Part shown: positions 1 through 64,000 of the stretch, piece by piece | Layout of the letters: every line of letters starts with the position of its first letter | How positions within the stretch are numbered: position 1 is the first letter of the stretch | NCBI RefSeq assembly: GCF_010726245.1 | Contig: NZ_AP022561.1 | Coordinates: forward strand, 5,456,001-5,520,000 | DNA: 64,000 bases | Reading direction: 5' to 3' | DNA from: Mycolicibacterium aichiense | Lineage (GTDB): Bacteria; Actinomycetota; Actinomycetes; Mycobacteriales; Mycobacteriaceae | Position numbers and translations under genes: made by a program | Notes under the pieces: model-generated | What the model saw: the letters and a program-made list of their open reading frames with translations, nothing else | Database searches by the model: none | Told to the model about the DNA's origin: nothing

Positions 1-1
1 G

Positions 2-409
2 TCGTTCACTCCCCCGAAGGACCTGCAGCCCGGCGAGTACCGGATGCAGCAGGAGGACGTTAACCGCAGCCAGGAATTCCGCAAGTGCATCGAGTGCTTC
101 CTGTGCCAGAACGTGTGCCACGTGAACCGTGACCACGAGGAGAACAAGAAGTCCTTTGCCGGCCCGCGCTACCTGATGCGCCAGGCCGAGCTGTCGATGC
201 ATCCGCTGGACACCATCGACCGCCGCGACATGGCTCAGGACGAGAACGGCCTCGGCTTCTGCAACATCACCAAGTGCTGCACCGAGGTGTGCCCCGAGCA
301 CATCAAGATCACCGACAACGCGCTGATCCCGATGAAGGAGCGCGTGGCCGACAAGAAGTACGACCCGGTGGTCTGGCTGGGCAATAAGTTGTTCCGGCGA
401 ACGAAGTGA
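2..409 (+). CDS. Succinate dehydrogenase/fumarate reductase iron-sulfur subunit (3' part)
   Basis: The reading frame is open from the left edge, so only the C-terminal 135 residues are present. They carry the two cysteine clusters of SdhB/FrdB ferredoxin-type domains, CIECFLCQNVC and KCCTEVCPEHI, which ligate the [3Fe-4S] and [4Fe-4S] centres carrying electrons from the flavoprotein to the membrane anchor. By position it corresponds to the Rv0247c-type subunit of the sdh1 cluster in other mycobacteria; this is inferred from gene order and the motifs. The flavoprotein and anchor genes should lie to the left of the window. A UUCG-loop hairpin follows about 50 bp after the stop. Confidence 0.9.
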   Translation, partial: SFTPPKDLQPGEYRMQQEDVNRSQEFRKCIECFLCQNVCHVNRDHEENKKSFAGPRYLMRQAELSMHPLDTIDRRDMAQDENGLGFCNITKCCTEVCPEHIKITDNALIPMKERVADKKYDPVVWLGNKLFRRTK

Positions 410-458
410 GCGGAACCATCAGGTCGAGTCGCCGCGACAAGTAGAGACTCTGGACTGA

Positions 459-490
459 GGGCCGCAGGAATCTTCGGATTTCTGCGGCCC
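459..490 (+). terminator. Hairpin terminator with UUCG loop
   Basis: Two 14-nt arms (459-472 and 477-490) pair with a single G-T wobble around a ttcg tetraloop (473-476). The hairpin starts 50 bp after the sdh stop codon. There is no long T tract, as is usual in mycobacteria. Confidence 0.8.
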
Positions 491-525
491 TTGGCATTTC
501 ACCCGACGTGAGTAGCCTCGAACAG

Positions 526-681
526 ATGGGGACTGTGCACAGCATCAACGACATCCGCACCGCGATCCGCGAGCTGTCCGCCCGCGCCGAGCTGGCCCGC
601 AAGCAGGGCAGGACCGCGGATGCGGATGAACTCGAACACCGCGTCGCCGGCTACCGCGACGAACTCGCCGACAAGCGCTGA
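526..681 (+). CDS. Small hypothetical protein, 51 aa
   Basis: A short ATG frame between the sdh terminator and the flavin-reductase gene encodes a highly charged, probably helical protein beginning MGTVHSINDIRTAIRELSAR and ending in ELADKR. Alternating acidic and basic residues suggest an amphipathic helix or short coiled coil. An in-frame GTG at 508 would add six residues, and no clear ribosome-binding site separates the two starts. Codon choice is strongly G/C at third positions, like the neighbouring genes, which favours a real gene. Function is unknown. Confidence 0.55.
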   Translation: MGTVHSINDIRTAIRELSARAELARKQGRTADADELEHRVAGYRDELADKR

Positions 682-705
682 CGTCGAAAGTGCGGTCAGG
701 CTGGG

Positions 706-3017
<2,312 letters not shown>

Positions 3018-3028
3018 CTGATCATCCG

Positions 3029-3667
3029 ATGTGGTTCACCCTGCTGGTGATGGCTGTGGCCGTCAGTCTGGAACCGTTTCGGATCGGCATGTCGGTGGTG
3101 ATGCTCAACCGTCCCCGACCGCATCTGCAGCTGGCCGCGTTCCTGTGCGGTGGCTTCGTGATGGGTTTGTCGGTCGGCGCGGTGGTGCTGTTCGCGCTGG
3201 AATCGCACATCCCGGCCTCGGCGCATTTCACCCTGCCGAGGGTGCAGATCGTGATCGGCGCGCTGGCTCTGGCGGCCGCGGCCATTCTGGCGGTCACCAA
3301 AGGCCGCCGCGATCGGACGGTGCCACGATGGCTGAGCCGTCTGCTCGACGGTCCGTCCTTGTGGGTCGCCGGAGTGGCCGGGCTGGGGATCGCGCTGCCA
3401 TCGGTGGACTACCTGGCCGCGCTGGCGGTGATCGGCGCCGGCACCGCCGATCCCGCGGTGCGGCTCGGTGCGTTGCTCACGTTCACCGTGATTGCCTTCG
3501 CGCTCGTGGAGATTCCGCTGCTGGCCTATCTGGCGGCCCCGCAGCGCACGCATGCGGCGATGACCCGACTGCACGGTTGGGTCCGGGCACGGCGCCGCCG
3601 CGAGGTGGCGGTGCTGCTGGCCGTGGTCGGTGTCGTGCTACTCGCGGCAGGTCTGCTCGGCGTCTGA
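3029..3667 (+). CDS. Gap/Sap-like integral membrane protein
   Basis: The 212-aa protein is almost entirely hydrophobic, with about six predicted membrane spans and a conserved-looking start, MWFTLLVMAVAVSLEPFRIG. This size and pattern match the mycobacterial Gap/Sap family, small membrane proteins encoded beside glycolipid loci (glycopeptidolipids, sulfolipid) and needed for surface display of the lipid. I take ATG 3029 because the longer in-frame extension would overlap the end of the ligase gene. Here it likely assists export of the acylated trehalose product with MmpL10. Its stop lies 18 bp from that of the convergent PE-PPE gene. Confidence 0.75.
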   Translation: MWFTLLVMAVAVSLEPFRIGMSVVMLNRPRPHLQLAAFLCGGFVMGLSVGAVVLFALESHIPASAHFTLPRVQIVIGALALAAAAILAVTKGRRDRTVPRWLSRLLDGPSLWVAGVAGLGIALPSVDYLAALAVIGAGTADPAVRLGALLTFTVIAFALVEIPLLAYLAAPQRTHAAMTRLHGWVRARRRREVAVLLAVVGVVLLAAGLLGV

Positions 3668-3685
3668 GCGGGTCGCCCGGGTAGC

Positions 3686-4801
3686 TCAGTGTGCGCTGGG
3701 ACCGTGGTTCAACACGTACTGCAGCCCCGCCGTCAGCTGGGACAGCGGATCGGTGCCGCCGCCGAAGGCGGCCTGGGTGGCCGGCGCCGTGACGGCGGCC
3801 GGGTCGTAGCCGTTGACCGGGTCGACCTCGATGGGCGCGGTCAGCGGATCGTCGTTGCGCGAATATCCGGCATCCACTGAGGGTTTGAGCACCGCGTCCA
3901 GCTTGTTGAGGGTCGCCTCGTCAACGCCGAGGTACTTGAACGGCAATACCAGCGGCAGGTGCTGTTCCGGGATCAGGTACGTCGTCGTCTTCGCGCCCCT
4001 GGAGTTGACCGTGGTCCTGATGTTCTGCGGGGGGACCATGCTCGGGTTGGTGAACGCGACAGCGGTGTGACCCGTCGCCAGGCCCACGACCGCGTTCGCC
4101 AACGCCATCCAGTTGTCCTGGCGGTCCGGCCAGTCGGCGATGCTGTCGTAGGCGGAGACGAACCGGTAGGAGTCGTACTGGCTGTCCACCTGCGGCGGAA
4201 TCCGGTAGTCCAGCGCCGGAACGACACTGCCGACCGGGAAGTTCTGGGCCAGGAAGCCGGCGCCGAACGCGTGCGGGGAGATCGGATCGCCGTAGGTCGC
4301 GAACGACAACTGATCCGGTGGTGGCGCATTCGGATCGGTGGCCAACCGGTTCTGCACGGCGTTGAGCACCATCGCGCCCTCCGACAGACCGATCGCGGTG
4401 CCCGGTCCGCCCGCCTGAACCGCCCGGATGACGTTGCCCTCACCCTCGTCGACCGACTCGCCGATGCTCGGACCGTCGATACCCAGGCCCGGGAAATTGT
4501 CGTCGAGCTTGCCGATACCGGGGAACAAGCGCTCCAGGGTGTGGCCCTGAACCTGGCCGGCGGGGTAGTCGACGATCTGGCGATCCAAGCCCGGGAACCA
4601 CTGGGCACCGGTACGGCGGATGTACTCGTCGTACGGGATGCCGAGCACATGCGCGCCGCCGAGGGCATATCCGCGGCCTGGCGTGCCGATCGGTGGACCG
4701 TCGCCGTTCGGATGGTCGGGGGTCGGCTGGTCTGCGGCCGCGATTCCGGCCGTGGCGCACACCGTGATCAGCGTGGTCGCCGCAGCGAGTAGCTTCTTCA
4801 T
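3686..4801 (-). CDS. PE-PPE-domain acyltransferase/serine hydrolase (Chp-like)
   Basis: A 371-aa exported protein with a signal peptide (about residues 1-23, ending AGIAAA) and a PE-PPE alpha/beta-hydrolase domain. The nucleophile elbow is GLSEG with Ser140; D172 in TYGDPISPH and H281 are candidate partners. Related proteins Chp1 and Chp2 transfer acyl chains between trehalose lipids at the cell surface, and the PE gene of trehalose polyphleate loci is needed for late acylation. The start ATG overlaps the mmpL10 stop in an ATGA, indicating translational coupling. A longer frame upstream lies inside mmpL10 and is not used. Confidence 0.85.
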
Positions 4802-7776
4802 GCCTTGACGCTCCCCTGCGAGCTCGATCGTGACGGCCACCAGTTCGCTTTTCCGACCAGCGTAGCCATGGCGGGTACGGTCACGGTCCGGACCAAGAAT
4901 GTGTCCAGCAGGATTCCGGCGCCGATGACGAACCCGCCCTGCACCACGGTACCGATGCTGGAGAACAACAAGCCCCACATCGACGCCGCGAAGATCAATC
5001 CGGCCGCGGTGATCACGCCACCGGTCGACGACAGCGTCCGGATCACGCCGTAGCGCGTGCTGTCGCCCGACTCGTCGCGCAACCGCGACGCGAACAGCAG
5101 GTTGTAGTCGGCGCCCACCGCGACCAGCACCACGAACGCCAGCGGCGGCACCGTCCAGTGCAGCTGTTGATGGAATAGATACTGGAAGACCAGGACGCCG
5201 ATACCGAGTGCCGCGAAATACGAAAGCACCACGGAGCCAACCAGATACAGCGGCGCGATGACCGCGCGCAGCAACAACATCAGCGTCAGCAGCACCACGA
5301 TCATCGTGACCGCGATGATGAAGCGGATGTCCTTCTGGTAGTAGTCGCGGGTGTCGCGCAGCGCGGCGGGATACCCGCCCATCGAGATCGTGGCATCTGC
5401 CAGATACGTATTCGGCTGAGCGCTGCGGGCGGCGTCACTGATGGCGTTGACCTGATCCATCGCCGCGGCGCTGAACGGATCGAGCTTGGTCAGCACCAGG
5501 TACCGCACCGAATGCCCGTCCGGTGAGATGAACATCTTCGACGCCATCTTGAAATCAGGCAGCTCGAGAACCTCTGGCGGAATGTTGAACCCCGCCATCG
5601 CCGGTGACGCGGCGTTCTGCTTCATCGACAGCAGGAACGCGGCGGCCTGATCGAGTCCGGTGCGCATGAGCTTGATCTGGTCGACGACCTGGTCCACGCC
5701 ATTGGCCACCTCCCGGCTTCCACTGGCGGCACGATCGGCACCCTGGCGCAGCTTGGCCGTGCCCGCCTGCGCGCCGCCCGGGGAATCGAAGCCCATCTGT
5801 TTCATCAGCTTGGTCAGCCGGGCGAATGCGTCGTTGAGCTGGTTGAGCGTCGCGTTGAGCGATTGCTTGTCCTGCATGGACTGCAATTGCGTTGCCAGCG
5901 AATTGATCTCGTCAAGGGTGCCGTCGTTGCGTGCGTCGACCAACGCCTGGAAGTGCCCACGGGTTTCGGCGCAGGACGGGTCCAGGTCGCAGACCGCATT
6001 GCCGTGCAGCGCGACCAGCACCGGGCCCACCCAGGCGAACATGTCCCTGGCCGCCGTGAAGCTCACGCCCATCGAATTGCCCAGCCGGTTGACGGCGTTG
6101 ACGAGTTTGGTCGCCACCTCGACGTTCTTGACGAGCTTGTCGCCGCCGTACTGGCCCTTGAGGGAGCCGAACGCGTCGACCACGCTCTGCACGCTGCTGG
6201 TGATCTGACCGACCTGACCCCGCACGTCACCGAGATTGGTAGCCAGAGTGTTGGCGCCACCCGCCAGCCGGTTGAGGCTGCCCATATTGTCGGCGATCAT
6301 CGCCGAGCCGGTGCCGAGCCGGTCACCGACCAGACCGGCTTGATACGTGGCACGGAACTCCTGCGGCACCTCACCCATCGGGCGGGTGATACCGCTGACC
6401 ATCGCGATGTTCGGCAGTTGACTGATGCGCTCCGCCATCTGCTCGAGGTCGGCGAGTGCCTGCGGGGTGCGCAGATCGCGCGGCGAGCGGACCAGCACGT
6501 AGGACGGAATGGACTGGTTGAGGTCGAAGTGCCGCTCCAGAGCGGTGTAACCCACCGAGCTCGGCGCTCCCGGTGAGACGGCCTTGCGGTCGTCGTAGTT
6601 GTAGTGCGCCAGCCCCACACAGCTGGCCAGCAGGATCAGGATCAGCACGCTGGCCACGAGATGCGCCCGCGGCCTGCGCACGATGCGGATACCGGACCGT
6701 CGCCACCACCGTGCGGTCAGTTCGCGGCGCGGCGTGATCCAGCCGCGCGGGCCCGCGAGCGCAATGATGGCAGGCAACAACGTGATCGCGGCAAGGAATG
6801 ACACCCCGACGCCAACCGCCGATGACACACCGACCGTCGAGAACACGCCCATCTTGGCAAAGCTGATGCCCAGGAACGTGATTCCGATGGTCGCCGCGGA
6901 TGCGGTGATCACCTTGCCCACCGAGTTCAGAGCCTGCTGTACCGCCGCGTCGGAGTCTTCACCGCGGCGCATGTAGTCGTGGTAGCGGCTGATCAGGAAG
7001 ACCGCGTAATCCGTTCCCGCACCGGCGATGATCGCGCTCAACAGGATGATCGCCTGGTTGGACACCCCCAGACCGGTGGTGTGCGACAACCCCGCGACCA
7101 CCGATTGCGCTATCACCAGCGAGATTCCGATGCCGATCAGAGGCAGCAGCATGGTGATCGGATTGCGGTACACGATCAGCAGCACAAGCAGCACCAGCAC
7201 ACCGATCGCGATCTCGATCGGCAGGCGGTCTCGTTCGCCCGCCACGGTGAGGTCGGCGACGGTGGCGGCGGGTCCGGTCAGATGCACCTCCAGCGGGCTG
7301 CCCGCGGTGCTCTGTTTGACGATGTTGGCCACCCGGTTGTAGGCCTCATAGGACTGCGGGGTCCCCAAGGCGCCTGCGAGCCCGACCGGCACCACCCAGG
7401 ACTTGTTGTCCTTACTCGTCAAAAATGAACGCAGAGCCGGTGTTCCGACAAAATCCTGCAGCATCACGACGTCGTGCTGATCGTCGCGCAGTGCCGTGAC
7501 CAATTTGCGGTAGGTGGCTTCGTGAGCGGGGGTCAGACCCTTCTCATCGGTCAGCACCACCAGCAGCAGGTCGTCGCCGCCCGGTTCGGAGAACGCCTCG
7601 GTCATCTGCCGCGCCGCCACGCTGGACGGGGCATCGCCCGGCAACATCGACAACGGATGCTTCTGGGCCATCTCGGTCAGGCTCGGGAAGCTCAGCGGAA
7701 GCGCAACCGCCAGGGCAACCCAGACACCGATCACAGCCCAGGGCCACCGCACCACGAAATCGGTCAGCCGTCGCAC
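4798..7776 (-). CDS. mmpL10: MmpL-family lipid transporter, MmpL10-like
   Basis: A 992-aa RND-type transporter. It has an N-terminal membrane span (about residues 12-30), a large periplasmic loop, a membrane block at about 187-345, a second large loop, and a C-terminal membrane block. The proton-relay Asp-Tyr pairs are present in both halves: GAGTDYAVF (D256-Y257) and VGADYNLLF (near residue 888). MmpL proteins move lipids across the inner membrane; by context this one exports the diacyltrehalose precursor. The GTG start follows GAGGA at good spacing. It lies 78 bp after papA3 and overlaps the next gene by 4 bp, giving a papA3-mmpL10-PE operon. Confidence 0.9.
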
Positions 7777-7854
7777 AATTTCCTCACACTGCGCGAGACC
7801 CTCAGGCCGCGCGCCCCTTCACTGCATCGAACTTCACTGAAACCATCAAGCACG

Positions 7855-9264
7855 TCACCAATGCCCACTGTCGGCGATCCGTCCGCATACGGACTTCATC
7901 GCCGCGATATAGCGGGCGACCGATTTCTGGGCGGTTGGATTGTCCGGGAACATCACCGCCATCGCGGTGCCGGCCTCGTACCGGAATATATAGATCGTCA
8001 GCTGGTAGCTGAAGCGGCCGTCGGAGTAGATCCCGATGTTGTTCGAATATCCCATGTCAGCGGCCGCCAGGACGGCGTTGAGCGGTGCGGCGCCGCCGTG
8101 CAGGAAGTTCGAGACGGGGAAGTTCGGGTGCGGCTTCTCCAACCACGGAGCCAGCTCCAACACCCGGTAATAGGGCACCCGCGCCAGGCTCAGGCCCGAA
8201 TCGAACGACGTCTGCGCCGCCCACGCGGCCTCGCCGAACGTAGTCGCGGCGATCGGCACCGTGATCGGCACCAAGCCGGTGAACCAGCCCTGGGTGGTGA
8301 AGTTGTCCGAGGTTCTGCGGGTGTCCCGTGGAGTGAGCCCGAAATATGTTGTCGCGCCCGTCAATTCGTGTTCCACCATGGCCGTGCAGGCATACAGACC
8401 GCCGACGAAGCGAACTCCGGCCGCAGTGCACGCCGCTTCGAAGCGCGCGGTCTGATCGGCGTCCAAGATCATCTCGCCGACCATGTCAGCGACCGTCGGT
8501 TCCAGCGCATTGCCCAACGGCAGCGGGAACTCGGGCAGCGTGCCGTTGTTGTTCTCGGCAAACTCGATCCAGGCCTGCACCTCGGGCGAATCGACGGTCA
8601 GATCCGCGGTGGCCTCGCGCTCCTGGATGCAGAAATCGTCGAAGCTGCCCGCCTCGGGCAGCGCCATCGGCTGCCCGGTCATGGTCAGCGACGTGTACAT
8701 GCCATGCGCCTCGAGCATGGTGATCCCGATCAGCGCCGCGTCCCCGTGGACGTGGTCGATGCTGGCATAAAAATCGAAGTGATCGTCACTTTGTACGACG
8801 CCGAAAGAAAAGCACCCCCATTCCATGGGAGTGGGAATATCGACGATGTGTTTGCGCGCATCCTCGGCCGCCATCACACCGTTGTCGATGGGTTCGAATT
8901 CGATATCGGCGGCGTCGACGATGGTGCGCCGGACAATATCTCCAGAACCCGAATATTCGAACCAGCTGCGGTATGTGTCGTGACGGCGCAAATACGCGTT
9001 CAGCGCGTGATTCATGGCGTCGATATCGCACTGACCAGGAACTTCACACGTGGCGATGATCTGCCGCGAATAGTCGAGTCCGGCCTTGTCCTGTTCGTAT
9101 ACGCCGCGAATATGCTGGCCCTGCATATAGCTGACCGGCACCGAACTGACCGGCGCCTGGCGCGCTTTTTCCATTGCGGCTTCAGTCGGGTGCCAGGAAA
9201 TCACCACACCGGGACTCGGCGACCAATCATCGATTGTGCCGATGGTTATCTTCCCGATGTGCAA
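7855..9264 (-). CDS. papA3: Polyketide-associated acyltransferase, PapA3-like
   Basis: A 469-aa condensation-domain acyltransferase. The catalytic motif is IDHVHGDA with H171 and D175 (HxxxD); the usual paired HH is reduced to D-H here, as in other Pap proteins. Pap enzymes transfer acyl chains from CoA or a PKS carrier protein to trehalose, and PapA3-type enzymes make diacylated trehalose in polyacyltrehalose and polyphleate pathways. The start is TTG, supported by a strong GGGAGGGG ribosome-binding site 4 nt upstream. It is first in the leftward operon and divergent from the PKS gene. Confidence 0.88.
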   Translation of the reverse strand: MHIGKITIGTIDDWSPSPGVVISWHPTEAAMEKARQAPVSSVPVSYMQGQHIRGVYEQDKAGLDYSRQIIATCEVPGQCDIDAMNHALNAYLRRHDTYRSWFEYSGSGDIVRRTIVDAADIEFEPIDNGVMAAEDARKHIVDIPTPMEWGCFSFGVVQSDDHFDFYASIDHVHGDAALIGITMLEAHGMYTSLTMTGQPMALPEAGSFDDFCIQEREATADLTVDSPEVQAWIEFAENNNGTLPEFPLPLGNALEPTVADMVGEMILDADQTARFEAACTAAGVRFVGGLYACTAMVEHELTGATTYFGLTPRDTRRTSDNFTTQGWFTGLVPITVPIAATTFGEAAWAAQTSFDSGLSLARVPYYRVLELAPWLEKPHPNFPVSNFLHGGAAPLNAVLAAADMGYSNNIGIYSDGRFSYQLTIYIFRYEAGTAMAVMFPDNPTAQKSVARYIAAMKSVCGRIADSGHW

Positions 9265-9373
9265 AATTCCCCTCCCGGATCTGAGCGGCTACGGCCTCGA
9301 GACCGGCAACCTGGTGGCCAGACCAAGATAGCGCCTGTCGCTGTGGCAGTTTGCCGTCGACCCGTAAAGCCCC

Positions 9374-9392
9374 TGGTCACAACTAGTGACCA
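9374..9392. promoter_or_regulatory. Palindromic operator candidate
   Basis: TGGTCAC and GTGACCA form perfect 7-bp arms around aacta in the papA3/pks divergent region. The size and symmetry fit a dimeric regulator site. No regulator gene lies within the glycolipid locus. Confidence 0.45.
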
Positions 9393-9484
9393 AAGGCCCT
9401 GAACAACCGGGTAACGCCTGGCCATGCAGCCCTGGACACCATGGTGAAACCCGCTCGTTCAGCAACGCCCGTGCAATACTGACC

Positions 9485-9521
9485 GTCGGGAGATGAGCCG
9501 GCCGTCGCTGTCGGGAGATGA
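9485..9521 (+). repeat. 12-bp direct repeat upstream of pks
   Basis: GTCGGGAGATGA occurs at 9485-9496 and again at 9510-9521, a 25-bp period. Both copies lie in the region between the divergent starts, about 100-135 bp upstream of the pks start codon. Confidence 0.6.
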
Positions 9522-9619
9522 CCGAGCCGTGGCCGTTCGGAAGTTGTTCCTGGCCCTGACGTGGTCTCCCACGACAGCGCAGCGACACTTCACCGGCCCG
9601 ATGCGGAGAACACAACCTG

Positions 9620-12600
9620 ATGGCACCCACCGAACGTCCGACGCAGCAGACACCCCGTTTCGCAATCATCGGTTACGCGGCTCGTCTTCCCGGAGCTGCG
9701 GACGCGGACCAGTACTGGGAAGTCCTGCACTCCGGTCGGGACGCGATTTCGGAGGTCCCCGCCGATCGGTGGGACGTCGAGGAGTTCTTCGACTCCGACC
9801 CCGACGCGGCGGGCAAGATGGTCACCCGGCGGGCCGGGTTCGTCGACGACGCCACCGGATTCGACGCACCGTTCTTCGGGGTCTCCGCTCGCGAGGCCAA
9901 TCTGATGGACCCGCAGCATCGTCTGCTGCTGGAGACCGCGTGGCGCGCTGTCGAGCACAGCGGCACTGCACCAACGGCTTTGGCGAACACCAGGACCGGC
10001 GTTTTCGTCGGTCTGGCCACCCATGACTTCCTCGGGATGGCGTCCGATGCGCTGACCTATGCCGAGATCGAGGCCTACCTGGCGATCGGCACGTCCAGCG
10101 CGGCCGCCGCGGGCCGGATCAGCTACCGGCTGGGGCTGCAGGGCCCGGCGGTCACCGTCGACACGGCCTGCAGCTCCTCACTGGTGGCGATTCACCAGGC
10201 CTGCCAGGCACTACTGCTGGATGAATGCGATCTGGCGCTGGCCGGCGGGGTGAACGTCATGCTCAGCCCGGCCACCATGATCACGTTCTCGCACTCGCGG
10301 ATGCTGGCCCCCGACGGCAAGTGCAAGACGTTCGACGCCGCCGCCGACGGCTACGTGCGCGGCGAAGGTTGCGGTGTGATCGCCATCAAGCGCCTGGACG
10401 ACGCGCTCCGCGACGGCGACCACATCCGCGCCGTGATCCGCGGCAGTGCGGTCAACTCCGACGGCGCTTCGGGCGGGTTGACGGTGCCCAACGGTGTCGC
10501 CCAACAGCGTGTGATCGCCGAGGCGCTGGATCGCGCAGGCCTGACGCCCACCGACATCAACTATCTGGAAGCCCACGGAACCGGGACGTCACTCGGCGAC
10601 CCCATCGAGGTTCAGGCCGCGGCGGCCGCGCTCGGCAAGGGCCGCGATGCCGGCCAGCCGCTGCTGATCGGCTCGGCGAAGACCAACATCGGCCACCTGG
10701 AGGCCGCCGCGGGCGTGGCAGGCGTCCTCAAGGTCGTGCTGTCGCTCGAGCACTCCGAGCTGCCGCCGCACCTCAACTTCACGAACCCGTCCCCGCACAT
10801 CCCGTGGGACCGGATCCCCGTGCAGGTCGTCGACAAGCTGCGGCCCTGGGAGCGTTCGGAGCGCCCCCGCATCGCCGGCGTCAGTTCGTTCGGATTCTCC
10901 GGCACCAACGCGCACGTGATCCTCGAAGAGGCACCGGTCAGCAGCCCGGTCACTGCCGGTGCAGCGGTGGACGACCGCCGGTTCGCCGTGCTGCCGCTGT
11001 CGGCGCGCACCCCGGCCGCCCTGGTGCAGAGCGCACAGGACTACCGCAGCTGGCTCGGCGAGCACCCCGATGCCACCCTCGCCGACGTGTGCCTGACCGC
11101 CGGAGCGGGCCGGGCGCACTTCGAACACCGCGCCGCGCTGGTGGTCAACTCCGTCGAGTCGGCGCGCGAGCTGCTGGGCGCGCTCGCCGAGGATCTGCCC
11201 GCTCCCGGACTGGTCCGCGGCGACTGCGTCGATGCGCCCAAGACCGCGTGGCTGTTCCCCGGGCAGGGCAGTCAGTACGCCGGCATGGCCCGCGAGCTGT
11301 ACGAGACCGAGCCGGTGTTCGCCGACACCATGAACCGGTGTGCCGAAGCCGTCGCCGGCGTGCTCGAAAAGCCGTTGCTGGACATGGTCTTTGGAACTGG
11401 CCTGAGTGATTCCGATGGCGCCGAGACCCTGAAGCAGACCCGGCACGCCCAGCCCGCGATCTTCGCGGTCGAGATGGGCTTGGCCAGGCTCTGGCAGTCG
11501 TGGGGCTTCGAGCCGGATGTGGTGCTCGGCCACAGCGTCGGTCAGTACTCCGCCGCCTGCGTCGCAGGGGTTTTCAGCCTCGAGGACGGTGCGCGGCTGC
11601 TCGCCGAGCGGGGGCGCCTCTTCGGTGAGTTGCCCGCAGGCGGGCGGATGTGCGCTGTGTTCGCCGACCCGGAACGGGTGGAAAGCCTGACCGACGAGTT
11701 CCCGAGCCTGTCGGTGGCCGCCTACAACGGTGCCAACACCGTGCTGTCGGGACCGGCCGCCGATCTGGAGCGCGCGGTCGCCCAACTGTCGGACGACGGT
11801 GCCCGCTGCGACTGGCTGGATACCAGCCACGCATTCCATTCGTCCCTCCTCGACCCGGCGCTGGATGCGTTCGAGGCCTACGCCGATGGATTCGAATTCG
11901 CAGCGCCGCAGCGGATTCTGGTGTGCAATCGGACCGGGGCGGCGCTCGGTCGCACCGCGAAGCTCGACGGGCAATACTGGCGACGTCACGCGCGGCAGCC
12001 GGTGCAGTTCGCCAAGGGAGTGGCCACGCTGGCCGAACTCGGCTGCGCGTTGCTGCTGGAGGTGGGGCCGCAGCCGGTGCTCACCGCCGCCGCCCTGCGG
12101 GCCTGGCCGGATCCGGCGACCGCACCCAAAGCCGTTGCGTCCCTGCGTCGCAACGGCGCCGACCATCGCCAGTTGATCGAGGCGCTGGCCGGTGCCTATG
12201 TCGCCGGACATGTTCCCGACTTCGGCGCACTGTTGCACGAGCCGGCCCGCAAGCTCGATCTGCCGACGTACCCGTTCCAACATCGCCAGTACTGGTACCA
12301 GAGCAAGCAATCCCAGTCGCCCGCCAGCGATGCCGCGCGCACCGAGGCCGTGCAGCTGCTCGAGGACGGCCGGATCGAGGAACTGGCCGCGCTCTTGGGC
12401 GGGGACGGATCCACCACGGCTGCTGAGGTGCTGAGCAAGCTTGCCGCCCAACACAATCGGCAGCGCAGCGCGCAATCGATCGCCGACATCCGCTACGAGA
12501 TCCGTTGGCAGAAGGCGCTCAGTTCGTCGACCGAGGTCGGCGAGGGCGCAGCGTGGCTGCTGATCGGCGACGACAAAGCCGTGATGGGGCCACTGGTCGA

Positions 12601-15600
12601 TGCGCTGACCGCACACGGCCACCGGCACCGCGTCCTCGGCTTGCCGGTATCCGACGCCGACGAGGAGCGTCTGGTCGCCGAACTGAGCGCGGCGGCGCAG
12701 GACGAGCCCGCGTTGCGCATCCTGCACGTCGCGGCGCTGGACTCCGACGGCGAGTCGTCGATGCGGTCGCTGCTGCGGATGCAGCACCGGGTGCTGGGGG
12801 GTACCCAGCGCCTGTTCCGCGCCGCGGCCGCCGCTGAACTGCGCACCCCGATCTGGGTGCTGACCCAAGGCGCGCAACGCGTCGGTGACGCCGACACGGT
12901 GGCGCCGGAGCAGAGCGGGCTGTGGGGATTCTGCCGCGTCGCGGCACTGGAGTACCCGCAGGTGTGGGGCGGTCTGGCGGATCTGGCCGGGACCGGCGCA
13001 GACGACTGGTCGCGACTGATCAAGCAGGTCGTCACGGCGGCGCCCGGCGAGGATCAGATCGCGTTGCGCGACAGCGGCGTTCATGTCCCGAGACTGATAC
13101 GGCGGACCGGCCAGCCGAACTCGACTCCGCTGGAATTGCGCTCGGAGGCGACCTATCTGGTGACCGGCGGACTGGGCTCGATCGGGCTGGAGATCGCCGG
13201 CTACCTGGCCGCGCACGGCGCGCGCCAGCTGGTGCTGACCAGCCGCCGCGCTCCCGACGAGGCCGCGCAACGTCGCATCGACGCCCTGGGCGAACAACAC
13301 GGTTGCGCGGTCCGGGTGATCGCGGCCGATGTCGCCGACCCGCACGACGTTGCACGACTGCTCGCAACCGTGGCCGCCGAGCTGCCGCCGCTGGCCGGCA
13401 TCGTCCACGCCGCGGGCGAGAACAGCACCACACCACTGAGTTCGCTCGACAGCACCGAGATCGACCGGGTGTTCTCCGGGAAGGTCTGGGGCGCTTGGAA
13501 TCTCAGTGAGGCCGCCGCCGATCTGAAGCTGGACTTCTTCCTGTCCACCTCGTCGATCTCGTCGGTGTGGGGTAGCTACGGCCAGAGCGCCTACAGCGCG
13601 GCCAACGCGTTCCTCGACGGGCTGACGTGGCGACTGCGCGAGCGCGGCGTGCACGGCATCAGCGTGAACTTCGGTCCGTGGTCGGCCGGCATGGCAGACC
13701 AGGACGCCCGCGCCCAGCTGGACCGTCGCGGGATCCGCACGCTGTCGCCCACGGATGCACTGGCCGGAATGGCCGACATCATGGCCGCCGCCGGCTCGCA
13801 AGGTCCGGCCGAAGCCGTTGTGGCGCGGATGGACTGGGCCCGCTTCCTGCCGATCTACCTGCAGGCCGGCCGCCGTTCGCTGCTGGCCGAGGTGGCGCGT
13901 GAGGTGCCGGAGTCGTTGCCGGCGGCCACCGGGTCCTCAGGCACCACCCGGCTGGTCGAACAGCTCACCGCAGCACCGGTGCAGCAGCGCAAGAAGCTCG
14001 TTCTGGAGTACCTGCGCAACACTGTCGCCGAGGTGACCCGAGTCGACGCGTCGGAGGTCCGCGAAGAGGCCGGCTTCTTCGACCTCGGCATGGACTCTCT
14101 GATGGCGGTCGAACTTCGGCGCCGTCTTGAACAAGCTGTCGGCAAGGAACTTCCGGCCACACTCGCCATGGACTTCCCGCGGCTGACCGACGTGGCCGAC
14201 TACCTGCTGGGCGAAGTGCTCAACCTCAACGAGAAGGCGGGTGCGCAGCTTGCGGCCGCACCGGCGTCGCTGGCGGGCGCGGCGACCGACGAGCCGATCG
14301 CCATCATCGCGGTGGCCTGCCGGTTCCCCGGTGCCTCCGACGCCGACGCGTACTGGGATGTGCTGTCCGGCGCGGTGGACGCGATCCGGGAGATCCCCGA
14401 GGATCGCTTCGACGTCGACGAGTACTACGACCCCGATCAGCAGACACCGGGCAAGATCTACACCCGCAGCGGCGGCTACCTGGAGAGCGTGGACGGCTTC
14501 GATCCGGAGTTCTTCGGCATCTCCCCGCGCGAAGCGGTCTGGATCGACCCGCAGCAGCGGCTGATGCTGGAGATCGCGTGGGAGGGCCTGGAGCGGGCCG
14601 GCTACGCGCCGTCCGCGTTGCGCGGCAGCCGCACCGGCGTCTTCGTCGGTGTGGGCGCCAACGAGTACTCGCATCTGCTGTCCGGCGAGTCGGTCGAAAA
14701 CCTCGAGGCCCACTTCATCACCGGCAACGCGCTCAACGCGATCGCAGGCCGGGTGGCGTTCACGCTCGGGCTTGAAGGTCCCGCGATGGCGGTGGACACC
14801 GCGTGCAGCTCGTCACTGGTCGCCGTCCATCAGGCGAGCCAGGCGCTGCACTCCGGTGACTGCGACATGGCCCTGGCCGGTGGCGTCAACGTCCTGCTGA
14901 GCCCGGCGTCGATCGTCGCCGCGTCACGCGCCCGGATGCTGGCCCCCGACGGCCGATGCAAGACCTTCGACGCGGCGGCCGACGGCTACGTCCGCGGTGA
15001 AGGGTGCGGCATCCTGGTGCTCAAGCGGCTGTCCGACGCGCAACGCGACGGCGACCGGATCGCCGCGGTCATTCGCAGCAGCGCGGTCAACCAGGACGGT
15101 GCGTCCAGCGGTCTGACAGTGCCCAACGGCGGTGCGCAACAACGGCTTATCTCGGCGGCGCTGACCCGTGCCGGACTCGGCGGGGCCGATGTCGACTACC
15201 TCGAAGCGCACGGCACCGGCACCCCGCTCGGTGACCCGATCGAGGTGCAGGCCGCCGCCGCGGTCTATGGCGCCGGTCGAGATCCGATCCGTCCGCTGCT
15301 GATGGGAACGGCCAAGACCAACATCGGGCACCTTGAGTCCGCTGCCGGTGTGGCCGGTTTGATCAAGGTCGTGCTGTCGCTGCAGAACGAATTGCTGCCG
15401 CAGAACCTGCACTTCCAGAACCCGTCCCCGCACATCCCATGGGACTCCTTGCCCGTGAAGGTCGTCGACGAGGCGACCCCGTGGGTGGCCAACGGCAGGC
15501 CGCGCCGTGCCGGGGTCAGCTCGTTCGGCTTCACCGGCACCAACGCCCACGTACTGATCGAAGAGGCACCGCAGCCCGCGCTCGGTGACGATCCCGCCGA

Positions 15601-18600
15601 CGACCCGGTCGAGGTCGTCGCGCCGGAGCCGGTGCGTGAGCCGCTGAGTGTCCTGCCGCTGTCGGCGCGGTCCGGGCCCGGTCTGCTGGCCTTGGCACAG
15701 CGCTACTCCGATTGGCTGGCAGCCCATCCCGACGCCTCGCTGGCCGACGTGAGCTACACCGCCGGCGCGGGACGATCGCACTTCGAGCACCGCGCGGCCG
15801 TGGTCGCGAACTCCGTGTCCGAGGCCAAGATGCTGCTCGACGACTTGGTGGCCAACCGGCTGCGGCCGGGCGTGCTCCGCGGCGAGTGCACCGACCCGCC
15901 GACCACCGCGTGGTTCTTCCCGGGACAGGGCAGCCAGTACCCGGGCATGGCGAAGGAACTGTTCGAAACGGAGCCGGTCTTCGCCGACACCCTGCGCCGC
16001 TGCGCGCAGGCCGTCGACCCGATGCTGCCGCGCCCGCTGCTCGACGTGTTGTTCTCCGGCGACCGCGAGAACGCGGAAACGCTGCGGCACACGTCATTCG
16101 CTCAGCCCGCGATCTTCGCCGTCGAGATGGGCCTGGCCCGGCTGTGGCAGTCGTGGGGCATCGAACCTGACGTTGTGCTTGGCCACAGCGTCGGCCAGTA
16201 CGCCGCGGCATGTGTGGCGGGCGTGTTCAGCCTCGAGGACGGCATCCGGTTGATCGCCGAGCGTGGCCGGTTGTTCGGCAGCCTCCCCGAGGGCGGCCGG
16301 ATGGTGGCGGTGTTCGCCGACCCCGATTACGTGGAGCGCGCCGCGACCGGCTTCCCGCGGGTGTCCGTGGGCGCCTATAACGGCCGTAACACCGTGCTGT
16401 CGGGTCCGGGCGAGGATCTGGAGCAGATCGTCGCGGCCTGCAGCGAGGACGGCGCCCGGTGCACCTGGCTGGAGACCAGCCATGCCTTCCACTCCGAGCT
16501 GCTGGATCCGGTCCTCGACGAATTCGAGACGTTCGCAACACAGTTCGAGTACGCGGTGCCGACCCGGCCGCTGGTCTGCAACCGGACCGGCGCGGTGCTC
16601 ACCGCCGAGACGCCGATCAATGCGCAGTACTGGCGGCGGCACTCCCGCCAGCCGGTGCAGTTCACCGAGAGTGTGCGCACGGTCGCCGCCCTGGGCTGCT
16701 CGGTGCTGATGGAGGTCGGCCCGCAGCCGATCCTGACCGCCGCGGCACTGCAGATCTGGCCGGAAACCTCGGCAACGCCACGCGCGATCGTCTCCCTGCG
16801 CAAGGGCGCCAACGCCCAGCGTCAGATGACCGAAGCACTTGCCACGACGTACATCTGCGGGCACCGGCCGGACTTCGCGGCCCGGTTCCACACCTCGGGC
16901 CGACGACTCGAACTGCCGACCTATCCCTTCCAGCGTCGCCGGTACTGGCCGAAGACGTCGGGGATCCGGTCGGACGGCACCGCGGCATCCGGGATCCTGG
17001 GCAGCGCCAAGGACCTGGCATCGGGTGACACCGTCTATACGAATGTGCTGTCGGTCAAGACCCAGCCGTGGCTGGCTCATCACGTCATCTACGGCACGGT
17101 GGTGGTGCCCGGCGCGACGTATGCGGCAATGGCGATGGCCGCCGCGGGCGCTCCGGCGCGGGTCAAGGAGGTCTTCTTCTACGAGCCGATCATCCTGCCC
17201 GACAAGGCCTCCCGCGAGGTGCAGCTGACCCTGCATCCCGTCGACGACGGCTGGAAGTTCCAGGTGCACAGCCGGCCCTACGGGGTTCGGGAGTCCGAGT
17301 GGTCGCTGAACTCCGACGGCACCCTGCTCTCCGGTATCGACCCGGATGCGGCGCCGCCGGACACGGTGGCCCCGGACGAGGCGATCGAGCAGATGAATCG
17401 CACCCGTCCGCAGGAATTGTTCGACATCTTCGCTGACATGGAATTGGCCTGGGGCCCAACGTGGTCCACCTCGCTGAAGTCGTTGTCGGTCGGTAAGGGT
17501 GAGGCGATCGGCGACATCGCGGTGGGCGATGAGCTCGGTGAGCATCTCGGCACTGAGCCCATTCACCCGGTCTTGCTGGACCTGTGTACCGGTGTGGCCT
17601 TCCCGGCCTTCCCCGCGACACTGGCCGCCGAGCAGGGGATGACGGACCTGTTCCTGCCGCTGCGGTACGGACAGGTGACGATCGCCGAGAAGATGCCGCG
17701 CCGGTTCTACTGCCGGGCCCGCTGGCACGAGAACACCATCAACAACGAAACCCAGGTATTCGACCTCGATTTCCTGGATCGGGACGGCCAAATGCTCGGC
17801 GGTATCGCCGAGTTCACCGTCAAGCGCGCCCCGCGCGAGGCGTTGATGCGCGGGCTCGGCGGTGACTCCACCCGGCTGCTGTACAGCCTCGGCTGGCAGG
17901 AGATCGCGACCCCGGCGGCGGATGACACCGAGAAGACCACGAACGGCATCTGGCTGATCGCAGGCTTCGACGCGCTCGCAGCCGAGGTACCCGGTGCGGT
18001 GACGGTGGAGGAGGCCGCGGATCCACAGTCCTGGCGGCGGGTCTTCGCCGAGGCGGCCGAGCGCGGTACCGCGGTCAGCGGAATCGTCTGGCGCAGTGGC
18101 AGGCAAGGCGCCGGGGCGGGACACGGTGGAGTCGACGCCTCGACCGCCGAGCTCGCCGCTCGCCTGGAGGCACAGATCGCCACCTTCCTGGGCGCCGCGC
18201 AGACCGCGTTGGCCGAGGGCAACCACACGCTGGCCGACGGTCTGTGGATCGTCACCGAACGTGCGGTGGCCACCGAGCCCGGCGAGCCGGTCGATCCGGT
18301 CCAAACCGCGCTGTGGGGATTGGGCCGCACGCTGATCGCCGAGCAGCCGAGCCTGCGAGTTCGCCTGATCGACTCCGACGGCTCCGACGAGTCACTGCGC
18401 TGGGTGGCCGGTGCGCTTGGCACGCCGGTTGTCGAGCCGGAAATGGCTGTGCGACAAGGCCGTTTCCTGGTATCCCGGCTGCTGCACTGGGCCCGTAACG
18501 GCCAGCTGCCGATGCCGCGCAGCGACGACTACGCCTTGGCGCCCACCGAGCGCGGCGCGATCGACAACTTGCGCCTTGCCGAGATCGAGGTGACACCGCC

Positions 18601-20641
18601 GAAGGCCAACGAGGTGCAGGTCCGCATCGAGGCAGCCGGCCTCAACTTCCGGGATGTGCTCAACGTGCTCGGCCTGTACCCCGGCGATCCCGGCCCGATC
18701 GGTGGCGATCTGTGCGGTGTGGTCACCGAGATCGGCTCCGAGGTGACCCGATTCGAGGTCGGGCAGCGCGTGTTCGGTTCGATGCAGGGAGCTTTCGCCA
18801 GCCGGCTGAACGTACCTGAACCGCTACTGGCAACGGTGCCGGACGGGATCGGTGCGGTGGACGCCGCCACCATTCCCGCTGCGGCGCTCACGGTCCGGCT
18901 CGCATTCGACTGGGCGAAGCTCAAGCCCGGCGACAAGGTGCTGATCCACGCCGCCAGTGGTGGCGTGGGACTTGCCGCGGTGCAGATGGCCCGCGCGCAC
19001 GGCGCGACCGTGTTCGCCACCGCCAGCAAGTACAAGCGCGCCACGCTGCGGGACATGGGTGTGGAATACGTCTACGACTCGCGCACAACCGAATTCGCCG
19101 ACCAAATCCTCGCGGACACTGCCGGCGAAGGTGTTGACGTGGTGCTCAACTCCTTGACCAGTGAGGGCTTCGTCGAGGCGACGGTGCGGGCCACCGCCAA
19201 GAACGGTCGGTTCGCCGAGATCGCCAAGCGCGATATCTGGACGGCCGAGCAGATGGCGGAACTTCGTCCCGACATCGACTACGAGATCGTCGCGCTCGAC
19301 GTCACGATGATGACCGACCCCGATCACATCCAGCGGCTCATGGTCGAGGTCTCCGACGGGCTGGCCAAGGGTGAGTGGACGCCGGTGCGCGCCGAGATCT
19401 ACCCGCTGACCGAAGCCAGGACCGCGTTCCGGCGGATGCAGCAGGCGCGCCACATCGGCAAGATCGTGGTGCAGATGCCCAAACCGCTTCAACCGCGCGG
19501 GGATCGGAGCTATCTGGTCACCGGTGGTCTGGGCGCGCTGGGCCTGCATACGGCGTCGTATCTTGCTCAGCTCGGCGCCGGCGACATCGTACTGACCAGC
19601 CGCCGCACTCCGGATGCGGAGGCTCAGCAGGCCATCGACGCCATCGCCGAGCGCTTCCACTGCCGGATCCACGTTTTCGCTGCCGACGTCGGCGTCGAGT
19701 CCGAGGTCGTCGAGCTATTGGACAAGATCCGGGCCGAGTTGCCCCCGCTGGCGGGCGTGGCACACCTGGCCGGTGTGCTCGACGATGCCCTGCTGCCGCA
19801 ACAGGATCTCGACCGGTTCCGAACCACGCTGCGGCCCAAGGCCTATGGCGCACACCACCTGCACCGGCTGACCAAGGATGATGACATCGAGTTCTTCATC
19901 CTGTACTCATCGGCGTCGGCGGTGCTGGGCTCGCCCGCACAGAGCAATTACGCAGCAGCCAACGCGTTGCTCGACGGACTCGTCGCACACCGACGGGCGC
20001 AGGGGCTGCCCGCGACCACCGTCAACTTCGGTCCGTGGGGTCAAGGCGGTATGGCCAGTTCACAGGCCGCCGTCGCCAACCTCAGCGCCCAGGGCATGAT
20101 GCCGCTTGAGCCGTCCGCGGCGCTGGCAGCGCTCGGCGAGGCCATCCGGCACGGCGCGGCGCAGGCCACCGTGCTCAAGGCCAACTGGCAGCGGACCGCG
20201 AAGGTGCTCGGCGGCATCCGTCCGCCACTGCTGGATCAGGTACTGCCCAGCGGCGACGGCACGGTGGTCGGGGACAGCGAGCTGTTACGGCAGCTTCAGG
20301 AACTCCCGGTGGCGGCGCGAGCCGGTTTCATCACCGAGTTCCTGCAGAAAGAGGTGCAGGGCTTCCTGCGCCTCGCGCAGCCGCCTGCCGCGTCCAGCCG
20401 GTTCCTGGATCTCGGCACGGACTCCCTGATGGCGGTCGAACTGCGCAACCGGTTGTTCGGGCAGTTCGGCGGGAAGTTCGACATCAGCCCGACAGCGGTG
20501 TTCGACCATCCGACCATCGGGGAGCTCGCCGAGCATCTGGTGTCTCAGCTGCCGGATTCCGACGAGCCCCCGGCCGAGCCGGCACCGGATAACTCTGCGG
20601 ACGCGGCGGAGTCTGCGCCCGAACCCTCGTCGGAGGAATGA
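9620..20641 (+). CDS. Bimodular type I polyketide synthase (polyphleate-type)
   Basis: A 3673-aa megasynthase with two modules. Module 1 has KS (Cys184), AT (Ser639, malonyl-type HAFH at 737-740), KR (TGGLGSIG near 1183; Tyr1325, Asn1329) and ACP (Ser1493). Module 2 has KS (Cys1729), AT (Ser2190, HAFH 2288-2291), DH (HxxxGxxxxP starting at His2488), ER (GGVGLA near 3114), KR (near 3302; Tyr3444) and ACP (Ser3602). There is no DH between AT and KR of module 1 and no thioesterase at the end; the protein closes with an acidic, proline-rich tail. The neighbours match the trehalose polyphleate locus, so it is predicted to make polyunsaturated, unbranched phleic-type chains by iterative use of both modules. 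Transfer to trehalose is left to PapA3. Confidence 0.92.
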
Positions 20642-20653
20642 AACGCGGCCACT

Positions 20654-20687
20654 CCGCGGCGGTGTGACGAAGATCGCACCGCCGCGG
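20654..20687. terminator. Hairpin terminator after pks
   Basis: Perfect 11-bp arms ccgcggcggtg (20654-20664) and caccgccgcgg (20677-20687) lie 12 bp after the pks stop codon. Confidence 0.75.
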
Positions 20688-20828
20688 CGTTGCGCCCGCC
20701 CATCACGCCTCGGCGCATTTGCACTGCTCAGGGACCTGAAAGAGCCAGCCGATACTGAATTTGGCGCCGCGGTAATGCCCCAAACCGACCGGTGGGTTGG
20801 TTAGTCGGCTGAACTTGCTCACACGCGG

Positions 20829-20856
20829 TTGATTTCCCATTACCCGTGGGTATAGT
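20829..20856 (+). promoter_or_regulatory. fadE5 promoter (-35 TTGATT, -10 TATAGT)
   Basis: TTGATT at 20829-20834 and TATAGT at 20851-20856 are 16 bp apart, a good SigA-type pair. GGGTAT at 20848-20853 also resembles a SigF -10, so the sigma factor is not certain. Palindromes overlap both the -10 and the expected transcript start. Confidence 0.6.
20840..20853. promoter_or_regulatory. Operator candidate, copy 1 (TTACCC-GT-GGGTAT)
   Basis: This 14-bp near-palindrome overlaps the fadE5 -10. It has the same layout as the perfect palindrome in the fadA2/fabG4 divergent region: TTAC(C/T)C-N2-G(A/G)GTA(A/T). Confidence 0.55.
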
Positions 20857-20881
20857 TACCCAGTGTTACTGGTGGGTAACT
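20854..20881. promoter_or_regulatory. Operator candidate, 9-bp arms at the fadE5 transcript start
   Basis: AGTTACCCA (20854-20862) and TGGGTAACT (20873-20881) are perfect inverted repeats around a 10-bp spacer. They cover the end of the -10 and the likely +1. A repressor bound here would block initiation. Confidence 0.6.
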
Positions 20882-20945
20882 TAGACCGAAGTACTCAACC
20901 ACAAAGCCCAAATTCAGATGACATTCTCGCTGAGGAGGAGCCGTC

Positions 20946-22781
20946 ATGAGCCATTACAAGTCAAACGTGCGCGACCAGGTATTCAACCTGTTCGAGGTCT
21001 TCGGTCTCGAGAAGGCGCTCGGCCAGGGCAGCTACAGCGATGTAGACGCCGACACGGCGCGCGAGATGCTGCAGGAAATGAGCAGGCTGGCCGAAGGCCC
21101 GGTCGCCGCATCGTTCGTCGAGGGTGACCGCAACCCGCCGGTCTTCGATCCCGAGACCCACTCCGTGAAGTTGCCGGAGGCGTTCAAGAAGTCCGTTCAC
21201 GCCGTGACCGAAGCGGGCTGGGACAAGGTCGGTATCGAGGAGGAGCTCGGCGGCACGCCGGTCCCCCGCGCCCTGGTCTGGGCGCTGGCCGAGCACGTGC
21301 TCGGCGCCAACCCGGCGGTTTGGATGTACGCCGGTGGCGCAGGTTTCTCCAGCATCTTCTACAAGCTGGCCACTGAGGAGCAGAAGAAGTGGGCCGTCCT
21401 CGCCGCCGAGCGCGGCTGGGGCTCGACCATGGTGCTCACCGAGCCGGATGCCGGCTCCGACGTCGGCGCCGGACGCACCAAGGCCGTCAAGCAGGACGAC
21501 GGTTCGTGGCACATCGACGGCGTGAAGCGGTTCATCACCTCGGCCGATTCCGACGACATGTTCGAGAACATCTTCCACCTGGTGCTCGCCCGCCCCGAGG
21601 GCGCGGGCCCGGGCACCAAGGGCCTGTCGCTGTTCTTCGTGCCGAAGTTCCACTTCGATCCCGAGACCGGTGAGCTCGGCGAGCGCAACGGCGCTTTCGT
21701 CACCAATGTCGAGCACAAGATGGGCCTGAAGGTCTCCACCACCTGTGAGCTGACCTTCGGCCAGCACGGGGTGCCGGCCAAGGGCTGGCTCGTCGGCGAG
21801 GTTCACGACGGCATCGCCCAGATGTTCGATGTCATCGAGATGGCGCGAATGCTGGTGGGCACCAAGGCTATTGCCACGCTGTCGACCGGCTACCTGAACG
21901 CCCTGGAGTACGCCAAGGAGCGCGTGCAGGGTGCCGACCTGACCCAGATGACCGACAAGACCGCGCCGCGGGTCACCATCACCCATCACCCCGACGTCCG
22001 CCGCAGCCTGATGACCCAGAAGGCCTACGCCGAGGGACTGCGCTCGCTGTACATGTTCACCGCGACCTACCAGGACGCTGAGGTCGCCGCGGCGCTGCAC
22101 GGCGTCGACGCCGAACTGTCGGTCAAGGTCAACGATCTGCTGCTGCCGATCGTCAAGGGTGTCGGTTCCGAGCAGGCCTACGCCAAGCTGACCGAGAGCC
22201 TGCAGACCTTTGGTGGCTCCGGCTTCCTGCAGGACTACCCGGTCGAGCAGTACATCCGCGACGCCAAGATCGACTCGCTCTACGAGGGCACCACCGCCAT
22301 TCAGGCGCAGGACTTCTTCTTCCGGAAGATCGTGCGCGACAAGGGTGTTGCGCTGGCGCACGTGGCCGGCCAGATCGAGGCGTTCATCTCCAACGAGTCG
22401 GGTAACGGCCGGCTGAAGTCGGAGCGCGAGCTGCTGGCCAAGGCCCTCGAGGACGTCCAGGGTATGGCCGCCTCCATGACCGGCTACCTGATGGCCGCGC
22501 AGGAGGATGCCGCCAGCATCTACAAGGTGGGGCTGGCCTCGGTCCGCTTCCTGATGAGCGTCGGCGACCTGGTCATCGGCTGGTTGCTGCAGCGCCAGGC
22601 CGCGGTGGCCATCGCGGCGCTCGACGCCGGAGCCAGCGGTGCCGACGCCTCCTTCTACGAGGGCAAGATCGCGGTCGCGTCGTTCTTCGCGAAGAACATG
22701 CTGCCGCAGCTGACCAGCACTCGCCAGGTGATCGAGACGATCGACAACGAGATCATGGAGCTCGACGAAGCAGCATTCTGA
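20946..22781 (+). CDS. fadE5: Acyl-CoA dehydrogenase FadE5
   Basis: A 611-aa acyl-CoA dehydrogenase, the length of mycobacterial FadE5. It shows the family start [20 protein letters not shown]-contacting [10 protein letters not shown] and [11 protein letters not shown], and the catalytic base E447 in YEGTTAIQ. FadE5-type enzymes oxidise acyl-CoAs of a broad chain-length range to enoyl-CoAs in beta-oxidation. A very strong ribosome-binding site (GAGGAGGAG) precedes the ATG. The promoter carries two palindromes and probably responds to lipid supply. A second FadE5-like gene lies at 57709-59538. It is monocistronic, closed by a UUCG-loop hairpin. Confidence 0.95.
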
Positions 22782-22794
22782 GTTATCCCCGCAC

Positions 22795-22828
22795 AACGGC
22801 TCCGGGACCTTCGGGTCTCGGAGCCGTT
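22795..22828 (+). terminator. Hairpin terminator with UUCG loop after fadE5
   Basis: 15-nt arms (22795-22809 and 22814-22828) pair with one G-T wobble around a ttcg loop, starting 13 bp after the fadE5 stop. The design matches the hairpin at 459-490. Confidence 0.85.
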
Positions 22829-22948
22829 GGCGTTTCGGGGCCCATCGACCGGGGACTTTCGACTCTTTGTGCCAGCTGAGCGCCCCGCTGGACTCATATC
22901 GGGACCTCGGGCCCTGGCAGTTTGCTGGGCATCCGCTACATTCGAGGA

Positions 22949-24181
22949 ATGGCAATGCTCGACAGCAACGATGCAATTCCCGCGCATTCCGCGCCTACCG
23001 GCAAGAAGCCGGGCGCCGGTGCGCCGCTGGCGAATATTGTCGCGCCGTTCACCAAGACCGCTGGATACTACGCACGCTCCTGGGGCGCATACCTCGAAGG
23101 CGGTAGTGGCGAGTTGCCCGTCGCGCGACCGACGCTATCGCTGGCCACCCACGCCCTGCGGGACGAGATCGTGCTGGTCGGCCTGCGCATGCGCCGCCCG
23201 CTCAGCGACGCGACGGTCTACGACAAGATCAACGCCGAAGTCGTCAAAGCCATCGACTTCTACGGCAAGCAGGGCTGGCTGGCCAGGCCGGAAGGATTTT
23301 TCGCCGCACCGCCCACGCCGACCACTGTCTCGATCCGCTCGTTCGGCAAAGGCAACCGCACGCACGAGCGGATGTCGTTCGACAGCGGATACACGCCCTA
23401 CGCCCGGGAACCCGGCCGCCAGCGTTGGCTGAGCTACACCGGCAACCGTCGCGAGTACGCACTGATGCTGCGCCACAGCGAGCCCCGGCCGTGGCTGGTG
23501 TGCATCCACGGCACCGAGATGGGCCGCGTGAACCTCGACCTCACGTTGTTCCGGGCGTGGCACCTGCACGAGGCATTCGGCCTCAACGTGATCCTGCCGG
23601 TGCTGCCGATGCACGGCCCGCGCGCCAAAGGTCTGCCCAAGGGTGCGGTGTTCCCCGGCGAGGACGTGATGGACGACGTTCATGCCACCGCGCAGGCGGT
23701 ATGGGACGTCCGACGGGTGCTGGCCTGGATCAGGTCGCAGCAACCCGACGCGCGCATCGGGGTGAACGGCATCTCGCTGGGCGGTTATATCGCGGCCCTG
23801 GTCGCCAGCCTCGACGACGATCTGACCTGCGCCATCCTCGGGGTGCCGCCGGCCAACCTGGTGTCGATCCTGGGCAGGCACGCCGGACTGAGCGTCGACG
23901 ATCCGCGGCACCGGACCCTGGAGCTGGCCGCACCGATCGGCGACATGATCTCGCCGCTGTCGCTCCAACCGAAGGTCGCTCCGGAGGGCCGGTTCATCTA
24001 CGCCGGCGTCGCCGACCGGATCGTGCACCCGCGCGAGCAGGTCCTGGGACTGTGGGAGCACTGGGGCCGACCGGACATCGGCTGGTACCGCGGCGGGCAT
24101 ACCGGCTTCTTCCAAGCCCGTCCGGTCCAGCAGTTCGTGGACGCCGCGCTCGTGCAGTCAGGGCTCGTCGACCGGGGCTAG
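22949..24181 (+). CDS. Alpha/beta hydrolase, ABHD18-like
   Basis: A 410-aa soluble hydrolase. It shows an oxyanion-type CIHGTEMGR segment, the nucleophile elbow NGISLGGYIA (GxSxG), an acidic stretch near GVADRIVHPREQ, and a C-terminal GGHTGFF that offers the catalytic histidine. The layout resembles the ABHD18 family, whose substrate is not settled. Two starts compete. ATG 22949 lies 6 nt after a TACATT -10 and could be translated leaderless. ATG 22955 is spaced correctly from GAGGA. The gene stands alone, between terminators on both sides. Confidence 0.8.
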   Translation: MAMLDSNDAIPAHSAPTGKKPGAGAPLANIVAPFTKTAGYYARSWGAYLEGGSGELPVARPTLSLATHALRDEIVLVGLRMRRPLSDATVYDKINAEVVKAIDFYGKQGWLARPEGFFAAPPTPTTVSIRSFGKGNRTHERMSFDSGYTPYAREPGRQRWLSYTGNRREYALMLRHSEPRPWLVCIHGTEMGRVNLDLTLFRAWHLHEAFGLNVILPVLPMHGPRAKGLPKGAVFPGEDVMDDVHATAQAVWDVRRVLAWIRSQQPDARIGVNGISLGGYIAALVASLDDDLTCAILGVPPANLVSILGRHAGLSVDDPRHRTLELAAPIGDMISPLSLQPKVAPEGRFIYAGVADRIVHPREQVLGLWEHWGRPDIGWYRGGHTGFFQARPVQQFVDAALVQSGLVDRG

Positions 24182-24230
24182 CGGAGAGAAGTCTCCAGCG
24201 GTACGCAGGACCAATCTTGGGCCTCGTAGA

Positions 24231-24267
24231 GACCGCCGCTGGAATCCCCTCTTGTCCAGCGGCGGTC
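24231..24267. terminator. Bidirectional hairpin terminator
   Basis: Perfect 13-bp arms (24231-24243 and 24255-24267) surround an 11-nt loop, followed by ctctgtttgt on the + strand. It lies between the convergent hydrolase and fadA2 genes. Confidence 0.8.
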
Positions 24268-24309
24268 CTCTGTTTGTGCACTAGAAAGCACACAAACAAA
24301 GAGGATGCC

Positions 24310-24349
24310 CCGTGTTGCCGTCGGGTCGGGGGGTCAGACGGCAACACGG
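24310..24349 (-). terminator. Hairpin terminator for fadA2
   Basis: Perfect 13-bp arms (24310-24322 and 24337-24349) surround a 14-nt G-rich loop, 70 bp beyond the fadA2 stop. On the minus strand it is followed by a T-rich run. A weaker 7-bp hairpin (gtttgtg/cacaaac) lies between this one and the 24231 hairpin. Confidence 0.65.
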
Positions 24350-24418
24350 AGCTATCCACTACATCTGTATCCCGAACGGGTTCGTTACAAACCCACGGAA
24401 ACTTTTTTCGATTTTTTT

Positions 24419-25723
24419 CTACGCCTCGAGAATCGCGGTCACGCCCTGGCCGCCAGCAGCGCAAATGGAGATCAATCCGCGCACCGGCTGACCCGTCTCC
24501 TTGTGCTTTTCCGCCAGTTGTTTCGCCAGCTGCGCAACGATCCGGCCGCCGGTCGCGGCGAACGGATGGCCGGCCGCGAGCGAGGAGCCGTTGACGTTGA
24601 GCTTGGAGCGGTCGATGCGGCCCAGTGCACTGTCCAAGCCGAGGCGCTCCTTGCAGTACTCCTCGGACTCCCACGCCTGCAGGTGGGCCAGCACCACGGA
24701 CGCGAACGCCTCGTGGATCTCGTAGAAGTCGAAGTCCTGCAAGGTCAGGCCGTTACGAGCGAGCAGGCGAGGCACCGCGTACGTGGGTGCCATCAGCAGG
24801 CCGTCGGCGCCGTTGACGTAGTCGACCGCGGCGGTCTCGGAATCGACGAAGTAGGCCAGCGGAGTCAGCGAGTGTGATGTTGCCCACTCATCGCTGGCGA
24901 GCAGTACCACCGAGGCGCCGTCGGTGAGCGGAGTCGAGTTGCCCGCCGTCATCGTCGCGTCGCCGTTGCGCACACCGAACACCGGCTTGAGCTTGGCCAG
25001 CTTCTCGGCGCTGGAGTCGGCCCGCAGATTGTTGTCCCGGTACAGCCCCAGGAAGGGACTGACGAGATCGTCGAAGAAGCCGGCGTCGTACGCGGCGGCC
25101 ATGTTGCGGTGGCTGGCGGCGGCCAGCTCGTCCTGGTCGACACGCTTGATCCCCATCTGCTTGGCGGTGATCGCGGCGTGGTCGCCCATCGACAGCCCGG
25201 TCCGCGGCTCGCCGTTGGTCGGGATCTCGATGCCGAGGGAGGCGGGCAGCTTGCCGACCAGCTTGAGCCGGTCGACGTTCGACTTGGACCGGCGCAGATT
25301 GAGCAGGGTGCGACGGAGTTCGTCGCCGAGGCCGATCGGGGCGTCGGAGGTGGTGTCCACCCCACCCGCGGCCGCAGTCTCGTAGCGCCCGGCGGCGATA
25401 CCGTCGGCGGCGGCGATGGCGGCCTGCAGACCGGTCCCACAGGCCTGCTGCAGATCGATCGCCGGGGTGTACGGCGAGAGTTGGCTGCCGAGCACGCTCT
25501 CACGCATCAGGTTGAAGTCGCGGCTGTGCTTGAGCACCGCGCCGCCGATCACCGCACCAAGCTGCTCGCCGGCCAGGCCGAAACGGTCCACCAGGCCACC
25601 GAGGGCGGCGGTGAACATGTCTTGGTTGGATGCCTGCGCGTAGGCGCCGTCGGAGCGCGCGAACGGAATGCGGTTGCCGCCGATCACGGCGACCCGGCGG
25701 CTGTTTCTAGTGGTAGAGGCCAC
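24419..25723 (-). CDS. fadA2: Acetyl-CoA acyltransferase (thiolase) FadA2
   Basis: A 434-aa thiolase. The acylated cysteine is C95 in [10 protein letters not shown], the histidine motif is [13 protein letters not shown], and the C-terminal cysteine loop is SICAAGGQG. It cleaves 3-ketoacyl-CoA, or condenses acyl-CoAs, as the last step of beta-oxidation. The chosen GTG at 25723 follows GGGGAG at about 7 nt; the longer frame to 25822 runs through the promoter. It is divergent from fabG4, with a perfect palindrome (25785-25800) between them that covers its likely -35. This matches the Rv0243 position between fadE5 and fabG4. Confidence 0.92.
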
Positions 25724-25784
25724 GTCAATCTCCCCTTTGGGTTCGGTTTGAGAGGGGGTATACCCACCCATACTAAACACGGTC

Positions 25785-25800
25785 CTTACTCTGGAGTAAG
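25785..25800. promoter_or_regulatory. Palindromic operator in the fadA2/fabG4 divergent promoter
   Basis: CTTACTC-TG-GAGTAAG has perfect 7-bp arms. On the minus strand TTACTC (as -35) and TAGTAT (as -10, 18-bp spacing) would drive fadA2. On the plus strand the site lies just beyond a CATACT/TACTAA -10 for fabG4. One bound regulator could therefore control both genes. Confidence 0.65.
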
Positions 25801-25837
25801 TTCGTTCCCGGTCCACCCGCATCGCAACTCGAAAGGC

Positions 25838-27208
25838 ATGTTCGTGGCTTCCGACCTCTTCTCGCAGATCGTCAACTCAGCGCCGGGCTCCCTGCTGGCC
25901 AAGCAGCTCGGCATTCCGCAACCCGAGACGCTGCGCCGCTACAAAGCCGGCGAGCCGCCGCTGGCCGGCTCGCTGCTGATCGGCGGTGACGGCCGGGTGG
26001 TCGAGCCGCTGCGCGCCGCGCTGGCCGAGGACTACGACGTGGTCGCCGACAATCTGGGCGGCCGCTGGGCCGACTCGTTCGGCGGGCTCGTCTTCGACGC
26101 CACCGGCATCACCGAGCCGGTCGGGCTGCGCGGGCTCTACGAGTTCTTCACCCCGCTGCTGCGCAACCTCGGCCACTCGGGTCGCATTGTCGTGATCGGT
26201 ACCACTCCCGACGAGGCGGGCAGCGCCAACGAGCGCATCGCCCAGCGCGCCCTCGAAGGATTCACCCGGTCCCTGGGCAAGGAGGTGCGCCACGGTGCCA
26301 CCGTCTCGCTCGTCTACCTGTCACCCGCGGCCAAACCCGCCGCAACAGGACTGGAGTCGACGCTGCGGTTCCTGCTGTCGGGGAAGTCGGCCTACGTCGA
26401 CGGGCAGGTCTTCTATGTGGGCGCGGCGGATTCCACCCCGCCCGCCGACTGGGACAAGCCGCTGGACGGCAAGGTCGCGATCGTCACCGGCGCGGCCCGC
26501 GGCATCGGCGCCACGATCGCCGAGGTGTTCGCCCGCGACGGCGCCAAGGTCGTCGCGATCGACGTCGAGAGTGCGCGTGATGCGTTGAGCGAGACCGCTG
26601 TGAAGGTGGGCGGCACCGCCCTGGCGCTGGATGTCACCGCCGAGGATGCGGTCGACAAGATCACCGAGCATCTGCGCGAGCACTACTCCGAGCACAACGG
26701 GGGCCGGGCCGACATCCTGGTCAACAACGCAGGCATCACCCGCGACAAGCTGCTGGCCAACATGGACGATGCCCGCTGGGATGCCGTCGTCGCGGTGAAT
26801 CTTCTTGCGCCGCAACGCCTTACTGAAGGCTTGATCGAGAACGGCAGCATCGGTGAGGGCGGGCGGATCATCGGGCTGTCCTCGATGGCCGGGATCGCCG
26901 GAAACCGCGGCCAGACCAACTACGCGGCCACCAAGGCCGGCATGATCGGCCTCACCGAGGCGCTGGCGCCGTCGCTGGCCGACAAGGGCATCACGATCAA
27001 CGCCGTCGCACCGGGATTCATCGAGACCGCGATGACCGCGGCGATCCCGCTGGCCACCCGCGAGGTCGGCCGCCGGCTGAACTCGCTGTATCAGGGCGGC
27101 AAGCCGGTCGACGTCGCCGAGACCATCGCCTACTTCGCCAGCCCCGCGTCGAATGCCGTGACCGGCAATACGATCCGAGTCTGCGGCCAGGCGATGCTGG
27201 GAGCCTAG
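25838..27208 (+). CDS. fabG4: 3-oxoacyl-(ACP/CoA) reductase FabG4
   Basis: A 456-aa high-molecular-weight FabG. The N-terminal half (to about 205) is a degenerate Rossmann-like domain. The C-terminal half is a classical short-chain reductase with [18 protein letters not shown], and the Ser349/Tyr362/Lys366 catalytic set in [19 protein letters not shown]. It reduces 3-oxoacyl thioesters and works next to the HtdX dehydratase encoded 1 bp downstream. ATG 25838 is used here. GTG 25844 has the better-spaced AAAGG site and would give 454 aa. Confidence 0.93.
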
Positions 27209-27209
27209 G

Positions 27210-28064
27210 GTGAGCACCGTGACCGAACAGCCGAGCGGACTGCGCAACATGCTGCGCGCCGCGGCGGGTTCGCTGCCGTTCATCCCCCGCAGCGACCACC
27301 TGCCCAACCGCACCCTGACGGTCGATGAACTGGCCATCGATCCGTCCAACGTCGCCGCCTACGCGGCGGTCACCGGCCTGCGCTTCGGCGACACCGTGCC
27401 GCTGACCTATCCGTTCGTGCTGACGTTTCCCACCGTGATGTCGCTCATCACCGGTTTCGACTTCCCGTTCGCCGCCATGGGTGCGGTCCACGTGGAGAAC
27501 GAGATCACCCGGTACCGCCCGATCGCGGTCACCGACACCGTCAAGCTCGCGGTGCACGCCGAGAACCTCCGGGAGCATCGCAAGGGCCTGCTGGTCGACG
27601 TCATCGCCGACATCCACGTGGGCAACGAGCACGCCTGGCATCAGGTCACGACATTCCTGCACCAGCAGCGCACCAGCCTGTCCGGTGGACCCAAGCCCGA
27701 GCCGCCCAAGCGGCCGAAGCTGCCCCCGCCCAATGCGATCCTGCGGATCAGCCCCGCCCAGATCCGGCGTTACGCCTCGATCGGCGGGGACCACAATCCG
27801 ATCCACACCACGTCAGTGGGTGCCAAACTGTTCGGCTTCCCCACCGTAATCGCACACGGGATGTTCAGTGCCGCAGCAGTTTTGGCCAACATCGAGGCAC
27901 AGATTCCGGACGCGGTCCGCTACTCGGTGAAGTTCGGCAAGCCGGTGATCCTGCCGGCGACCGCCGGGCTCTACGTCGACCGGGTCACCGATGGGTGGGA
28001 CATCTCGATGCGCAACCTGAGCAAGGGATACCCGCACCTCACCGGAACGGTTCGCGGGCTCTAG
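27210..28064 (+). CDS. htdX: 3-hydroxyacyl-thioester dehydratase HtdX (MaoC-like)
   Basis: A 284-aa double-hotdog dehydratase. The second hotdog has the hydratase-2 signature SIGGDHNPIHTTSVGAKLFG with the catalytic Asp and His; the N-terminal hotdog is degenerate. HtdX interconverts 3-hydroxyacyl and trans-2-enoyl thioesters, following FabG4. A GTG start one base after the fabG4 stop shows a tight two-gene operon. Its stop lies 3 bp from that of the convergent TetR gene. Confidence 0.9.
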   Translation: MSTVTEQPSGLRNMLRAAAGSLPFIPRSDHLPNRTLTVDELAIDPSNVAAYAAVTGLRFGDTVPLTYPFVLTFPTVMSLITGFDFPFAAMGAVHVENEITRYRPIAVTDTVKLAVHAENLREHRKGLLVDVIADIHVGNEHAWHQVTTFLHQQRTSLSGGPKPEPPKRPKLPPPNAILRISPAQIRRYASIGGDHNPIHTTSVGAKLFGFPTVIAHGMFSAAAVLANIEAQIPDAVRYSVKFGKPVILPATAGLYVDRVTDGWDISMRNLSKGYPHLTGTVRGL

Positions 28065-28067
28065 CGA

Positions 28068-28688
28068 TCAGGAGCTGGCCGCTGAGGCTTCCTTGTCCGA
28101 CGGGGCACCCTTGAGGCCGCGCCAGAACAGGTTGATCAGCATGTCGGCGGCCTCGTCGACGTCGGCGTCGCCTGCGCTGACGCGGGCCGCGACCGCTTCA
28201 CCGGCGCCCACCAGGGCGACAGCCATCATGTGGAAGTCGGTGCCGGGCTCAGGGTGTCGAGTGCCGGCCTCCAGCAGCCGGGCCACCATGTCGATGATCT
28301 TCTCGCGGCCCTCGCGGACGGTGTGCGAGAACGCCTGAGAGCTGGTCGCCTGGGTGTAGAGCACGATCCAGGACGCCCGGTTGGCGTCGATGTAGCGCAG
28401 CACCGACAGAATCACGCTGCGCAACAGGTCATGTGGGCTCTGCTTGAGGTCGATGTCCTCACGCACCGCTTCGATGAAGCGGCTCAGTTCGCGGGCCAGG
28501 CACGCCCCGAACAGCTCTTCTTTGGAGCCGTAGTACAGATACAGCATCGGCTTGGAGATCTGCGCCTCACCGGCGATGACGTCCATCGAGGTCTCGTGAT
28601 AGCCGTTGACCGAGAACATCTGTACAGCGGCGTCGAGCATCTGCTGCTCCCGCACGGCACGGGGCAACCGCTTGGTGCCACCAGCCAT
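28068..28688 (-). CDS. TetR-family regulator (Rv0238-like)
   Basis: A 206-aa regulator with an N-terminal TetR helix-turn-helix (about residues 14-60, REQQMLDAAVQMFSVNGYHE through ISKPMLYLYYGSKEELF) and a helical ligand domain. The YLYYGSKEEL form of the recognition-helix end is typical of mycobacterial TetR proteins. It sits beside htdX as Rv0238 does in M. tuberculosis and is a candidate for binding the TTAC(C/T)C palindromes at fadE5 and fadA2/fabG4. No copy of that palindrome was found at its own start, so this is only inference. Confidence 0.88.
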   Translation of the reverse strand: MAGGTKRLPRAVREQQMLDAAVQMFSVNGYHETSMDVIAGEAQISKPMLYLYYGSKEELFGACLARELSRFIEAVREDIDLKQSPHDLLRSVILSVLRYIDANRASWIVLYTQATSSQAFSHTVREGREKIIDMVARLLEAGTRHPEPGTDFHMMAVALVGAGEAVAARVSAGDADVDEAADMLINLFWRGLKGAPSDKEASAASS

Positions 28689-28739
28689 ATCACCGCCTTC
28701 CGCCAGACCCCCGCATCGCTGTGTGCGTGATCTCTCAGG

Positions 28740-29951
28740 CTAACCGCCGCAGCGGGGACTTTGCCCTTTCAGACGCGCCATCCGCAACACCGAAGTCTCG
28801 ATGGCGGGCAGCGACAGTTCACCCGCATTGACCGCTTTCTCGAGCCGGTCAAGCACCGCGGGCACCTCGTCGGTGGTCACCCACAGCGCCACGTCGGTGC
28901 CGGCCTGCAGGCTGCGCAGCACCGCCTCGGCGACCCCGTACCGGTCGGCGATGGCCGCCATGCTGGACAGGTCGTCGCTGAAGACCGGGCCGTCGAAGCC
29001 CGGGCCGCCGTAGCCGCCGCTGCGCAGCAGCCCCACCGCCGCGGCACTCAGGCTGGCCGGCGTCGTCCCGGTCAGCCCCGGCACCTCGAGGTGGCCGACC
29101 ATGACAGCGACGGGCGCTTCCGTGGTCAACGTGCGGTAAGGAACGAGGTCGTCTGTCATCAGAGCGTCCAGCGGCGGGGTGGTGACCGCCCCGGCGGTGT
29201 GCGAGTCGCCCGAGCCGTGCCCGTGGCCGGGGAAGTGCTTCAACACCGGGAGCAGGCCGGCGTCGCGCAGACCGCGGGCGTAGGCACCGGCGTACTCGGT
29301 CACCTTCGCCGGGTCGTCGGAGAACGACCGGTCGCCGATGACGGTGTCGTCCGGGGCGTCGGTGACGTCGACGACCGGCGCGAAGTCGATGGTGATGCCG
29401 AGGCCGCGCATCTTCTTCCCGCGGTCCAGTGCCAGCTGGTACACCTGATCGGCGGTTTGGGTCTGCGCCAGCACCCGCGCCGACGGGGCGTCGCCGATCA
29501 GCGACGTCAGCCGCTCGACGCGGCCGCCCTCTTCGTCGACGCTGACCGCCAGCGGGAGCGGGCCGGCGTTGGCGTAGTCGGGCAGCGACCCGTCGGTCAG
29601 CATCGACAGGTCGGTCCAGCTGCCGATGAAGATGCCGCCGACGTGATAGGTGTCCACCACGTTGCGCGCATCGGCGGCGCCCTTGACCCCGACCATCAGC
29701 ACCTGGGCGAGCTTGTCGCGGGTCGACATCGCACTGAGCAACCCGGGGCCGTCGCCGCACGCCGGCGGCGCCGGGGAAGCGGGCGCCGGGACCGGTCCGG
29801 CCAACGGCACCGAGCTGGCCGACGACGGCGTGCTGACCGGGCCCGAAGACGACGCCGCCGGGCGCGAAGCGGTCCCTGAGCAGCCGACGAGCAGCAGGGG
29901 TAGTGCCGACAGGGCCGCGACTCCGCGAATCGAGAACAGGCGGTTAGGCAT
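28740..29951 (-). CDS. lpqI: Lipoprotein beta-N-acetylglucosaminidase LpqI (GH3, NagZ-type)
   Basis: A 403-aa lipoprotein with a hydrophobic signal ending in the lipobox LLVGC, so it is anchored on the outer face of the membrane. A Ser/Pro/Ala-rich linker precedes a GH3 domain with the NagZ signature KHFPGHGHGSGDSH (catalytic His/Asp loop) and the nucleophile region FSDDLSSM. LpqI removes GlcNAc from muropeptide fragments in cell-wall recycling. ATG 29951 is used; an in-frame GTG at 29957 is the alternative. The coding end lies close to the TetR start, and aftD genes run the other way. Confidence 0.92.
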   Translation of the reverse strand: MPNRLFSIRGVAALSALPLLLVGCSGTASRPAASSSGPVSTPSSASSVPLAGPVPAPASPAPPACGDGPGLLSAMSTRDKLAQVLMVGVKGAADARNVVDTYHVGGIFIGSWTDLSMLTDGSLPDYANAGPLPLAVSVDEEGGRVERLTSLIGDAPSARVLAQTQTADQVYQLALDRGKKMRGLGITIDFAPVVDVTDAPDDTVIGDRSFSDDPAKVTEYAGAYARGLRDAGLLPVLKHFPGHGHGSGDSHTAGAVTTPPLDALMTDDLVPYRTLTTEAPVAVMVGHLEVPGLTGTTPASLSAAAVGLLRSGGYGGPGFDGPVFSDDLSSMAAIADRYGVAEAVLRSLQAGTDVALWVTTDEVPAVLDRLEKAVNAGELSLPAIETSVLRMARLKGQSPRCGG

Positions 29952-30091
29952 CCGCACATGCTGTCACGGCCCTCGCCGAGGGCCAACCAAGGTTGGCCGC
30001 GTGCTAGGTTTGCCAGCGGGTATTCACCCCTGACATTGCAAGGTCTTCACCCGATGATCTGCACGTCCCAGCACCGCGAGGAGAAGCGACC

Positions 30092-30265
30092 ATGACCCGG
30101 TTCGTGGTTCCTGCCGCCGCCAGCATCGTGGTCGGTCTGCTGCTCGGAGCCGCCGCGATCTTCGGCGTGACGTTGATGATCCAGCAGGACACCAAGCCGC
30201 CGCTGTCGCCCGGCGACCCGGCGTCGTCGGTGCTGAACCGCGTCGAGTACGGCAACCGCGGCTAG
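30092..30265 (+). CDS. Small membrane/secreted protein, DUF2613-like, 57 aa
   Basis: This short gene begins MTRFVVPAAASIVVGLLLGA after a good GAGGAGAAG ribosome-binding site. It has one N-terminal hydrophobic segment (about residues 5-30) and a short polar tail QQDTKPPLSPGDPASSV. Size, topology and position directly upstream of aftD match the Rv0236A-type DUF2613 protein of other mycobacteria. Its stop is followed by the aftD frame after one base, suggesting translational coupling. Function is unknown; proximity suggests a role with AftD or in cell-wall assembly. Confidence 0.85.
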   Translation: MTRFVVPAAASIVVGLLLGAAAIFGVTLMIQQDTKPPLSPGDPASSVLNRVEYGNRG

Positions 30266-30266
30266 C

Positions 30267-33200
30267 CTGAGCACGCTCACCGCCGCCTCCCCCGCGGTCC
30301 CGGAGGCGCCCATCACGACCCCGCCGCTATCGCGGCGTTGGCTCTCCTGTGTCTTCCTCGTCGCGCTGGTGTTGTGCTTCGCCCAGTCGCCGGGACTGAT
30401 CTCGCCGGACACCAAGCTCGACCTGACCGCCAACCCGCTGCGGTTCCTCGCCCGCGCGGCCAACCTGTGGAACAGCGACCTGCCGTTCGGGCAGGCGCAG
30501 AACCAGGCGTACGGCTACCTCTTCCCGCACGGGGCGTTCTTCCTGCTCGGCGACACCCTCGGGGTGCCCGGCTGGGTCACCCAGCGGCTGTGGTGGGCGT
30601 TGCTGCTGACCGCCGGATTCTGGGGTTTGTTGCGGGTGGCCGAGGCTCTCGGCATCGGGAGCCGGTCATCACGCATCATCGGTGCTCTGGCGTTCGCCCT
30701 GTCCCCGCGGGTGCTGACGACGCTGGGATCGATCTCATCGGAGACGCTGCCGATGATGCTGGCGCCGTGGGTGCTGCTGCCGGTGATCCTGGCGCTGCGC
30801 GGCGGTGCCGGAGCCGCCGGGCCTGGGACATCGGGCAGAAGCAGATCGCTGCGGATACTGGCGGGCCGGGCCGGTCTGGCGCTGGCGTTGATGGGCGCGG
30901 TCAACGCCGTCGCGACGCTCACCGGCTGCCTGCCCGCGATCATCTGGTGGCTGTGTCACCGGCCCAACCGGGTCTGGCTGCGGTTCAGCGCCTGGTGGGC
31001 GCTGGCCTCGGCGCTGGCGGTCACCTGGTGGGTGGTCGCGCTGCTGCTGCTGGGCCGGATCAGTCCGCCGTTCCTGGACTTCATCGAGTCATCCGGGGTC
31101 ACCACGCAGTGGGCGTCGCTGACCGAGATGCTGCGCGGCACCGACAGCTGGACGCCGTTCGTCTCGCCGAACGCCACCGCCGCGGCCGAGCTGGTGACCC
31201 AACCCGCCATGGTGCTGGCCACCACTCTCGTCGCGGCGGGTGGCATGGCGGGGCTGGCGCTGCGATCGATGCCGGCCCGCGGCCGGCTGATCGTCATGCT
31301 GCTCATCGGTGTGGTGCTGCTGGGCCTCGGCTACTCCGGGGGACTCGGCTCGCCGGTGGCGCAGCACGTGCAAGCCTTCCTCGACGCGGCGGGCGCCCCG
31401 CTGCGCAACGTGCACAAGCTCGAGCCGGTGATCCGTCTTCCGCTGGTGCTGGGGCTGGCACACCTGCTCAGCCGAATCCCGCTGCCCGGCAGCGCGCCGC
31501 GGCCGGTCTGGCTGCGCGCGTTCGCACATCCCGAGAACGACAAACGGGTGGCGGTCGGCATCGTCGTGATGGCCGCGCTCATGGTTGCCACGTCGATGGC
31601 CTGGACCGGCCGGCTCACCCCGCCCGGTGCATTCCGCGCGATCCCGGACTACTGGCACCAGGCGGCGGACTGGCTGACCAAGAACAACACCGGTCAGCCG
31701 ACACCGGGCCGGGTGCTGGTGGTTCCCGGTGCGCCGTTCGCCACCCAGGTCTGGGGCAACAGCCACGATGAGCCGCTGCAGGTGCTCGGCGAAAGCCCTT
31801 GGGGGGTCCGGGATTCCATCCCGCTGACTCCCCCGCAGACGATTCGCGCGCTGGATTCGGTGCAGCGGCTGTTCGCCGCGGGCCGGCCGTCGGCGGGGCT
31901 GGCCGACACGCTGGCCCGCCAGGGCATCTCCTACGTGGTGGTCCGCAACGACCTGGACCCCGACAAGTCGCGCTCGGCCCGCCCGCTGCTGGTGCACCGC
32001 GCCATCGACGGATCGCCGGGTCTGCAGAAGGTGGCACAGTTCGGTGACCCGGTCGGACCGGGCACCCTCGATGGCTTCATCAGCGACAGCGGCCTGCGGC
32101 CGCGCTATCCCGCCGTCGAGATCTATCATGTTGGCGCCCAGGGCAACCCGGCGTCACCATACCTGACCGATGCCAGCCGGATGGCCCGGATAGACGGCGG
32201 TCCCGAGGTGCTGTTGCGCATCGACGAACGCCGCAGGCTGCTCGGGCTGCCCCCGCTCGGCCCGATGCTGCTGACCTCGGACGCCCAGCGTGCCGGGCTT
32301 CCGGTGCCGGTGGTCACCGTGACAGACACCCCCGTCGACCGGGAAACCGACTACGGCCGGGTCGACGATCACTCGTCGGCCGCCCGGGCCGAGGGCGACC
32401 ACCGCAACACCTTCAACCGGGTGCCCGACTACCCGGTTCCCGGTGCCCGGCCCGTCCACGGTGCCTGGACCGGAGGGCGGCTGTCCGCGTCGAGCTCGTC
32501 GTCGGACGCCACCGCGCTGCCCAACGTCGCGCCGGCCAGCGGACCGGCCGCGGCCATCGACGGTGACTCGGCCACCGCGTGGGTGTCCAACTCGTTGCAG
32601 GCCGCGATCGGCCAGTGGCTGCAGGTCGACTTCGACCATCCGGTCACCAATGCGACGCTGACGATCACCCCGAGCGCCACAGCCGTCGGGGCCCAGGTCC
32701 GCAGATTGCAGGTGTCCACCGAAAACGGAACCACCACAGTGCGTTTCGACGAACCGGGCAAACCGCTCACGGTGGCGCTGCCCTACGGCGAGTCGCCGTG
32801 GGTCCGGATCACCGCGATCGGCACCGACGACGGCTCGTCGGGCGTGCAGTTCGGCATCACCGATCTGTCGGTGACCCAGTTCGACGCCTCCGGATTCGCC
32901 CATCCCGTCGACATCAGGCACACCGTCGTCGTGCCCGGCCCGCCGGGTGGGTCTGCGATTGCCGCGTGGGATCTGGGCTCCGAACTGCTCGGCAGGCAAG
33001 GCTGTGCGGATTCCCCCGACGGCGTGCACTGCGCAGCGTCGATGTCGCAGGCTCCCGAGGAACCGGTCACTCTGAGTCGCACGCTGACCGTGCCCAAGCC
33101 GATCGACGTCACCCCGACGGTCTGGGTACGCGCCCGACAGGGACCGCACCTGGCGGACCTCATCGCCCAGCCGGGCACCGTCCGCTCACGCGCCGACGCC

Positions 33201-34583
33201 GACCTGATCGACGTCGACGGATCCGCCTATGCCGCAACCGATGGCGACCCGCGCACCTCGTGGACGGCACCGCAGAACGTCGTGCAGCATCGCAGTGCCC
33301 CCACCCTGACGGTGACCCTCCCGAAGCCGACCGAGGTCACCGGGCTGGTCCTGACCCCGAGTTCGTCGGCGCTGCCGACCCATCCCACAATGGTGGCCGT
33401 CGACCTCGGTGACGGCCCACAGGTGCGCCGGCTGGACGGCGGACCGGAAGCCGGCCCGCAAACCGTGCCGCTGCGTCCGCGGCTGACCGACACCATCGGG
33501 ATCAGCTTGCTGGACTGGAATGACGTGATCGACCGCACCGCATTGGGTTTCGATCAGCTCAAGCCACCAGGACTGGCCGAGGTGGGGGTGTTGGGCCCCG
33601 ACGGCAAGCCCGTCGCCGCGGCAGACGCGGCCGCCAATCGCAAACGCACCATCGAGATCCCCTGTGGCCAGGGACCGATCGTCGCCGTCTCCGGCCGGTT
33701 CGTACAGACCTCGGTGACCACCACCGTCGGCGCCCTGCTGGACGGTGAACCCGTCCCGGCCCGCGCGTGCGACCCGGCGCCGATCGCTCTGCCCGCAGGC
33801 CAGCAGGAGCTGCTGATCAGCCCCGGCTCGGCGTTCGTGGTGGACGGCGTCCAGCTATCCGGCCCACTGGCAAGCCAGATCACCACCGCGGCAACAACTC
33901 CCGCCGACATCACCAGGTGGGGTGCCGACCGCCGGGAGTTCAACGTCAGCCGGGCGCCCACCGCACGCGTACTGGTGGTGCCGGAGAGCGTGAACCCCGG
34001 CTGGGTGGCCCGACTGCCGGACGGGGTCACGCTCACACCGGTCATCGTCAACGGCTGGCAGCAAGGCTGGGTGGTGCCTGCCGGTGAACAGGGCACCGTC
34101 ACGGTCAGCTTCCCGTCCAACCGGTTCTACCGGGTCGGTCTGGCTGTTGGCCTGTCCCTGCTGCCGCTGCTCCTGCTGCTGACGCTGGTGCCGCCGCGAC
34201 GGCCGACGACGGCGTACGAGCCGGCCCGGCCCAGGGCCGTCCCCCTGCTGGCCGGCGCCGGGGTGCTGGCCGCCGGTGGCTTGATCGCGGGCGTGGGCGG
34301 GCTGGCGGTGTTCGGGACCGCGATGCTGCTCGGCTACCTGCTACGAGGCCGGGCCCTGCTACGCGACCGGCTGACGTTGGCAGCCAGTGCCTGCGGGCTG
34401 ATCGCCGCGGGCGCGCTGCTTTCGCGCTACCCGTGGCGATCCGTCGACGGCTACATCGGCCACTCCCCCTGGGTCCAGCTGCTGGCGCTGATCGCAGTGG
34501 GTGCACTGGCCGCCTCCGCCATACGTCCTCGACCGCCCCGAACTGACAGCGAAACCACCGAGGACACAAGCATTTCCCGTTAG
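30267..34583 (+). CDS. aftD: Arabinofuranosyltransferase AftD
   Basis: A very large GT-C enzyme (about 1400 aa). Multiple membrane spans in the first 400 residues carry the donor-binding LISPDTKLDLTANP loop with its acidic residue. Two carbohydrate-binding/discoidin-like regions follow (for example ASGPAAAIDGDSATAWVS and YAATDGDPRTSWTAP), and more spans close the C-terminus. AftD adds alpha-arabinofuranose from decaprenyl-phosphoarabinose to arabinogalactan/lipoarabinomannan. The first ATG/GTG in frame is GTG 30369, which would cut into the first membrane span. The frame is open back to 30237 with only a CTG at 30267, one base after the upstream stop, so I annotate that start with low certainty. 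Confidence 0.9.
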   Translation: MSTLTAASPAVPEAPITTPPLSRRWLSCVFLVALVLCFAQSPGLISPDTKLDLTANPLRFLARAANLWNSDLPFGQAQNQAYGYLFPHGAFFLLGDTLGVPGWVTQRLWWALLLTAGFWGLLRVAEALGIGSRSSRIIGALAFALSPRVLTTLGSISSETLPMMLAPWVLLPVILALRGGAGAAGPGTSGRSRSLRILAGRAGLALALMGAVNAVATLTGCLPAIIWWLCHRPNRVWLRFSAWWALASALAVTWWVVALLLLGRISPPFLDFIESSGVTTQWASLTEMLRGTDSWTPFVSPNATAAAELVTQPAMVLATTLVAAGGMAGLALRSMPARGRLIVMLLIGVVLLGLGYSGGLGSPVAQHVQAFLDAAGAPLRNVHKLEPVIRLPLVLGLAHLLSRIPLPGSAPRPVWLRAFAHPENDKRVAVGIVVMAALMVATSMAWTGRLTPPGAFRAIPDYWHQAADWLTKNNTGQPTPGRVLVVPGAPFATQVWGNSHDEPLQVLGESPWGVRDSIPLTPPQTIRALDSVQRLFAAGRPSAGLADTLARQGISYVVVRNDLDPDKSRSARPLLVHRAIDGSPGLQKVAQFGDPVGPGTLDGFISDSGLRPRYPAVEIYHVGAQGNPASPYLTDASRMARIDGGPEVLLRIDERRRLLGLPPLGPMLLTSDAQRAGLPVPVVTVTDTPVDRETDYGRVDDHSSAARAEGDHRNTFNRVPDYPVPGARPVHGAWTGGRLSASSSSSDATALPNVAPASGPAAAIDGDSATAWVSNSLQAAIGQWLQVDFDHPVTNATLTITPSATAVGAQVRRLQVSTENGTTTVRFDEPGKPLTVALPYGESPWVRITAIGTDDGSSGVQFGITDLSVTQFDASGFAHPVDIRHTVVVPGPPGGSAIAAWDLGSELLGRQGCADSPDGVHCAASMSQAPEEPVTLSRTLTVPKPIDVTPTVWVRARQGPHLADLIAQPGTVRSRADADLIDVDGSAYAATDGDPRTSWTAPQNVVQHRSAPTLTVTLPKPTEVTGLVLTPSSSALPTHPTMVAVDLGDGPQVRRLDGGPEAGPQTVPLRPRLTDTIGISLLDWNDVIDRTALGFDQLKPPGLAEVGVLGPDGKPVAAADAAANRKRTIEIPCGQGPIVAVSGRFVQTSVTTTVGALLDGEPVPARACDPAPIALPAGQQELLISPGSAFVVDGVQLSGPLASQITTAATTPADITRWGADRREFNVSRAPTARVLVVPESVNPGWVARLPDGVTLTPVIVNGWQQGWVVPAGEQGTVTVSFPSNRFYRVGLAVGLSLLPLLLLLTLVPPRRPTTAYEPARPRAVPLLAGAGVLAAGGLIAGVGGLAVFGTAMLLGYLLRGRALLRDRLTLAASACGLIAAGALLSRYPWRSVDGYIGHSPWVQLLALIAVGALAASAIRPRPPRTDSETTEDTSISR

Positions 34584-34593
34584 GGTGTCACCC

Positions 34594-35583
34594 ATGACAG
34601 AGCCGTCACAGGTCGACACCGTGCGAGGCCCGGTCTCGACCAGCGACCTGGGTGTGGTGTTCATGCACGAACACGTCTTCATCCTGTCGCAGGAAATCAT
34701 GGCCAACTATCCCGAAGGCTGGGGTGACGGCGACGCCCGCGAAGCCGACGCCGTCACCAAGCTCAACGAGCTGAAGGCACTCGGGGTGGACACCATCGTC
34801 GATCCGACGGTCATCGGACTGGGCCGCTACATTCCGCGCATCCAGCGGGTGGCCGCACAGACCGACCTCCAGATCGTGGTGGCCACCGGGATCTACACCT
34901 ACAACGACGTCCCGATGTACTTCCACTTCAGCGGCCCGGGAACACTGCTGGAGGGTCCGGAGATCATGACCGAACTGTTTGTCCGCGACATCACCGAGGG
35001 AATCGCCGACACCGGCGTCAAAGCGGGAATCCTCAAGTGCGCCACCGACGAACCAGGCGTAACCCCGGGGGTCGAGCGAGTGTTGCGTGCGGTCGCCCAG
35101 GCGCACAAGCAGACCGGGGTGCCGATCACCACCCACACGCACGCCATGAGCCGACGCGGTCTCGAGCAGCAACGCATCTTCGCCGAAGAGGGCGTCGACC
35201 TGAGCCGGGTGATCATCGGGCACAGCGGCGACACCACCGACCTGGGCTACCTCGAGGAGCTGATCGCCGCGGGCTCCTATCTCGGCATGGACCGGTTCGG
35301 CCTGGACGGCTTCCTGCCCTTCGACGACCGCGTCGACACCGTCGTGCGGATGTGCGAACGCGGGCACGCCGACAAGATGGTGCTGTCCCACGACGCGTCC
35401 TGCTACATCGACTGGCTGCCGGAGGAGGTCATTCCGGTGGCCATGCCCAACTGGCATTTCCGGCACATCCACAACGATGTGCTTCCCGCGCTACGCCGGC
35501 GCGGGGTGACCGACGAACAGATCACCACCATGCTGGTGGACAACCCCCGCGCCATTTTCGCCAAGCAAGGTGCCTATGAGTGA
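34594..35583 (+). CDS. php: Phosphotriesterase-like lactonase (Php)
   Basis: A 329-aa amidohydrolase-fold enzyme with the full metal-binding set: HEH at residues 25-27, the lysine that is usually carboxylated (K148 in GILKCATDE), His in TTHTHA and IIGHSGDT, and Asp in LSHDASCYIDW. Such PLL enzymes hydrolyse lactones, including acyl-homoserine or hydroxy-fatty-acid lactones, with weak organophosphate activity. It corresponds to Rv0230c (Php). The start is 11 bp after the aftD stop, and its end overlaps the next gene by 8 bp, so the lactonase and the ligase are translationally linked. Confidence 0.88.
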   Translation: MTEPSQVDTVRGPVSTSDLGVVFMHEHVFILSQEIMANYPEGWGDGDAREADAVTKLNELKALGVDTIVDPTVIGLGRYIPRIQRVAAQTDLQIVVATGIYTYNDVPMYFHFSGPGTLLEGPEIMTELFVRDITEGIADTGVKAGILKCATDEPGVTPGVERVLRAVAQAHKQTGVPITTHTHAMSRRGLEQQRIFAEEGVDLSRVIIGHSGDTTDLGYLEELIAAGSYLGMDRFGLDGFLPFDDRVDTVVRMCERGHADKMVLSHDASCYIDWLPEEVIPVAMPNWHFRHIHNDVLPALRRRGVTDEQITTMLVDNPRAIFAKQGAYE

Positions 35584-37042
35584 CGAGATCCCGGCGCTCG
35601 GGGCACGGCTGAGCCAGCTGGCCGCCGAGGCACCCGATCTCCCCGCCGTGTCGTGCGAGGGCCGCACGATCACCCGCGGTCAGCTCGAGTCGGCGTCGAA
35701 CCGGGTGGCCCGCGCCTACGCCGAACTCGGGGTCGGCCAAGGCGATTACGTGACGATAGCGGTGGCCAACTCGATCGAGTGGGTGCAGGCGACGGTGGCG
35801 GTGTGGAAGCTCGGTGGCATCCCGCAACCGCTGTCGCCGCGGATGCCGGACGCCGAATTCGAAGGCCTGCTCGAGTTGAAGCCGCGCGCACTGCTGGTCG
35901 GCCGCGCCGACCCGCGCGGGATCGTGCCGTCGGTGGCCGCCGACTTCACCGGCAGTCCCGATCTGTTGGATGATCCACTGCCCGAAACGGTTTCACCGGC
36001 CTGGAAGTCGATCGCGTCGGGCGGCAGCACCGGGCGGCCGAAACTGATCGAGGCCGGCGGGGACAGCCGGTATCCGGCCGACCTGGTGGCGATGGGGATG
36101 GGCAACGAACCGACCGACACCCAGCTGGTGCCGGTCCCGCTGAGCCACAACACCGGCTTCACCTCAGCCACCATCGCATTGGCGACCGGGCAGCACCTGG
36201 TGCTGTTACCCAGGTTCGACCCGGAGCGCTTCCTGCGGGTGATCACCGACTACCGGGTGAACTACCTGACCACCGTGCCGACGATCATGCAGCGACTGCT
36301 GCCGGTCTACCACGCCAACCCGGACGCCTACGACCTGTCGTCGCTGCGGCGGCTGTGGCACGTCGCCGCCGTCTGCCCGCCGAACGTCAAGCAGGCGTGG
36401 ATCGACCTGCTCGGACCGGACGCGGTGTGGGAACTGTACGGCGGCACCGAACTTCAGGCTCTGACGTTCATCAGCGGTTCGGAGTGGCTGACCCACCGCG
36501 GGTCGGTCGGTCGGGTGGTGGCCGGTGAGATGAAGGTGCTCGACGACGACGGCAACGAATGCCCGCCGGGGGTGCTCGGGGAGATCTACATGCGCCCCAA
36601 CCCGGGTTCGCGCCCCACCTACCGCTACATCGGCAGCACCGCCAAGTCCCGCGACGGCTGGGACTCGCTCGGTGATCTCGGCTGGTTCGACGCCGAGGGC
36701 TACCTGTATCTGGCCGACCGTCGGGTCGACATGTTCACCGTCGGCGGCCGCAACGTGTATCCCGCGGAAATCGAGAGCGCGCTGTCCGAGCACCCCGCCG
36801 TGCTGTCCTGCCTGGCCGTCGGGGTGCCGCACGAGGACCTCGGCCAGGTGCCATATGCGTTGGTGCACACCGATGGTGACGTGCTCACCGAAGACGATGT
36901 CAAGGCGTTCGTGGCGCAGCGGCTGGCCGACTACAAGGTGCCGCGCGCGGTCGAGTTCGTGGACACCCCGTTGCGCGACGACGCGGGCAAGGCTCGCCGG
37001 TCCGCGGTTCGGGATCAGGTGATCGCCCGGCTGCAGGGTTAG
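35576..37042 (+). CDS. Acyl-CoA ligase-like AMP-binding protein
   Basis: A 488-aa adenylate-forming enzyme. It shows the ATP loop SIASGGSTGRPKLIE, WELYGGTE, SLGDLGWFDAEGYLYLADR and the C-terminal DDAGKARR lysine motif. It is shorter than typical FadD proteins and resembles the bile-acid/steroid-CoA ligase branch, so the substrate is probably a hydroxylated or cyclic carboxylic acid. It starts inside the php stop region (8-bp overlap), which suggests that a lactone opened by Php is activated here as a CoA ester. That pathway is inferred from coupling alone. Confidence 0.8.
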   Translation: MSDEIPALGARLSQLAAEAPDLPAVSCEGRTITRGQLESASNRVARAYAELGVGQGDYVTIAVANSIEWVQATVAVWKLGGIPQPLSPRMPDAEFEGLLELKPRALLVGRADPRGIVPSVAADFTGSPDLLDDPLPETVSPAWKSIASGGSTGRPKLIEAGGDSRYPADLVAMGMGNEPTDTQLVPVPLSHNTGFTSATIALATGQHLVLLPRFDPERFLRVITDYRVNYLTTVPTIMQRLLPVYHANPDAYDLSSLRRLWHVAAVCPPNVKQAWIDLLGPDAVWELYGGTELQALTFISGSEWLTHRGSVGRVVAGEMKVLDDDGNECPPGVLGEIYMRPNPGSRPTYRYIGSTAKSRDGWDSLGDLGWFDAEGYLYLADRRVDMFTVGGRNVYPAEIESALSEHPAVLSCLAVGVPHEDLGQVPYALVHTDGDVLTEDDVKAFVAQRLADYKVPRAVEFVDTPLRDDAGKARRSAVRDQVIARLQG

Positions 37043-37043
37043 C

Positions 37044-38015
37044 TCAGCCCTTCGCAGTCTCCTGCCAGGCGCGGGCCGCAACCAGCTCGGGCACCAACAC
37101 TTCGGTCAGCAGCCGCACATCGTCGTGGTCGTCGCCGGGGTAACGGACCTCGAGCCGGGCCCCCGGCACGGTGTCGCCGACCCCGACAACGGTGGTGCCG
37201 CGCAACGTCGTCCACTCCGCCATCTGGTCCTCCCACTCCGAGCCGGCGAACACCAGCATCCGGTAGTCGGTGGTCTTGGTGAGGTAGACGTCGACATGGC
37301 TCCAGTCACCGGTCTCACAGCCGACGGCAGGACGGCGCGGCCCCTCGCGCAGCATCAGCGCACCCTGCTGCGCAGAGCAGAATCGGTGGGCCGGTGCGAC
37401 CAGGTGAGTGCCCGTCGGCCCGAGCAGCGCGTCGGCCACCTCGGGACGCCAGGCCGCCTCGGTGTCGAGCAGGTGCGCGCTCGCCTCCGCCGCTGTCGCG
37501 ATCGACGCGACCAGGCCGGCGGTGTCGTGCCCGGACAGGTGCAGCTCGAGCGCCATGAGCAGTGCCAGCGTGTGCTGATAGCTGCGGCAGGCCACCCCGC
37601 CGCGCTCGGGCTCAGCGGCCAAATCGACTACGGCGGAGCATGATTCGGTGATGGACGATCCTGCAGTGTTGGTCAGCGCCACCGTGGTGACCCCGGCGGG
37701 CAGCCGGCTCAGCGCATCCAGTGTCTCCGCCGAACCTCCCGTCGCCGAGGTTGCCACCACCAGGGTGCCCGGTCCCCAGGCCGGCAGCAGACGCGTGGAC
37801 GCCAACTCCGAGGCCGCGAGAAACCCGTGCGCCCGCAACCGCGCGGCCGCGATGGCCCCGGCGTAGGCGGAGGACCCCATGCCGAGGAACACCACCCGTT
37901 CCGTGGTGGCCGGATCGACTGCCGCCCAGGGATTGTCGGCGCCGATGCGCTCGGCGAGCCGAGACAGCACCTCGGGCTTACGGGCCAGGTCCGAGGCAAA
38001 GCCGTCAGGGTCCAC
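37044..38015 (-). CDS. SIS-domain sugar-phosphate isomerase/deaminase-like protein
   Basis: A 323-aa protein with two SIS (sugar isomerase) folds. Phosphosugar-binding motifs are FLGMGSSAYAG and VATSATGGSAETLDALS, in the arrangement of GlmS isomerase halves and of AgaS/FrlB-like proteins. The GTG start (38015) follows AAGGGA and lies 11 bp inside the end of the kinase gene; a longer frame upstream is a shadow of that gene. Pairing with a glucosamine-kinase-like enzyme suggests it acts on an amino-sugar phosphate. Residues for a precise reaction cannot be assigned by eye. Confidence 0.8.
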   Translation of the reverse strand: MDPDGFASDLARKPEVLSRLAERIGADNPWAAVDPATTERVVFLGMGSSAYAGAIAAARLRAHGFLAASELASTRLLPAWGPGTLVVATSATGGSAETLDALSRLPAGVTTVALTNTAGSSITESCSAVVDLAAEPERGGVACRSYQHTLALLMALELHLSGHDTAGLVASIATAAEASAHLLDTEAAWRPEVADALLGPTGTHLVAPAHRFCSAQQGALMLREGPRRPAVGCETGDWSHVDVYLTKTTDYRMLVFAGSEWEDQMAEWTTLRGTTVVGVGDTVPGARLEVRYPGDDHDDVRLLTEVLVPELVAARAWQETAKG

Positions 38016-39216
38016 CGGCGATCCCTTCGTCGAGCAACATGGGTAGGGCGGTCTCGGGGACGTACATCCAGCGCGGCAGATGCCGTGCCGCGTAGACGAC
38101 TTCCCGTAACACCTGCTGCAGGCGGAATGCTCGCAGACAGGCCGGATCGTACAACTCGCCGTGCCCCAGTGCGGCCAGGTGTGTGGCGTAGCTGCGGGTG
38201 AAGCGATCACGGGCCAGCCGTTCGACCCTGGCCAACGCTTGCTCGTCGACGCGGTGGTGGCGGCGGGCGACGATCGCCGCGTGGGTCAACGACTGCGCCA
38301 ACCCGGCGACGTCGAGGACGGCCGGGATCGGCAGGACCCGCTCGGCGGGCGGCAGCACCGGGTTGCCGTCGAAATCGATGACCGCGTAGCCGCCGGGATG
38401 CCGCAGCACCTGGCCGACATGCAGATCACCATGACCCTCGATCACCGCGGTGCCGGCCATTGCGCCGAGATCGGCCAGAATCTCATTGATCGCCCGGCTA
38501 TCGAGAAGATCCCGGAGCGCCGGATCAGCCTGCGCCCGAGCCTCATCCAGAGTCGCTACTGCCGCCGCCCGCCACCGCTGCGCGTCGGCGGGTGAGGCGA
38601 TGGTCGCGGTGGACGCCAGCGCGGCGTGCAGTTCGGCGATCACAGCGCCGACATCAGCGGCCGCTGCCATCAGCTCGTCCGCCGGGGCACCGGGAGCGGC
38701 AGCCGCCGCCGCGATCAGGTCCACCGCCCACGTCCACCCGTCGACGGCACCGGGCAGATACTCGTCGACGCCGGCCACCAGCGTCTGCGCGCCGTCCTCG
38801 GATCGCCAGGTGACCAGCCCCCACGGGCACGGCATATGACGAAAGCCATTGGCGCGCAACAGCTCGATCCGGCGGGGTGCCGGATGAGGGCCGGCCAGCA
38901 GATGTGCGGCCCACTTCACCACCGCCGCGTCACCCACGATCACCGACTCGTTGGTCTGATCCACGGTGATCGCCCGCTCGCCCGCCGCGACCCGTGCCGA
39001 CCACGAGTGCACGGTGAAAGATCCGATCTCGGACACCCCCGGCGCCGCCACCAGTAGCGCGAGCAGCGCCTCGGCGACACCGTCGCCGGGCCGGGCCCGC
39101 CGCCACGACCCGTCGGAGTCGCGGACCTGCGGTTCGGCGGTCAACCCGTCCGCGGTCGTGACGATCGAAAGTCGTTTCCCACCAATCAGATCCAGTGAGT
39201 CGAGGTCACCGCTCAC
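38005..39216 (-). CDS. Maltokinase-fold sugar kinase, glucosamine-kinase-like
   Basis: A 403-aa kinase of the aminoglycoside-phosphotransferase/maltokinase fold. The N-terminal cap-like domain is followed by the VKW lysine strand (about 100-102), a hinge near GVDEYLPGA, the catalytic loop GHGDLHVGQ (His262, Asp264) and the metal-binding DFD (281-283). Actinobacterial proteins of this type have been shown to phosphorylate glucosamine and are often encoded with SIS proteins and glycosyltransferases, as here. Maltokinase is the main alternative, but no trehalose synthase or GlgE-pathway gene is nearby. It starts at GTG, 4 bp after the glycosyltransferase stop. Confidence 0.78.
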   Translation of the reverse strand: MSGDLDSLDLIGGKRLSIVTTADGLTAEPQVRDSDGSWRRARPGDGVAEALLALLVAAPGVSEIGSFTVHSWSARVAAGERAITVDQTNESVIVGDAAVVKWAAHLLAGPHPAPRRIELLRANGFRHMPCPWGLVTWRSEDGAQTLVAGVDEYLPGAVDGWTWAVDLIAAAAAAPGAPADELMAAAADVGAVIAELHAALASTATIASPADAQRWRAAAVATLDEARAQADPALRDLLDSRAINEILADLGAMAGTAVIEGHGDLHVGQVLRHPGGYAVIDFDGNPVLPPAERVLPIPAVLDVAGLAQSLTHAAIVARRHHRVDEQALARVERLARDRFTRSYATHLAALGHGELYDPACLRAFRLQQVLREVVYAARHLPRWMYVPETALPMLLDEGIAGGP

Positions 39217-39220
39217 GTGG

Positions 39221-40543
39221 TCAGCCTGACGTGCTGTCGCGATTCCGGTGCTGCAGACCCACCTGCTCGATGACGTCGGCGCCGACGCGCAGGCCGTCCC
39301 GGGCCCGGATCGCCGCGCCGATGTCGGCCAGCCGGTCGCGTAGCTCGGTGTCGGCGAGGATCGTGTCCACAGCCGCGATGAGCTCCTCGTCGCGGAAGGC
39401 ATACGTGTCGAGCCGCACACCGAAGCCGAGTTCGTCTACGCGCTGGGCATTTTCGTACTGGTCCCAGAACAGCGGCAGCACGATCAGCGGCTTGCCGAAG
39501 TGCAGGGTCTCGGTCACCGTGTTGTTGCCGCCGTGCGAGATGACCAGATCAACCTGCGGGATGACCTTTGTCTGCGGCAACATCTGCTCGCCGACCATGT
39601 TGTCGGCCAACGTGATCCGATCCGCCTGCGGGCCCTTGCTCACGATGTACCGGTGCTCGGTCTTGGCCAGCACGTCGACCAGCCGCTGCATGAGTTGCAC
39701 GTCGGCGCCGCCCAGCGATCCCAGCGACAGATAGATCAACGCGCTGGACTCCGGCCGGTCGGCCAGCGATGCGGGCAGCTCGTACTCCGCGTCGGTCTCC
39801 CGGACACTGGAATCCATCCGCGTCCAGCTGTCGCCGAGCGGGCGTGCGTCGACATAGTCGGCCTCGGCCGGATAGACGTAGAGATTGGCGGCGTTGTCCC
39901 GCGGCATGAACTCCAGATCCGGCAGCGGGCCGGCACCGTGGCGCTGAACCCACGAGTTGAAGTCGGACCACATCGCACGATGGGTGCGGTCGAACTCGGC
40001 CCGGTAGGCGTCCCACTGCGTGGGGTCGGCACTGGGCAGGCCGGAGAACGGCGGCGGCACGTTCGGTCCTGGCACTTCGAGCGGGCTGCACGACACGATC
40101 CGCACGAACGGCGCGCCTGCACTCACCAACGCCGGGAACAGCACCACGTTGTCTTCGACGATCACGTCGGGCTGATGCTCAGCCACGATCTCCTGCAGCC
40201 GCGGCTCGCAATATTTGGCGCCGTCGATGAGCGCCTGATACGTCGGCTGGATGAAAGTTTCGAGCTGCGAAACGGTCGGCTTGCGAAATTCCGGGGCGGT
40301 CTCGGCGATGAAGTCCGTCCAGAATTTGCCGGGATCCTCGTCGGCGGCACCCTCAGCGGGTTCGGCGAGATCGACCAATTCTTCGGTGAAGCCCAGTGCC
40401 GCGAGTTTGCCCGCCCAGGAGCTCTCGGCGGCAAACACAATGCGATGGCCGCGGTCCTGCAGGATCGCGGCCAGACCGATGCACTGATTCGTGGGACCGT
40501 AGGCCGACTCGGGCCAGAACATGACAGTCAACGGCTCGGTCAT
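39221..40543 (-). CDS. GT1-family glycosyltransferase (UGT/MGT-like)
   Basis: A 440-aa GT-B enzyme. The N-terminal acceptor domain begins MTEPLTVMFWPESAYGPTNQ. The C-terminal donor domain has LGSLGG and the nucleotide-sugar signature ISHGGNNTVTETLHFGKP...PLFWDQYENA. Such enzymes glycosylate small lipophilic acceptors such as macrolides, sterols or phenolics. ATG 40543 follows GAAGGGA. It heads a leftward three-gene operon with the sugar kinase and SIS protein, which might supply an amino-sugar donor. The product is unknown. Confidence 0.82.
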   Translation of the reverse strand: MTEPLTVMFWPESAYGPTNQCIGLAAILQDRGHRIVFAAESSWAGKLAALGFTEELVDLAEPAEGAADEDPGKFWTDFIAETAPEFRKPTVSQLETFIQPTYQALIDGAKYCEPRLQEIVAEHQPDVIVEDNVVLFPALVSAGAPFVRIVSCSPLEVPGPNVPPPFSGLPSADPTQWDAYRAEFDRTHRAMWSDFNSWVQRHGAGPLPDLEFMPRDNAANLYVYPAEADYVDARPLGDSWTRMDSSVRETDAEYELPASLADRPESSALIYLSLGSLGGADVQLMQRLVDVLAKTEHRYIVSKGPQADRITLADNMVGEQMLPQTKVIPQVDLVISHGGNNTVTETLHFGKPLIVLPLFWDQYENAQRVDELGFGVRLDTYAFRDEELIAAVDTILADTELRDRLADIGAAIRARDGLRVGADVIEQVGLQHRNRDSTSG

Positions 40544-40801
40544 CACAATCCCTTCGGCAGCCAACGTCTTCGGCACAGATCTTCGCTCACCAGGCGGGCC
40601 CGGCACGGGGCGCCCGGCGGGAGAGCATCACATCCTGGTGGCAAATATTACGGAGGGCGCAACCGGGGGACCGTTTCGACGTCATGCCAGCTAACGTCGC
40701 TATCGGAAGGACTTCCGCGCTGCCGTGTTCCACACGGCCGGCGACCCGCGGTACTGCGTGACTTCGGTGGGAGCGCAACACCTGCTACTGCCGGAGGCAC
40801 G

Positions 40802-42430
40802 ATGGACAACGACAGCCCACTCGTCGTCGAGTCGTCCGTCGAGGAGGCCTGGGCCGCGGTGCCGCACCCCGTCGTGGTCGTCGACGACTGCGGGATCGTC
40901 ACCGCGATGAGTTCCGCAGCCGCCTCGGTCCTGCCCGACGCCGTTGTCGGAGCGCCACTGGCCGGTCACGCGCCGTCGTGGTTTGTCGACCTCTGCAGCC
41001 GGCAGAGCGGGCAGGTGCCCAGGTCGCTGGAGGACCGCGAGTTCGACGCGCAGCCCACGGTGCTGCCGGGCGGCCACATCGCGTGGTGGCTGATCGGTGA
41101 CCCGCACCGCTCGCTGCAGCGAGCCGAAGCCGCGTTGCACCGGGAACGCACGCACGCCGCATTCCTCGACGAGGCCTCCGCCGTGCTGACCGTCTCGCTC
41201 AATGTCGAGCGGTGTATGGCGGCGACAGCACGGATGGCCGCCCGGCACCTGGCCGATGCCGCCGTCGTGGTCGGCCCCCTGTCGGCGGGTGTGCTTCCGG
41301 TGTTCTGCACCGGCCAGGACGGCGAAGTCGAACAACGACACGTCGAGGCCGATCCCGCTGCGGTGTCCGGGCTCGGCGAGGCGTTGCGCGGATTTCCTCC
41401 GGTCCCGTCGCGCTGGATTGATCCGGCGACCATCCCGGCGTGGATGGTCCCGCAGAATTTCCAGGGACCCGTCGGTTCGATCGTCATCACTCCGCTGCCC
41501 GGCCACGGCATCCCGGCGGGCGCACTGGTGTTGCTGCGCCGGACCACCCACGCCGCGTTCAGCGAAGGCGAGGAACTTCTGGCCAGGTTGTTCGCCGCCA
41601 GGGCGGGCACCGCGTTGTCGGCGGCGCGGCTGTACGCCGAACAGTCCGACATCACCCACACCCTGATGCGCGATCTGTTGCCGCCGCAACTGCACCGCAT
41701 GCACGGTTTCGAACTCGCGGGACGCTATCGGGCATCCGAGGACCACCACCTGATCGGCGGTGACTTCTACGACGTCCATCCCGCAGCCACTCCCGAGGCC
41801 GAGACACTCGTCGTGTTGGGCGATGTCTGCGGCAAGGGTCTGCAAGCCGCGGTGCTGACCGGCAAGATCCGCAACACCCTGCAGGCGTTGGCTCCGCTGG
41901 CCGAACACCACGAAGGCGTGTTGAAACTGCTCAACAGCGCTCTGCTCTCACCGGACAACAGCCGCTTCGCCACCATGGTGCTGGCCTCGATCTCCCACGT
42001 GGACGGTCAGCTGCGGTTGCGGTTGACCTGCGCGGGCCATCCGGCGCCGCTGATCGCGCGCAGCGACGGCACGGTCGAGACCGCGGACACTCGCGGCATG
42101 CTCGTCGGCGCCCTTCCCACGTTCCGGGCGCGGTCATTCGAGACGACCCTGGCGCCCGGCGAGACATGCCTGCTCTACACCGACGGCATCACCGAAGCGC
42201 GGGGCGGCCCGCTGGGCACCGACCTGTACGGCGAGGAGCGACTGGCGGCGGCGTTCGCCGAGTGCGCGGGGATGCCGGCCGAAGCAGTGGTCGAACGGAT
42301 CATGATGCTGACCTCGCAGTGGGTGGACCGGTTACCGCACGATGACATCGCCGCGGTCGCCATCACCGCCCCGCGCCGCAACCATCTGTCCGCCGTCGAC
42401 GGGCACACCGCCGGGCGGTACACCGCGTGA
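40802..42430 (+). CDS. RsbU-type PP2C phosphatase with PAS and GAF sensor domains
   Basis: A 542-aa signalling phosphatase. Residues 15-105 look PAS-like (PVVVVDDCGIVTAMSSAA), 120-270 GAF-like, and 300-525 form a SpoIIE/PP2C domain with its metal-binding aspartates intact: GGDFYDV, LGDVCGKGLQAAVL, LLYTDGITEAR and DDIAAVAI. RsbU-type phosphatases dephosphorylate a STAS antagonist so that it can sequester an anti-sigma kinase. The likely substrate is the STAS protein two genes downstream. GGAGG precedes the ATG. The stop overlaps the next start in GTGA. Confidence 0.9.
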   Translation: MDNDSPLVVESSVEEAWAAVPHPVVVVDDCGIVTAMSSAAASVLPDAVVGAPLAGHAPSWFVDLCSRQSGQVPRSLEDREFDAQPTVLPGGHIAWWLIGDPHRSLQRAEAALHRERTHAAFLDEASAVLTVSLNVERCMAATARMAARHLADAAVVVGPLSAGVLPVFCTGQDGEVEQRHVEADPAAVSGLGEALRGFPPVPSRWIDPATIPAWMVPQNFQGPVGSIVITPLPGHGIPAGALVLLRRTTHAAFSEGEELLARLFAARAGTALSAARLYAEQSDITHTLMRDLLPPQLHRMHGFELAGRYRASEDHHLIGGDFYDVHPAATPEAETLVVLGDVCGKGLQAAVLTGKIRNTLQALAPLAEHHEGVLKLLNSALLSPDNSRFATMVLASISHVDGQLRLRLTCAGHPAPLIARSDGTVETADTRGMLVGALPTFRARSFETTLAPGETCLLYTDGITEARGGPLGTDLYGEERLAAAFAECAGMPAEAVVERIMMLTSQWVDRLPHDDIAAVAITAPRRNHLSAVDGHTAGRYTA

Positions 42431-43485
42431 TCAGTGCGACCGTCCAGGATCAGCTCTGGGCCGCCGTTCTGGCCGGCGATGAGTATGCCGCGGCGGCAAC
42501 GGCTTTGGCGGCCATCGATGCCGGGATGACACCCGAGGACGTTCTGCTCGACGTGGTGGCGCCGGTGCAGTGCCGCATCGGCGCGGAGTGGGCGGCCAAC
42601 CGGCTCTCGGTGACCGAGGAGCATTCCGCGACCGCGATCAACGACCGGGTGATCGCGACGCTGGCCCACCACCCGGCACACCGCGGCGATGAGGAAGCCG
42701 GCCGCGTCACGGTGGCCTGTGTGGACGGCGAATGGCACGTGTTGCCGGCCCGATTGCTCGCCGAGGTTCTGCGGCTGCGGGGATGGCGGGTCGACTTCCT
42801 GGGCGCCCAGGTCCCCACCCCACACCTGATCGCCCACCTGCATCGGCACGGCCCCGACGCCGTCGCGCTGTCCTGCTCGATCCCCAGCCGTCTTCCGCTC
42901 GCGCACGCAGCGATCACCGCGTGCCAAGCAGCCGGTGTCTCCGTGTTGGCCGGCGGCGCCGCCTTCGGCCCCCAAGGTCGCTATGCCTTCCAACTCGGCG
43001 CCGACGGCTGGGCACCGGATGCTCGCGGGGCGGCCGATGTCCTCCGTCGCGGGCTGCGTCCTGCCCGGACCTTTGGTGGTCAGCAGTTCGACTTCGGTCT
43101 TCCGCACCTGGCCGACCAGGAGTACACCTTCGTCAACGAGACGGCCGCCGAACTGGTCCGCGCCACCGTGGCAGAGCTGACGCACTGCATCCCGGATATG
43201 CAGTCCTACAGCGATTTTCAGCGTCAGAACGCGACTGTCGACGTCGCCCACACCGTCGATTTCCTGGCCGCCGCCCTCTACACCGACGACGACGAGCTGT
43301 TCGAACGGTTCATCGCCTGGACTGCCGGGATACTGACCGCGCGTGGGGTTTCGGCCCTGGTGCTGGCGCGGTCGTTGGAGGTGCTGGCCGTCCGGCTCCA
43401 CGATTTTCCCCGTGCCCGACGAATCCTGTGTAATGCCCTGAGCACCCTGGCCCAACCGGCCACCGACCCCTCACTGATGCCATGA
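42427..43485 (+). CDS. Cobalamin-binding sensor protein with CarH-type Wx9EH motif
   Basis: A 352-aa protein with three parts. Residues 1-90 form a helical cap with W55, nine residues, then E65-H66, the Wx9EH signature of the adenosylcobalamin photoreceptors CarH/LitR. Residues 93-210 form the B12-binding Rossmann domain with E102-W-H104-V-L-P (ExHxx with the usual Gly replaced by Pro), a serine motif LSCS and the GG pair at 176-177. Residues 215-352 form a helical domain I do not recognise. CarH has a MerR DNA-binding head; here it is absent, so output must be by protein contact. Overlaps of 4 bp on both sides tie it to the phosphatase and STAS genes. Confidence 0.82.
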   Translation: MISATVQDQLWAAVLAGDEYAAAATALAAIDAGMTPEDVLLDVVAPVQCRIGAEWAANRLSVTEEHSATAINDRVIATLAHHPAHRGDEEAGRVTVACVDGEWHVLPARLLAEVLRLRGWRVDFLGAQVPTPHLIAHLHRHGPDAVALSCSIPSRLPLAHAAITACQAAGVSVLAGGAAFGPQGRYAFQLGADGWAPDARGAADVLRRGLRPARTFGGQQFDFGLPHLADQEYTFVNETAAELVRATVAELTHCIPDMQSYSDFQRQNATVDVAHTVDFLAAALYTDDDELFERFIAWTAGILTARGVSALVLARSLEVLAVRLHDFPRARRILCNALSTLAQPATDPSLMP

Positions 43486-43847
43486 ACCTGACATTGACCA
43501 CCGACACTCCGCAGTCGGCGTGCGTCCGCCTGTCCGGAGACCTCGACTTCGTCTCCTCGCCGCAGCTCCTCGACACGGTGTCCGAACTGTTGGCCGACAA
43601 CGGCAGACTCCGGCACCTGCACCTGGACTTCGGCGGCGTGACGTTCTGCGACTCCGCCGGCCTGGCGGCCCTGATCGTCATCGAGCGCCACACCGCCGAG
43701 GCCGATGTCCGGCTGCACCTGGACCACCGCCCGTCGCAGCTCGACCGGATCCTGGACGTCACCGGGCTGCTGGCGCACTTCACCGAGCCGCGGCCCGAGG
43801 TCGGGCAATCATCGTCCGAGGGCACGCAGGACGAAACCGTCGGCTGA
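43482..43847 (+). CDS. STAS-domain anti-anti-sigma factor
   Basis: A 121-aa SpoIIAA/RsbV-like protein. The STAS core includes VRLSGDLDFVSSPQL and the phosphorylation site CDSAGLAAL with Ser58 in D-S-x-G-L. Unphosphorylated proteins of this family bind an anti-sigma kinase and release the sigma factor. The start overlaps the stop of the cobalamin-binding gene (ATGA). A short acidic C-terminal tail follows the domain. No anti-sigma kinase or sigma gene is present in the window, so the partner must be encoded elsewhere. Confidence 0.9.
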   Translation: MNLTLTTDTPQSACVRLSGDLDFVSSPQLLDTVSELLADNGRLRHLHLDFGGVTFCDSAGLAALIVIERHTAEADVRLHLDHRPSQLDRILDVTGLLAHFTEPRPEVGQSSSEGTQDETVG

Positions 43848-43855
43848 CGCCCCGG

Positions 43856-45034
43856 TCAGTGCGCGACGGCCGGTTCCGGTGCATCGCTGACCGAACTGTC
43901 CAGCGGCGGCACCGGTTCCTTACCTCGATACTCCCAGCGCCGCAACGCATTCCGACACGGGGATTCGATCAGGGCATAGCTGACCGCCGCCATCGCGAAG
44001 CCCAGCACCAGCGTCAACACCAGCGTCACGATCAGGTTGCCGTTGAACATGAACCGGCCGACCATCGGGAACACCATCACCAGTGCCGCCAGATGCCACA
44101 CGAACAGCCCGTAGGACCACCGGCCGAGGGTGACCATGAACCGGCTGCCCAGAATCGGGTGGCCGGTGTCGGGCCGGTCGAGCACCAGCGGTGCCAGCAG
44201 CGCACCGGCGACGATCGCCCCCATCGACGTTCGGATCACGAACTGCCCCAGTGTGGCCGGAACCAGGTCCTTCGGACCGGCCAGCGGTGACGCCGAGATC
44301 AGATAGGCGGTCAGCGCGATACCGGTGATGGCCCAGCGGTTCCGGGCCAGTCTGTGCGCCCAGCCCAGCGGGCTGACCGTCCACTCCGCCAGCAGCATGC
44401 CCGCGGCGAACCAGGAGGCGTAGGCCGGCGGCCAGTTCAGGAAGTTGACCCCCTGCACGGTGTGAATCGGCAGCAGACCCCAGCCGAGGCTGGCCAGCGC
44501 GACCGCCGCGATCACCGGCACCCGTGCGCGCACCGGCAACCGTCGGGCCGCAAACGCCAGGATCGGCAGCGCGAGGTAAAAGCTCACCTCGACCGAGAGG
44601 CTCCACATCTGGGTCAGCCCCGCGGTCAGCGTGAGCGGGACATAGACCTGGGTCAGCGTGAGGTTGGCCCACCACACCGTCCAGCTGGCGTGGTTGGCCT
44701 CCGGCAGCAGCGTCAGGATGACGACGACCGCCACCACATATCCGGGCATGATGCGCACCAGCCGTGAACGCAGGTAGTGCCCGGTCGGCGGGCGGTGGCG
44801 CAGTCCCCGGGCCGCGGCGGCGTGTCCACGCCACAGCAGGAAACCGGAGAGCGCGAAGAACACCGCGACAGCCAGGTCGAAGCGGTGCAGCAGGCGTCCG
44901 ACCACGGCGCCGGTGGTGCCGGTCTGGAACGCGACGTGAGTGAGCACCACTCCCATGGCGGCACACGCGCGCATGCCCTCCACCGCGGGCAGGAAGCCGC
45001 GGGTGCCTCCGACCCGCTCCGCCTCCGTCGTCAT
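43856..45034 (-). CDS. Acyltransferase-3 family membrane protein (Rv0228-like)
   Basis: A 392-aa polytopic protein with about ten membrane spans. The N-terminal EGMRACAAMGVVLTHVAF carries the family histidine; FFALSGFLLWRG, YLRSRLVRIMPGY and MWSLSVEVSFYLALP follow. The family O-acylates sugars or glycolipids on the cell surface. The ATG at 45034 begins MTTEAERVGG; a longer frame would extend into the upstream promoter. It is convergent with the STAS gene (8 bp apart) and divergent from the DUF3068 gene. Substrate unknown. Confidence 0.85.
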   Translation of the reverse strand: MTTEAERVGGTRGFLPAVEGMRACAAMGVVLTHVAFQTGTTGAVVGRLLHRFDLAVAVFFALSGFLLWRGHAAAARGLRHRPPTGHYLRSRLVRIMPGYVVAVVVILTLLPEANHASWTVWWANLTLTQVYVPLTLTAGLTQMWSLSVEVSFYLALPILAFAARRLPVRARVPVIAAVALASLGWGLLPIHTVQGVNFLNWPPAYASWFAAGMLLAEWTVSPLGWAHRLARNRWAITGIALTAYLISASPLAGPKDLVPATLGQFVIRTSMGAIVAGALLAPLVLDRPDTGHPILGSRFMVTLGRWSYGLFVWHLAALVMVFPMVGRFMFNGNLIVTLVLTLVLGFAMAAVSYALIESPCRNALRRWEYRGKEPVPPLDSSVSDAPEPAVAH

Positions 45035-45204
45035 GAGTGCCAGTGTGCGCCGGACACGCGTCCTCCGCGAAAGTGGGTACACCTGGCCTGCGGTGGCGAC
45101 CTCCTAATGAACCGGTGCCTTGGGCTGGGCTGTTAGGGTCGAACCGGTTTGCTTCGTCGTCAGGCGGGGTGCGGCACGATCGGCAGTGAGGAGGCCACGG
45201 CAGC

Positions 45205-46404
45205 GTGAATCGCGCAGGCATGGTGCGTATCGCGGCATTCGGCATCATCGGGCTCGGAGCCGCCCTCCTGATCGCCGCGTTGCTGTTGACGACCTACACC
45301 TCCGGCAAGATCAAGAAGATCCCGCTGAACATCGACGAGACTCTGGTCAGCGATGGCACGGGTAGCGCGCTGGATCCGGCGTCGCTGTTGGGGGAGAAGT
45401 TCGTCGTCGACAAGAACGTCCCCCTGGTCTCCCAGCAACAGATCACCGTCGAATCGCCTGCCAACGCCGATGTGGTGACGCTGCAGGCCGGCACCAGCGT
45501 GCGGCGCAGCGACAAGCAGCAGGACAACGGACTGCTGCTGGCCATGGTCGACACCGTGACGGTCAACCGCAGCACCGCGATGGCGGTGTCCGACGACACC
45601 CATCCGGGCGGCTCGGTGCAGAAGCCGCGGACAGTCGAGGACAACAAGCCGCCGACCAACATCGCGCTGCCCCATGACGGCCTGGCCTACCGGTTCCCAT
45701 TCGACACCGAGAAGAAGACCTATCCGTTCTTCGACCCGATCGCGCAGAAGGCCTTCGACGCCAACTACGACGGCCAGGAAGACGTCAACGGACTGACCAC
45801 CTACCGGTTCACCCAGAACGTCGGCTATGACGCCGACGGCAAGTTGGTCGACCCGATCAAGTACGCCTCGCTCTACGACAAGAACGAGGACGGCGAGGTG
45901 ACCGCGCGGGCCGAGCTGTGGGGCCTGCCCGGGCCGCCGGAGGAGCCGGTCACCATGACCCGCTACTACGCCGCGCAGCGCACCTTCTGGGTCGACCCGG
46001 TGACCGGCGTCATCGTCAAGTCCACCGAGCACGCCAACCACTACTACGCCCGCGACGCGCTGCGCCCGGAGATGGAGCTGGCCGACTACAAGGTCACCTC
46101 CACCGAGCAGACCATCGAGTCCCGGGTGGCCTCCGCCCGCGACGAGCGTGACCGGGTGGGACTGTGGTCGCGGGTGCTGCCGATCAGCTTCACCGCCGCC
46201 GGTCTGGTGGCGCTCGTCGGCGGCGCGCTGCTGGGCACGTTCAGCCTGCGCGCCGAGTCGGCGCTGATCGACCCCGGCCTGGACACCGCCGACCACGGCT
46301 TCTTCGGCAAGGACGAGACGGGACCGATGCCGGCCGCCGAGGCGGCCACCGAGAAGCTGCCCGCGGCCAGACCGGACCTGGAGCCCCCGCCGCCACAGCG
46401 GTGA
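45205..46404 (+). CDS. DUF3068 / PorA-family membrane-anchored protein (Rv0227c-like)
   Basis: A 399-aa protein with membrane spans at both ends (about residues 9-30 and 315-340) and an extracytoplasmic domain between them, ending in a proline-rich tail. This two-span layout with the N-terminal RIAAFGIIGLGAALLIAALL segment matches the DUF3068/PorA family, of which Rv0227c is the M. tuberculosis member. GTG 45205 is the start. The stop overlaps the next gene by 4 bp (GTGA). Biochemical function is not established by anything visible here. Confidence 0.82.
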   Translation: MNRAGMVRIAAFGIIGLGAALLIAALLLTTYTSGKIKKIPLNIDETLVSDGTGSALDPASLLGEKFVVDKNVPLVSQQQITVESPANADVVTLQAGTSVRRSDKQQDNGLLLAMVDTVTVNRSTAMAVSDDTHPGGSVQKPRTVEDNKPPTNIALPHDGLAYRFPFDTEKKTYPFFDPIAQKAFDANYDGQEDVNGLTTYRFTQNVGYDADGKLVDPIKYASLYDKNEDGEVTARAELWGLPGPPEEPVTMTRYYAAQRTFWVDPVTGVIVKSTEHANHYYARDALRPEMELADYKVTSTEQTIESRVASARDERDRVGLWSRVLPISFTAAGLVALVGGALLGTFSLRAESALIDPGLDTADHGFFGKDETGPMPAAEAATEKLPAARPDLEPPPPQR

Positions 46405-48146
46405 GTACGCCCGTGACCCGGGCGCGCCGGGCCGTCCGGTGGGTGGTGCCGGGGTACGCACTCCTACTGGCGCTGGCGGTCACCGCGCCGCTGCTGGCGC
46501 CCGGCTATCTGTTGTTGCGCGATGCGGTGTCCACGCCGCGGTCGTATTTCTCCGATGCAGCACTGGGTCTGGGTGAGTCGGCGCCCCGCGCACTCCCGCA
46601 GGACTTCCTGCTCGCCCTCGTGACGCCGGTGCTCGACGGCGGCGTGGTGGTGAAGGCGCTGGTGATCGCCGGGATCTTCCTGGCCGGCTGGGGAGCCGGA
46701 CGGTTGGCCGCCGAGCTGGTTCCGGATGCCGGGATATGCGGGCAGTTGATGGCGGCGACGCTCGCAGTCTGGAATCCCTATGTCGCGGAGCGGCTGCTCC
46801 AGGGGCACTGGAGCTTGCTGGTCGGGTACGGCTGCCTGCCGTGGGTGGCTACCGCGGTGATCCGGCTGCGGGATGACGCGGCCGTGGCCCGGTGGGCGGC
46901 GGTGGTGTTCTGGATCGCGCTGGCCGGGCTGACGCCGACCGGGCTGCTGCTGGCCGCCGTCGTGGCGCTGGCATGTGTCGCGGTTCCCGGGACGGGAACG
47001 TCGCGGCCCTGGTGCGCAGCCGGGGTGCTGACGACAGTGCTGCTCGCGGCGTCACCGTGGTTGACGGCGTCGGCGTTGGGTGACGGGCTCGGCTCGTCGC
47101 CCTCCCCTGGTGTGACGGCGTTCGCGGCTCGGGCAGAGCCGGGCCTGGGTACCCTCGGCAGCCTGGCGGGGCTCGGCGGGATCTGGAACGCCGAGGCTGT
47201 TCCCTCTTCTCGCACAATTCTTTTCGCGCTGCCCGCGACTCTGGTGCTGTTGGGTGTGGTGGCCATCGGGTTGCCTGCGGTACTGCGGCGCCGGTCCGTG
47301 CTGCCGTTGCTGGTGCTTGCCGCGATCGGCGTGTTGCTGCCCGCCGCGGCGGCCACCGGGCCGGGGCTCGCGGCGCTGCGTGACGTGGTGGAGGCAGTGC
47401 CCGCGGTCGGGATCCTGCGCGACGGGCAGAAGTGGGTTGCGCTGGCGATGCCCGGCTATGCGGTCGCTGCCGCGGCGGCAGTGGTGACCTTGCGCGGCCG
47501 GCTGCGGCCCGGCGCCACCGCGGCGGTGGGCATCGTGGCACTCGTCGCTGTGCTGCCCGATCTGGCCTTCGGCGTCTGGGGAAAAGTCACGCCGGTGCGT
47601 TATCCGCCGGCCTGGGCGGCGGTCGCGAGCCTGATCGACGCCGACCCGGCCGACGTCGCGGTGTTACCTGCCGACAGCATGCGCCAATTCGCATGGGCCG
47701 GTGCGGCGCCGGTGCTCGATCCGTTGCCGCGCTGGGTGCGTGCCGAGGTGCTCGCCACCGGCGACCTCACCATCTCCGGGCACACCGTGCCCGGTGAGGG
47801 TGGCCACGCCCGCGATGTGCAGCGGATGCTGCTCGCCGGTGGCTCCCCCGAGTCCCTCGCCGGCGCCGGGGTGGGCTGGGTGGTGGTCGAATCGGGCAGC
47901 GCGGGCACGACCGGCAACGCGCAGCGGACCTTGGCGCGGCTGCCGATGGTTTACCGCGACGGCGAGCTCGCGCTGTACCGCGTCGGGGGTACGAGCGTCG
48001 GTGCGACACCCGGAGCGCGGCTCGCGGTGTTCGCTGCCCACCTGGCGTGGCTGCTGACGCTGGGCGCCGCCGGGGCGGTGGCTGCGTTCAGCGCGGTGCG
48101 CCGACGGCGTAGGCCAACTTCGGCGACCCCCGACGCTGCGCCCTGA
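46401..48146 (+). CDS. Polytopic membrane protein (Rv0226c-like)
   Basis: A 581-aa hydrophobic protein with about ten to twelve spans and a C-terminal extracytoplasmic stretch (VRYPPAWAAVASLIDADP onward) followed by a last span and an arginine-rich end. The pattern (multi-span N-terminal half, soluble domain, final span) resembles GT-C-type membrane glycosyltransferases, but no clear donor motif is seen. GTG start inside the stop of the DUF3068 gene shows coupling. By order it corresponds to Rv0226c, which is also of unknown function. Confidence 0.8.
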   Translation: MSTPVTRARRAVRWVVPGYALLLALAVTAPLLAPGYLLLRDAVSTPRSYFSDAALGLGESAPRALPQDFLLALVTPVLDGGVVVKALVIAGIFLAGWGAGRLAAELVPDAGICGQLMAATLAVWNPYVAERLLQGHWSLLVGYGCLPWVATAVIRLRDDAAVARWAAVVFWIALAGLTPTGLLLAAVVALACVAVPGTGTSRPWCAAGVLTTVLLAASPWLTASALGDGLGSSPSPGVTAFAARAEPGLGTLGSLAGLGGIWNAEAVPSSRTILFALPATLVLLGVVAIGLPAVLRRRSVLPLLVLAAIGVLLPAAAATGPGLAALRDVVEAVPAVGILRDGQKWVALAMPGYAVAAAAAVVTLRGRLRPGATAAVGIVALVAVLPDLAFGVWGKVTPVRYPPAWAAVASLIDADPADVAVLPADSMRQFAWAGAAPVLDPLPRWVRAEVLATGDLTISGHTVPGEGGHARDVQRMLLAGGSPESLAGAGVGWVVVESGSAGTTGNAQRTLARLPMVYRDGELALYRVGGTSVGATPGARLAVFAAHLAWLLTLGAAGAVAAFSAVRRRRRPTSATPDAAP

Positions 48147-48196
48147 TCGCCCGTATCGTATTCGAGGACAAAGCGATTCGCGGCGCGGGAACGAGG

Positions 48197-50485
48197 ATGA
48201 CGGAGAGTATGGCCGGACTTGACGACGAGGTTGTTTCCCGCCCCGAAGATCTCGACCAAGGTCGGATGCGGATCCTCGATGCGAAAGCGGTCAACCTGGA
48301 CGGGTTCAGCGTGGCCGACCCGACTCTTGGCCTGGCCGCGATGCACAGCCCGCACGACCCGGCGCCGTCGCTGGTGGTACGCGACGGTGTCGTGGTCGAG
48401 CTGGACGGAAAATCCGCGAGCCAGTTCGACGTCATCGACGAGTTCATCGCCCGGCACGGGATCGACCTCGAGGCGGCCGGTGAGGCGATGGAGCTCGACG
48501 ACGTCGTGCTGGCCCGGATGGCCGTCGACGTCAATGTGCCCCGCTCCGAGGTGGTGCGCCTGATCGGCGGGACCACTCCGGCGAAGCTGGCCAGAGTGGT
48601 CGCGGTGATGACGCCCGTCGAGATGCAGATGGCGATGGCCAAGATGCGCGCACGACGGACGCCGAGTAATCAGGCGCACGTCACCAACCAGCTCGACGAT
48701 CCGCTGCTGATCGCCGCCGATGCGGCCAGCGCGGTGGCCTACGGCTTCCGGGAAGTCGAGACGACGGTGCCGGTGCTCGGTGACGCCCCGTCGAATGCCG
48801 TCGCCTTGCTGATCGGCAGCCAGGTCGGTGTTCCAGGGGCGCTGGCCCAGTGTTCGATCGAGGAAGCCTTGGAGCTGCGGCTGGGCCTGCGCGGGCTGAC
48901 CAGTTACGCCGAGACCATCTCGATCTACGGGACCGAGCAGGTGTTCGTCGACGGTGACGACACCCCGTTCTCGAAGGCCATTCTCACCTCGGCCTATGCC
49001 TCGCGCGGGCTGAAGATGCGGGTGACCAGCGGTGGCGGGGCCGAAGTCCTGATGGGTGCGGCCGAGAAGTGTTCGATCCTGTACCTGGAGTCGCGGTGTG
49101 TGTCGCTGGCCCGCGCGCTCGGGTCGCAGGGCGTGCAGAACGGCGGGATCGACGGTGTCGGTGTGGTGGCGTCGGTCCCCGAAGGGATGAAAGAGCTGCT
49201 GGCCGAGAATCTGATGGTGATGCTGCGCGACCTCGAGTCCTGCGCAGGCAACGACAACCTGATCTCCGAGTCCGACATCCGCCGCAGCGCCCACACCCTG
49301 CCCGTCCTACTCGCCGGGGCGGACTTCATCTTCTCCGGGTTTGGCTCGATTCCCCGCTACGACAACGCCTTTGCGCTGTCGAACTTCAACTCCGACGACA
49401 TGGACGACTTTTTGGTGCTGCAGCGCGACTGGGGTGCCGACGGCGGACTGCGGACGGTATCGGCCGAGCACCTCGCGCGAGTGCGCAGGCGTGCGGCCAC
49501 GGCGGTGCAAGCCGTCTACCGGGATCTCGGCCTTGCCGACTACGACGATGCTCGCGTCGACGAAGTCGTGGTGGCCAACGGATCTCGCGACCTACCCGCC
49601 GGGCATCCCAAGATGGTCGCCGAGGCGGCGGCCGCGATCGAGGCTCGCCAGCTGACGGTCTTCGACGTCGTGGCCGCGCTGCACCGCACCGGCTTCGAAC
49701 CGGAGGCCGAGTCGATCATGCGGCTGACCGCCGAGCGATTGCGCGGCGACCAGCTCCAGACATCGGCCATCTTCGACCAAGACTTCAACGTGCTGTCCAA
49801 ACTCACCGATCCCAACGACTATGCCGGCCCGGGAACGGGTTACACCTTGTCGGAGCAGCGGCGAGCGGAGATCGACGACATCCGGCAGGCCAGGACGACG
49901 GCGGAGCTGACCGCCGATCAAGCCGACCACCACGGCCACATCACGTTCACCCCGGTCGAGACCGCCAGGCAGGGCAGCGATCCGCGCGAGGTGTGCATCG
50001 GTTTGTCGCCGGCACTGGGGCGCAGCGTGTGGCTGACCCTGTGCGGGCTGACCGTCGGTGAGGTCCTGCGGCAGATCGAAGCCGGGCTGGAAGAGGAAGG
50101 CGCCGTGGCCCGGCTGGTCCGGGTTCGATCGACCATCGACGTCGGGCTGATCGGATTGACCGCCGCCAAGCTGTCCGGATCCGGAATCGGAATCGGCTTG
50201 CAGGGCAAGGGCACTGCTCTGATCCATCGACGAGACCTGGCACCGCTGGCGAATCTCGAGCTGTTCAGTGTGGCACCGCTGTTGGACGCGGACATGTATC
50301 GCCAGCTGGGTAAGAACGCCGCTCGCCACGCCAAGGGCATGGCGCCGGTACCGATCTTCACCGGCGGCACCGACGAGTCGATATCGGCGCGCTATCACGC
50401 CAGGGCGGTGGCGTTGGTCGCCCTGGAGCGTGAAGCCTGTGAACCGGGCGAAGCAGCCATGACGGTCGAAGCGAGGCGAGCATGA
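48197..50485 (+). CDS. Diol/glycerol dehydratase, fused large and medium subunits
   Basis: A 762-aa fusion. Residues 1 to about 545 form the TIM-barrel large subunit (PduC/DhaB type) with YAETISIYGTEQVF, SQGVQNGGIDG, CAGNDNLISESDIRR and SGFGSIPRYDN, which carry the substrate and potassium ligands. From about 575 the medium subunit follows (EVCIGLSPALGRSVWLTLCGL, GIGIGLQGKGTALIHRRDL). The enzyme dehydrates 1,2-propanediol or glycerol to an aldehyde using adenosylcobalamin. In many bacteria the two subunits are separate genes. The stop overlaps the small-subunit start (ATGA). Only 50 bp separate it from the upstream membrane-protein gene. Confidence 0.92.
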   Translation: MTESMAGLDDEVVSRPEDLDQGRMRILDAKAVNLDGFSVADPTLGLAAMHSPHDPAPSLVVRDGVVVELDGKSASQFDVIDEFIARHGIDLEAAGEAMELDDVVLARMAVDVNVPRSEVVRLIGGTTPAKLARVVAVMTPVEMQMAMAKMRARRTPSNQAHVTNQLDDPLLIAADAASAVAYGFREVETTVPVLGDAPSNAVALLIGSQVGVPGALAQCSIEEALELRLGLRGLTSYAETISIYGTEQVFVDGDDTPFSKAILTSAYASRGLKMRVTSGGGAEVLMGAAEKCSILYLESRCVSLARALGSQGVQNGGIDGVGVVASVPEGMKELLAENLMVMLRDLESCAGNDNLISESDIRRSAHTLPVLLAGADFIFSGFGSIPRYDNAFALSNFNSDDMDDFLVLQRDWGADGGLRTVSAEHLARVRRRAATAVQAVYRDLGLADYDDARVDEVVVANGSRDLPAGHPKMVAEAAAAIEARQLTVFDVVAALHRTGFEPEAESIMRLTAERLRGDQLQTSAIFDQDFNVLSKLTDPNDYAGPGTGYTLSEQRRAEIDDIRQARTTAELTADQADHHGHITFTPVETARQGSDPREVCIGLSPALGRSVWLTLCGLTVGEVLRQIEAGLEEEGAVARLVRVRSTIDVGLIGLTAAKLSGSGIGIGLQGKGTALIHRRDLAPLANLELFSVAPLLDADMYRQLGKNAARHAKGMAPVPIFTGGTDESISARYHARAVALVALEREACEPGEAAMTVEARRA

Positions 50486-50817
50486 CCGAGGATCGTTTCA
50501 CCGTGGCCGCCGCCGTCGACGGCAAGCTCACGTTGGCGGATCTGCGGATGGAGCCTGCTGCACTGGCGCACCAGGCTGACGTCGCCGCGGCCGGCGGCAA
50601 TCCGCAACTGGCCGAGAACTTTCTTCGTGCAGCCGAATTGGCAACAATGGGCGACGACGAGGTGATGAAGCTCTACGAGGCACTGCGACCGCACCGGTCG
50701 ACGGCGGCGGAACTGGACGCACTCGTAGCCGCCCTGGAGGCGCGCGGCGCGACCCGGTGTGCGGAGCTGGTGCGTCACGCCGCGGCGGTCTACCAGCGCA
50801 GGGGTCTACTGCGTTGA
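50482..50817 (+). CDS. Diol/glycerol dehydratase small subunit
   Basis: A 111-aa protein with the PduE-type ending QLAENFLRAAELATMGDDEV and EALRPHRSTAAEL. It is shorter than enterobacterial small subunits (about 140-170 aa), lacking the N-terminal extension that targets those enzymes to microcompartments. It completes the dehydratase with the fused subunit before it. Both ends overlap neighbours by 4 bp, indicating fixed stoichiometric coupling. Confidence 0.88.
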   Translation: MTEDRFTVAAAVDGKLTLADLRMEPAALAHQADVAAAGGNPQLAENFLRAAELATMGDDEVMKLYEALRPHRSTAAELDALVAALEARGATRCAELVRHAAAVYQRRGLLR

Positions 50818-52514
50818 GCGTGGTGGCCGGAATCGACGTCGGAAACCACACCACCGAGATCGTCATCGCCCGGACTTCCTCTGGCTCAGTGCACCCCGTA
50901 TGCCACGGGCAGGCACCGACCCGGGGGCGCAAGGGATCTCGGGAATCCCTGGCCGGCGCGGCAGCACTGCTACACAAACTCGAGGTGCAGGCGGAGTGCA
51001 CGGTCGACGAGGTGGTGCTGTCGGTATTGCGTCCGGTGGATACCGCAACCGCACCACTGCCACCACCGACACCCCCGCACTGCCCGGTGCGCAGCCTGCG
51101 CCGGCCCAGCGCCAGCACGCCGGCCGGGGCGGGATCAGCCGTGGGCGTGCACGTGCCGCTGGCCGACGTCACCGGTCCGGTGGTGGCCGGTCAGGCGATC
51201 GTATCGGTCAGCGCGTCAGTCGATTTCGAGGTCGCGGCCCGGGAGATCAGCGGAGCTGTCGAGCGGGGATGGCACATCGCCGGGGTGATCGTCGAGCGCG
51301 ACGAAGCCGTGCTGATCGCCAACCGGATACCCGCAGGCATCCCGGTCGTCGACGAGGTCGAACTCGCCGGTTTGCGACCGGGCGCGCCGGTGGCGATCGA
51401 GGTGGTGGCGCAGGGGCGGTCGTATCGGGCGTTGGCCGACCCGCTCGCGTTGTCGGCGGCGTTGGGGGTGGCGCACGAGCACATTCACCAGATTGCCGAG
51501 TTCACTCGCGAATTGGCGGATTCACCGGCCATCGCGGTGACTCTGCGTGACGGAGAGCCCGAGCCGCCGTCCGCCGGCGACGACTATGCGGAATGTCGCG
51601 TGGACGGCGTCGTGCGGCGCTATTCGCCCGCCGAGGCCGAAAGTCTGTTGCGGGTCCGGCCGCCCGGCACCGTGGTGGCGGTGCGCCTGGCCGCCGTGGC
51701 CTCGGCCGCATCCGGAATCGCGGTCGACGACGCCTACTTCACCAGCCTGAAGGCCATCGATGACGGCGCGTGGCTGCGCCGCGGAGTCGCCGAGACCAGC
51801 GGCACGGTGGTCGCGCTGCTGGCCGCTGACGAGGTGGCCGACGCAGCCGCCACCCTGGCGGAGCTGTGCGAACGCCCGGCGCGGACCATCGCGTCGGAGC
51901 CGCGTGCGGCCGCGCGGGGGGCACACACCACCCCTCATCTGCCGCCGGGTTCGATCGTCTGCGATATCGGCGGCGGGACCATCGACCTGATCGGCGCGAA
52001 CCAGGAGGTGGTGGCTGCCGGTGCCGGCGAAGCCATCACCACCGCGGTCGCGGCGACCCTCGGCGTTCCGCGGGCGCTGGCCGAACAGGTCAAGCGTTCA
52101 CCGGCGATCCGGGTGGAGGGACCGCACATCGCTCACGAGGAGGACGGCCGCCGGGTGTTTCTCGACGCGCCTGCCCCGCCCGAAGCGATCGGCCGGCTGT
52201 GCACCCGCGGGAGTGCCGGGCTGGTCCCGTTCTCCAACCGGCTGGCCGCCGAGGAGTGGCGCAGCCTGCGGTTGGCGGTCAAGCAGCAGACCGTGGCCGC
52301 CAACATCGCGCGCTGCCTGAAAGCTTTCGACCAGCCGCCTGTCGCGCTGGTGCTGGCCGGCGGCGGAGCTCTCGACGACGAACTGCTGCGGACGGTAGGC
52401 GAGTCGCTGCGCTCGGTTCCGGTGGCTGTCGGCCGGGCCAACGTCGACGGTGTGCACGGGCCGCGCTATGCCGTCGCCTCGGGGTTGGTCCACCTTCATG
52501 CCGACGGCGGTTGA
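50814..52514 (+). CDS. Diol dehydratase reactivase, large subunit (DdrA/PduG-like)
   Basis: A 566-aa ASKHA-fold ATPase. It starts VAGIDVGNHTTEIVIAR (phosphate-1 loop) and contains the second nucleotide loop IVCDIGGGTIDLIGA and LVLAGGGALDDELL. Reactivases exchange damaged cobalamin for intact cofactor in the dehydratase. The start is TTG inside the small-subunit stop (TTGA); GTG 50820 is an alternative. The small reactivase partner (DdrB/PduH) is not found next to it. Confidence 0.88.
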   Translation: MSVVAGIDVGNHTTEIVIARTSSGSVHPVCHGQAPTRGRKGSRESLAGAAALLHKLEVQAECTVDEVVLSVLRPVDTATAPLPPPTPPHCPVRSLRRPSASTPAGAGSAVGVHVPLADVTGPVVAGQAIVSVSASVDFEVAAREISGAVERGWHIAGVIVERDEAVLIANRIPAGIPVVDEVELAGLRPGAPVAIEVVAQGRSYRALADPLALSAALGVAHEHIHQIAEFTRELADSPAIAVTLRDGEPEPPSAGDDYAECRVDGVVRRYSPAEAESLLRVRPPGTVVAVRLAAVASAASGIAVDDAYFTSLKAIDDGAWLRRGVAETSGTVVALLAADEVADAAATLAELCERPARTIASEPRAAARGAHTTPHLPPGSIVCDIGGGTIDLIGANQEVVAAGAGEAITTAVAATLGVPRALAEQVKRSPAIRVEGPHIAHEEDGRRVFLDAPAPPEAIGRLCTRGSAGLVPFSNRLAAEEWRSLRLAVKQQTVAANIARCLKAFDQPPVALVLAGGGALDDELLRTVGESLRSVPVAVGRANVDGVHGPRYAVASGLVHLHADGG

Positions 52515-52544
52515 GCCGGGCTCTGGTCAGTCGCCCGCCCAAAG

Positions 52545-52562
52545 ATGTACCATCTGGTACAT
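52545..52562. promoter_or_regulatory. 18-bp palindromic operator over a start codon
   Basis: ATGTACCA-TC-TGGTACAT has perfect 8-bp arms and includes the first two bases of the SRPBCC start codon. The likely ligand is the TetR protein encoded by the second gene of the same unit. Confidence 0.7.
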
Positions 52563-53007
52563 GCTGAATTCGAGCAGCATCAACATCCACGCACCCGTGG
52601 ATCTGGTGTGGGACGTCTTCACCGACGTCGAACACTGGCCGGACTGGACCGCATCGGTCGACCGGCTGCACGGCCTCGACGGTGCGCAACTCGCGGTCGG
52701 ACGACGCTTCGAGATCACGCAACCACGAATGCCCAAGCTGGTCTGGACGGTGACCGAAATCGAACCCGGTGTGGCGTGGACGTGGATCCAACGTTCCCCC
52801 GGCGGGCTCACATCGGCCCGTCACGAGGTGGTACCGACCCCTGACGGCGGGACGCTGGTGCGCCAGGAACTAATCCAACGCGGCATCGTCGGGTCGGTGG
52901 TCGGGGTGCTGATGCAACGGATGACGCGCCGCTACCTGGAAATGGAGGCGCAGGGACTGAAGGCGCACAGCGAAGGATTGCAGAAACTCCGTGGTTCGAA
53001 CGCCTGA
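52561..53007 (+). CDS. SRPBCC-fold (polyketide cyclase-like) protein
   Basis: A 148-aa single-domain protein of the START/Bet v1 superfamily. It begins MLNSSSINIHAPVDLVWDVF, the usual first strand and helix, with TDVEHWPDWTASVDRL and a hydrophobic C-terminal helix. Such proteins bind lipophilic ligands or act on polyketide-like compounds; none can be named. ATG 52561 overlaps an operator palindrome, suggesting a very short or absent leader. The TetR gene starts 17 bp before its stop. Confidence 0.82.
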   Translation: MLNSSSINIHAPVDLVWDVFTDVEHWPDWTASVDRLHGLDGAQLAVGRRFEITQPRMPKLVWTVTEIEPGVAWTWIQRSPGGLTSARHEVVPTPDGGTLVRQELIQRGIVGSVVGVLMQRMTRRYLEMEAQGLKAHSEGLQKLRGSNA

Positions 53008-53533
53008 CCTCCGGCGGCGCCGGGAGCTGCTGGAGGCGGTGGTCGATGAATGCGCTGCGAACGGTGTCGGCGGCCGGTCACTGCGGGAGCTGGCCGACGC
53101 AGTCGGGACCAGTCACCGAATGCTGTTGCATCACTTCGGCTCTCGTGACGAGCTCTTGCTGGCCGTCGTCGACGAGGTGGAGCGGCGGCAGATGACGATG
53201 CTGACTGAGGTGATGGCCGACGGCGCGGGCTTCGCCGCGATGTGGAAGCATCTGCGGCGGCCCGAACTGCGCGCGCTCGAGCGGTTGTTCTTCGAGTGCT
53301 ATGCGCGCGGGGCACAGGGTGAGTCGCCGTTCATGACCATGCTGCCCGCCGCCGTCGATCGCTGGCTCTCGTTGACCCAGTCCGCAGGTGAACCCGCAGC
53401 GGCCCGGCTCGGCCTGGCGGTGATGCGTGGCCTGTTGCTGGATCTGGCCGGCACCAACGACGACGCCGGTGTCGATGCGGCGGCACGGCACTTCATAGAG
53501 CTGATCGGCGCGCGCGAAAATAGCTCGCGTTAA
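52991..53533 (+). CDS. TetR-family regulator
   Basis: A 180-aa regulator with an N-terminal helix-turn-helix (RRRRELLEAVVDECAANGVG, SLRELADAVGTSHRMLLHHFGSRDELL). Its GTG start lies inside the end of the SRPBCC gene, so both are made from one transcript. The palindrome at 52545-52562 is the natural candidate for autoregulation. The ligand-binding domain is short and its effector cannot be predicted. Confidence 0.87.
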   Translation: MVRTPDLRRRRELLEAVVDECAANGVGGRSLRELADAVGTSHRMLLHHFGSRDELLLAVVDEVERRQMTMLTEVMADGAGFAAMWKHLRRPELRALERLFFECYARGAQGESPFMTMLPAAVDRWLSLTQSAGEPAAARLGLAVMRGLLLDLAGTNDDAGVDAAARHFIELIGARENSSR

Positions 53534-53599
53534 ACGGCTTCGGGGCCAGTAACCCGAACCCGACGGACCGGGGAATCAGCAGTGAGTTTTGCCGTGTTA

Positions 53600-54757
53600 C
53601 TAGACGACGCCGCTGACCCGGCCGCCGGCGTGCACCGACTCCAGGACCGTGCGCATCGCATCGGCACTCTGCTGCCAGGAGAAGTCCCGGCTGCGAGTCT
53701 TGGCCTTGGCGCCCAACTCGTCGCGCAGAACATGATCTGACAGCAGGCGCTCCAGGCGATCCACCAGGTCGTGGTGATCGTCGGCCAACACACCGGTGAC
53801 TCCGTCGATCACCGAGTCGGTGAGACCTCCCGAAGAGCGGTAGCCGATGGTCGGCACGCCGTGCTGGGCGGCCTCGATGACGGCCAGGCCCCAGCCTTCC
53901 TTGCGCGACGGCAGCACGTGCACCCAGGATCGTTGCACAACAGCGTGTTTGGTGTGGTCATCCACGTGACCGTGGAAGGTGACCGCATCGGAGATGCCGA
54001 GGTGCTCGGCGCGCTCCACCAGGCGGTCGTGCCACCAGCCGCCACCGACGATGTCCAGATGCAAGCCGTTGACGCGGGGCCGCAGCTCGGCCACCGCATC
54101 TAGTGCGTCCTCGATCTGCTTGTGCGGTACCAGCCGTGACAACACCACGACGCGGGGTGTCGAGGACCGTTGCGCGGTCAGGGTTTCCGGCGGAGCGTCG
54201 TCGAGACCGTTGCGCACCACCGCGATTCGTCCGGTATCGACGCCGAGGTCGGACAGGTCGCGCGCCGACGGCAGGGAGACCGTGACGTATTGGTTGTGCC
54301 GGTGCATGCGCGGCGAGAGCCATGATTCGACCAGCCAGCCCAGCCGGCCGAAGAAGCGACCGGCCACCGGCCACTGTTCACGGTGGCAGTGGTGCACCAG
54401 CACCGCGACCCGTCTGCCGAAGGCGAGCCGGGCCAGGAAAGGCACCCCGTTCTGGGTGTCGATCACGACGTCGGGACGCACGTGGCGCAGCGGTCCGAGG
54501 CCGAGGCGCGCGGCGACCATGGCCAGCCCCGCCCAGATGTACACGCTGTAGGGTCCACCGCCGCGGCTGATGTGGACGCCGTCGACGATCTCGCGACGCG
54601 GAGCGCCGCGGTAGCGGGCGGTGCGCAGGGTGACGTCCATGCCGGACCCAGCCAGCAGCGAGCCGATGCGCTGGACGTAGGTTTCGCTGCCGCCACCCTG
54701 GGGGTGGCCGGTGTCCCGCCAGCACAACAGCAGGACGGAGCGAACGGGTGTGGACAT
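53600..54757 (-). CDS. GT4-family glycosyltransferase (Rv0225-like)
   Basis: A 385-aa GT-B retaining glycosyltransferase. N-terminal glycine loop GHPQGGGSETYVQRIG; C-terminal domain VVVLSRLVPHKQIEDALDAV, VTFHGHVDD and the EX7E-type segment PSRKEGWGLAVIEAAQHGVP. It likely transfers a sugar from a nucleotide donor in cell-envelope glycan or glycolipid synthesis. The ATG at 54757 starts MSTPVRSV; the open frame extends far upstream but into the divergent methyltransferase. By order it equals Rv0225. Confidence 0.88.
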   Translation of the reverse strand: MSTPVRSVLLLCWRDTGHPQGGGSETYVQRIGSLLAGSGMDVTLRTARYRGAPRREIVDGVHISRGGGPYSVYIWAGLAMVAARLGLGPLRHVRPDVVIDTQNGVPFLARLAFGRRVAVLVHHCHREQWPVAGRFFGRLGWLVESWLSPRMHRHNQYVTVSLPSARDLSDLGVDTGRIAVVRNGLDDAPPETLTAQRSSTPRVVVLSRLVPHKQIEDALDAVAELRPRVNGLHLDIVGGGWWHDRLVERAEHLGISDAVTFHGHVDDHTKHAVVQRSWVHVLPSRKEGWGLAVIEAAQHGVPTIGYRSSGGLTDSVIDGVTGVLADDHHDLVDRLERLLSDHVLRDELGAKAKTRSRDFSWQQSADAMRTVLESVHAGGRVSGVV

Positions 54758-54798
54758 CGCCGCCAGCCTAGTCCGCCGGTCGAGTTTCACGTTTTGCA

Positions 54799-54827
54799 GC
54801 TGCGCACTCGAACTTTTTCTGCGCAGC
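54799..54827. repeat. Inverted repeat in a divergent promoter region
   Basis: GCTGCGCA (54799-54806) and TGCGCAGC (54820-54827) are perfect 8-bp inverted arms around a 13-nt spacer between the GT4 and methyltransferase starts. Confidence 0.45.
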
Positions 54828-54880
54828 GTCAGTTTCAACTCTGGCGAGGGTGAATTTCGGCGCGTGGCTAGGGTGAGTCG

Positions 54881-55657
54881 ATGGCCGTCACCGACCTGTT
54901 CGCCCGGCGCGCGACCCTGGGCCGATCGACGCGGCTGCTCAGTGAATTCCGCTACGAACAGTCCGACCCGGCCCGTTTCTACGGCGCCCTGGCCGCCGAC
55001 ACCGCGGATATGGTCACCGACCTGTGGCAGGCCGTCAACGGTCCGGTGGCCGGGCACACGCTGGTCGACGTCGGCGGCGGGCCGGGCTATTTCGCCACCG
55101 CGTTCACCCGATCCGGCTGGAACTACGTCGGCGTGGAACCGGATCCGAGCGAGATGCACGCCGCCGAGCAGGTCCGGCAGGCCGGTCCCGGCTCGTTCGT
55201 CCGGGCTTCCGGCATGGCATTGCCGTTCGCCGACGGCAGTGTCGACGTGTGCCTGTCGTCCAATGTCGCCGAGCACGTGCCGCGCCCGTGGCAGCTGGGA
55301 GCGGAGATGCTGCGCGTGACGAGGCCCGGCGGGCTGGCGATCCTGTCGTACACGGTGTGGCTCGGGCCGTTCGGCGGCCACGAGATGGGCCTCACGCACT
55401 ACCTGGGCGGGGCCCGGGCGGCTGCCCACTACACCCGCAAGCACGGCCACCCGCCGAAGAACAACTACGGGTCGTCGCTGTTCGCCGTGTCCGCTGCCGC
55501 CGGCCTGCGCTGGGCGGCGGGCACCGGAGCCCTGGTCGCGGCATTCCCGCGTTACCACCCGCGATGGGCCTGGGGGCTGACCGGCCTGGCCGGCGTACGG
55601 GAGTTCCTGGTGAGCAACCTGGTGCTGGTGCTACAGCCACCGATTCGCCCGAAATGA
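54881..55657 (+). CDS. SAM-dependent methyltransferase (Rv0224c-like)
   Basis: A 258-aa class I methyltransferase. SAM-binding motif I is LVDVGGGPGYFATAF; GVEPDPSEM is the acidic strand-2 end, and ASGMALPFADGSVDVCLSSNVAEHV covers motifs II-III. The rest may shape a lipid or glycan acceptor site. It is divergent from the GT4 gene and followed, about 40 bp later, by the aldehyde dehydrogenase, as Rv0224c is in M. tuberculosis. The substrate is not known. Confidence 0.88.
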   Translation: MAVTDLFARRATLGRSTRLLSEFRYEQSDPARFYGALAADTADMVTDLWQAVNGPVAGHTLVDVGGGPGYFATAFTRSGWNYVGVEPDPSEMHAAEQVRQAGPGSFVRASGMALPFADGSVDVCLSSNVAEHVPRPWQLGAEMLRVTRPGGLAILSYTVWLGPFGGHEMGLTHYLGGARAAAHYTRKHGHPPKNNYGSSLFAVSAAAGLRWAAGTGALVAAFPRYHPRWAWGLTGLAGVREFLVSNLVLVLQPPIRPK

Positions 55658-55698
55658 ACAGGTTCTAGTTTCTGTCTTCAGTAGGTAATGTGACGGTC

Positions 55699-57171
55699 AT
55701 GACACAGAGCACGGCTTTCAAGACCGAATGGGACAAGCTGTTCATTGGCGGCAAGTGGACCGAACCGTCCACCGCTGAGGTCATTGAAGTGCATTCCCCT
55801 GCCACCGGCGAGTTGGTGGGCAAGGTGCCGCTGGCCAGCAAGGCCGACGTCGACGCCGCCTGCGCCGCCGCCCGTAAGGCGTTCGACGAGGGCCCGTGGC
55901 CGCAGATGTCGCCCACCGAGCGCGGCGAGATCCTGGCCCGCGCCGTCAAGATCCTCGAAGAGCGCGCCGAGGAGTTCAAGTTCCTGCTGGCCGCCGAGAC
56001 CGGCCAGCCGCCGACGATCGTCGACATGATGCAGTACGGCGCCGCGATGTCGTCGTTCCAGTACTTCGCCGGTGCCGCCGACAAGTTCACCTGGCGCGAC
56101 TTCCGCGACGGTGTCTACGGCACCACCATGGTGCTGCGCGAGCCGATCGGCGTGGTTGCCGCCGTCACCGCGTGGAACGTCCCGTTCTTCCTGGCCGCCA
56201 ACAAGCTCGGCCCCGCGCTGCTGGCCGGCTGCACCATCGTCGTGAAGCCGGCCGCGGAGACCCCGCTGTCGCTGTTCGCGATGGCCGACGTCTTCGCCGA
56301 AGCCGGTCTGCCGGAGGGTGTGCTCTCGGTGGTGCCCGGTGGCCCGGAGACCGGCCGCGCCCTGACCGCCAACCCTGAGATCGACAAGTTCACCTTCACC
56401 GGGTCCAGTGGGGTCGGCAAGGAGATCGCCAAGATCGCCGCCGAGAAGCTCAAGCCGTGCACCTTGGAGCTGGGCGGCAAGTCGGCCGCGATCATCCTCG
56501 AGGACGCCGACCTGGACTCGACGTTGCCGATGCTGGTCTTCTCCGGACTGATGAACTGCGGGCAGGCCTGTGTCGGCCAGACCCGCATCCTGGCGCCGCG
56601 GTCGCGCTACGACGAGGTTGTGGAGAAGTTGTCCGCCGCCGTCGCGGCCATGCCGATCGGATTGCCCGACAACCCCGGCGCGATGATCGGCCCGCTGATC
56701 AGCGAGAAGCAGCGCGAGCGGGTCGAGGGCTACATCAAGAAGGGCGTCGAAGAAGGCGCCCGCCTGGTCACCGGTGGTGAGCGTCCCGAGGGGCTCGACG
56801 GCGGCTGGTTCGTGCAGCCGACGGTATTCGCCGACGTCGACAACTCGATGACCATCGCGCAGGAGGAGATCTTCGGACCCGTCCTGGCGGTGATCCCCTA
56901 CGAGACCGAAGAGGACGCCGTCCGCATCGCGAACGACTCGGTCTACGGTCTGGCCGGTTCGGTCTACACCACCGACAACGACAAGGCGATGAAGATCGCG
57001 GCCCAGATCCGCACCGGCACTTACGCGGTCAACATGTACGCGTTCGATCCGGGTTCGCCGTTCGGTGGCTACAAGAACTCCGGCATCGGCCGGGAGAACG
57101 GGCCCGAGGGTATCGAGGCGTACACCCAGGCCAAGAGCGTGCTGCTGCCGTTCGGGTACACCCCCGAATAG
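55699..57171 (+). CDS. NAD(P)-dependent aldehyde dehydrogenase (Rv0223c-like)
   Basis: A 490-aa aldehyde dehydrogenase with the catalytic pair E257 (LELGGKSA) and C291 (GQACVGQTRI), the cofactor loop FTGSSGVGKE, and the EEIFGPVLAVIPY and PFGGYKNSGIGREN C-terminal motifs. It oxidises an unspecified aldehyde to the acid. ATG 55699 is preferred because TAATGT ends 7 nt before it, as in leaderless mycobacterial transcripts; GTG 55690 is an alternative. A long hairpin follows the stop. It could oxidise aldehydes made by the dehydratase at 48197, but the genes are not linked. Confidence 0.9.
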   Translation: MTQSTAFKTEWDKLFIGGKWTEPSTAEVIEVHSPATGELVGKVPLASKADVDAACAAARKAFDEGPWPQMSPTERGEILARAVKILEERAEEFKFLLAAETGQPPTIVDMMQYGAAMSSFQYFAGAADKFTWRDFRDGVYGTTMVLREPIGVVAAVTAWNVPFFLAANKLGPALLAGCTIVVKPAAETPLSLFAMADVFAEAGLPEGVLSVVPGGPETGRALTANPEIDKFTFTGSSGVGKEIAKIAAEKLKPCTLELGGKSAAIILEDADLDSTLPMLVFSGLMNCGQACVGQTRILAPRSRYDEVVEKLSAAVAAMPIGLPDNPGAMIGPLISEKQRERVEGYIKKGVEEGARLVTGGERPEGLDGGWFVQPTVFADVDNSMTIAQEEIFGPVLAVIPYETEEDAVRIANDSVYGLAGSVYTTDNDKAMKIAAQIRTGTYAVNMYAFDPGSPFGGYKNSGIGRENGPEGIEAYTQAKSVLLPFGYTPE

Positions 57172-57182
57172 TCTCCGCACCC

Positions 57183-57221
57183 GAAGAAGCCCCGCACGCG
57201 CGAGCGTGTCGGGGCTTCTTC
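57183..57221. terminator. Long bidirectional hairpin terminator
   Basis: 12-bp perfect arms gaagaagccccg / cggggcttcttc extend inward with cacgc / gcgtg to a GCGA tetraloop, with one bulged T. It separates the convergent aldehyde dehydrogenase and MaoC genes. Confidence 0.85.
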
Positions 57222-57229
57222 GTGTCTGC

Positions 57230-57688
57230 TCAGAAGAGCGCGCGGACGATCATCTCGGCGACGGCGGCGGGCTTGTCGACACCGTCGATCTCAATGGTGT
57301 GCTTGACGGTCAGGTTGACGGTGCTGTCGTCGACCTTGTCGGCGCCGGCGAGTTCCGAGCGCACCCGCACACTGCTGTCCACCGGCACGGCGGCGACGAA
57401 CCGGACCTTGTTGAGTCCGTAGTTGATCGCCATCTTGGCGTTCTCCAGGCGGAAGTTGTCCTTGGACAGCGCGGGGATCAGCGACAGCGTCAGGAAGCCG
57501 TGCGCAATCGGTGCGCCGTAAGGGCTTTCGGCCTTGGCCTTTTCGACGTCGACGTGGATCCACTGATGGTCCCCGGTGGCGTCGGCGAAGTCGTTGATGC
57601 GTTTCTGATCGATCTGCAGCCAGTCGCTGACGCCGAGTTCCTCACCGACCGCGGACACCGCGTCGTCGATGGATGTGATCACCTTCAT
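57230..57688 (-). CDS. MaoC-like (R)-hydratase/dehydratase (Rv0130/HtdZ-like)
   Basis: A 152-aa single-hotdog hydratase with the signature FADATGDHQWIHVD, giving catalytic D40 and H45, and NYGLNKVRFVAAVPVDS. It hydrates trans-2-enoyl-CoA to (R)-3-hydroxyacyl-CoA or the reverse. ATG 57688 begins MKVITSIDDAV. It lies 20 bp after the second FadE5-like gene on the same strand, so dehydrogenase and hydratase act in sequence from one operon. Confidence 0.9.
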   Translation of the reverse strand: MKVITSIDDAVSAVGEELGVSDWLQIDQKRINDFADATGDHQWIHVDVEKAKAESPYGAPIAHGFLTLSLIPALSKDNFRLENAKMAINYGLNKVRFVAAVPVDSSVRVRSELAGADKVDDSTVNLTVKHTIEIDGVDKPAAVAEMIVRALF

Positions 57689-57708
57689 GGGGCACACCAT
57701 AGTCAGAG

Positions 57709-59538
57709 TCAGAACGCCTCTTCGGGCAGGTCCATGATCGCCAGGTCGATCGACTCCGCGACCTTGCGCTCGGCGGCCAACCGGGGCAGCACGTTGCCGG
57801 CGAAGAACTTCGCCACCGCCACCTTGCCTCGATAGAAATCCTGCTCGCGCGGATCCGGGTCACCGTCGAGTGCCTGCAGCGCGATCTCGGCCTGGCGCAA
57901 CAGGAACCAGCCGATCAGCAGGTCGCCGACCGCGAGGAGGAACCCCACCGATTCCAGACCCACCCGATAGAGTTCACGAGCATCCTCTTGGGCTCCCAGC
58001 AGATAGCCGGTCATCACGGTCGCGACCGCGCGCACATTGTCCAGCGCGTCGGCCAGCGATGTGCGGGCGTCGGCCAACTCCGGTCGCGGGTCTGGGCTGT
58101 CGATGAACTTCTCGATCTGGGTGACGACGTGGCCAAGCGCCCCACCCTGATCCCGGGCGATCTTGCGGAAGAAGAAGTCCTGGGCCTGGATCGCGGTGGT
58201 GCCCTCGTACAGCGAGTCGATCTTGGCGTCGCGGATGTACTGCTCGATCGGATAGTCCTGCAGGAAGCCGGACCCGCCGAACGTCTGCAGCGACTCGGTC
58301 AGGCACTGGTAGGCGCGTTCGGATCCGACACCCTTGACGATGGGCAGCAGCAGGTCGTTGACCCGCTCGGCCATCGAGGCATCAGCGCCCGAAACAATCT
58401 GCGCCACTGCGGGATCCTGATGCGCGGCGGTGTAGAGGTAGAGTGCGCGCAGACCTTCGGCGTACGCCTTCTGCGTCATCAGGGCACGGCGCACATCGGG
58501 GTGGTGGATGATCGTCACCCGAGGTGCCGTCTTGTCGGTCATCTGGGTCATGTCGGCGCCCTGAACCCTGGTCTTGGCATACTCCAGCGCGTTGAGGTAG
58601 CCGGTGGAAAGCGTGGCAATCGCTTTGGTGCCGACGAACATTCGCGCGTACTCGATGACCTTGAACATCTGGGCGATGCCGTTGTGGACATCGCCCATCA
58701 GGTAGCCGATCGCCGGGGTGCCGTGCAGTCCGAGGCTGAGTTCGGTTGTGGCCGAGGCTTTCAGGCCCATCTTGTGTTCGAGGTTGGTGACGTAGACGCC
58801 ATTGCGGTCGCCTGGTTCGCCGGTCTGCGGATCGAGCAGGAACTTGGGCACCAGGAACAGGCTCAGACCCTTCGTGCCGGGTCCGGCGCCTTCCGGGCGG
58901 GCCAGCACCAGGTGCAGGATGTTCTCGAAGTAGTCGCCGGTGTCGCCGTTGGTGATGAAGCGTTTGACGCCTTCGATGTGCCAGGTGCCGTCGCCGGCGT
59001 CAACCGCCTTGGTGCGACCGGCGCCGACATCGGAGCCGGCATCCGGCTCGGTGAGCACCATGGTGGCGCACCAGTTGCGTTCGGCGGCCAGGGTCGCCCA
59101 GTGCTTCTGCTGCTCATTGCCGATGTGGAACACGATGTTGGCCATGATGGGCCCGGCCATGTACATGAACACCGCCGGGTTGGCCCCCAGCACAAGCTCG
59201 TCGATCGCCCAGGTGACCATCGCCGGCGCCGGGACACCGCCCACCTCTTCGGACAACCCGATACGGAACCACTCACCCTGCTGCCAGGCCCGCATCGACG
59301 TGCAAAACGGCTCCGGCAGCGTCACCACATGGGTGCCGGGATCGAAGGTCGGCGGATGCCGATCTGTCTCGGCGAACGATTCGGCGACCGGCCCCTCAGC
59401 CAGGCGGCAAGCCTCGTTGAGCATCTCGCGGATCGAGTCCGCGTCGAGATCGGGATAGTCGTCGAGCACCTTCTCCAAGTCGAGGAACTCGAACAGGTTG
59501 AACTCGAGGTCGCGGACATTGCTCTTGTAGTGGCTCAT
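57709..59538 (-). CDS. Acyl-CoA dehydrogenase, second FadE5-like copy
   Basis: A 609-aa paralogue of the FadE5 at 20946. The start [20 protein letters not shown], the [17 protein letters not shown] loop and [14 protein letters not shown] are almost the same, and the catalytic base is E445 in YEGTTAIQ. Differences cluster around residues 80-140 and in the C-terminal helices, so chain preference may differ. It heads an operon with the MaoC hydratase. A TATGGTC-type palindrome in its promoter region is shared with the divergent TetR unit. Confidence 0.93.
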
Positions 59539-59623
59539 CGCGTGCGTCCTCCTCATCGCCGGCTGAGCCCGAGCCTAGCTCGGTTCACCTGCGCTGATCA
59601 GGCTGTTCAGCCAGCGCCCCGAA

Positions 59624-59641
59624 ATATGGTCCGAACCATAT
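59624..59641. promoter_or_regulatory. Operator 1 of the fadE5-like/TetR divergent region
   Basis: ATATGGT-ccga-ACCATAT has perfect 7-bp arms. On the minus strand TATGGT can serve as the -10 of the acyl-CoA dehydrogenase operon. Confidence 0.65.
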
Positions 59642-59719
59642 AACTGCACGTCGGCGCATCGCCGCTTCGGTTCGTTTGTGGCCGTTTGCCTGCCGTTAAC
59701 GATGGCGTCAACCATTGGG

Positions 59720-59748
59720 TTGCACTCACCGCGCTCTTATCTTATGGT
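59720..59748 (+). promoter_or_regulatory. Promoter of the 45-aa ORF / TetR unit
   Basis: TTGCAC (59720-59725) and TATGGT (59743-59748) are 17 bp apart, a near-consensus SigA pair. The -10 is also the left half of operator 2. Confidence 0.6.
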
Positions 59749-59758
59749 CGTAAGCATA
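59743..59758. promoter_or_regulatory. Operator 2 of the fadE5-like/TetR divergent region
   Basis: TATGGTCGTAAGCATA shares the pattern TATGGTC-NN-AA-N-CATA with operator 1 and covers the predicted -10 and transcript start of the TetR unit. Confidence 0.6.
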
Positions 59759-59804
59759 GTTATGGAGTTGGTCTCCAGACCTGCCCCCGCAAGGAGAAGA
59801 AACC

Positions 59805-59942
59805 ATGTGGCTGATCGAGCTGAACATCGCAGGCCACCGGTTCACGCGCGAGGTACCCGACAAGCGCAGGCAGTTGTTCGGCCGCGGAGCTCGGGCGCTG
59901 GCGTGGCGGGCCAGCCAGTTCCGTCAGACCCCCGCCGCCTGA
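59805..59942 (+). CDS. Small hypothetical protein, 45 aa, upstream of TetR
   Basis: A short frame with a strong AAGGAGAAG ribosome-binding site encodes a basic protein beginning MWLIELNIAGHRFTREVPDK and rich in Arg (ARALAWRASQFRQ). Its stop abuts the TetR ATG with no spacing, so translation is probably coupled. It has no membrane span or signal. It could be a leader peptide that sets TetR expression or a small partner protein; I do not recognise it. Confidence 0.6.
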   Translation: MWLIELNIAGHRFTREVPDKRRQLFGRGARALAWRASQFRQTPAA

Positions 59943-60572
59943 ATGACCCGGACCCCGCCAACCGATCGAAAAAGCCGCGGCTCCACCCGCACCAAGATGC
60001 TGGTGAGCGCCGCCGAGGTGCTGCGCGAACGTGGCGCGGCCGGCGTGACGATCGACGAGGTGCTGGCCCGCAGCGGTGCGCCGCGCGGTTCGGTCTACCA
60101 CCACTTTCCCGAAGGCCGAAGCCAGATCCTGCGTGAGGCGCTCGAGTATGCGGGCTACGTGATCACCGAGAGCATCGACGAGGCCGCCTGCGAGAACGCC
60201 GGAGTGCTGCTGCGCCGCTTCGTCGAACTCTGGGAAAACGCCTTGATCACAAGCGATTACACCGCCGGGTGTCCGGTGCTGGCCGCCGCCATCGGGTCCG
60301 GCGAGGACGAACAACAGCTCACCGCAGTCGCCGGCCGGATCTTCAGCCGCTGGCGCGAGGCATCCAAGCAGGCCTACCTACGGGAAGGCTTCGACGCCGC
60401 CGACGCCAGCGCACTGGCCGACACCACCCTGGCCGCGATGGAGGGGGCCGTGGTGCTGTGCCGCTCGGTGCGCAGCCTGCAGCCCCTTCATGACGTCGCC
60501 GCACAGATGGAATTCCTGATCAAGGCAAAGGAATTCGTGACCAAGTTCGGCGTACCGACCCTGAACCCCTGA
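59943..60572 (+). CDS. TetR-family regulator
   Basis: A 209-aa regulator with an N-terminal helix-turn-helix (STRTKMLVSAAEVLRERGAA, IDEVLARSGAPRGSVYHHFP) and a C-terminal domain with DYTAGCPVLAAAIG, typical of the LmrA/YxaF-like branch. It is divergent from the fadE5-like/maoC operon, and two matching palindromes lie at the two promoters. It therefore probably represses both units until an acyl-CoA or related ligand binds. That assignment is inference. Confidence 0.88.
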   Translation: MTRTPPTDRKSRGSTRTKMLVSAAEVLRERGAAGVTIDEVLARSGAPRGSVYHHFPEGRSQILREALEYAGYVITESIDEAACENAGVLLRRFVELWENALITSDYTAGCPVLAAAIGSGEDEQQLTAVAGRIFSRWREASKQAYLREGFDAADASALADTTLAAMEGAVVLCRSVRSLQPLHDVAAQMEFLIKAKEFVTKFGVPTLNP

Positions 60573-60576
60573 ATGG

Positions 60577-60611
60577 CCAACGGGCACAGCCGAAATGGCT
60601 GTGCCCGTTGG
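60577..60611. terminator. Perfect 15-bp hairpin terminator
   Basis: ccaacgggcacagcc (60577-60591) pairs fully with ggctgtgcccgttgg (60597-60611) around gaaat and is followed by ttt. It serves the convergent TetR and PGRS genes. Confidence 0.9.
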
Positions 60612-60625
60612 TTTCCAACTAACGA

Positions 60626-63130
60626 TCAGGGATTGTTGGTCCCGTCGGTGCCCGCCGTGCCCGGCGTGCCGTTGGCCTGCGCATCGCCACCGTTCGTCCC
60701 GTTCGTGCCGACACCCAGAACTCCCGAGTTGTTGCCGCCGTTGCCGCCGTCGCCACCGGCGCCGCCGATTCCGGTGCCGCCGGTACCGCTGTTGGTGCCC
60801 TTGCCACCGGCACCGCCGTTGCCGCCCGCATTGACACCGTTGGTCGACGTCTGACCGCCGGACAGCTCGAAGGTGCTGTTGCCGCCGGTGCCGCCGGCAC
60901 CACCGGCCGCGGCGTTCGTGCCGGTTCCGTTGGCCCCGCCGTCACCACCGTTGCCACCGGTCGACGTGCCGTTCACGATCGCGGTACCCGCGGCAGCCGC
61001 ATCCGGGGCGAGGAGCGTCGCGAACCCACCGTTACCACCGAGCGCGCCCTTGGTGGCGCCGCCGTTGCCGGCGATCGCCGAGCCGCCGGTGATGGTGGCG
61101 AAGAAACTGGTGACCGTCGAGTCGCCGCCGGCACCGCCGGCCTTGCCGTTCACGCTGGAGGCACCGCCGTTGCCGCCGGTGGACGTGATGCCGATGGCGG
61201 AGCCGACGAGACCTGCGGCCGTGACCGAGGAGTCACCGCCCGCACCGCCGGTACCGCCGCCGCTGGCTGCACCGCCGTTGCCGCCGGTGGAGCTGCCGCT
61301 CACAAGGCCGAAGTTGGCGCCGAGAACGCCCGCTTGCAGCTGAGCCGAACCGCCGTCGCCGCCGACGCTGCCTGCGCCGGTGGCGTCACCGCCGCTGCCG
61401 CCCTTGGCGCTTCCGGACGCCGTGCCGTTCGGGCCGGCCTGGATTCCCGCGGCACCGCCTGCGCCACCCTGGGCACCCCCGGCACCGCTCTTGCCGCCGG
61501 CACCACCGGTGGCCGTACCGGACGCCGAGCCCAGCAGACCGTCCGCAACGATGCTGGCGCCACCACCCTTGCCGCCCGCGACACCGGCCACGGTCGTCGC
61601 GTCACCGCCGGCACCGCCGGCGCCACCGATGGCAGTACCGGCAGCCGCGCCACCGTTGAGGCCCTCGACGTGGGCGCCGCCACCACCGCCACCACCACCG
61701 CCGCCGAGGCCGGCCGCAGCCGCGGTGCCCGCAGCACCCTTGCCGCCCGAGCCGCCCTTACCGCCGGTGGCTCCGACACCGTCACTGGCGCCGGCACCGC
61801 CGGCACCGCCGACACCGCCCGTGCCGAATGCCGCACCGGCAGTGCCCGTTCCGCCCTTGCCGCCGGTGCCGCCATTACCGCCGGCCTGCGTCGAGCCGTC
61901 GGCCAGAAGGCCCTTACCTGCACCACCGGCACCGCCCGTGCCGCCAGTGCCGCCGACGCCGCCGCTGCCGGTGGCACCGCTGGAACCGAAGATGAACAAG
62001 AATCCGCCCGCGCCTCCCGCGCCGCCGACACCACCGACACCGCCTTCGCCACCGGCTCCACCGTTACCGGCTGCGCTGACGCCGTCCACGCCGTCAGCGC
62101 CGGTGCCACCGGTGCCACCGGTGCCGCCCTTACCGCCGGCGCCGCCGCCACCGCCGGATCCGAAGATCATGCTGCCCTTGCCGCCCGCGCCACCCTTGCC
62201 GCCGGCCTCGCCCTTGCCGCCTGCGCCGCCGGTGGCACCGGTCGAACCGGTCACCCCGGATCCGCCCGCACCGCCGAAACCGCCGCTGCCGCTGACCGAC
62301 AAGCCTCCGACGCTGCCACCGTCGCCACCGTCGGCTCCGCTGCCGGCCAGGCCCGCACCGCCGTCGCCACCGCTGCCGGTGATCAGGCCACCGGCACCGC
62401 CCTTGCCGCCCTTGCCACCGTTGACGGTGGCCACACCCGCTCCGCCGTTACCACCGGTGCCGAACCAGCCCGCTGCGCCGCCGTTGCCGCCGTTGAAGCC
62501 GTTGCCGCCGGTGCCGAACAGGCCCGCGTTGCCGCCGTTGCACGCAGTGGTGCCGGTGCAGGAGGCCGAGGTGTAGCTGTAGCCGTTTCCGAAGAGGATG
62601 CCGGCGTTGGGATGGTCGGCGGTGCCGTTGCCGACGTACATCCGGATGAAGTCAGTGATCGGGTTGCCCGCCAGCGCGGCCATCGCGGCCGCTCCGGGCG
62701 ACGACACACCGGCCGCCTTGGCAGCGGGTGCGGTCGACTTGGCCGCGGGGCTCGGTGAATCGGTCGCGGGCGCGGCGGCCGCTGCCGGAGTCTCGTTCTT
62801 GACCGATGGCGTCGAGTCGGAACCGCCCGCCGAGGCCGACGGCTTGGCAACGCGGTGCCGCGGGGCACTGCGCGCGGTGCCTGCCTTCGATGAACCCTTC
62901 GCCGACGAGTCGTCGCTTGCGTGGGACGAACCGGTCGAGGAACGGCCCGAACCCGAACCGCCGGAGCCGCCCGCACCGCCGGTATCCGCCGCGGCAACCG
63001 GCAGGGCAGCCGAGGCGGCGCCCACACCCAGAGCAACCGCCAGCACGCCGACCCGGCCCACCCAACGGGCGTAGCCGGATGTGGAGGCCTCGGTGTGGTC
63101 GGTGCTTTGCGACAAAGTGCGCACGGTCAT
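60626..63130 (-). CDS. Exported PGRS-repeat (Gly/Ala-rich) protein without PE domain
   Basis: An 834-aa protein. A signal sequence with a long n-region (WVGRVGVLAVALGVGAASAA, cleavage near AAA-D) is followed by a low-complexity Ser/Thr/Ala/Pro segment to about 150. A linker NPITDFIRMYVGNGTADHPN with a CxxxxxC pair comes next, then about 600 residues of GGxGG repeats. PE_PGRS proteins carry a PE domain at the N-terminus; here a plain signal peptide takes its place, so export is probably by Sec. ATG 63130 follows GAGGA; ATG 63151 is the alternative. Function unknown; surface location is likely. Confidence 0.82.
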   Translation of the reverse strand: MTVRTLSQSTDHTEASTSGYARWVGRVGVLAVALGVGAASAALPVAAADTGGAGGSGGSGSGRSSTGSSHASDDSSAKGSSKAGTARSAPRHRVAKPSASAGGSDSTPSVKNETPAAAAAPATDSPSPAAKSTAPAAKAAGVSSPGAAAMAALAGNPITDFIRMYVGNGTADHPNAGILFGNGYSYTSASCTGTTACNGGNAGLFGTGGNGFNGGNGGAAGWFGTGGNGGAGVATVNGGKGGKGGAGGLITGSGGDGGAGLAGSGADGGDGGSVGGLSVSGSGGFGGAGGSGVTGSTGATGGAGGKGEAGGKGGAGGKGSMIFGSGGGGGAGGKGGTGGTGGTGADGVDGVSAAGNGGAGGEGGVGGVGGAGGAGGFLFIFGSSGATGSGGVGGTGGTGGAGGAGKGLLADGSTQAGGNGGTGGKGGTGTAGAAFGTGGVGGAGGAGASDGVGATGGKGGSGGKGAAGTAAAAGLGGGGGGGGGGAHVEGLNGGAAAGTAIGGAGGAGGDATTVAGVAGGKGGGASIVADGLLGSASGTATGGAGGKSGAGGAQGGAGGAAGIQAGPNGTASGSAKGGSGGDATGAGSVGGDGGSAQLQAGVLGANFGLVSGSSTGGNGGAASGGGTGGAGGDSSVTAAGLVGSAIGITSTGGNGGASSVNGKAGGAGGDSTVTSFFATITGGSAIAGNGGATKGALGGNGGFATLLAPDAAAAGTAIVNGTSTGGNGGDGGANGTGTNAAAGGAGGTGGNSTFELSGGQTSTNGVNAGGNGGAGGKGTNSGTGGTGIGGAGGDGGNGGNNSGVLGVGTNGTNGGDAQANGTPGTAGTDGTNNP

Positions 63131-63403
63131 CTGATTCCTCGCCCGTTTCATGCGAGAACCCCGTGCCCCCGCCCGTTACAGGGAAGTTACCGAACCCTCA
63201 CCCCTGCAGCAGGTATTTCGGAATTTTGCCCGCAGATGGGCGTTTCGCGGCACCCCGCCACCGCCGCACAATGCTCGGCAGCGAAATGTTTCGCCCCGAG
63301 CTCACCCCGAATTCAGCTGCCGATCACCATGATTTCGCGATTGCACGCCCGGTGTGCGGACCTGCCTGCGCGACGCGACGGACGATGGTGCTGGAATACG
63401 AGG

Positions 63404-64000
63404 GTGACGACGCCCGAGCGAACCACCGGAATGCAGGACCCGGAAACTCCGGAGAGTGTCATCACCCGGTTCGGCATCGAGACACTCGACGAGAACTTCA
63501 CCGAGTTCACGGTCGTGGCTTCGATGCCGGTGGGCCATCTGACCAATCCGTTCACTCAGATGCCGACGATCGGGCCGCTGGCCATCCTGGTCGACGATGT
63601 CGGCGGCCGGGCCAACTTCTATCGCCGCGGCGCCGGCCAATGGACGGTGTCGAGCGAGCTTTCGGTCGAACTCAGCCCCGACGGGATCGACAGCCTGCAG
63701 GCCGCGCCGGACGAACCCGTCGTGGCGAGCAGTCGCCCGCTCGGACCGCACGGTGCGACGCTGCTGTCCATCTGCACGCTGAGCCACCGCGGCAGCACGA
63801 TCGGCGGCGGCACCGTGCGCACGGTCGCCATCACGGGCGGTCCCGACGCGCCTATCCAGCGGGGACCGGACACCCTGGCGCGCACGCGGGAGACGACGCT
63901 GGCGCAATTGATGTCCGCGGACGTTCGGCCGTACGACGACGGCACCTACCGGCTGGACCAGCGGCCGGATCCGATCATCAACAACCTGATCGGGATCGTG
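63404..64000 (+). CDS. PaaI/hotdog-fold thioesterase-like protein (3' end cut off)
   Basis: The frame is open to the right edge and has no stop in the window. The predicted protein includes HLTNPFTQMPTIGPLAILVD, DVGGRANFYRRG and TVSSELSVEL, the layout of a hotdog thioesterase with the central helix GPLAILVDDVGG. It may hydrolyse acyl-CoA. GTG 63404 is the longest start in this frame; ATG 63431 is an alternative. It is divergent from the PGRS gene with about 270 bp between starts, in which I see no clear promoter or palindrome. Confidence 0.6.
   Translation, partial: MTTPERTTGMQDPETPESVITRFGIETLDENFTEFTVVASMPVGHLTNPFTQMPTIGPLAILVDDVGGRANFYRRGAGQWTVSSELSVELSPDGIDSLQAAPDEPVVASSRPLGPHGATLLSICTLSHRGSTIGGGTVRTVAITGGPDAPIQRGPDTLARTRETTLAQLMSADVRPYDDGTYRLDQRPDPIINNLIGIV

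Follow-up and report, generated by a model that had tools for sequence, protein, structure and literature searches.

Photocobilins join a CarH-like B12-binding domain to a globin-like bilin-binding domain, as represented by SasPcob (8J2W/8J2X) and AbDPcob (8J2Y). SasPcob and the isolated AbPcob domain have been shown to alter cyclase activity in trans in vitro, and the effect of light was of reversed sign for SasPcob without biliverdin (PMC10979010). The function of stand-alone photocobilins was called less clear by the authors, who proposed that SasPcob might partner with STAS, SpoIIE and PP2C proteins (Zhang et al. 2024 Nat Commun, PMC10979010). The pairing of a B12 light sensor with an RsbU–RsbV type switch, to which a preliminary description of the present locus drew attention, is therefore not without precedent.

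The three-gene operon

The locus lies in a 64,000-nt stretch of the Mycolicibacterium aichiense genome (the window) and comprises three genes on the same strand (+), read as open reading frames at 40802-42430, 42427-43485 and 43482-43847. As initially described, consecutive genes overlap by four bases, with the stop of gene 1 and the start of gene 2 sharing GTGA (42427..42430, +), and the stop of gene 2 and the start of gene 3 sharing ATGA (43482..43485, +).

Gene 2 (42427..43485, +; 352 aa) is, as judged from sequence and a predicted structure, a stand-alone photocobilin, most similar to SasPcob from Saccharothrix, for which crystal structures exist. Sequence comparison with the PDB ranks SasPcob 8J2X/8J2W (E 3.7e-83 and 3.9e-83) and AbPcob 8J2Y highest, the match spanning residues 5-334 of 8J2X. 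By fold, the AF2 model (pLDDT 89.5) matches 8J2W and CarH, and SasPcob 8J2X at TM 0.88/0.91, with 46 % identity over 343 columns (Foldseek). Both Pfam families of a CarH-like B12 domain (PF02607 and PF02310) score above their cut-offs, placing a four-helix B12-binding_2 domain at residues 7-79 (42445..42663, +) and a Rossmann B12-binding domain at residues 92-200 (42700..43026, +). The W-x9/10-EH and E/DxH motifs of photocobilins, reported previously as Wx9EH and ExHxxP, are present: W55 (42589..42591, +) corresponds to SasPcob W61, which stacks on the adenosyl group, E65-H66 (42619..42624, +) to E71-H72, which make dimer and adenosyl contacts in SasPcob, and H104, within E102-x-H104-x-x-P107 (42730..42747, +), to the lower cobalt ligand H108. 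W55, E65, H66 and H104, on whose conservation the preliminary description had staked its reading, are invariant in 95/95 distinct homologues, the conservation of E102 and H104 being partly built in, as one of the six peptide patterns used to find 80 named loci contains both.

The C-terminal helical region (215-352), previously called unrecognised, matches the photoglobin (globin-like bilin-binding) domain of photocobilins in sequence and fold over residues ~226-342 (43102..43452, +). Through this match it would also belong among the photoglobins of Schneider et al. 2022, as that work is represented in papers citing it (PMC10979010, PMC10151467). D272 (43240..43242, +; 93/95 distinct homologues) was placed opposite the key bilin ligand D270 of SasPcob by multiple alignment, the pairwise phmmer row showing a gap at D270, while W298 (43318..43320, +; 95/95) corresponds to W296, which contacts the bilin D ring and the corrin in SasPcob. 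Owing to this additional bilin-binding domain, gene 2 should sense bilin-absorbed light besides green light.

The earlier picture of a CarH deprived of its DNA-binding head accordingly gives way to that of a photocobilin with an extra photoglobin domain. No HTH family was found in gene 2 by Pfam, and B12-binding_2 begins at residue 7, at variance with a MerR-type head; the absent head and the added bilin domain together rule out a CarH relic. A corrinoid methyltransferase carrier was also rejected, as those families score far below their cut-offs.

The conserved residues bear on an alternative in which the sensor responds to the supply of adenosylcobalamin or to redox state, its photochemistry being incidental. 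Many actinobacteria live mostly in darkness, and the binding-pocket and light motifs overlap, so that conservation alone cannot tell the two apart; nevertheless, the residues of adenosylcobalamin photochemistry (W55, E65-H66, H104) are invariant, and a bilin aspartate kept in nearly all homologues would be needless for a plain B12 sensor, which makes this alternative unlikely.

Gene 1 (40802..42430, +; 542 aa) encodes a phosphatase of the SpoIIE-RsbU type. Its PP2C domain, at residues ~300-524 (41699..42373, +; SpoIIE/PP2C by Pfam at 332-522), contains the full set of metal-binding aspartates claimed for it, D321, D341, D461 and D514/D515, which are kept in 110/110 loci in a multiple alignment. 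The PAS-GAF label given to the remainder is weaker by sequence: GAF in the window protein (E=0.034) falls below the Pfam cut-off and is detected in 26/35 homologues at E<=0.05, and no one PAS model occurs in more than 7/35 at the same threshold. The topology of the AF2 model agrees with the label, with a PAS-like block at residues ~13-100 (40838..41101, +), a helix, a GAF-like block at ~135-255 (41204..41566, +) and a long helix at 255-291 (41564..41674, +) leading into the phosphatase; the list of fold matches was filled by the PP2C domain, so that little fold comparison of the PAS and GAF blocks was obtained. The long helix is a candidate signalling linker by analogy with RsbU, which is switched by partner-driven linker helices according to the accessible part of PMC12143880.

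The N-terminal blocks could carry a different signal, and the GAF-like block has a weak phmmer match to DevS (9e-4). The phosphatase might therefore answer mainly to a PAS/GAF ligand of its own (redox, heme or oxygen), with the photocobilin as an accessory or dampener. This proposal, compatible with a light-gated switch, seems doubtful. The photocobilin adjoins the phosphatase in every one of the 80 listed relatives, although all of these were selected by the photocobilin, so that the count bears on phosphatases paired with it.

Gene 3 (43482..43847, +; 121 aa) encodes a STAS anti-anti-sigma protein of the RsbV/SpoIIAA type, as had been proposed, with matches to PF13466/PF01740 in Pfam and 58 bits against a cut-off of 53.45 for TIGR00377. 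The expected phosphorylation site, Ser58 (43653..43655, +), lies in a D-S-x-G motif at the position given earlier and is Ser in 99/102 homologues.

Gene order in relatives and the probable target of the photocobilin

The search for the same three-gene order called for in the preliminary description was carried out on 80 named loci, found by the six peptide patterns and listed out of 432 relatives. A PP2C gene is directly upstream of the photocobilin in 80/80 of these and a STAS gene downstream in 73/80, and the module is, by sequence, found in mycobacteria and other Actinomycetota. The retention of motifs and gene order across homologues indicates that the operon is not a chance arrangement. 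No further neighbours common to most of the 80 listed loci were detected with a simple gene caller, the next largest plausible neighbour clusters comprising 19 and 12 loci. Not every photocobilin is paired in this way: remoter full-length members of the family in the phylum gave no PP2C match within ~1.5 kb.

The same genome carries a second, paralogous photocobilin with a PP2C gene beside it; 54 bases beyond this PP2C, on the side away from the photocobilin, lies a divergent STAS gene. In the genus, searched with the whole gene 2 protein (of the 40 other genomes with an ortholog, 29 were fetched; ortholog and paralog classes read from the match table by identity), this second form has PP2C beside it in 13/13 examined loci and the divergent STAS gene in 7/13, the 13 genomes, own genome included, being drawn from 33 that carry it. 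In all four Nocardia loci the STAS gene is upstream of PP2C, in three of them with an intact HATPase_c_2 (RsbW type) kinase gene between the two.

As its most constant neighbour, PP2C rather than STAS is pointed to by gene order as the direct target of the photocobilin. Action on the STAS protein instead, for example by sequestration, would be in keeping with the four-base overlaps, which, with start codons set by script, are commoner between photocobilin and STAS (63/73 listed relatives with STAS) than between PP2C and photocobilin (48/80 listed relatives of 432), and with the STAS gene near the second photocobilin. The balance of neighbours in the listed relatives is against it, as is the second photocobilin, where STAS is less frequent than PP2C and divergent beyond it; in Nocardia, moreover, the PP2C-photocobilin pair stays together while the STAS gene is apart from the photocobilin. 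A direct STAS target is accordingly improbable.

The operon is most plausibly a light-gated partner switch acting through the PP2C phosphatase, to which we assign a probability of roughly 0.7. Homology, fold, the invariant residues and the retained gene order support the initial reading of a B12 photoreceptor combined with an RsbU-RsbV switch, and from them we infer a scheme of chromophore binding, photochemistry and photocobilin–phosphatase contact. In the dark, a photocobilin dimer would hold adenosylcobalamin, together with a bilin; green or bilin-absorbed light would cleave the cobalt-carbon bond, free the adenosyl group and open the dimer. The altered photocobilin would then act on the N-terminal PAS/GAF/helical-linker part of the phosphatase and switch its activity towards phosphorylated Ser58 of the STAS protein. 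Once dephosphorylated, the STAS protein would bind an anti-sigma kinase of the RsbW type, whose gene lies elsewhere, and a SigF-type sigma factor would be freed. Such a switch would probably allow light to induce stress genes; the reversed sign seen for SasPcob without biliverdin suggests that light may also have the opposite effect.

Possible sigma factor output and chromophore supply

No kinase or sigma gene is present in the window operon, and an RsbW-type anti-sigma kinase, part of a complete partner-switching system, is absent from it; candidate RsbW-type kinases are encoded elsewhere in the same genome. The genome encodes SigF with an RsbW-like gene as its neighbour, as well as another SigF-like sigma factor, both sigma factors being candidate outputs. 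GTTT-N14-18-GGGTA is a consensus of SigF-type promoters. It has 0 matches anywhere in the window, which gives no sign of SigF control of the operon itself.

No canonical heme oxygenase (PF01126) was found in the genome and an MhuD-type enzyme is present, which makes mycobilin a possible chromophore of gene 2; the m/z values quoted for the two pigments are 611 for mycobilin and 583 for biliverdin. Across the genus, co-occurrence of the module with a canonical heme oxygenase (13/41 versus 52/157 genomes) was not supported, with a Fisher p of 1.0. A mycobacterial light input to a SigF-type general stress response, with mycobilin made by an MhuD-type enzyme, not biliverdin, as second chromophore, is a tentative and rather unlikely extension; if true, mycobilin use would yield a two-chromophore photoreceptor with a colour range unlike that of SasPcob.

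In the accessible part of PMC9861118, light-driven carotenogenesis in M. kansasii is linked to the MarR regulator CrtR, and a crt locus fragment rendered M. smegmatis photochromogenic. On that partial account, a role as the photoreceptor of classical photochromogenicity is not supported. The 80 listed of 432 relatives include M. vaccae and M. scrofulaceum but neither M. kansasii nor M. marinum. The lycopene cyclase domain TIGR03462 was not found in the genome. Two PF00494 matches are present there.

Comparison with known systems

No test of the sensor's role in this setting was found. At this locus the stand-alone photocobilin is translationally coupled, in a conserved operon, to a phosphatase and to the protein presumed to be its substrate, and Nocardia adds the kinase, so that the role of the photocobilin can be reduced to a direct in vitro assay. 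If light changes the dephosphorylation of the phospho-STAS protein, the module would give many actinobacteria, mycobacteria included, a defined path by which light reaches a stress sigma factor, and would also serve as a ready two-colour optogenetic phosphatase switch.

The operon shares a PP2C domain with full aspartates and a STAS phospho-serine motif with the RsbU-RsbV-RsbW and SpoIIE-SpoIIAA-SpoIIAB partner-switching systems and with Rv1364c, but it lacks the kinase of the RsbU systems and has a photocobilin as input instead of RsbT or a stressosome. With the adenosylcobalamin photoreceptor repressors CarH/LitR, gene 2 has the B12 domain and the Wx9EH and ExH motifs in common, whereas it lacks the MerR DNA-binding head, carries a photoglobin domain and scores 52.5 bits with the NCBIfam CarH equivalog, whose cut-off is 400. 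SasPcob and AbDPcob have the same domain order and key residues as gene 2, except that AbDPcob is without the bilin aspartate that gene 2 possesses; gene 2 is stand-alone, like SasPcob, but differs from it in its host, a mycobacterium lacking a PF01126 heme oxygenase, and in its three-gene overlapping operon. The sensor type is therefore known, and what is added here is the conservation of the module in mycobacteria, another photocobilin-PP2C pair in the same genome, sigma factor candidates and a possible use of mycobilin.

The photocobilin and its operon

The module comprises three + strand genes, each sharing 4 bases with the next: a 542-aa PP2C phosphatase gene (40802-42430; Pfam SpoIIE), a 352-aa B12-binding protein gene (42427-43485; Pfam B12-binding_2 plus B12-binding) and a 121-aa STAS protein gene (43482-43847; Pfam STAS). 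It lies in a genome assembled as a 5.93-Mb single contig (C1), flanked on the opposite strand by genes for a glycosyltransferase-like protein (39221-40606) and for an acyltransferase (43856-45082). Its closest named relatives belong to Mycobacterium/Mycolicibacterium. Ordinary neighbours are genes for an AftD-type arabinofuranosyltransferase (30369-34583), a phosphotriesterase-family protein (34501-35583) and an APH-family kinase-like protein (38005-39420).

The top PDB sequence relatives of the B12-binding protein are the photocobilins SasPcob (8J2X, 8J2W), whose match spans residues 4-341, and AbPcob (8J2Y). Structure prediction with comparison to CarH, as proposed in the preliminary description, gave an AlphaFold2 model built from 42 homologues (pLDDT 89.5, pTM 0.86) that matches 8J2X with TM scores of 0.88/0.91 at 46 % identity, whereas the CarH matches cover only about 200 columns. 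The C-terminal helices, previously regarded as unrecognised, thus form the globin-like bilin domain. Residues W55, E65-H66, H104, H133 and W298 correspond to SasPcob W61, E71-H72, H108, H137 and W296, respectively. In the multiple alignment, D272 corresponds to D270, described as the main biliverdin ligand of SasPcob and replaced by His in AbPcob, a weak binder (PMC10979010).

The phosphatase had been labelled PAS-GAF-PP2C. The PP2C assignment holds (Pfam SpoIIE), with matches of this domain including Rv1364c (3KE6), SiaA, SpoIIE and RssB; the PAS and GAF sequence scores fall under the cut-off, and the corresponding blocks are recognizable as PAS-like and GAF-like in the AlphaFold2 model (pLDDT 84.3, pTM 0.55), where a PAS-like block, a helix, a GAF-like block, a long helix and the PP2C domain succeed one another. 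In RsbU, partner binding has been described to order a comparable linker helix, switching the phosphatase (PMC12143880).

Conservation of residues and gene order

Every residue named in the preliminary description of the three proteins was found, and the photocobilin residues on which its cobalamin-binding reading depended proved invariant. Among 95 distinct homologues from 110 loci, W55, E65, H66, E102, H104, P107 and W298 are conserved throughout, a result to be read for E102 and H104 with the caveat that one of the six peptide search patterns for named relatives contained both. D272 is present in 93 of the 95; L005 has Glu at this position and L002 has Thr. The PP2C aspartates occur in all 110 loci and STAS Ser58 in 99 of 102 (exceptions L095, L106 and L111).

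The proposed homologue search likewise recovered the gene order. Among the best 80 of 432 named relatives (Mycobacterium, Mycolicibacterium, Streptomyces, Nocardia, Amycolatopsis, Saccharothrix, Actinomadura, Nonomuraea and others; 15 duplicate loci of the genus search), PP2C lies upstream of the photocobilin in 80 and STAS downstream in 73, with 4-base overlaps at 48/80 and 63/73 of these junctions. The seven loci without a downstream STAS gene are from Nocardia (four) and Streptomyces (three); in all four Nocardia loci STAS lies upstream of PP2C, and in three a HATPase_c_2 gene above the Pfam cut-off separates them. These three (L082, L089 and L104, about 7270-11130), in which STAS, RsbW-type HATPase, PP2C and photocobilin genes stand in series, apparently represent a complete photocobilin partner-switch. 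In the Nocardia locus L075 the HATPase/kinase frame between STAS and PP2C looks interrupted. Another HATPase gene occurs within the examined flanks of 18 of the 80 loci, 17 of them from Streptomyces. Genes resembling wag31/DivIVA and ftsZ by eye lie near the module in 11-12 named mycobacterial loci (e.g. L044, L048).

In the genus search (198 genomes), orthologues of the window photocobilin (the close form) were found in 41 genomes, a paralogous second form with 31-44 % identity to it in 33, and both in nine. PP2C and STAS neighbours accompany the close form in all 29 other loci examined, out of 40 such genomes. The window genome carries a second-form gene (L002 and L133; C1:1885926-1888644, including its PP2C gene), which retains the B12 light residues W, EH and H, but in which the bilin Asp is replaced by Thr and H133 by Arg. 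A GAF-like PP2C gene overlaps it upstream, and a divergent STAS gene (L133:7789-8145) on the far side of PP2C adjoins a type 2 IPP isomerase gene, with an FtsY-like gene also beyond. Across the 13 second-form loci examined, PP2C is adjacent in 13, a divergent STAS gene is present in seven, isomerase and FtsY-like genes lie nearby in six, and a HATPase gene follows STAS in one. The last, a mycobacterial locus (L181:5584-8885), is apparently another complete partner-switch set. The isomerase neighbour hints at an isoprenoid or carotenoid output. Both photocobilin forms and the Nocardia loci indicate that the phosphatase is the photocobilin's most consistent partner, followed closely by the STAS protein.

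In a phylum search (396 genomes), the full-length form turned up well outside the genus, among hits that also included shorter matches to the B12 domain. PP2C matches occurred in 12 of 30 loci fetched from it (one being the window's own), and the distant full-length photocobilins L146-L156 had no PP2C match within about 1.5 kb.

Candidate chromophores, kinases and sigma factors

No PF01126 heme oxygenase was found in the window genome, and in the genus this family was not associated with the module (13/41 vs 52/157 genomes, p = 1.0). An MhuD-type heme-degrading enzyme is encoded at C1:513627-513950 (L171); its best PDB matches include 3HX9 'Protein Rv3592' (2.9e-55) and 6PLE 'Heme oxygenase (mycobilin-producing)' (2.1e-54). 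Such an enzyme occurs in 196 of the 198 genus genomes; the two without a match are 72 % and 87 % complete and have neither photocobilin form. Mycobilins, which have bands around 340 and 550-565 nm, are reported as products of MhuD, along with small amounts of biliverdin (PMC8801480). A mycobilin is a possible photocobilin chromophore, and a bilin may also be supplied by other routes.

The window genome contains seven SpoIIE-type phosphatase domains, 21 HATPase_c_2 matches, many of which are probably ordinary sensor kinases, and two sigma factors above the SigB/F/G cut-off. The gene that precedes SigF (L129) overlaps it by 4 bases and matches the RsbW type weakly (PF13581, 31.6 bits against a cut-off of 27.4), and a PAS-PP2C gene (L131, C1:4927218-4928519) is convergent with the second, SigF-like factor. 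GAF-PP2C, STAS and HATPase genes stand in a row at C1:2227500-2234500 (L128) and make up a system of the RsbU-V-W type that lacks a photocobilin. SpoIIE and HATPase_c_2 matches also fall inside one 1379-aa open frame (C1:2165505-2168219), possibly an Rv1364c-like fusion. Because several candidate partners exist, naming SigF as the target of the operon is a guess.

Comparison with known photocobilin systems

In the parts of the literature covered, neither experiments on the operon nor any mention of its occurrence in mycobacteria were found, and Schneider et al. 2022 may list it. The main text of Zhang et al. 2024 (PMC10979010) does not contain the terms mycobact-, mycobilin, MhuD or heme oxygenase. 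That text demonstrates photocobilin photochemistry and the control in trans of a cyclase by SasPcob and by the isolated AbPcob domain, and proposes STAS, SpoIIE and PP2C proteins as SasPcob partners from gene neighbourhood and STRING networks. The operon is a real, well-conserved system of an already known type, with a mechanism that is sharply defined yet putative.
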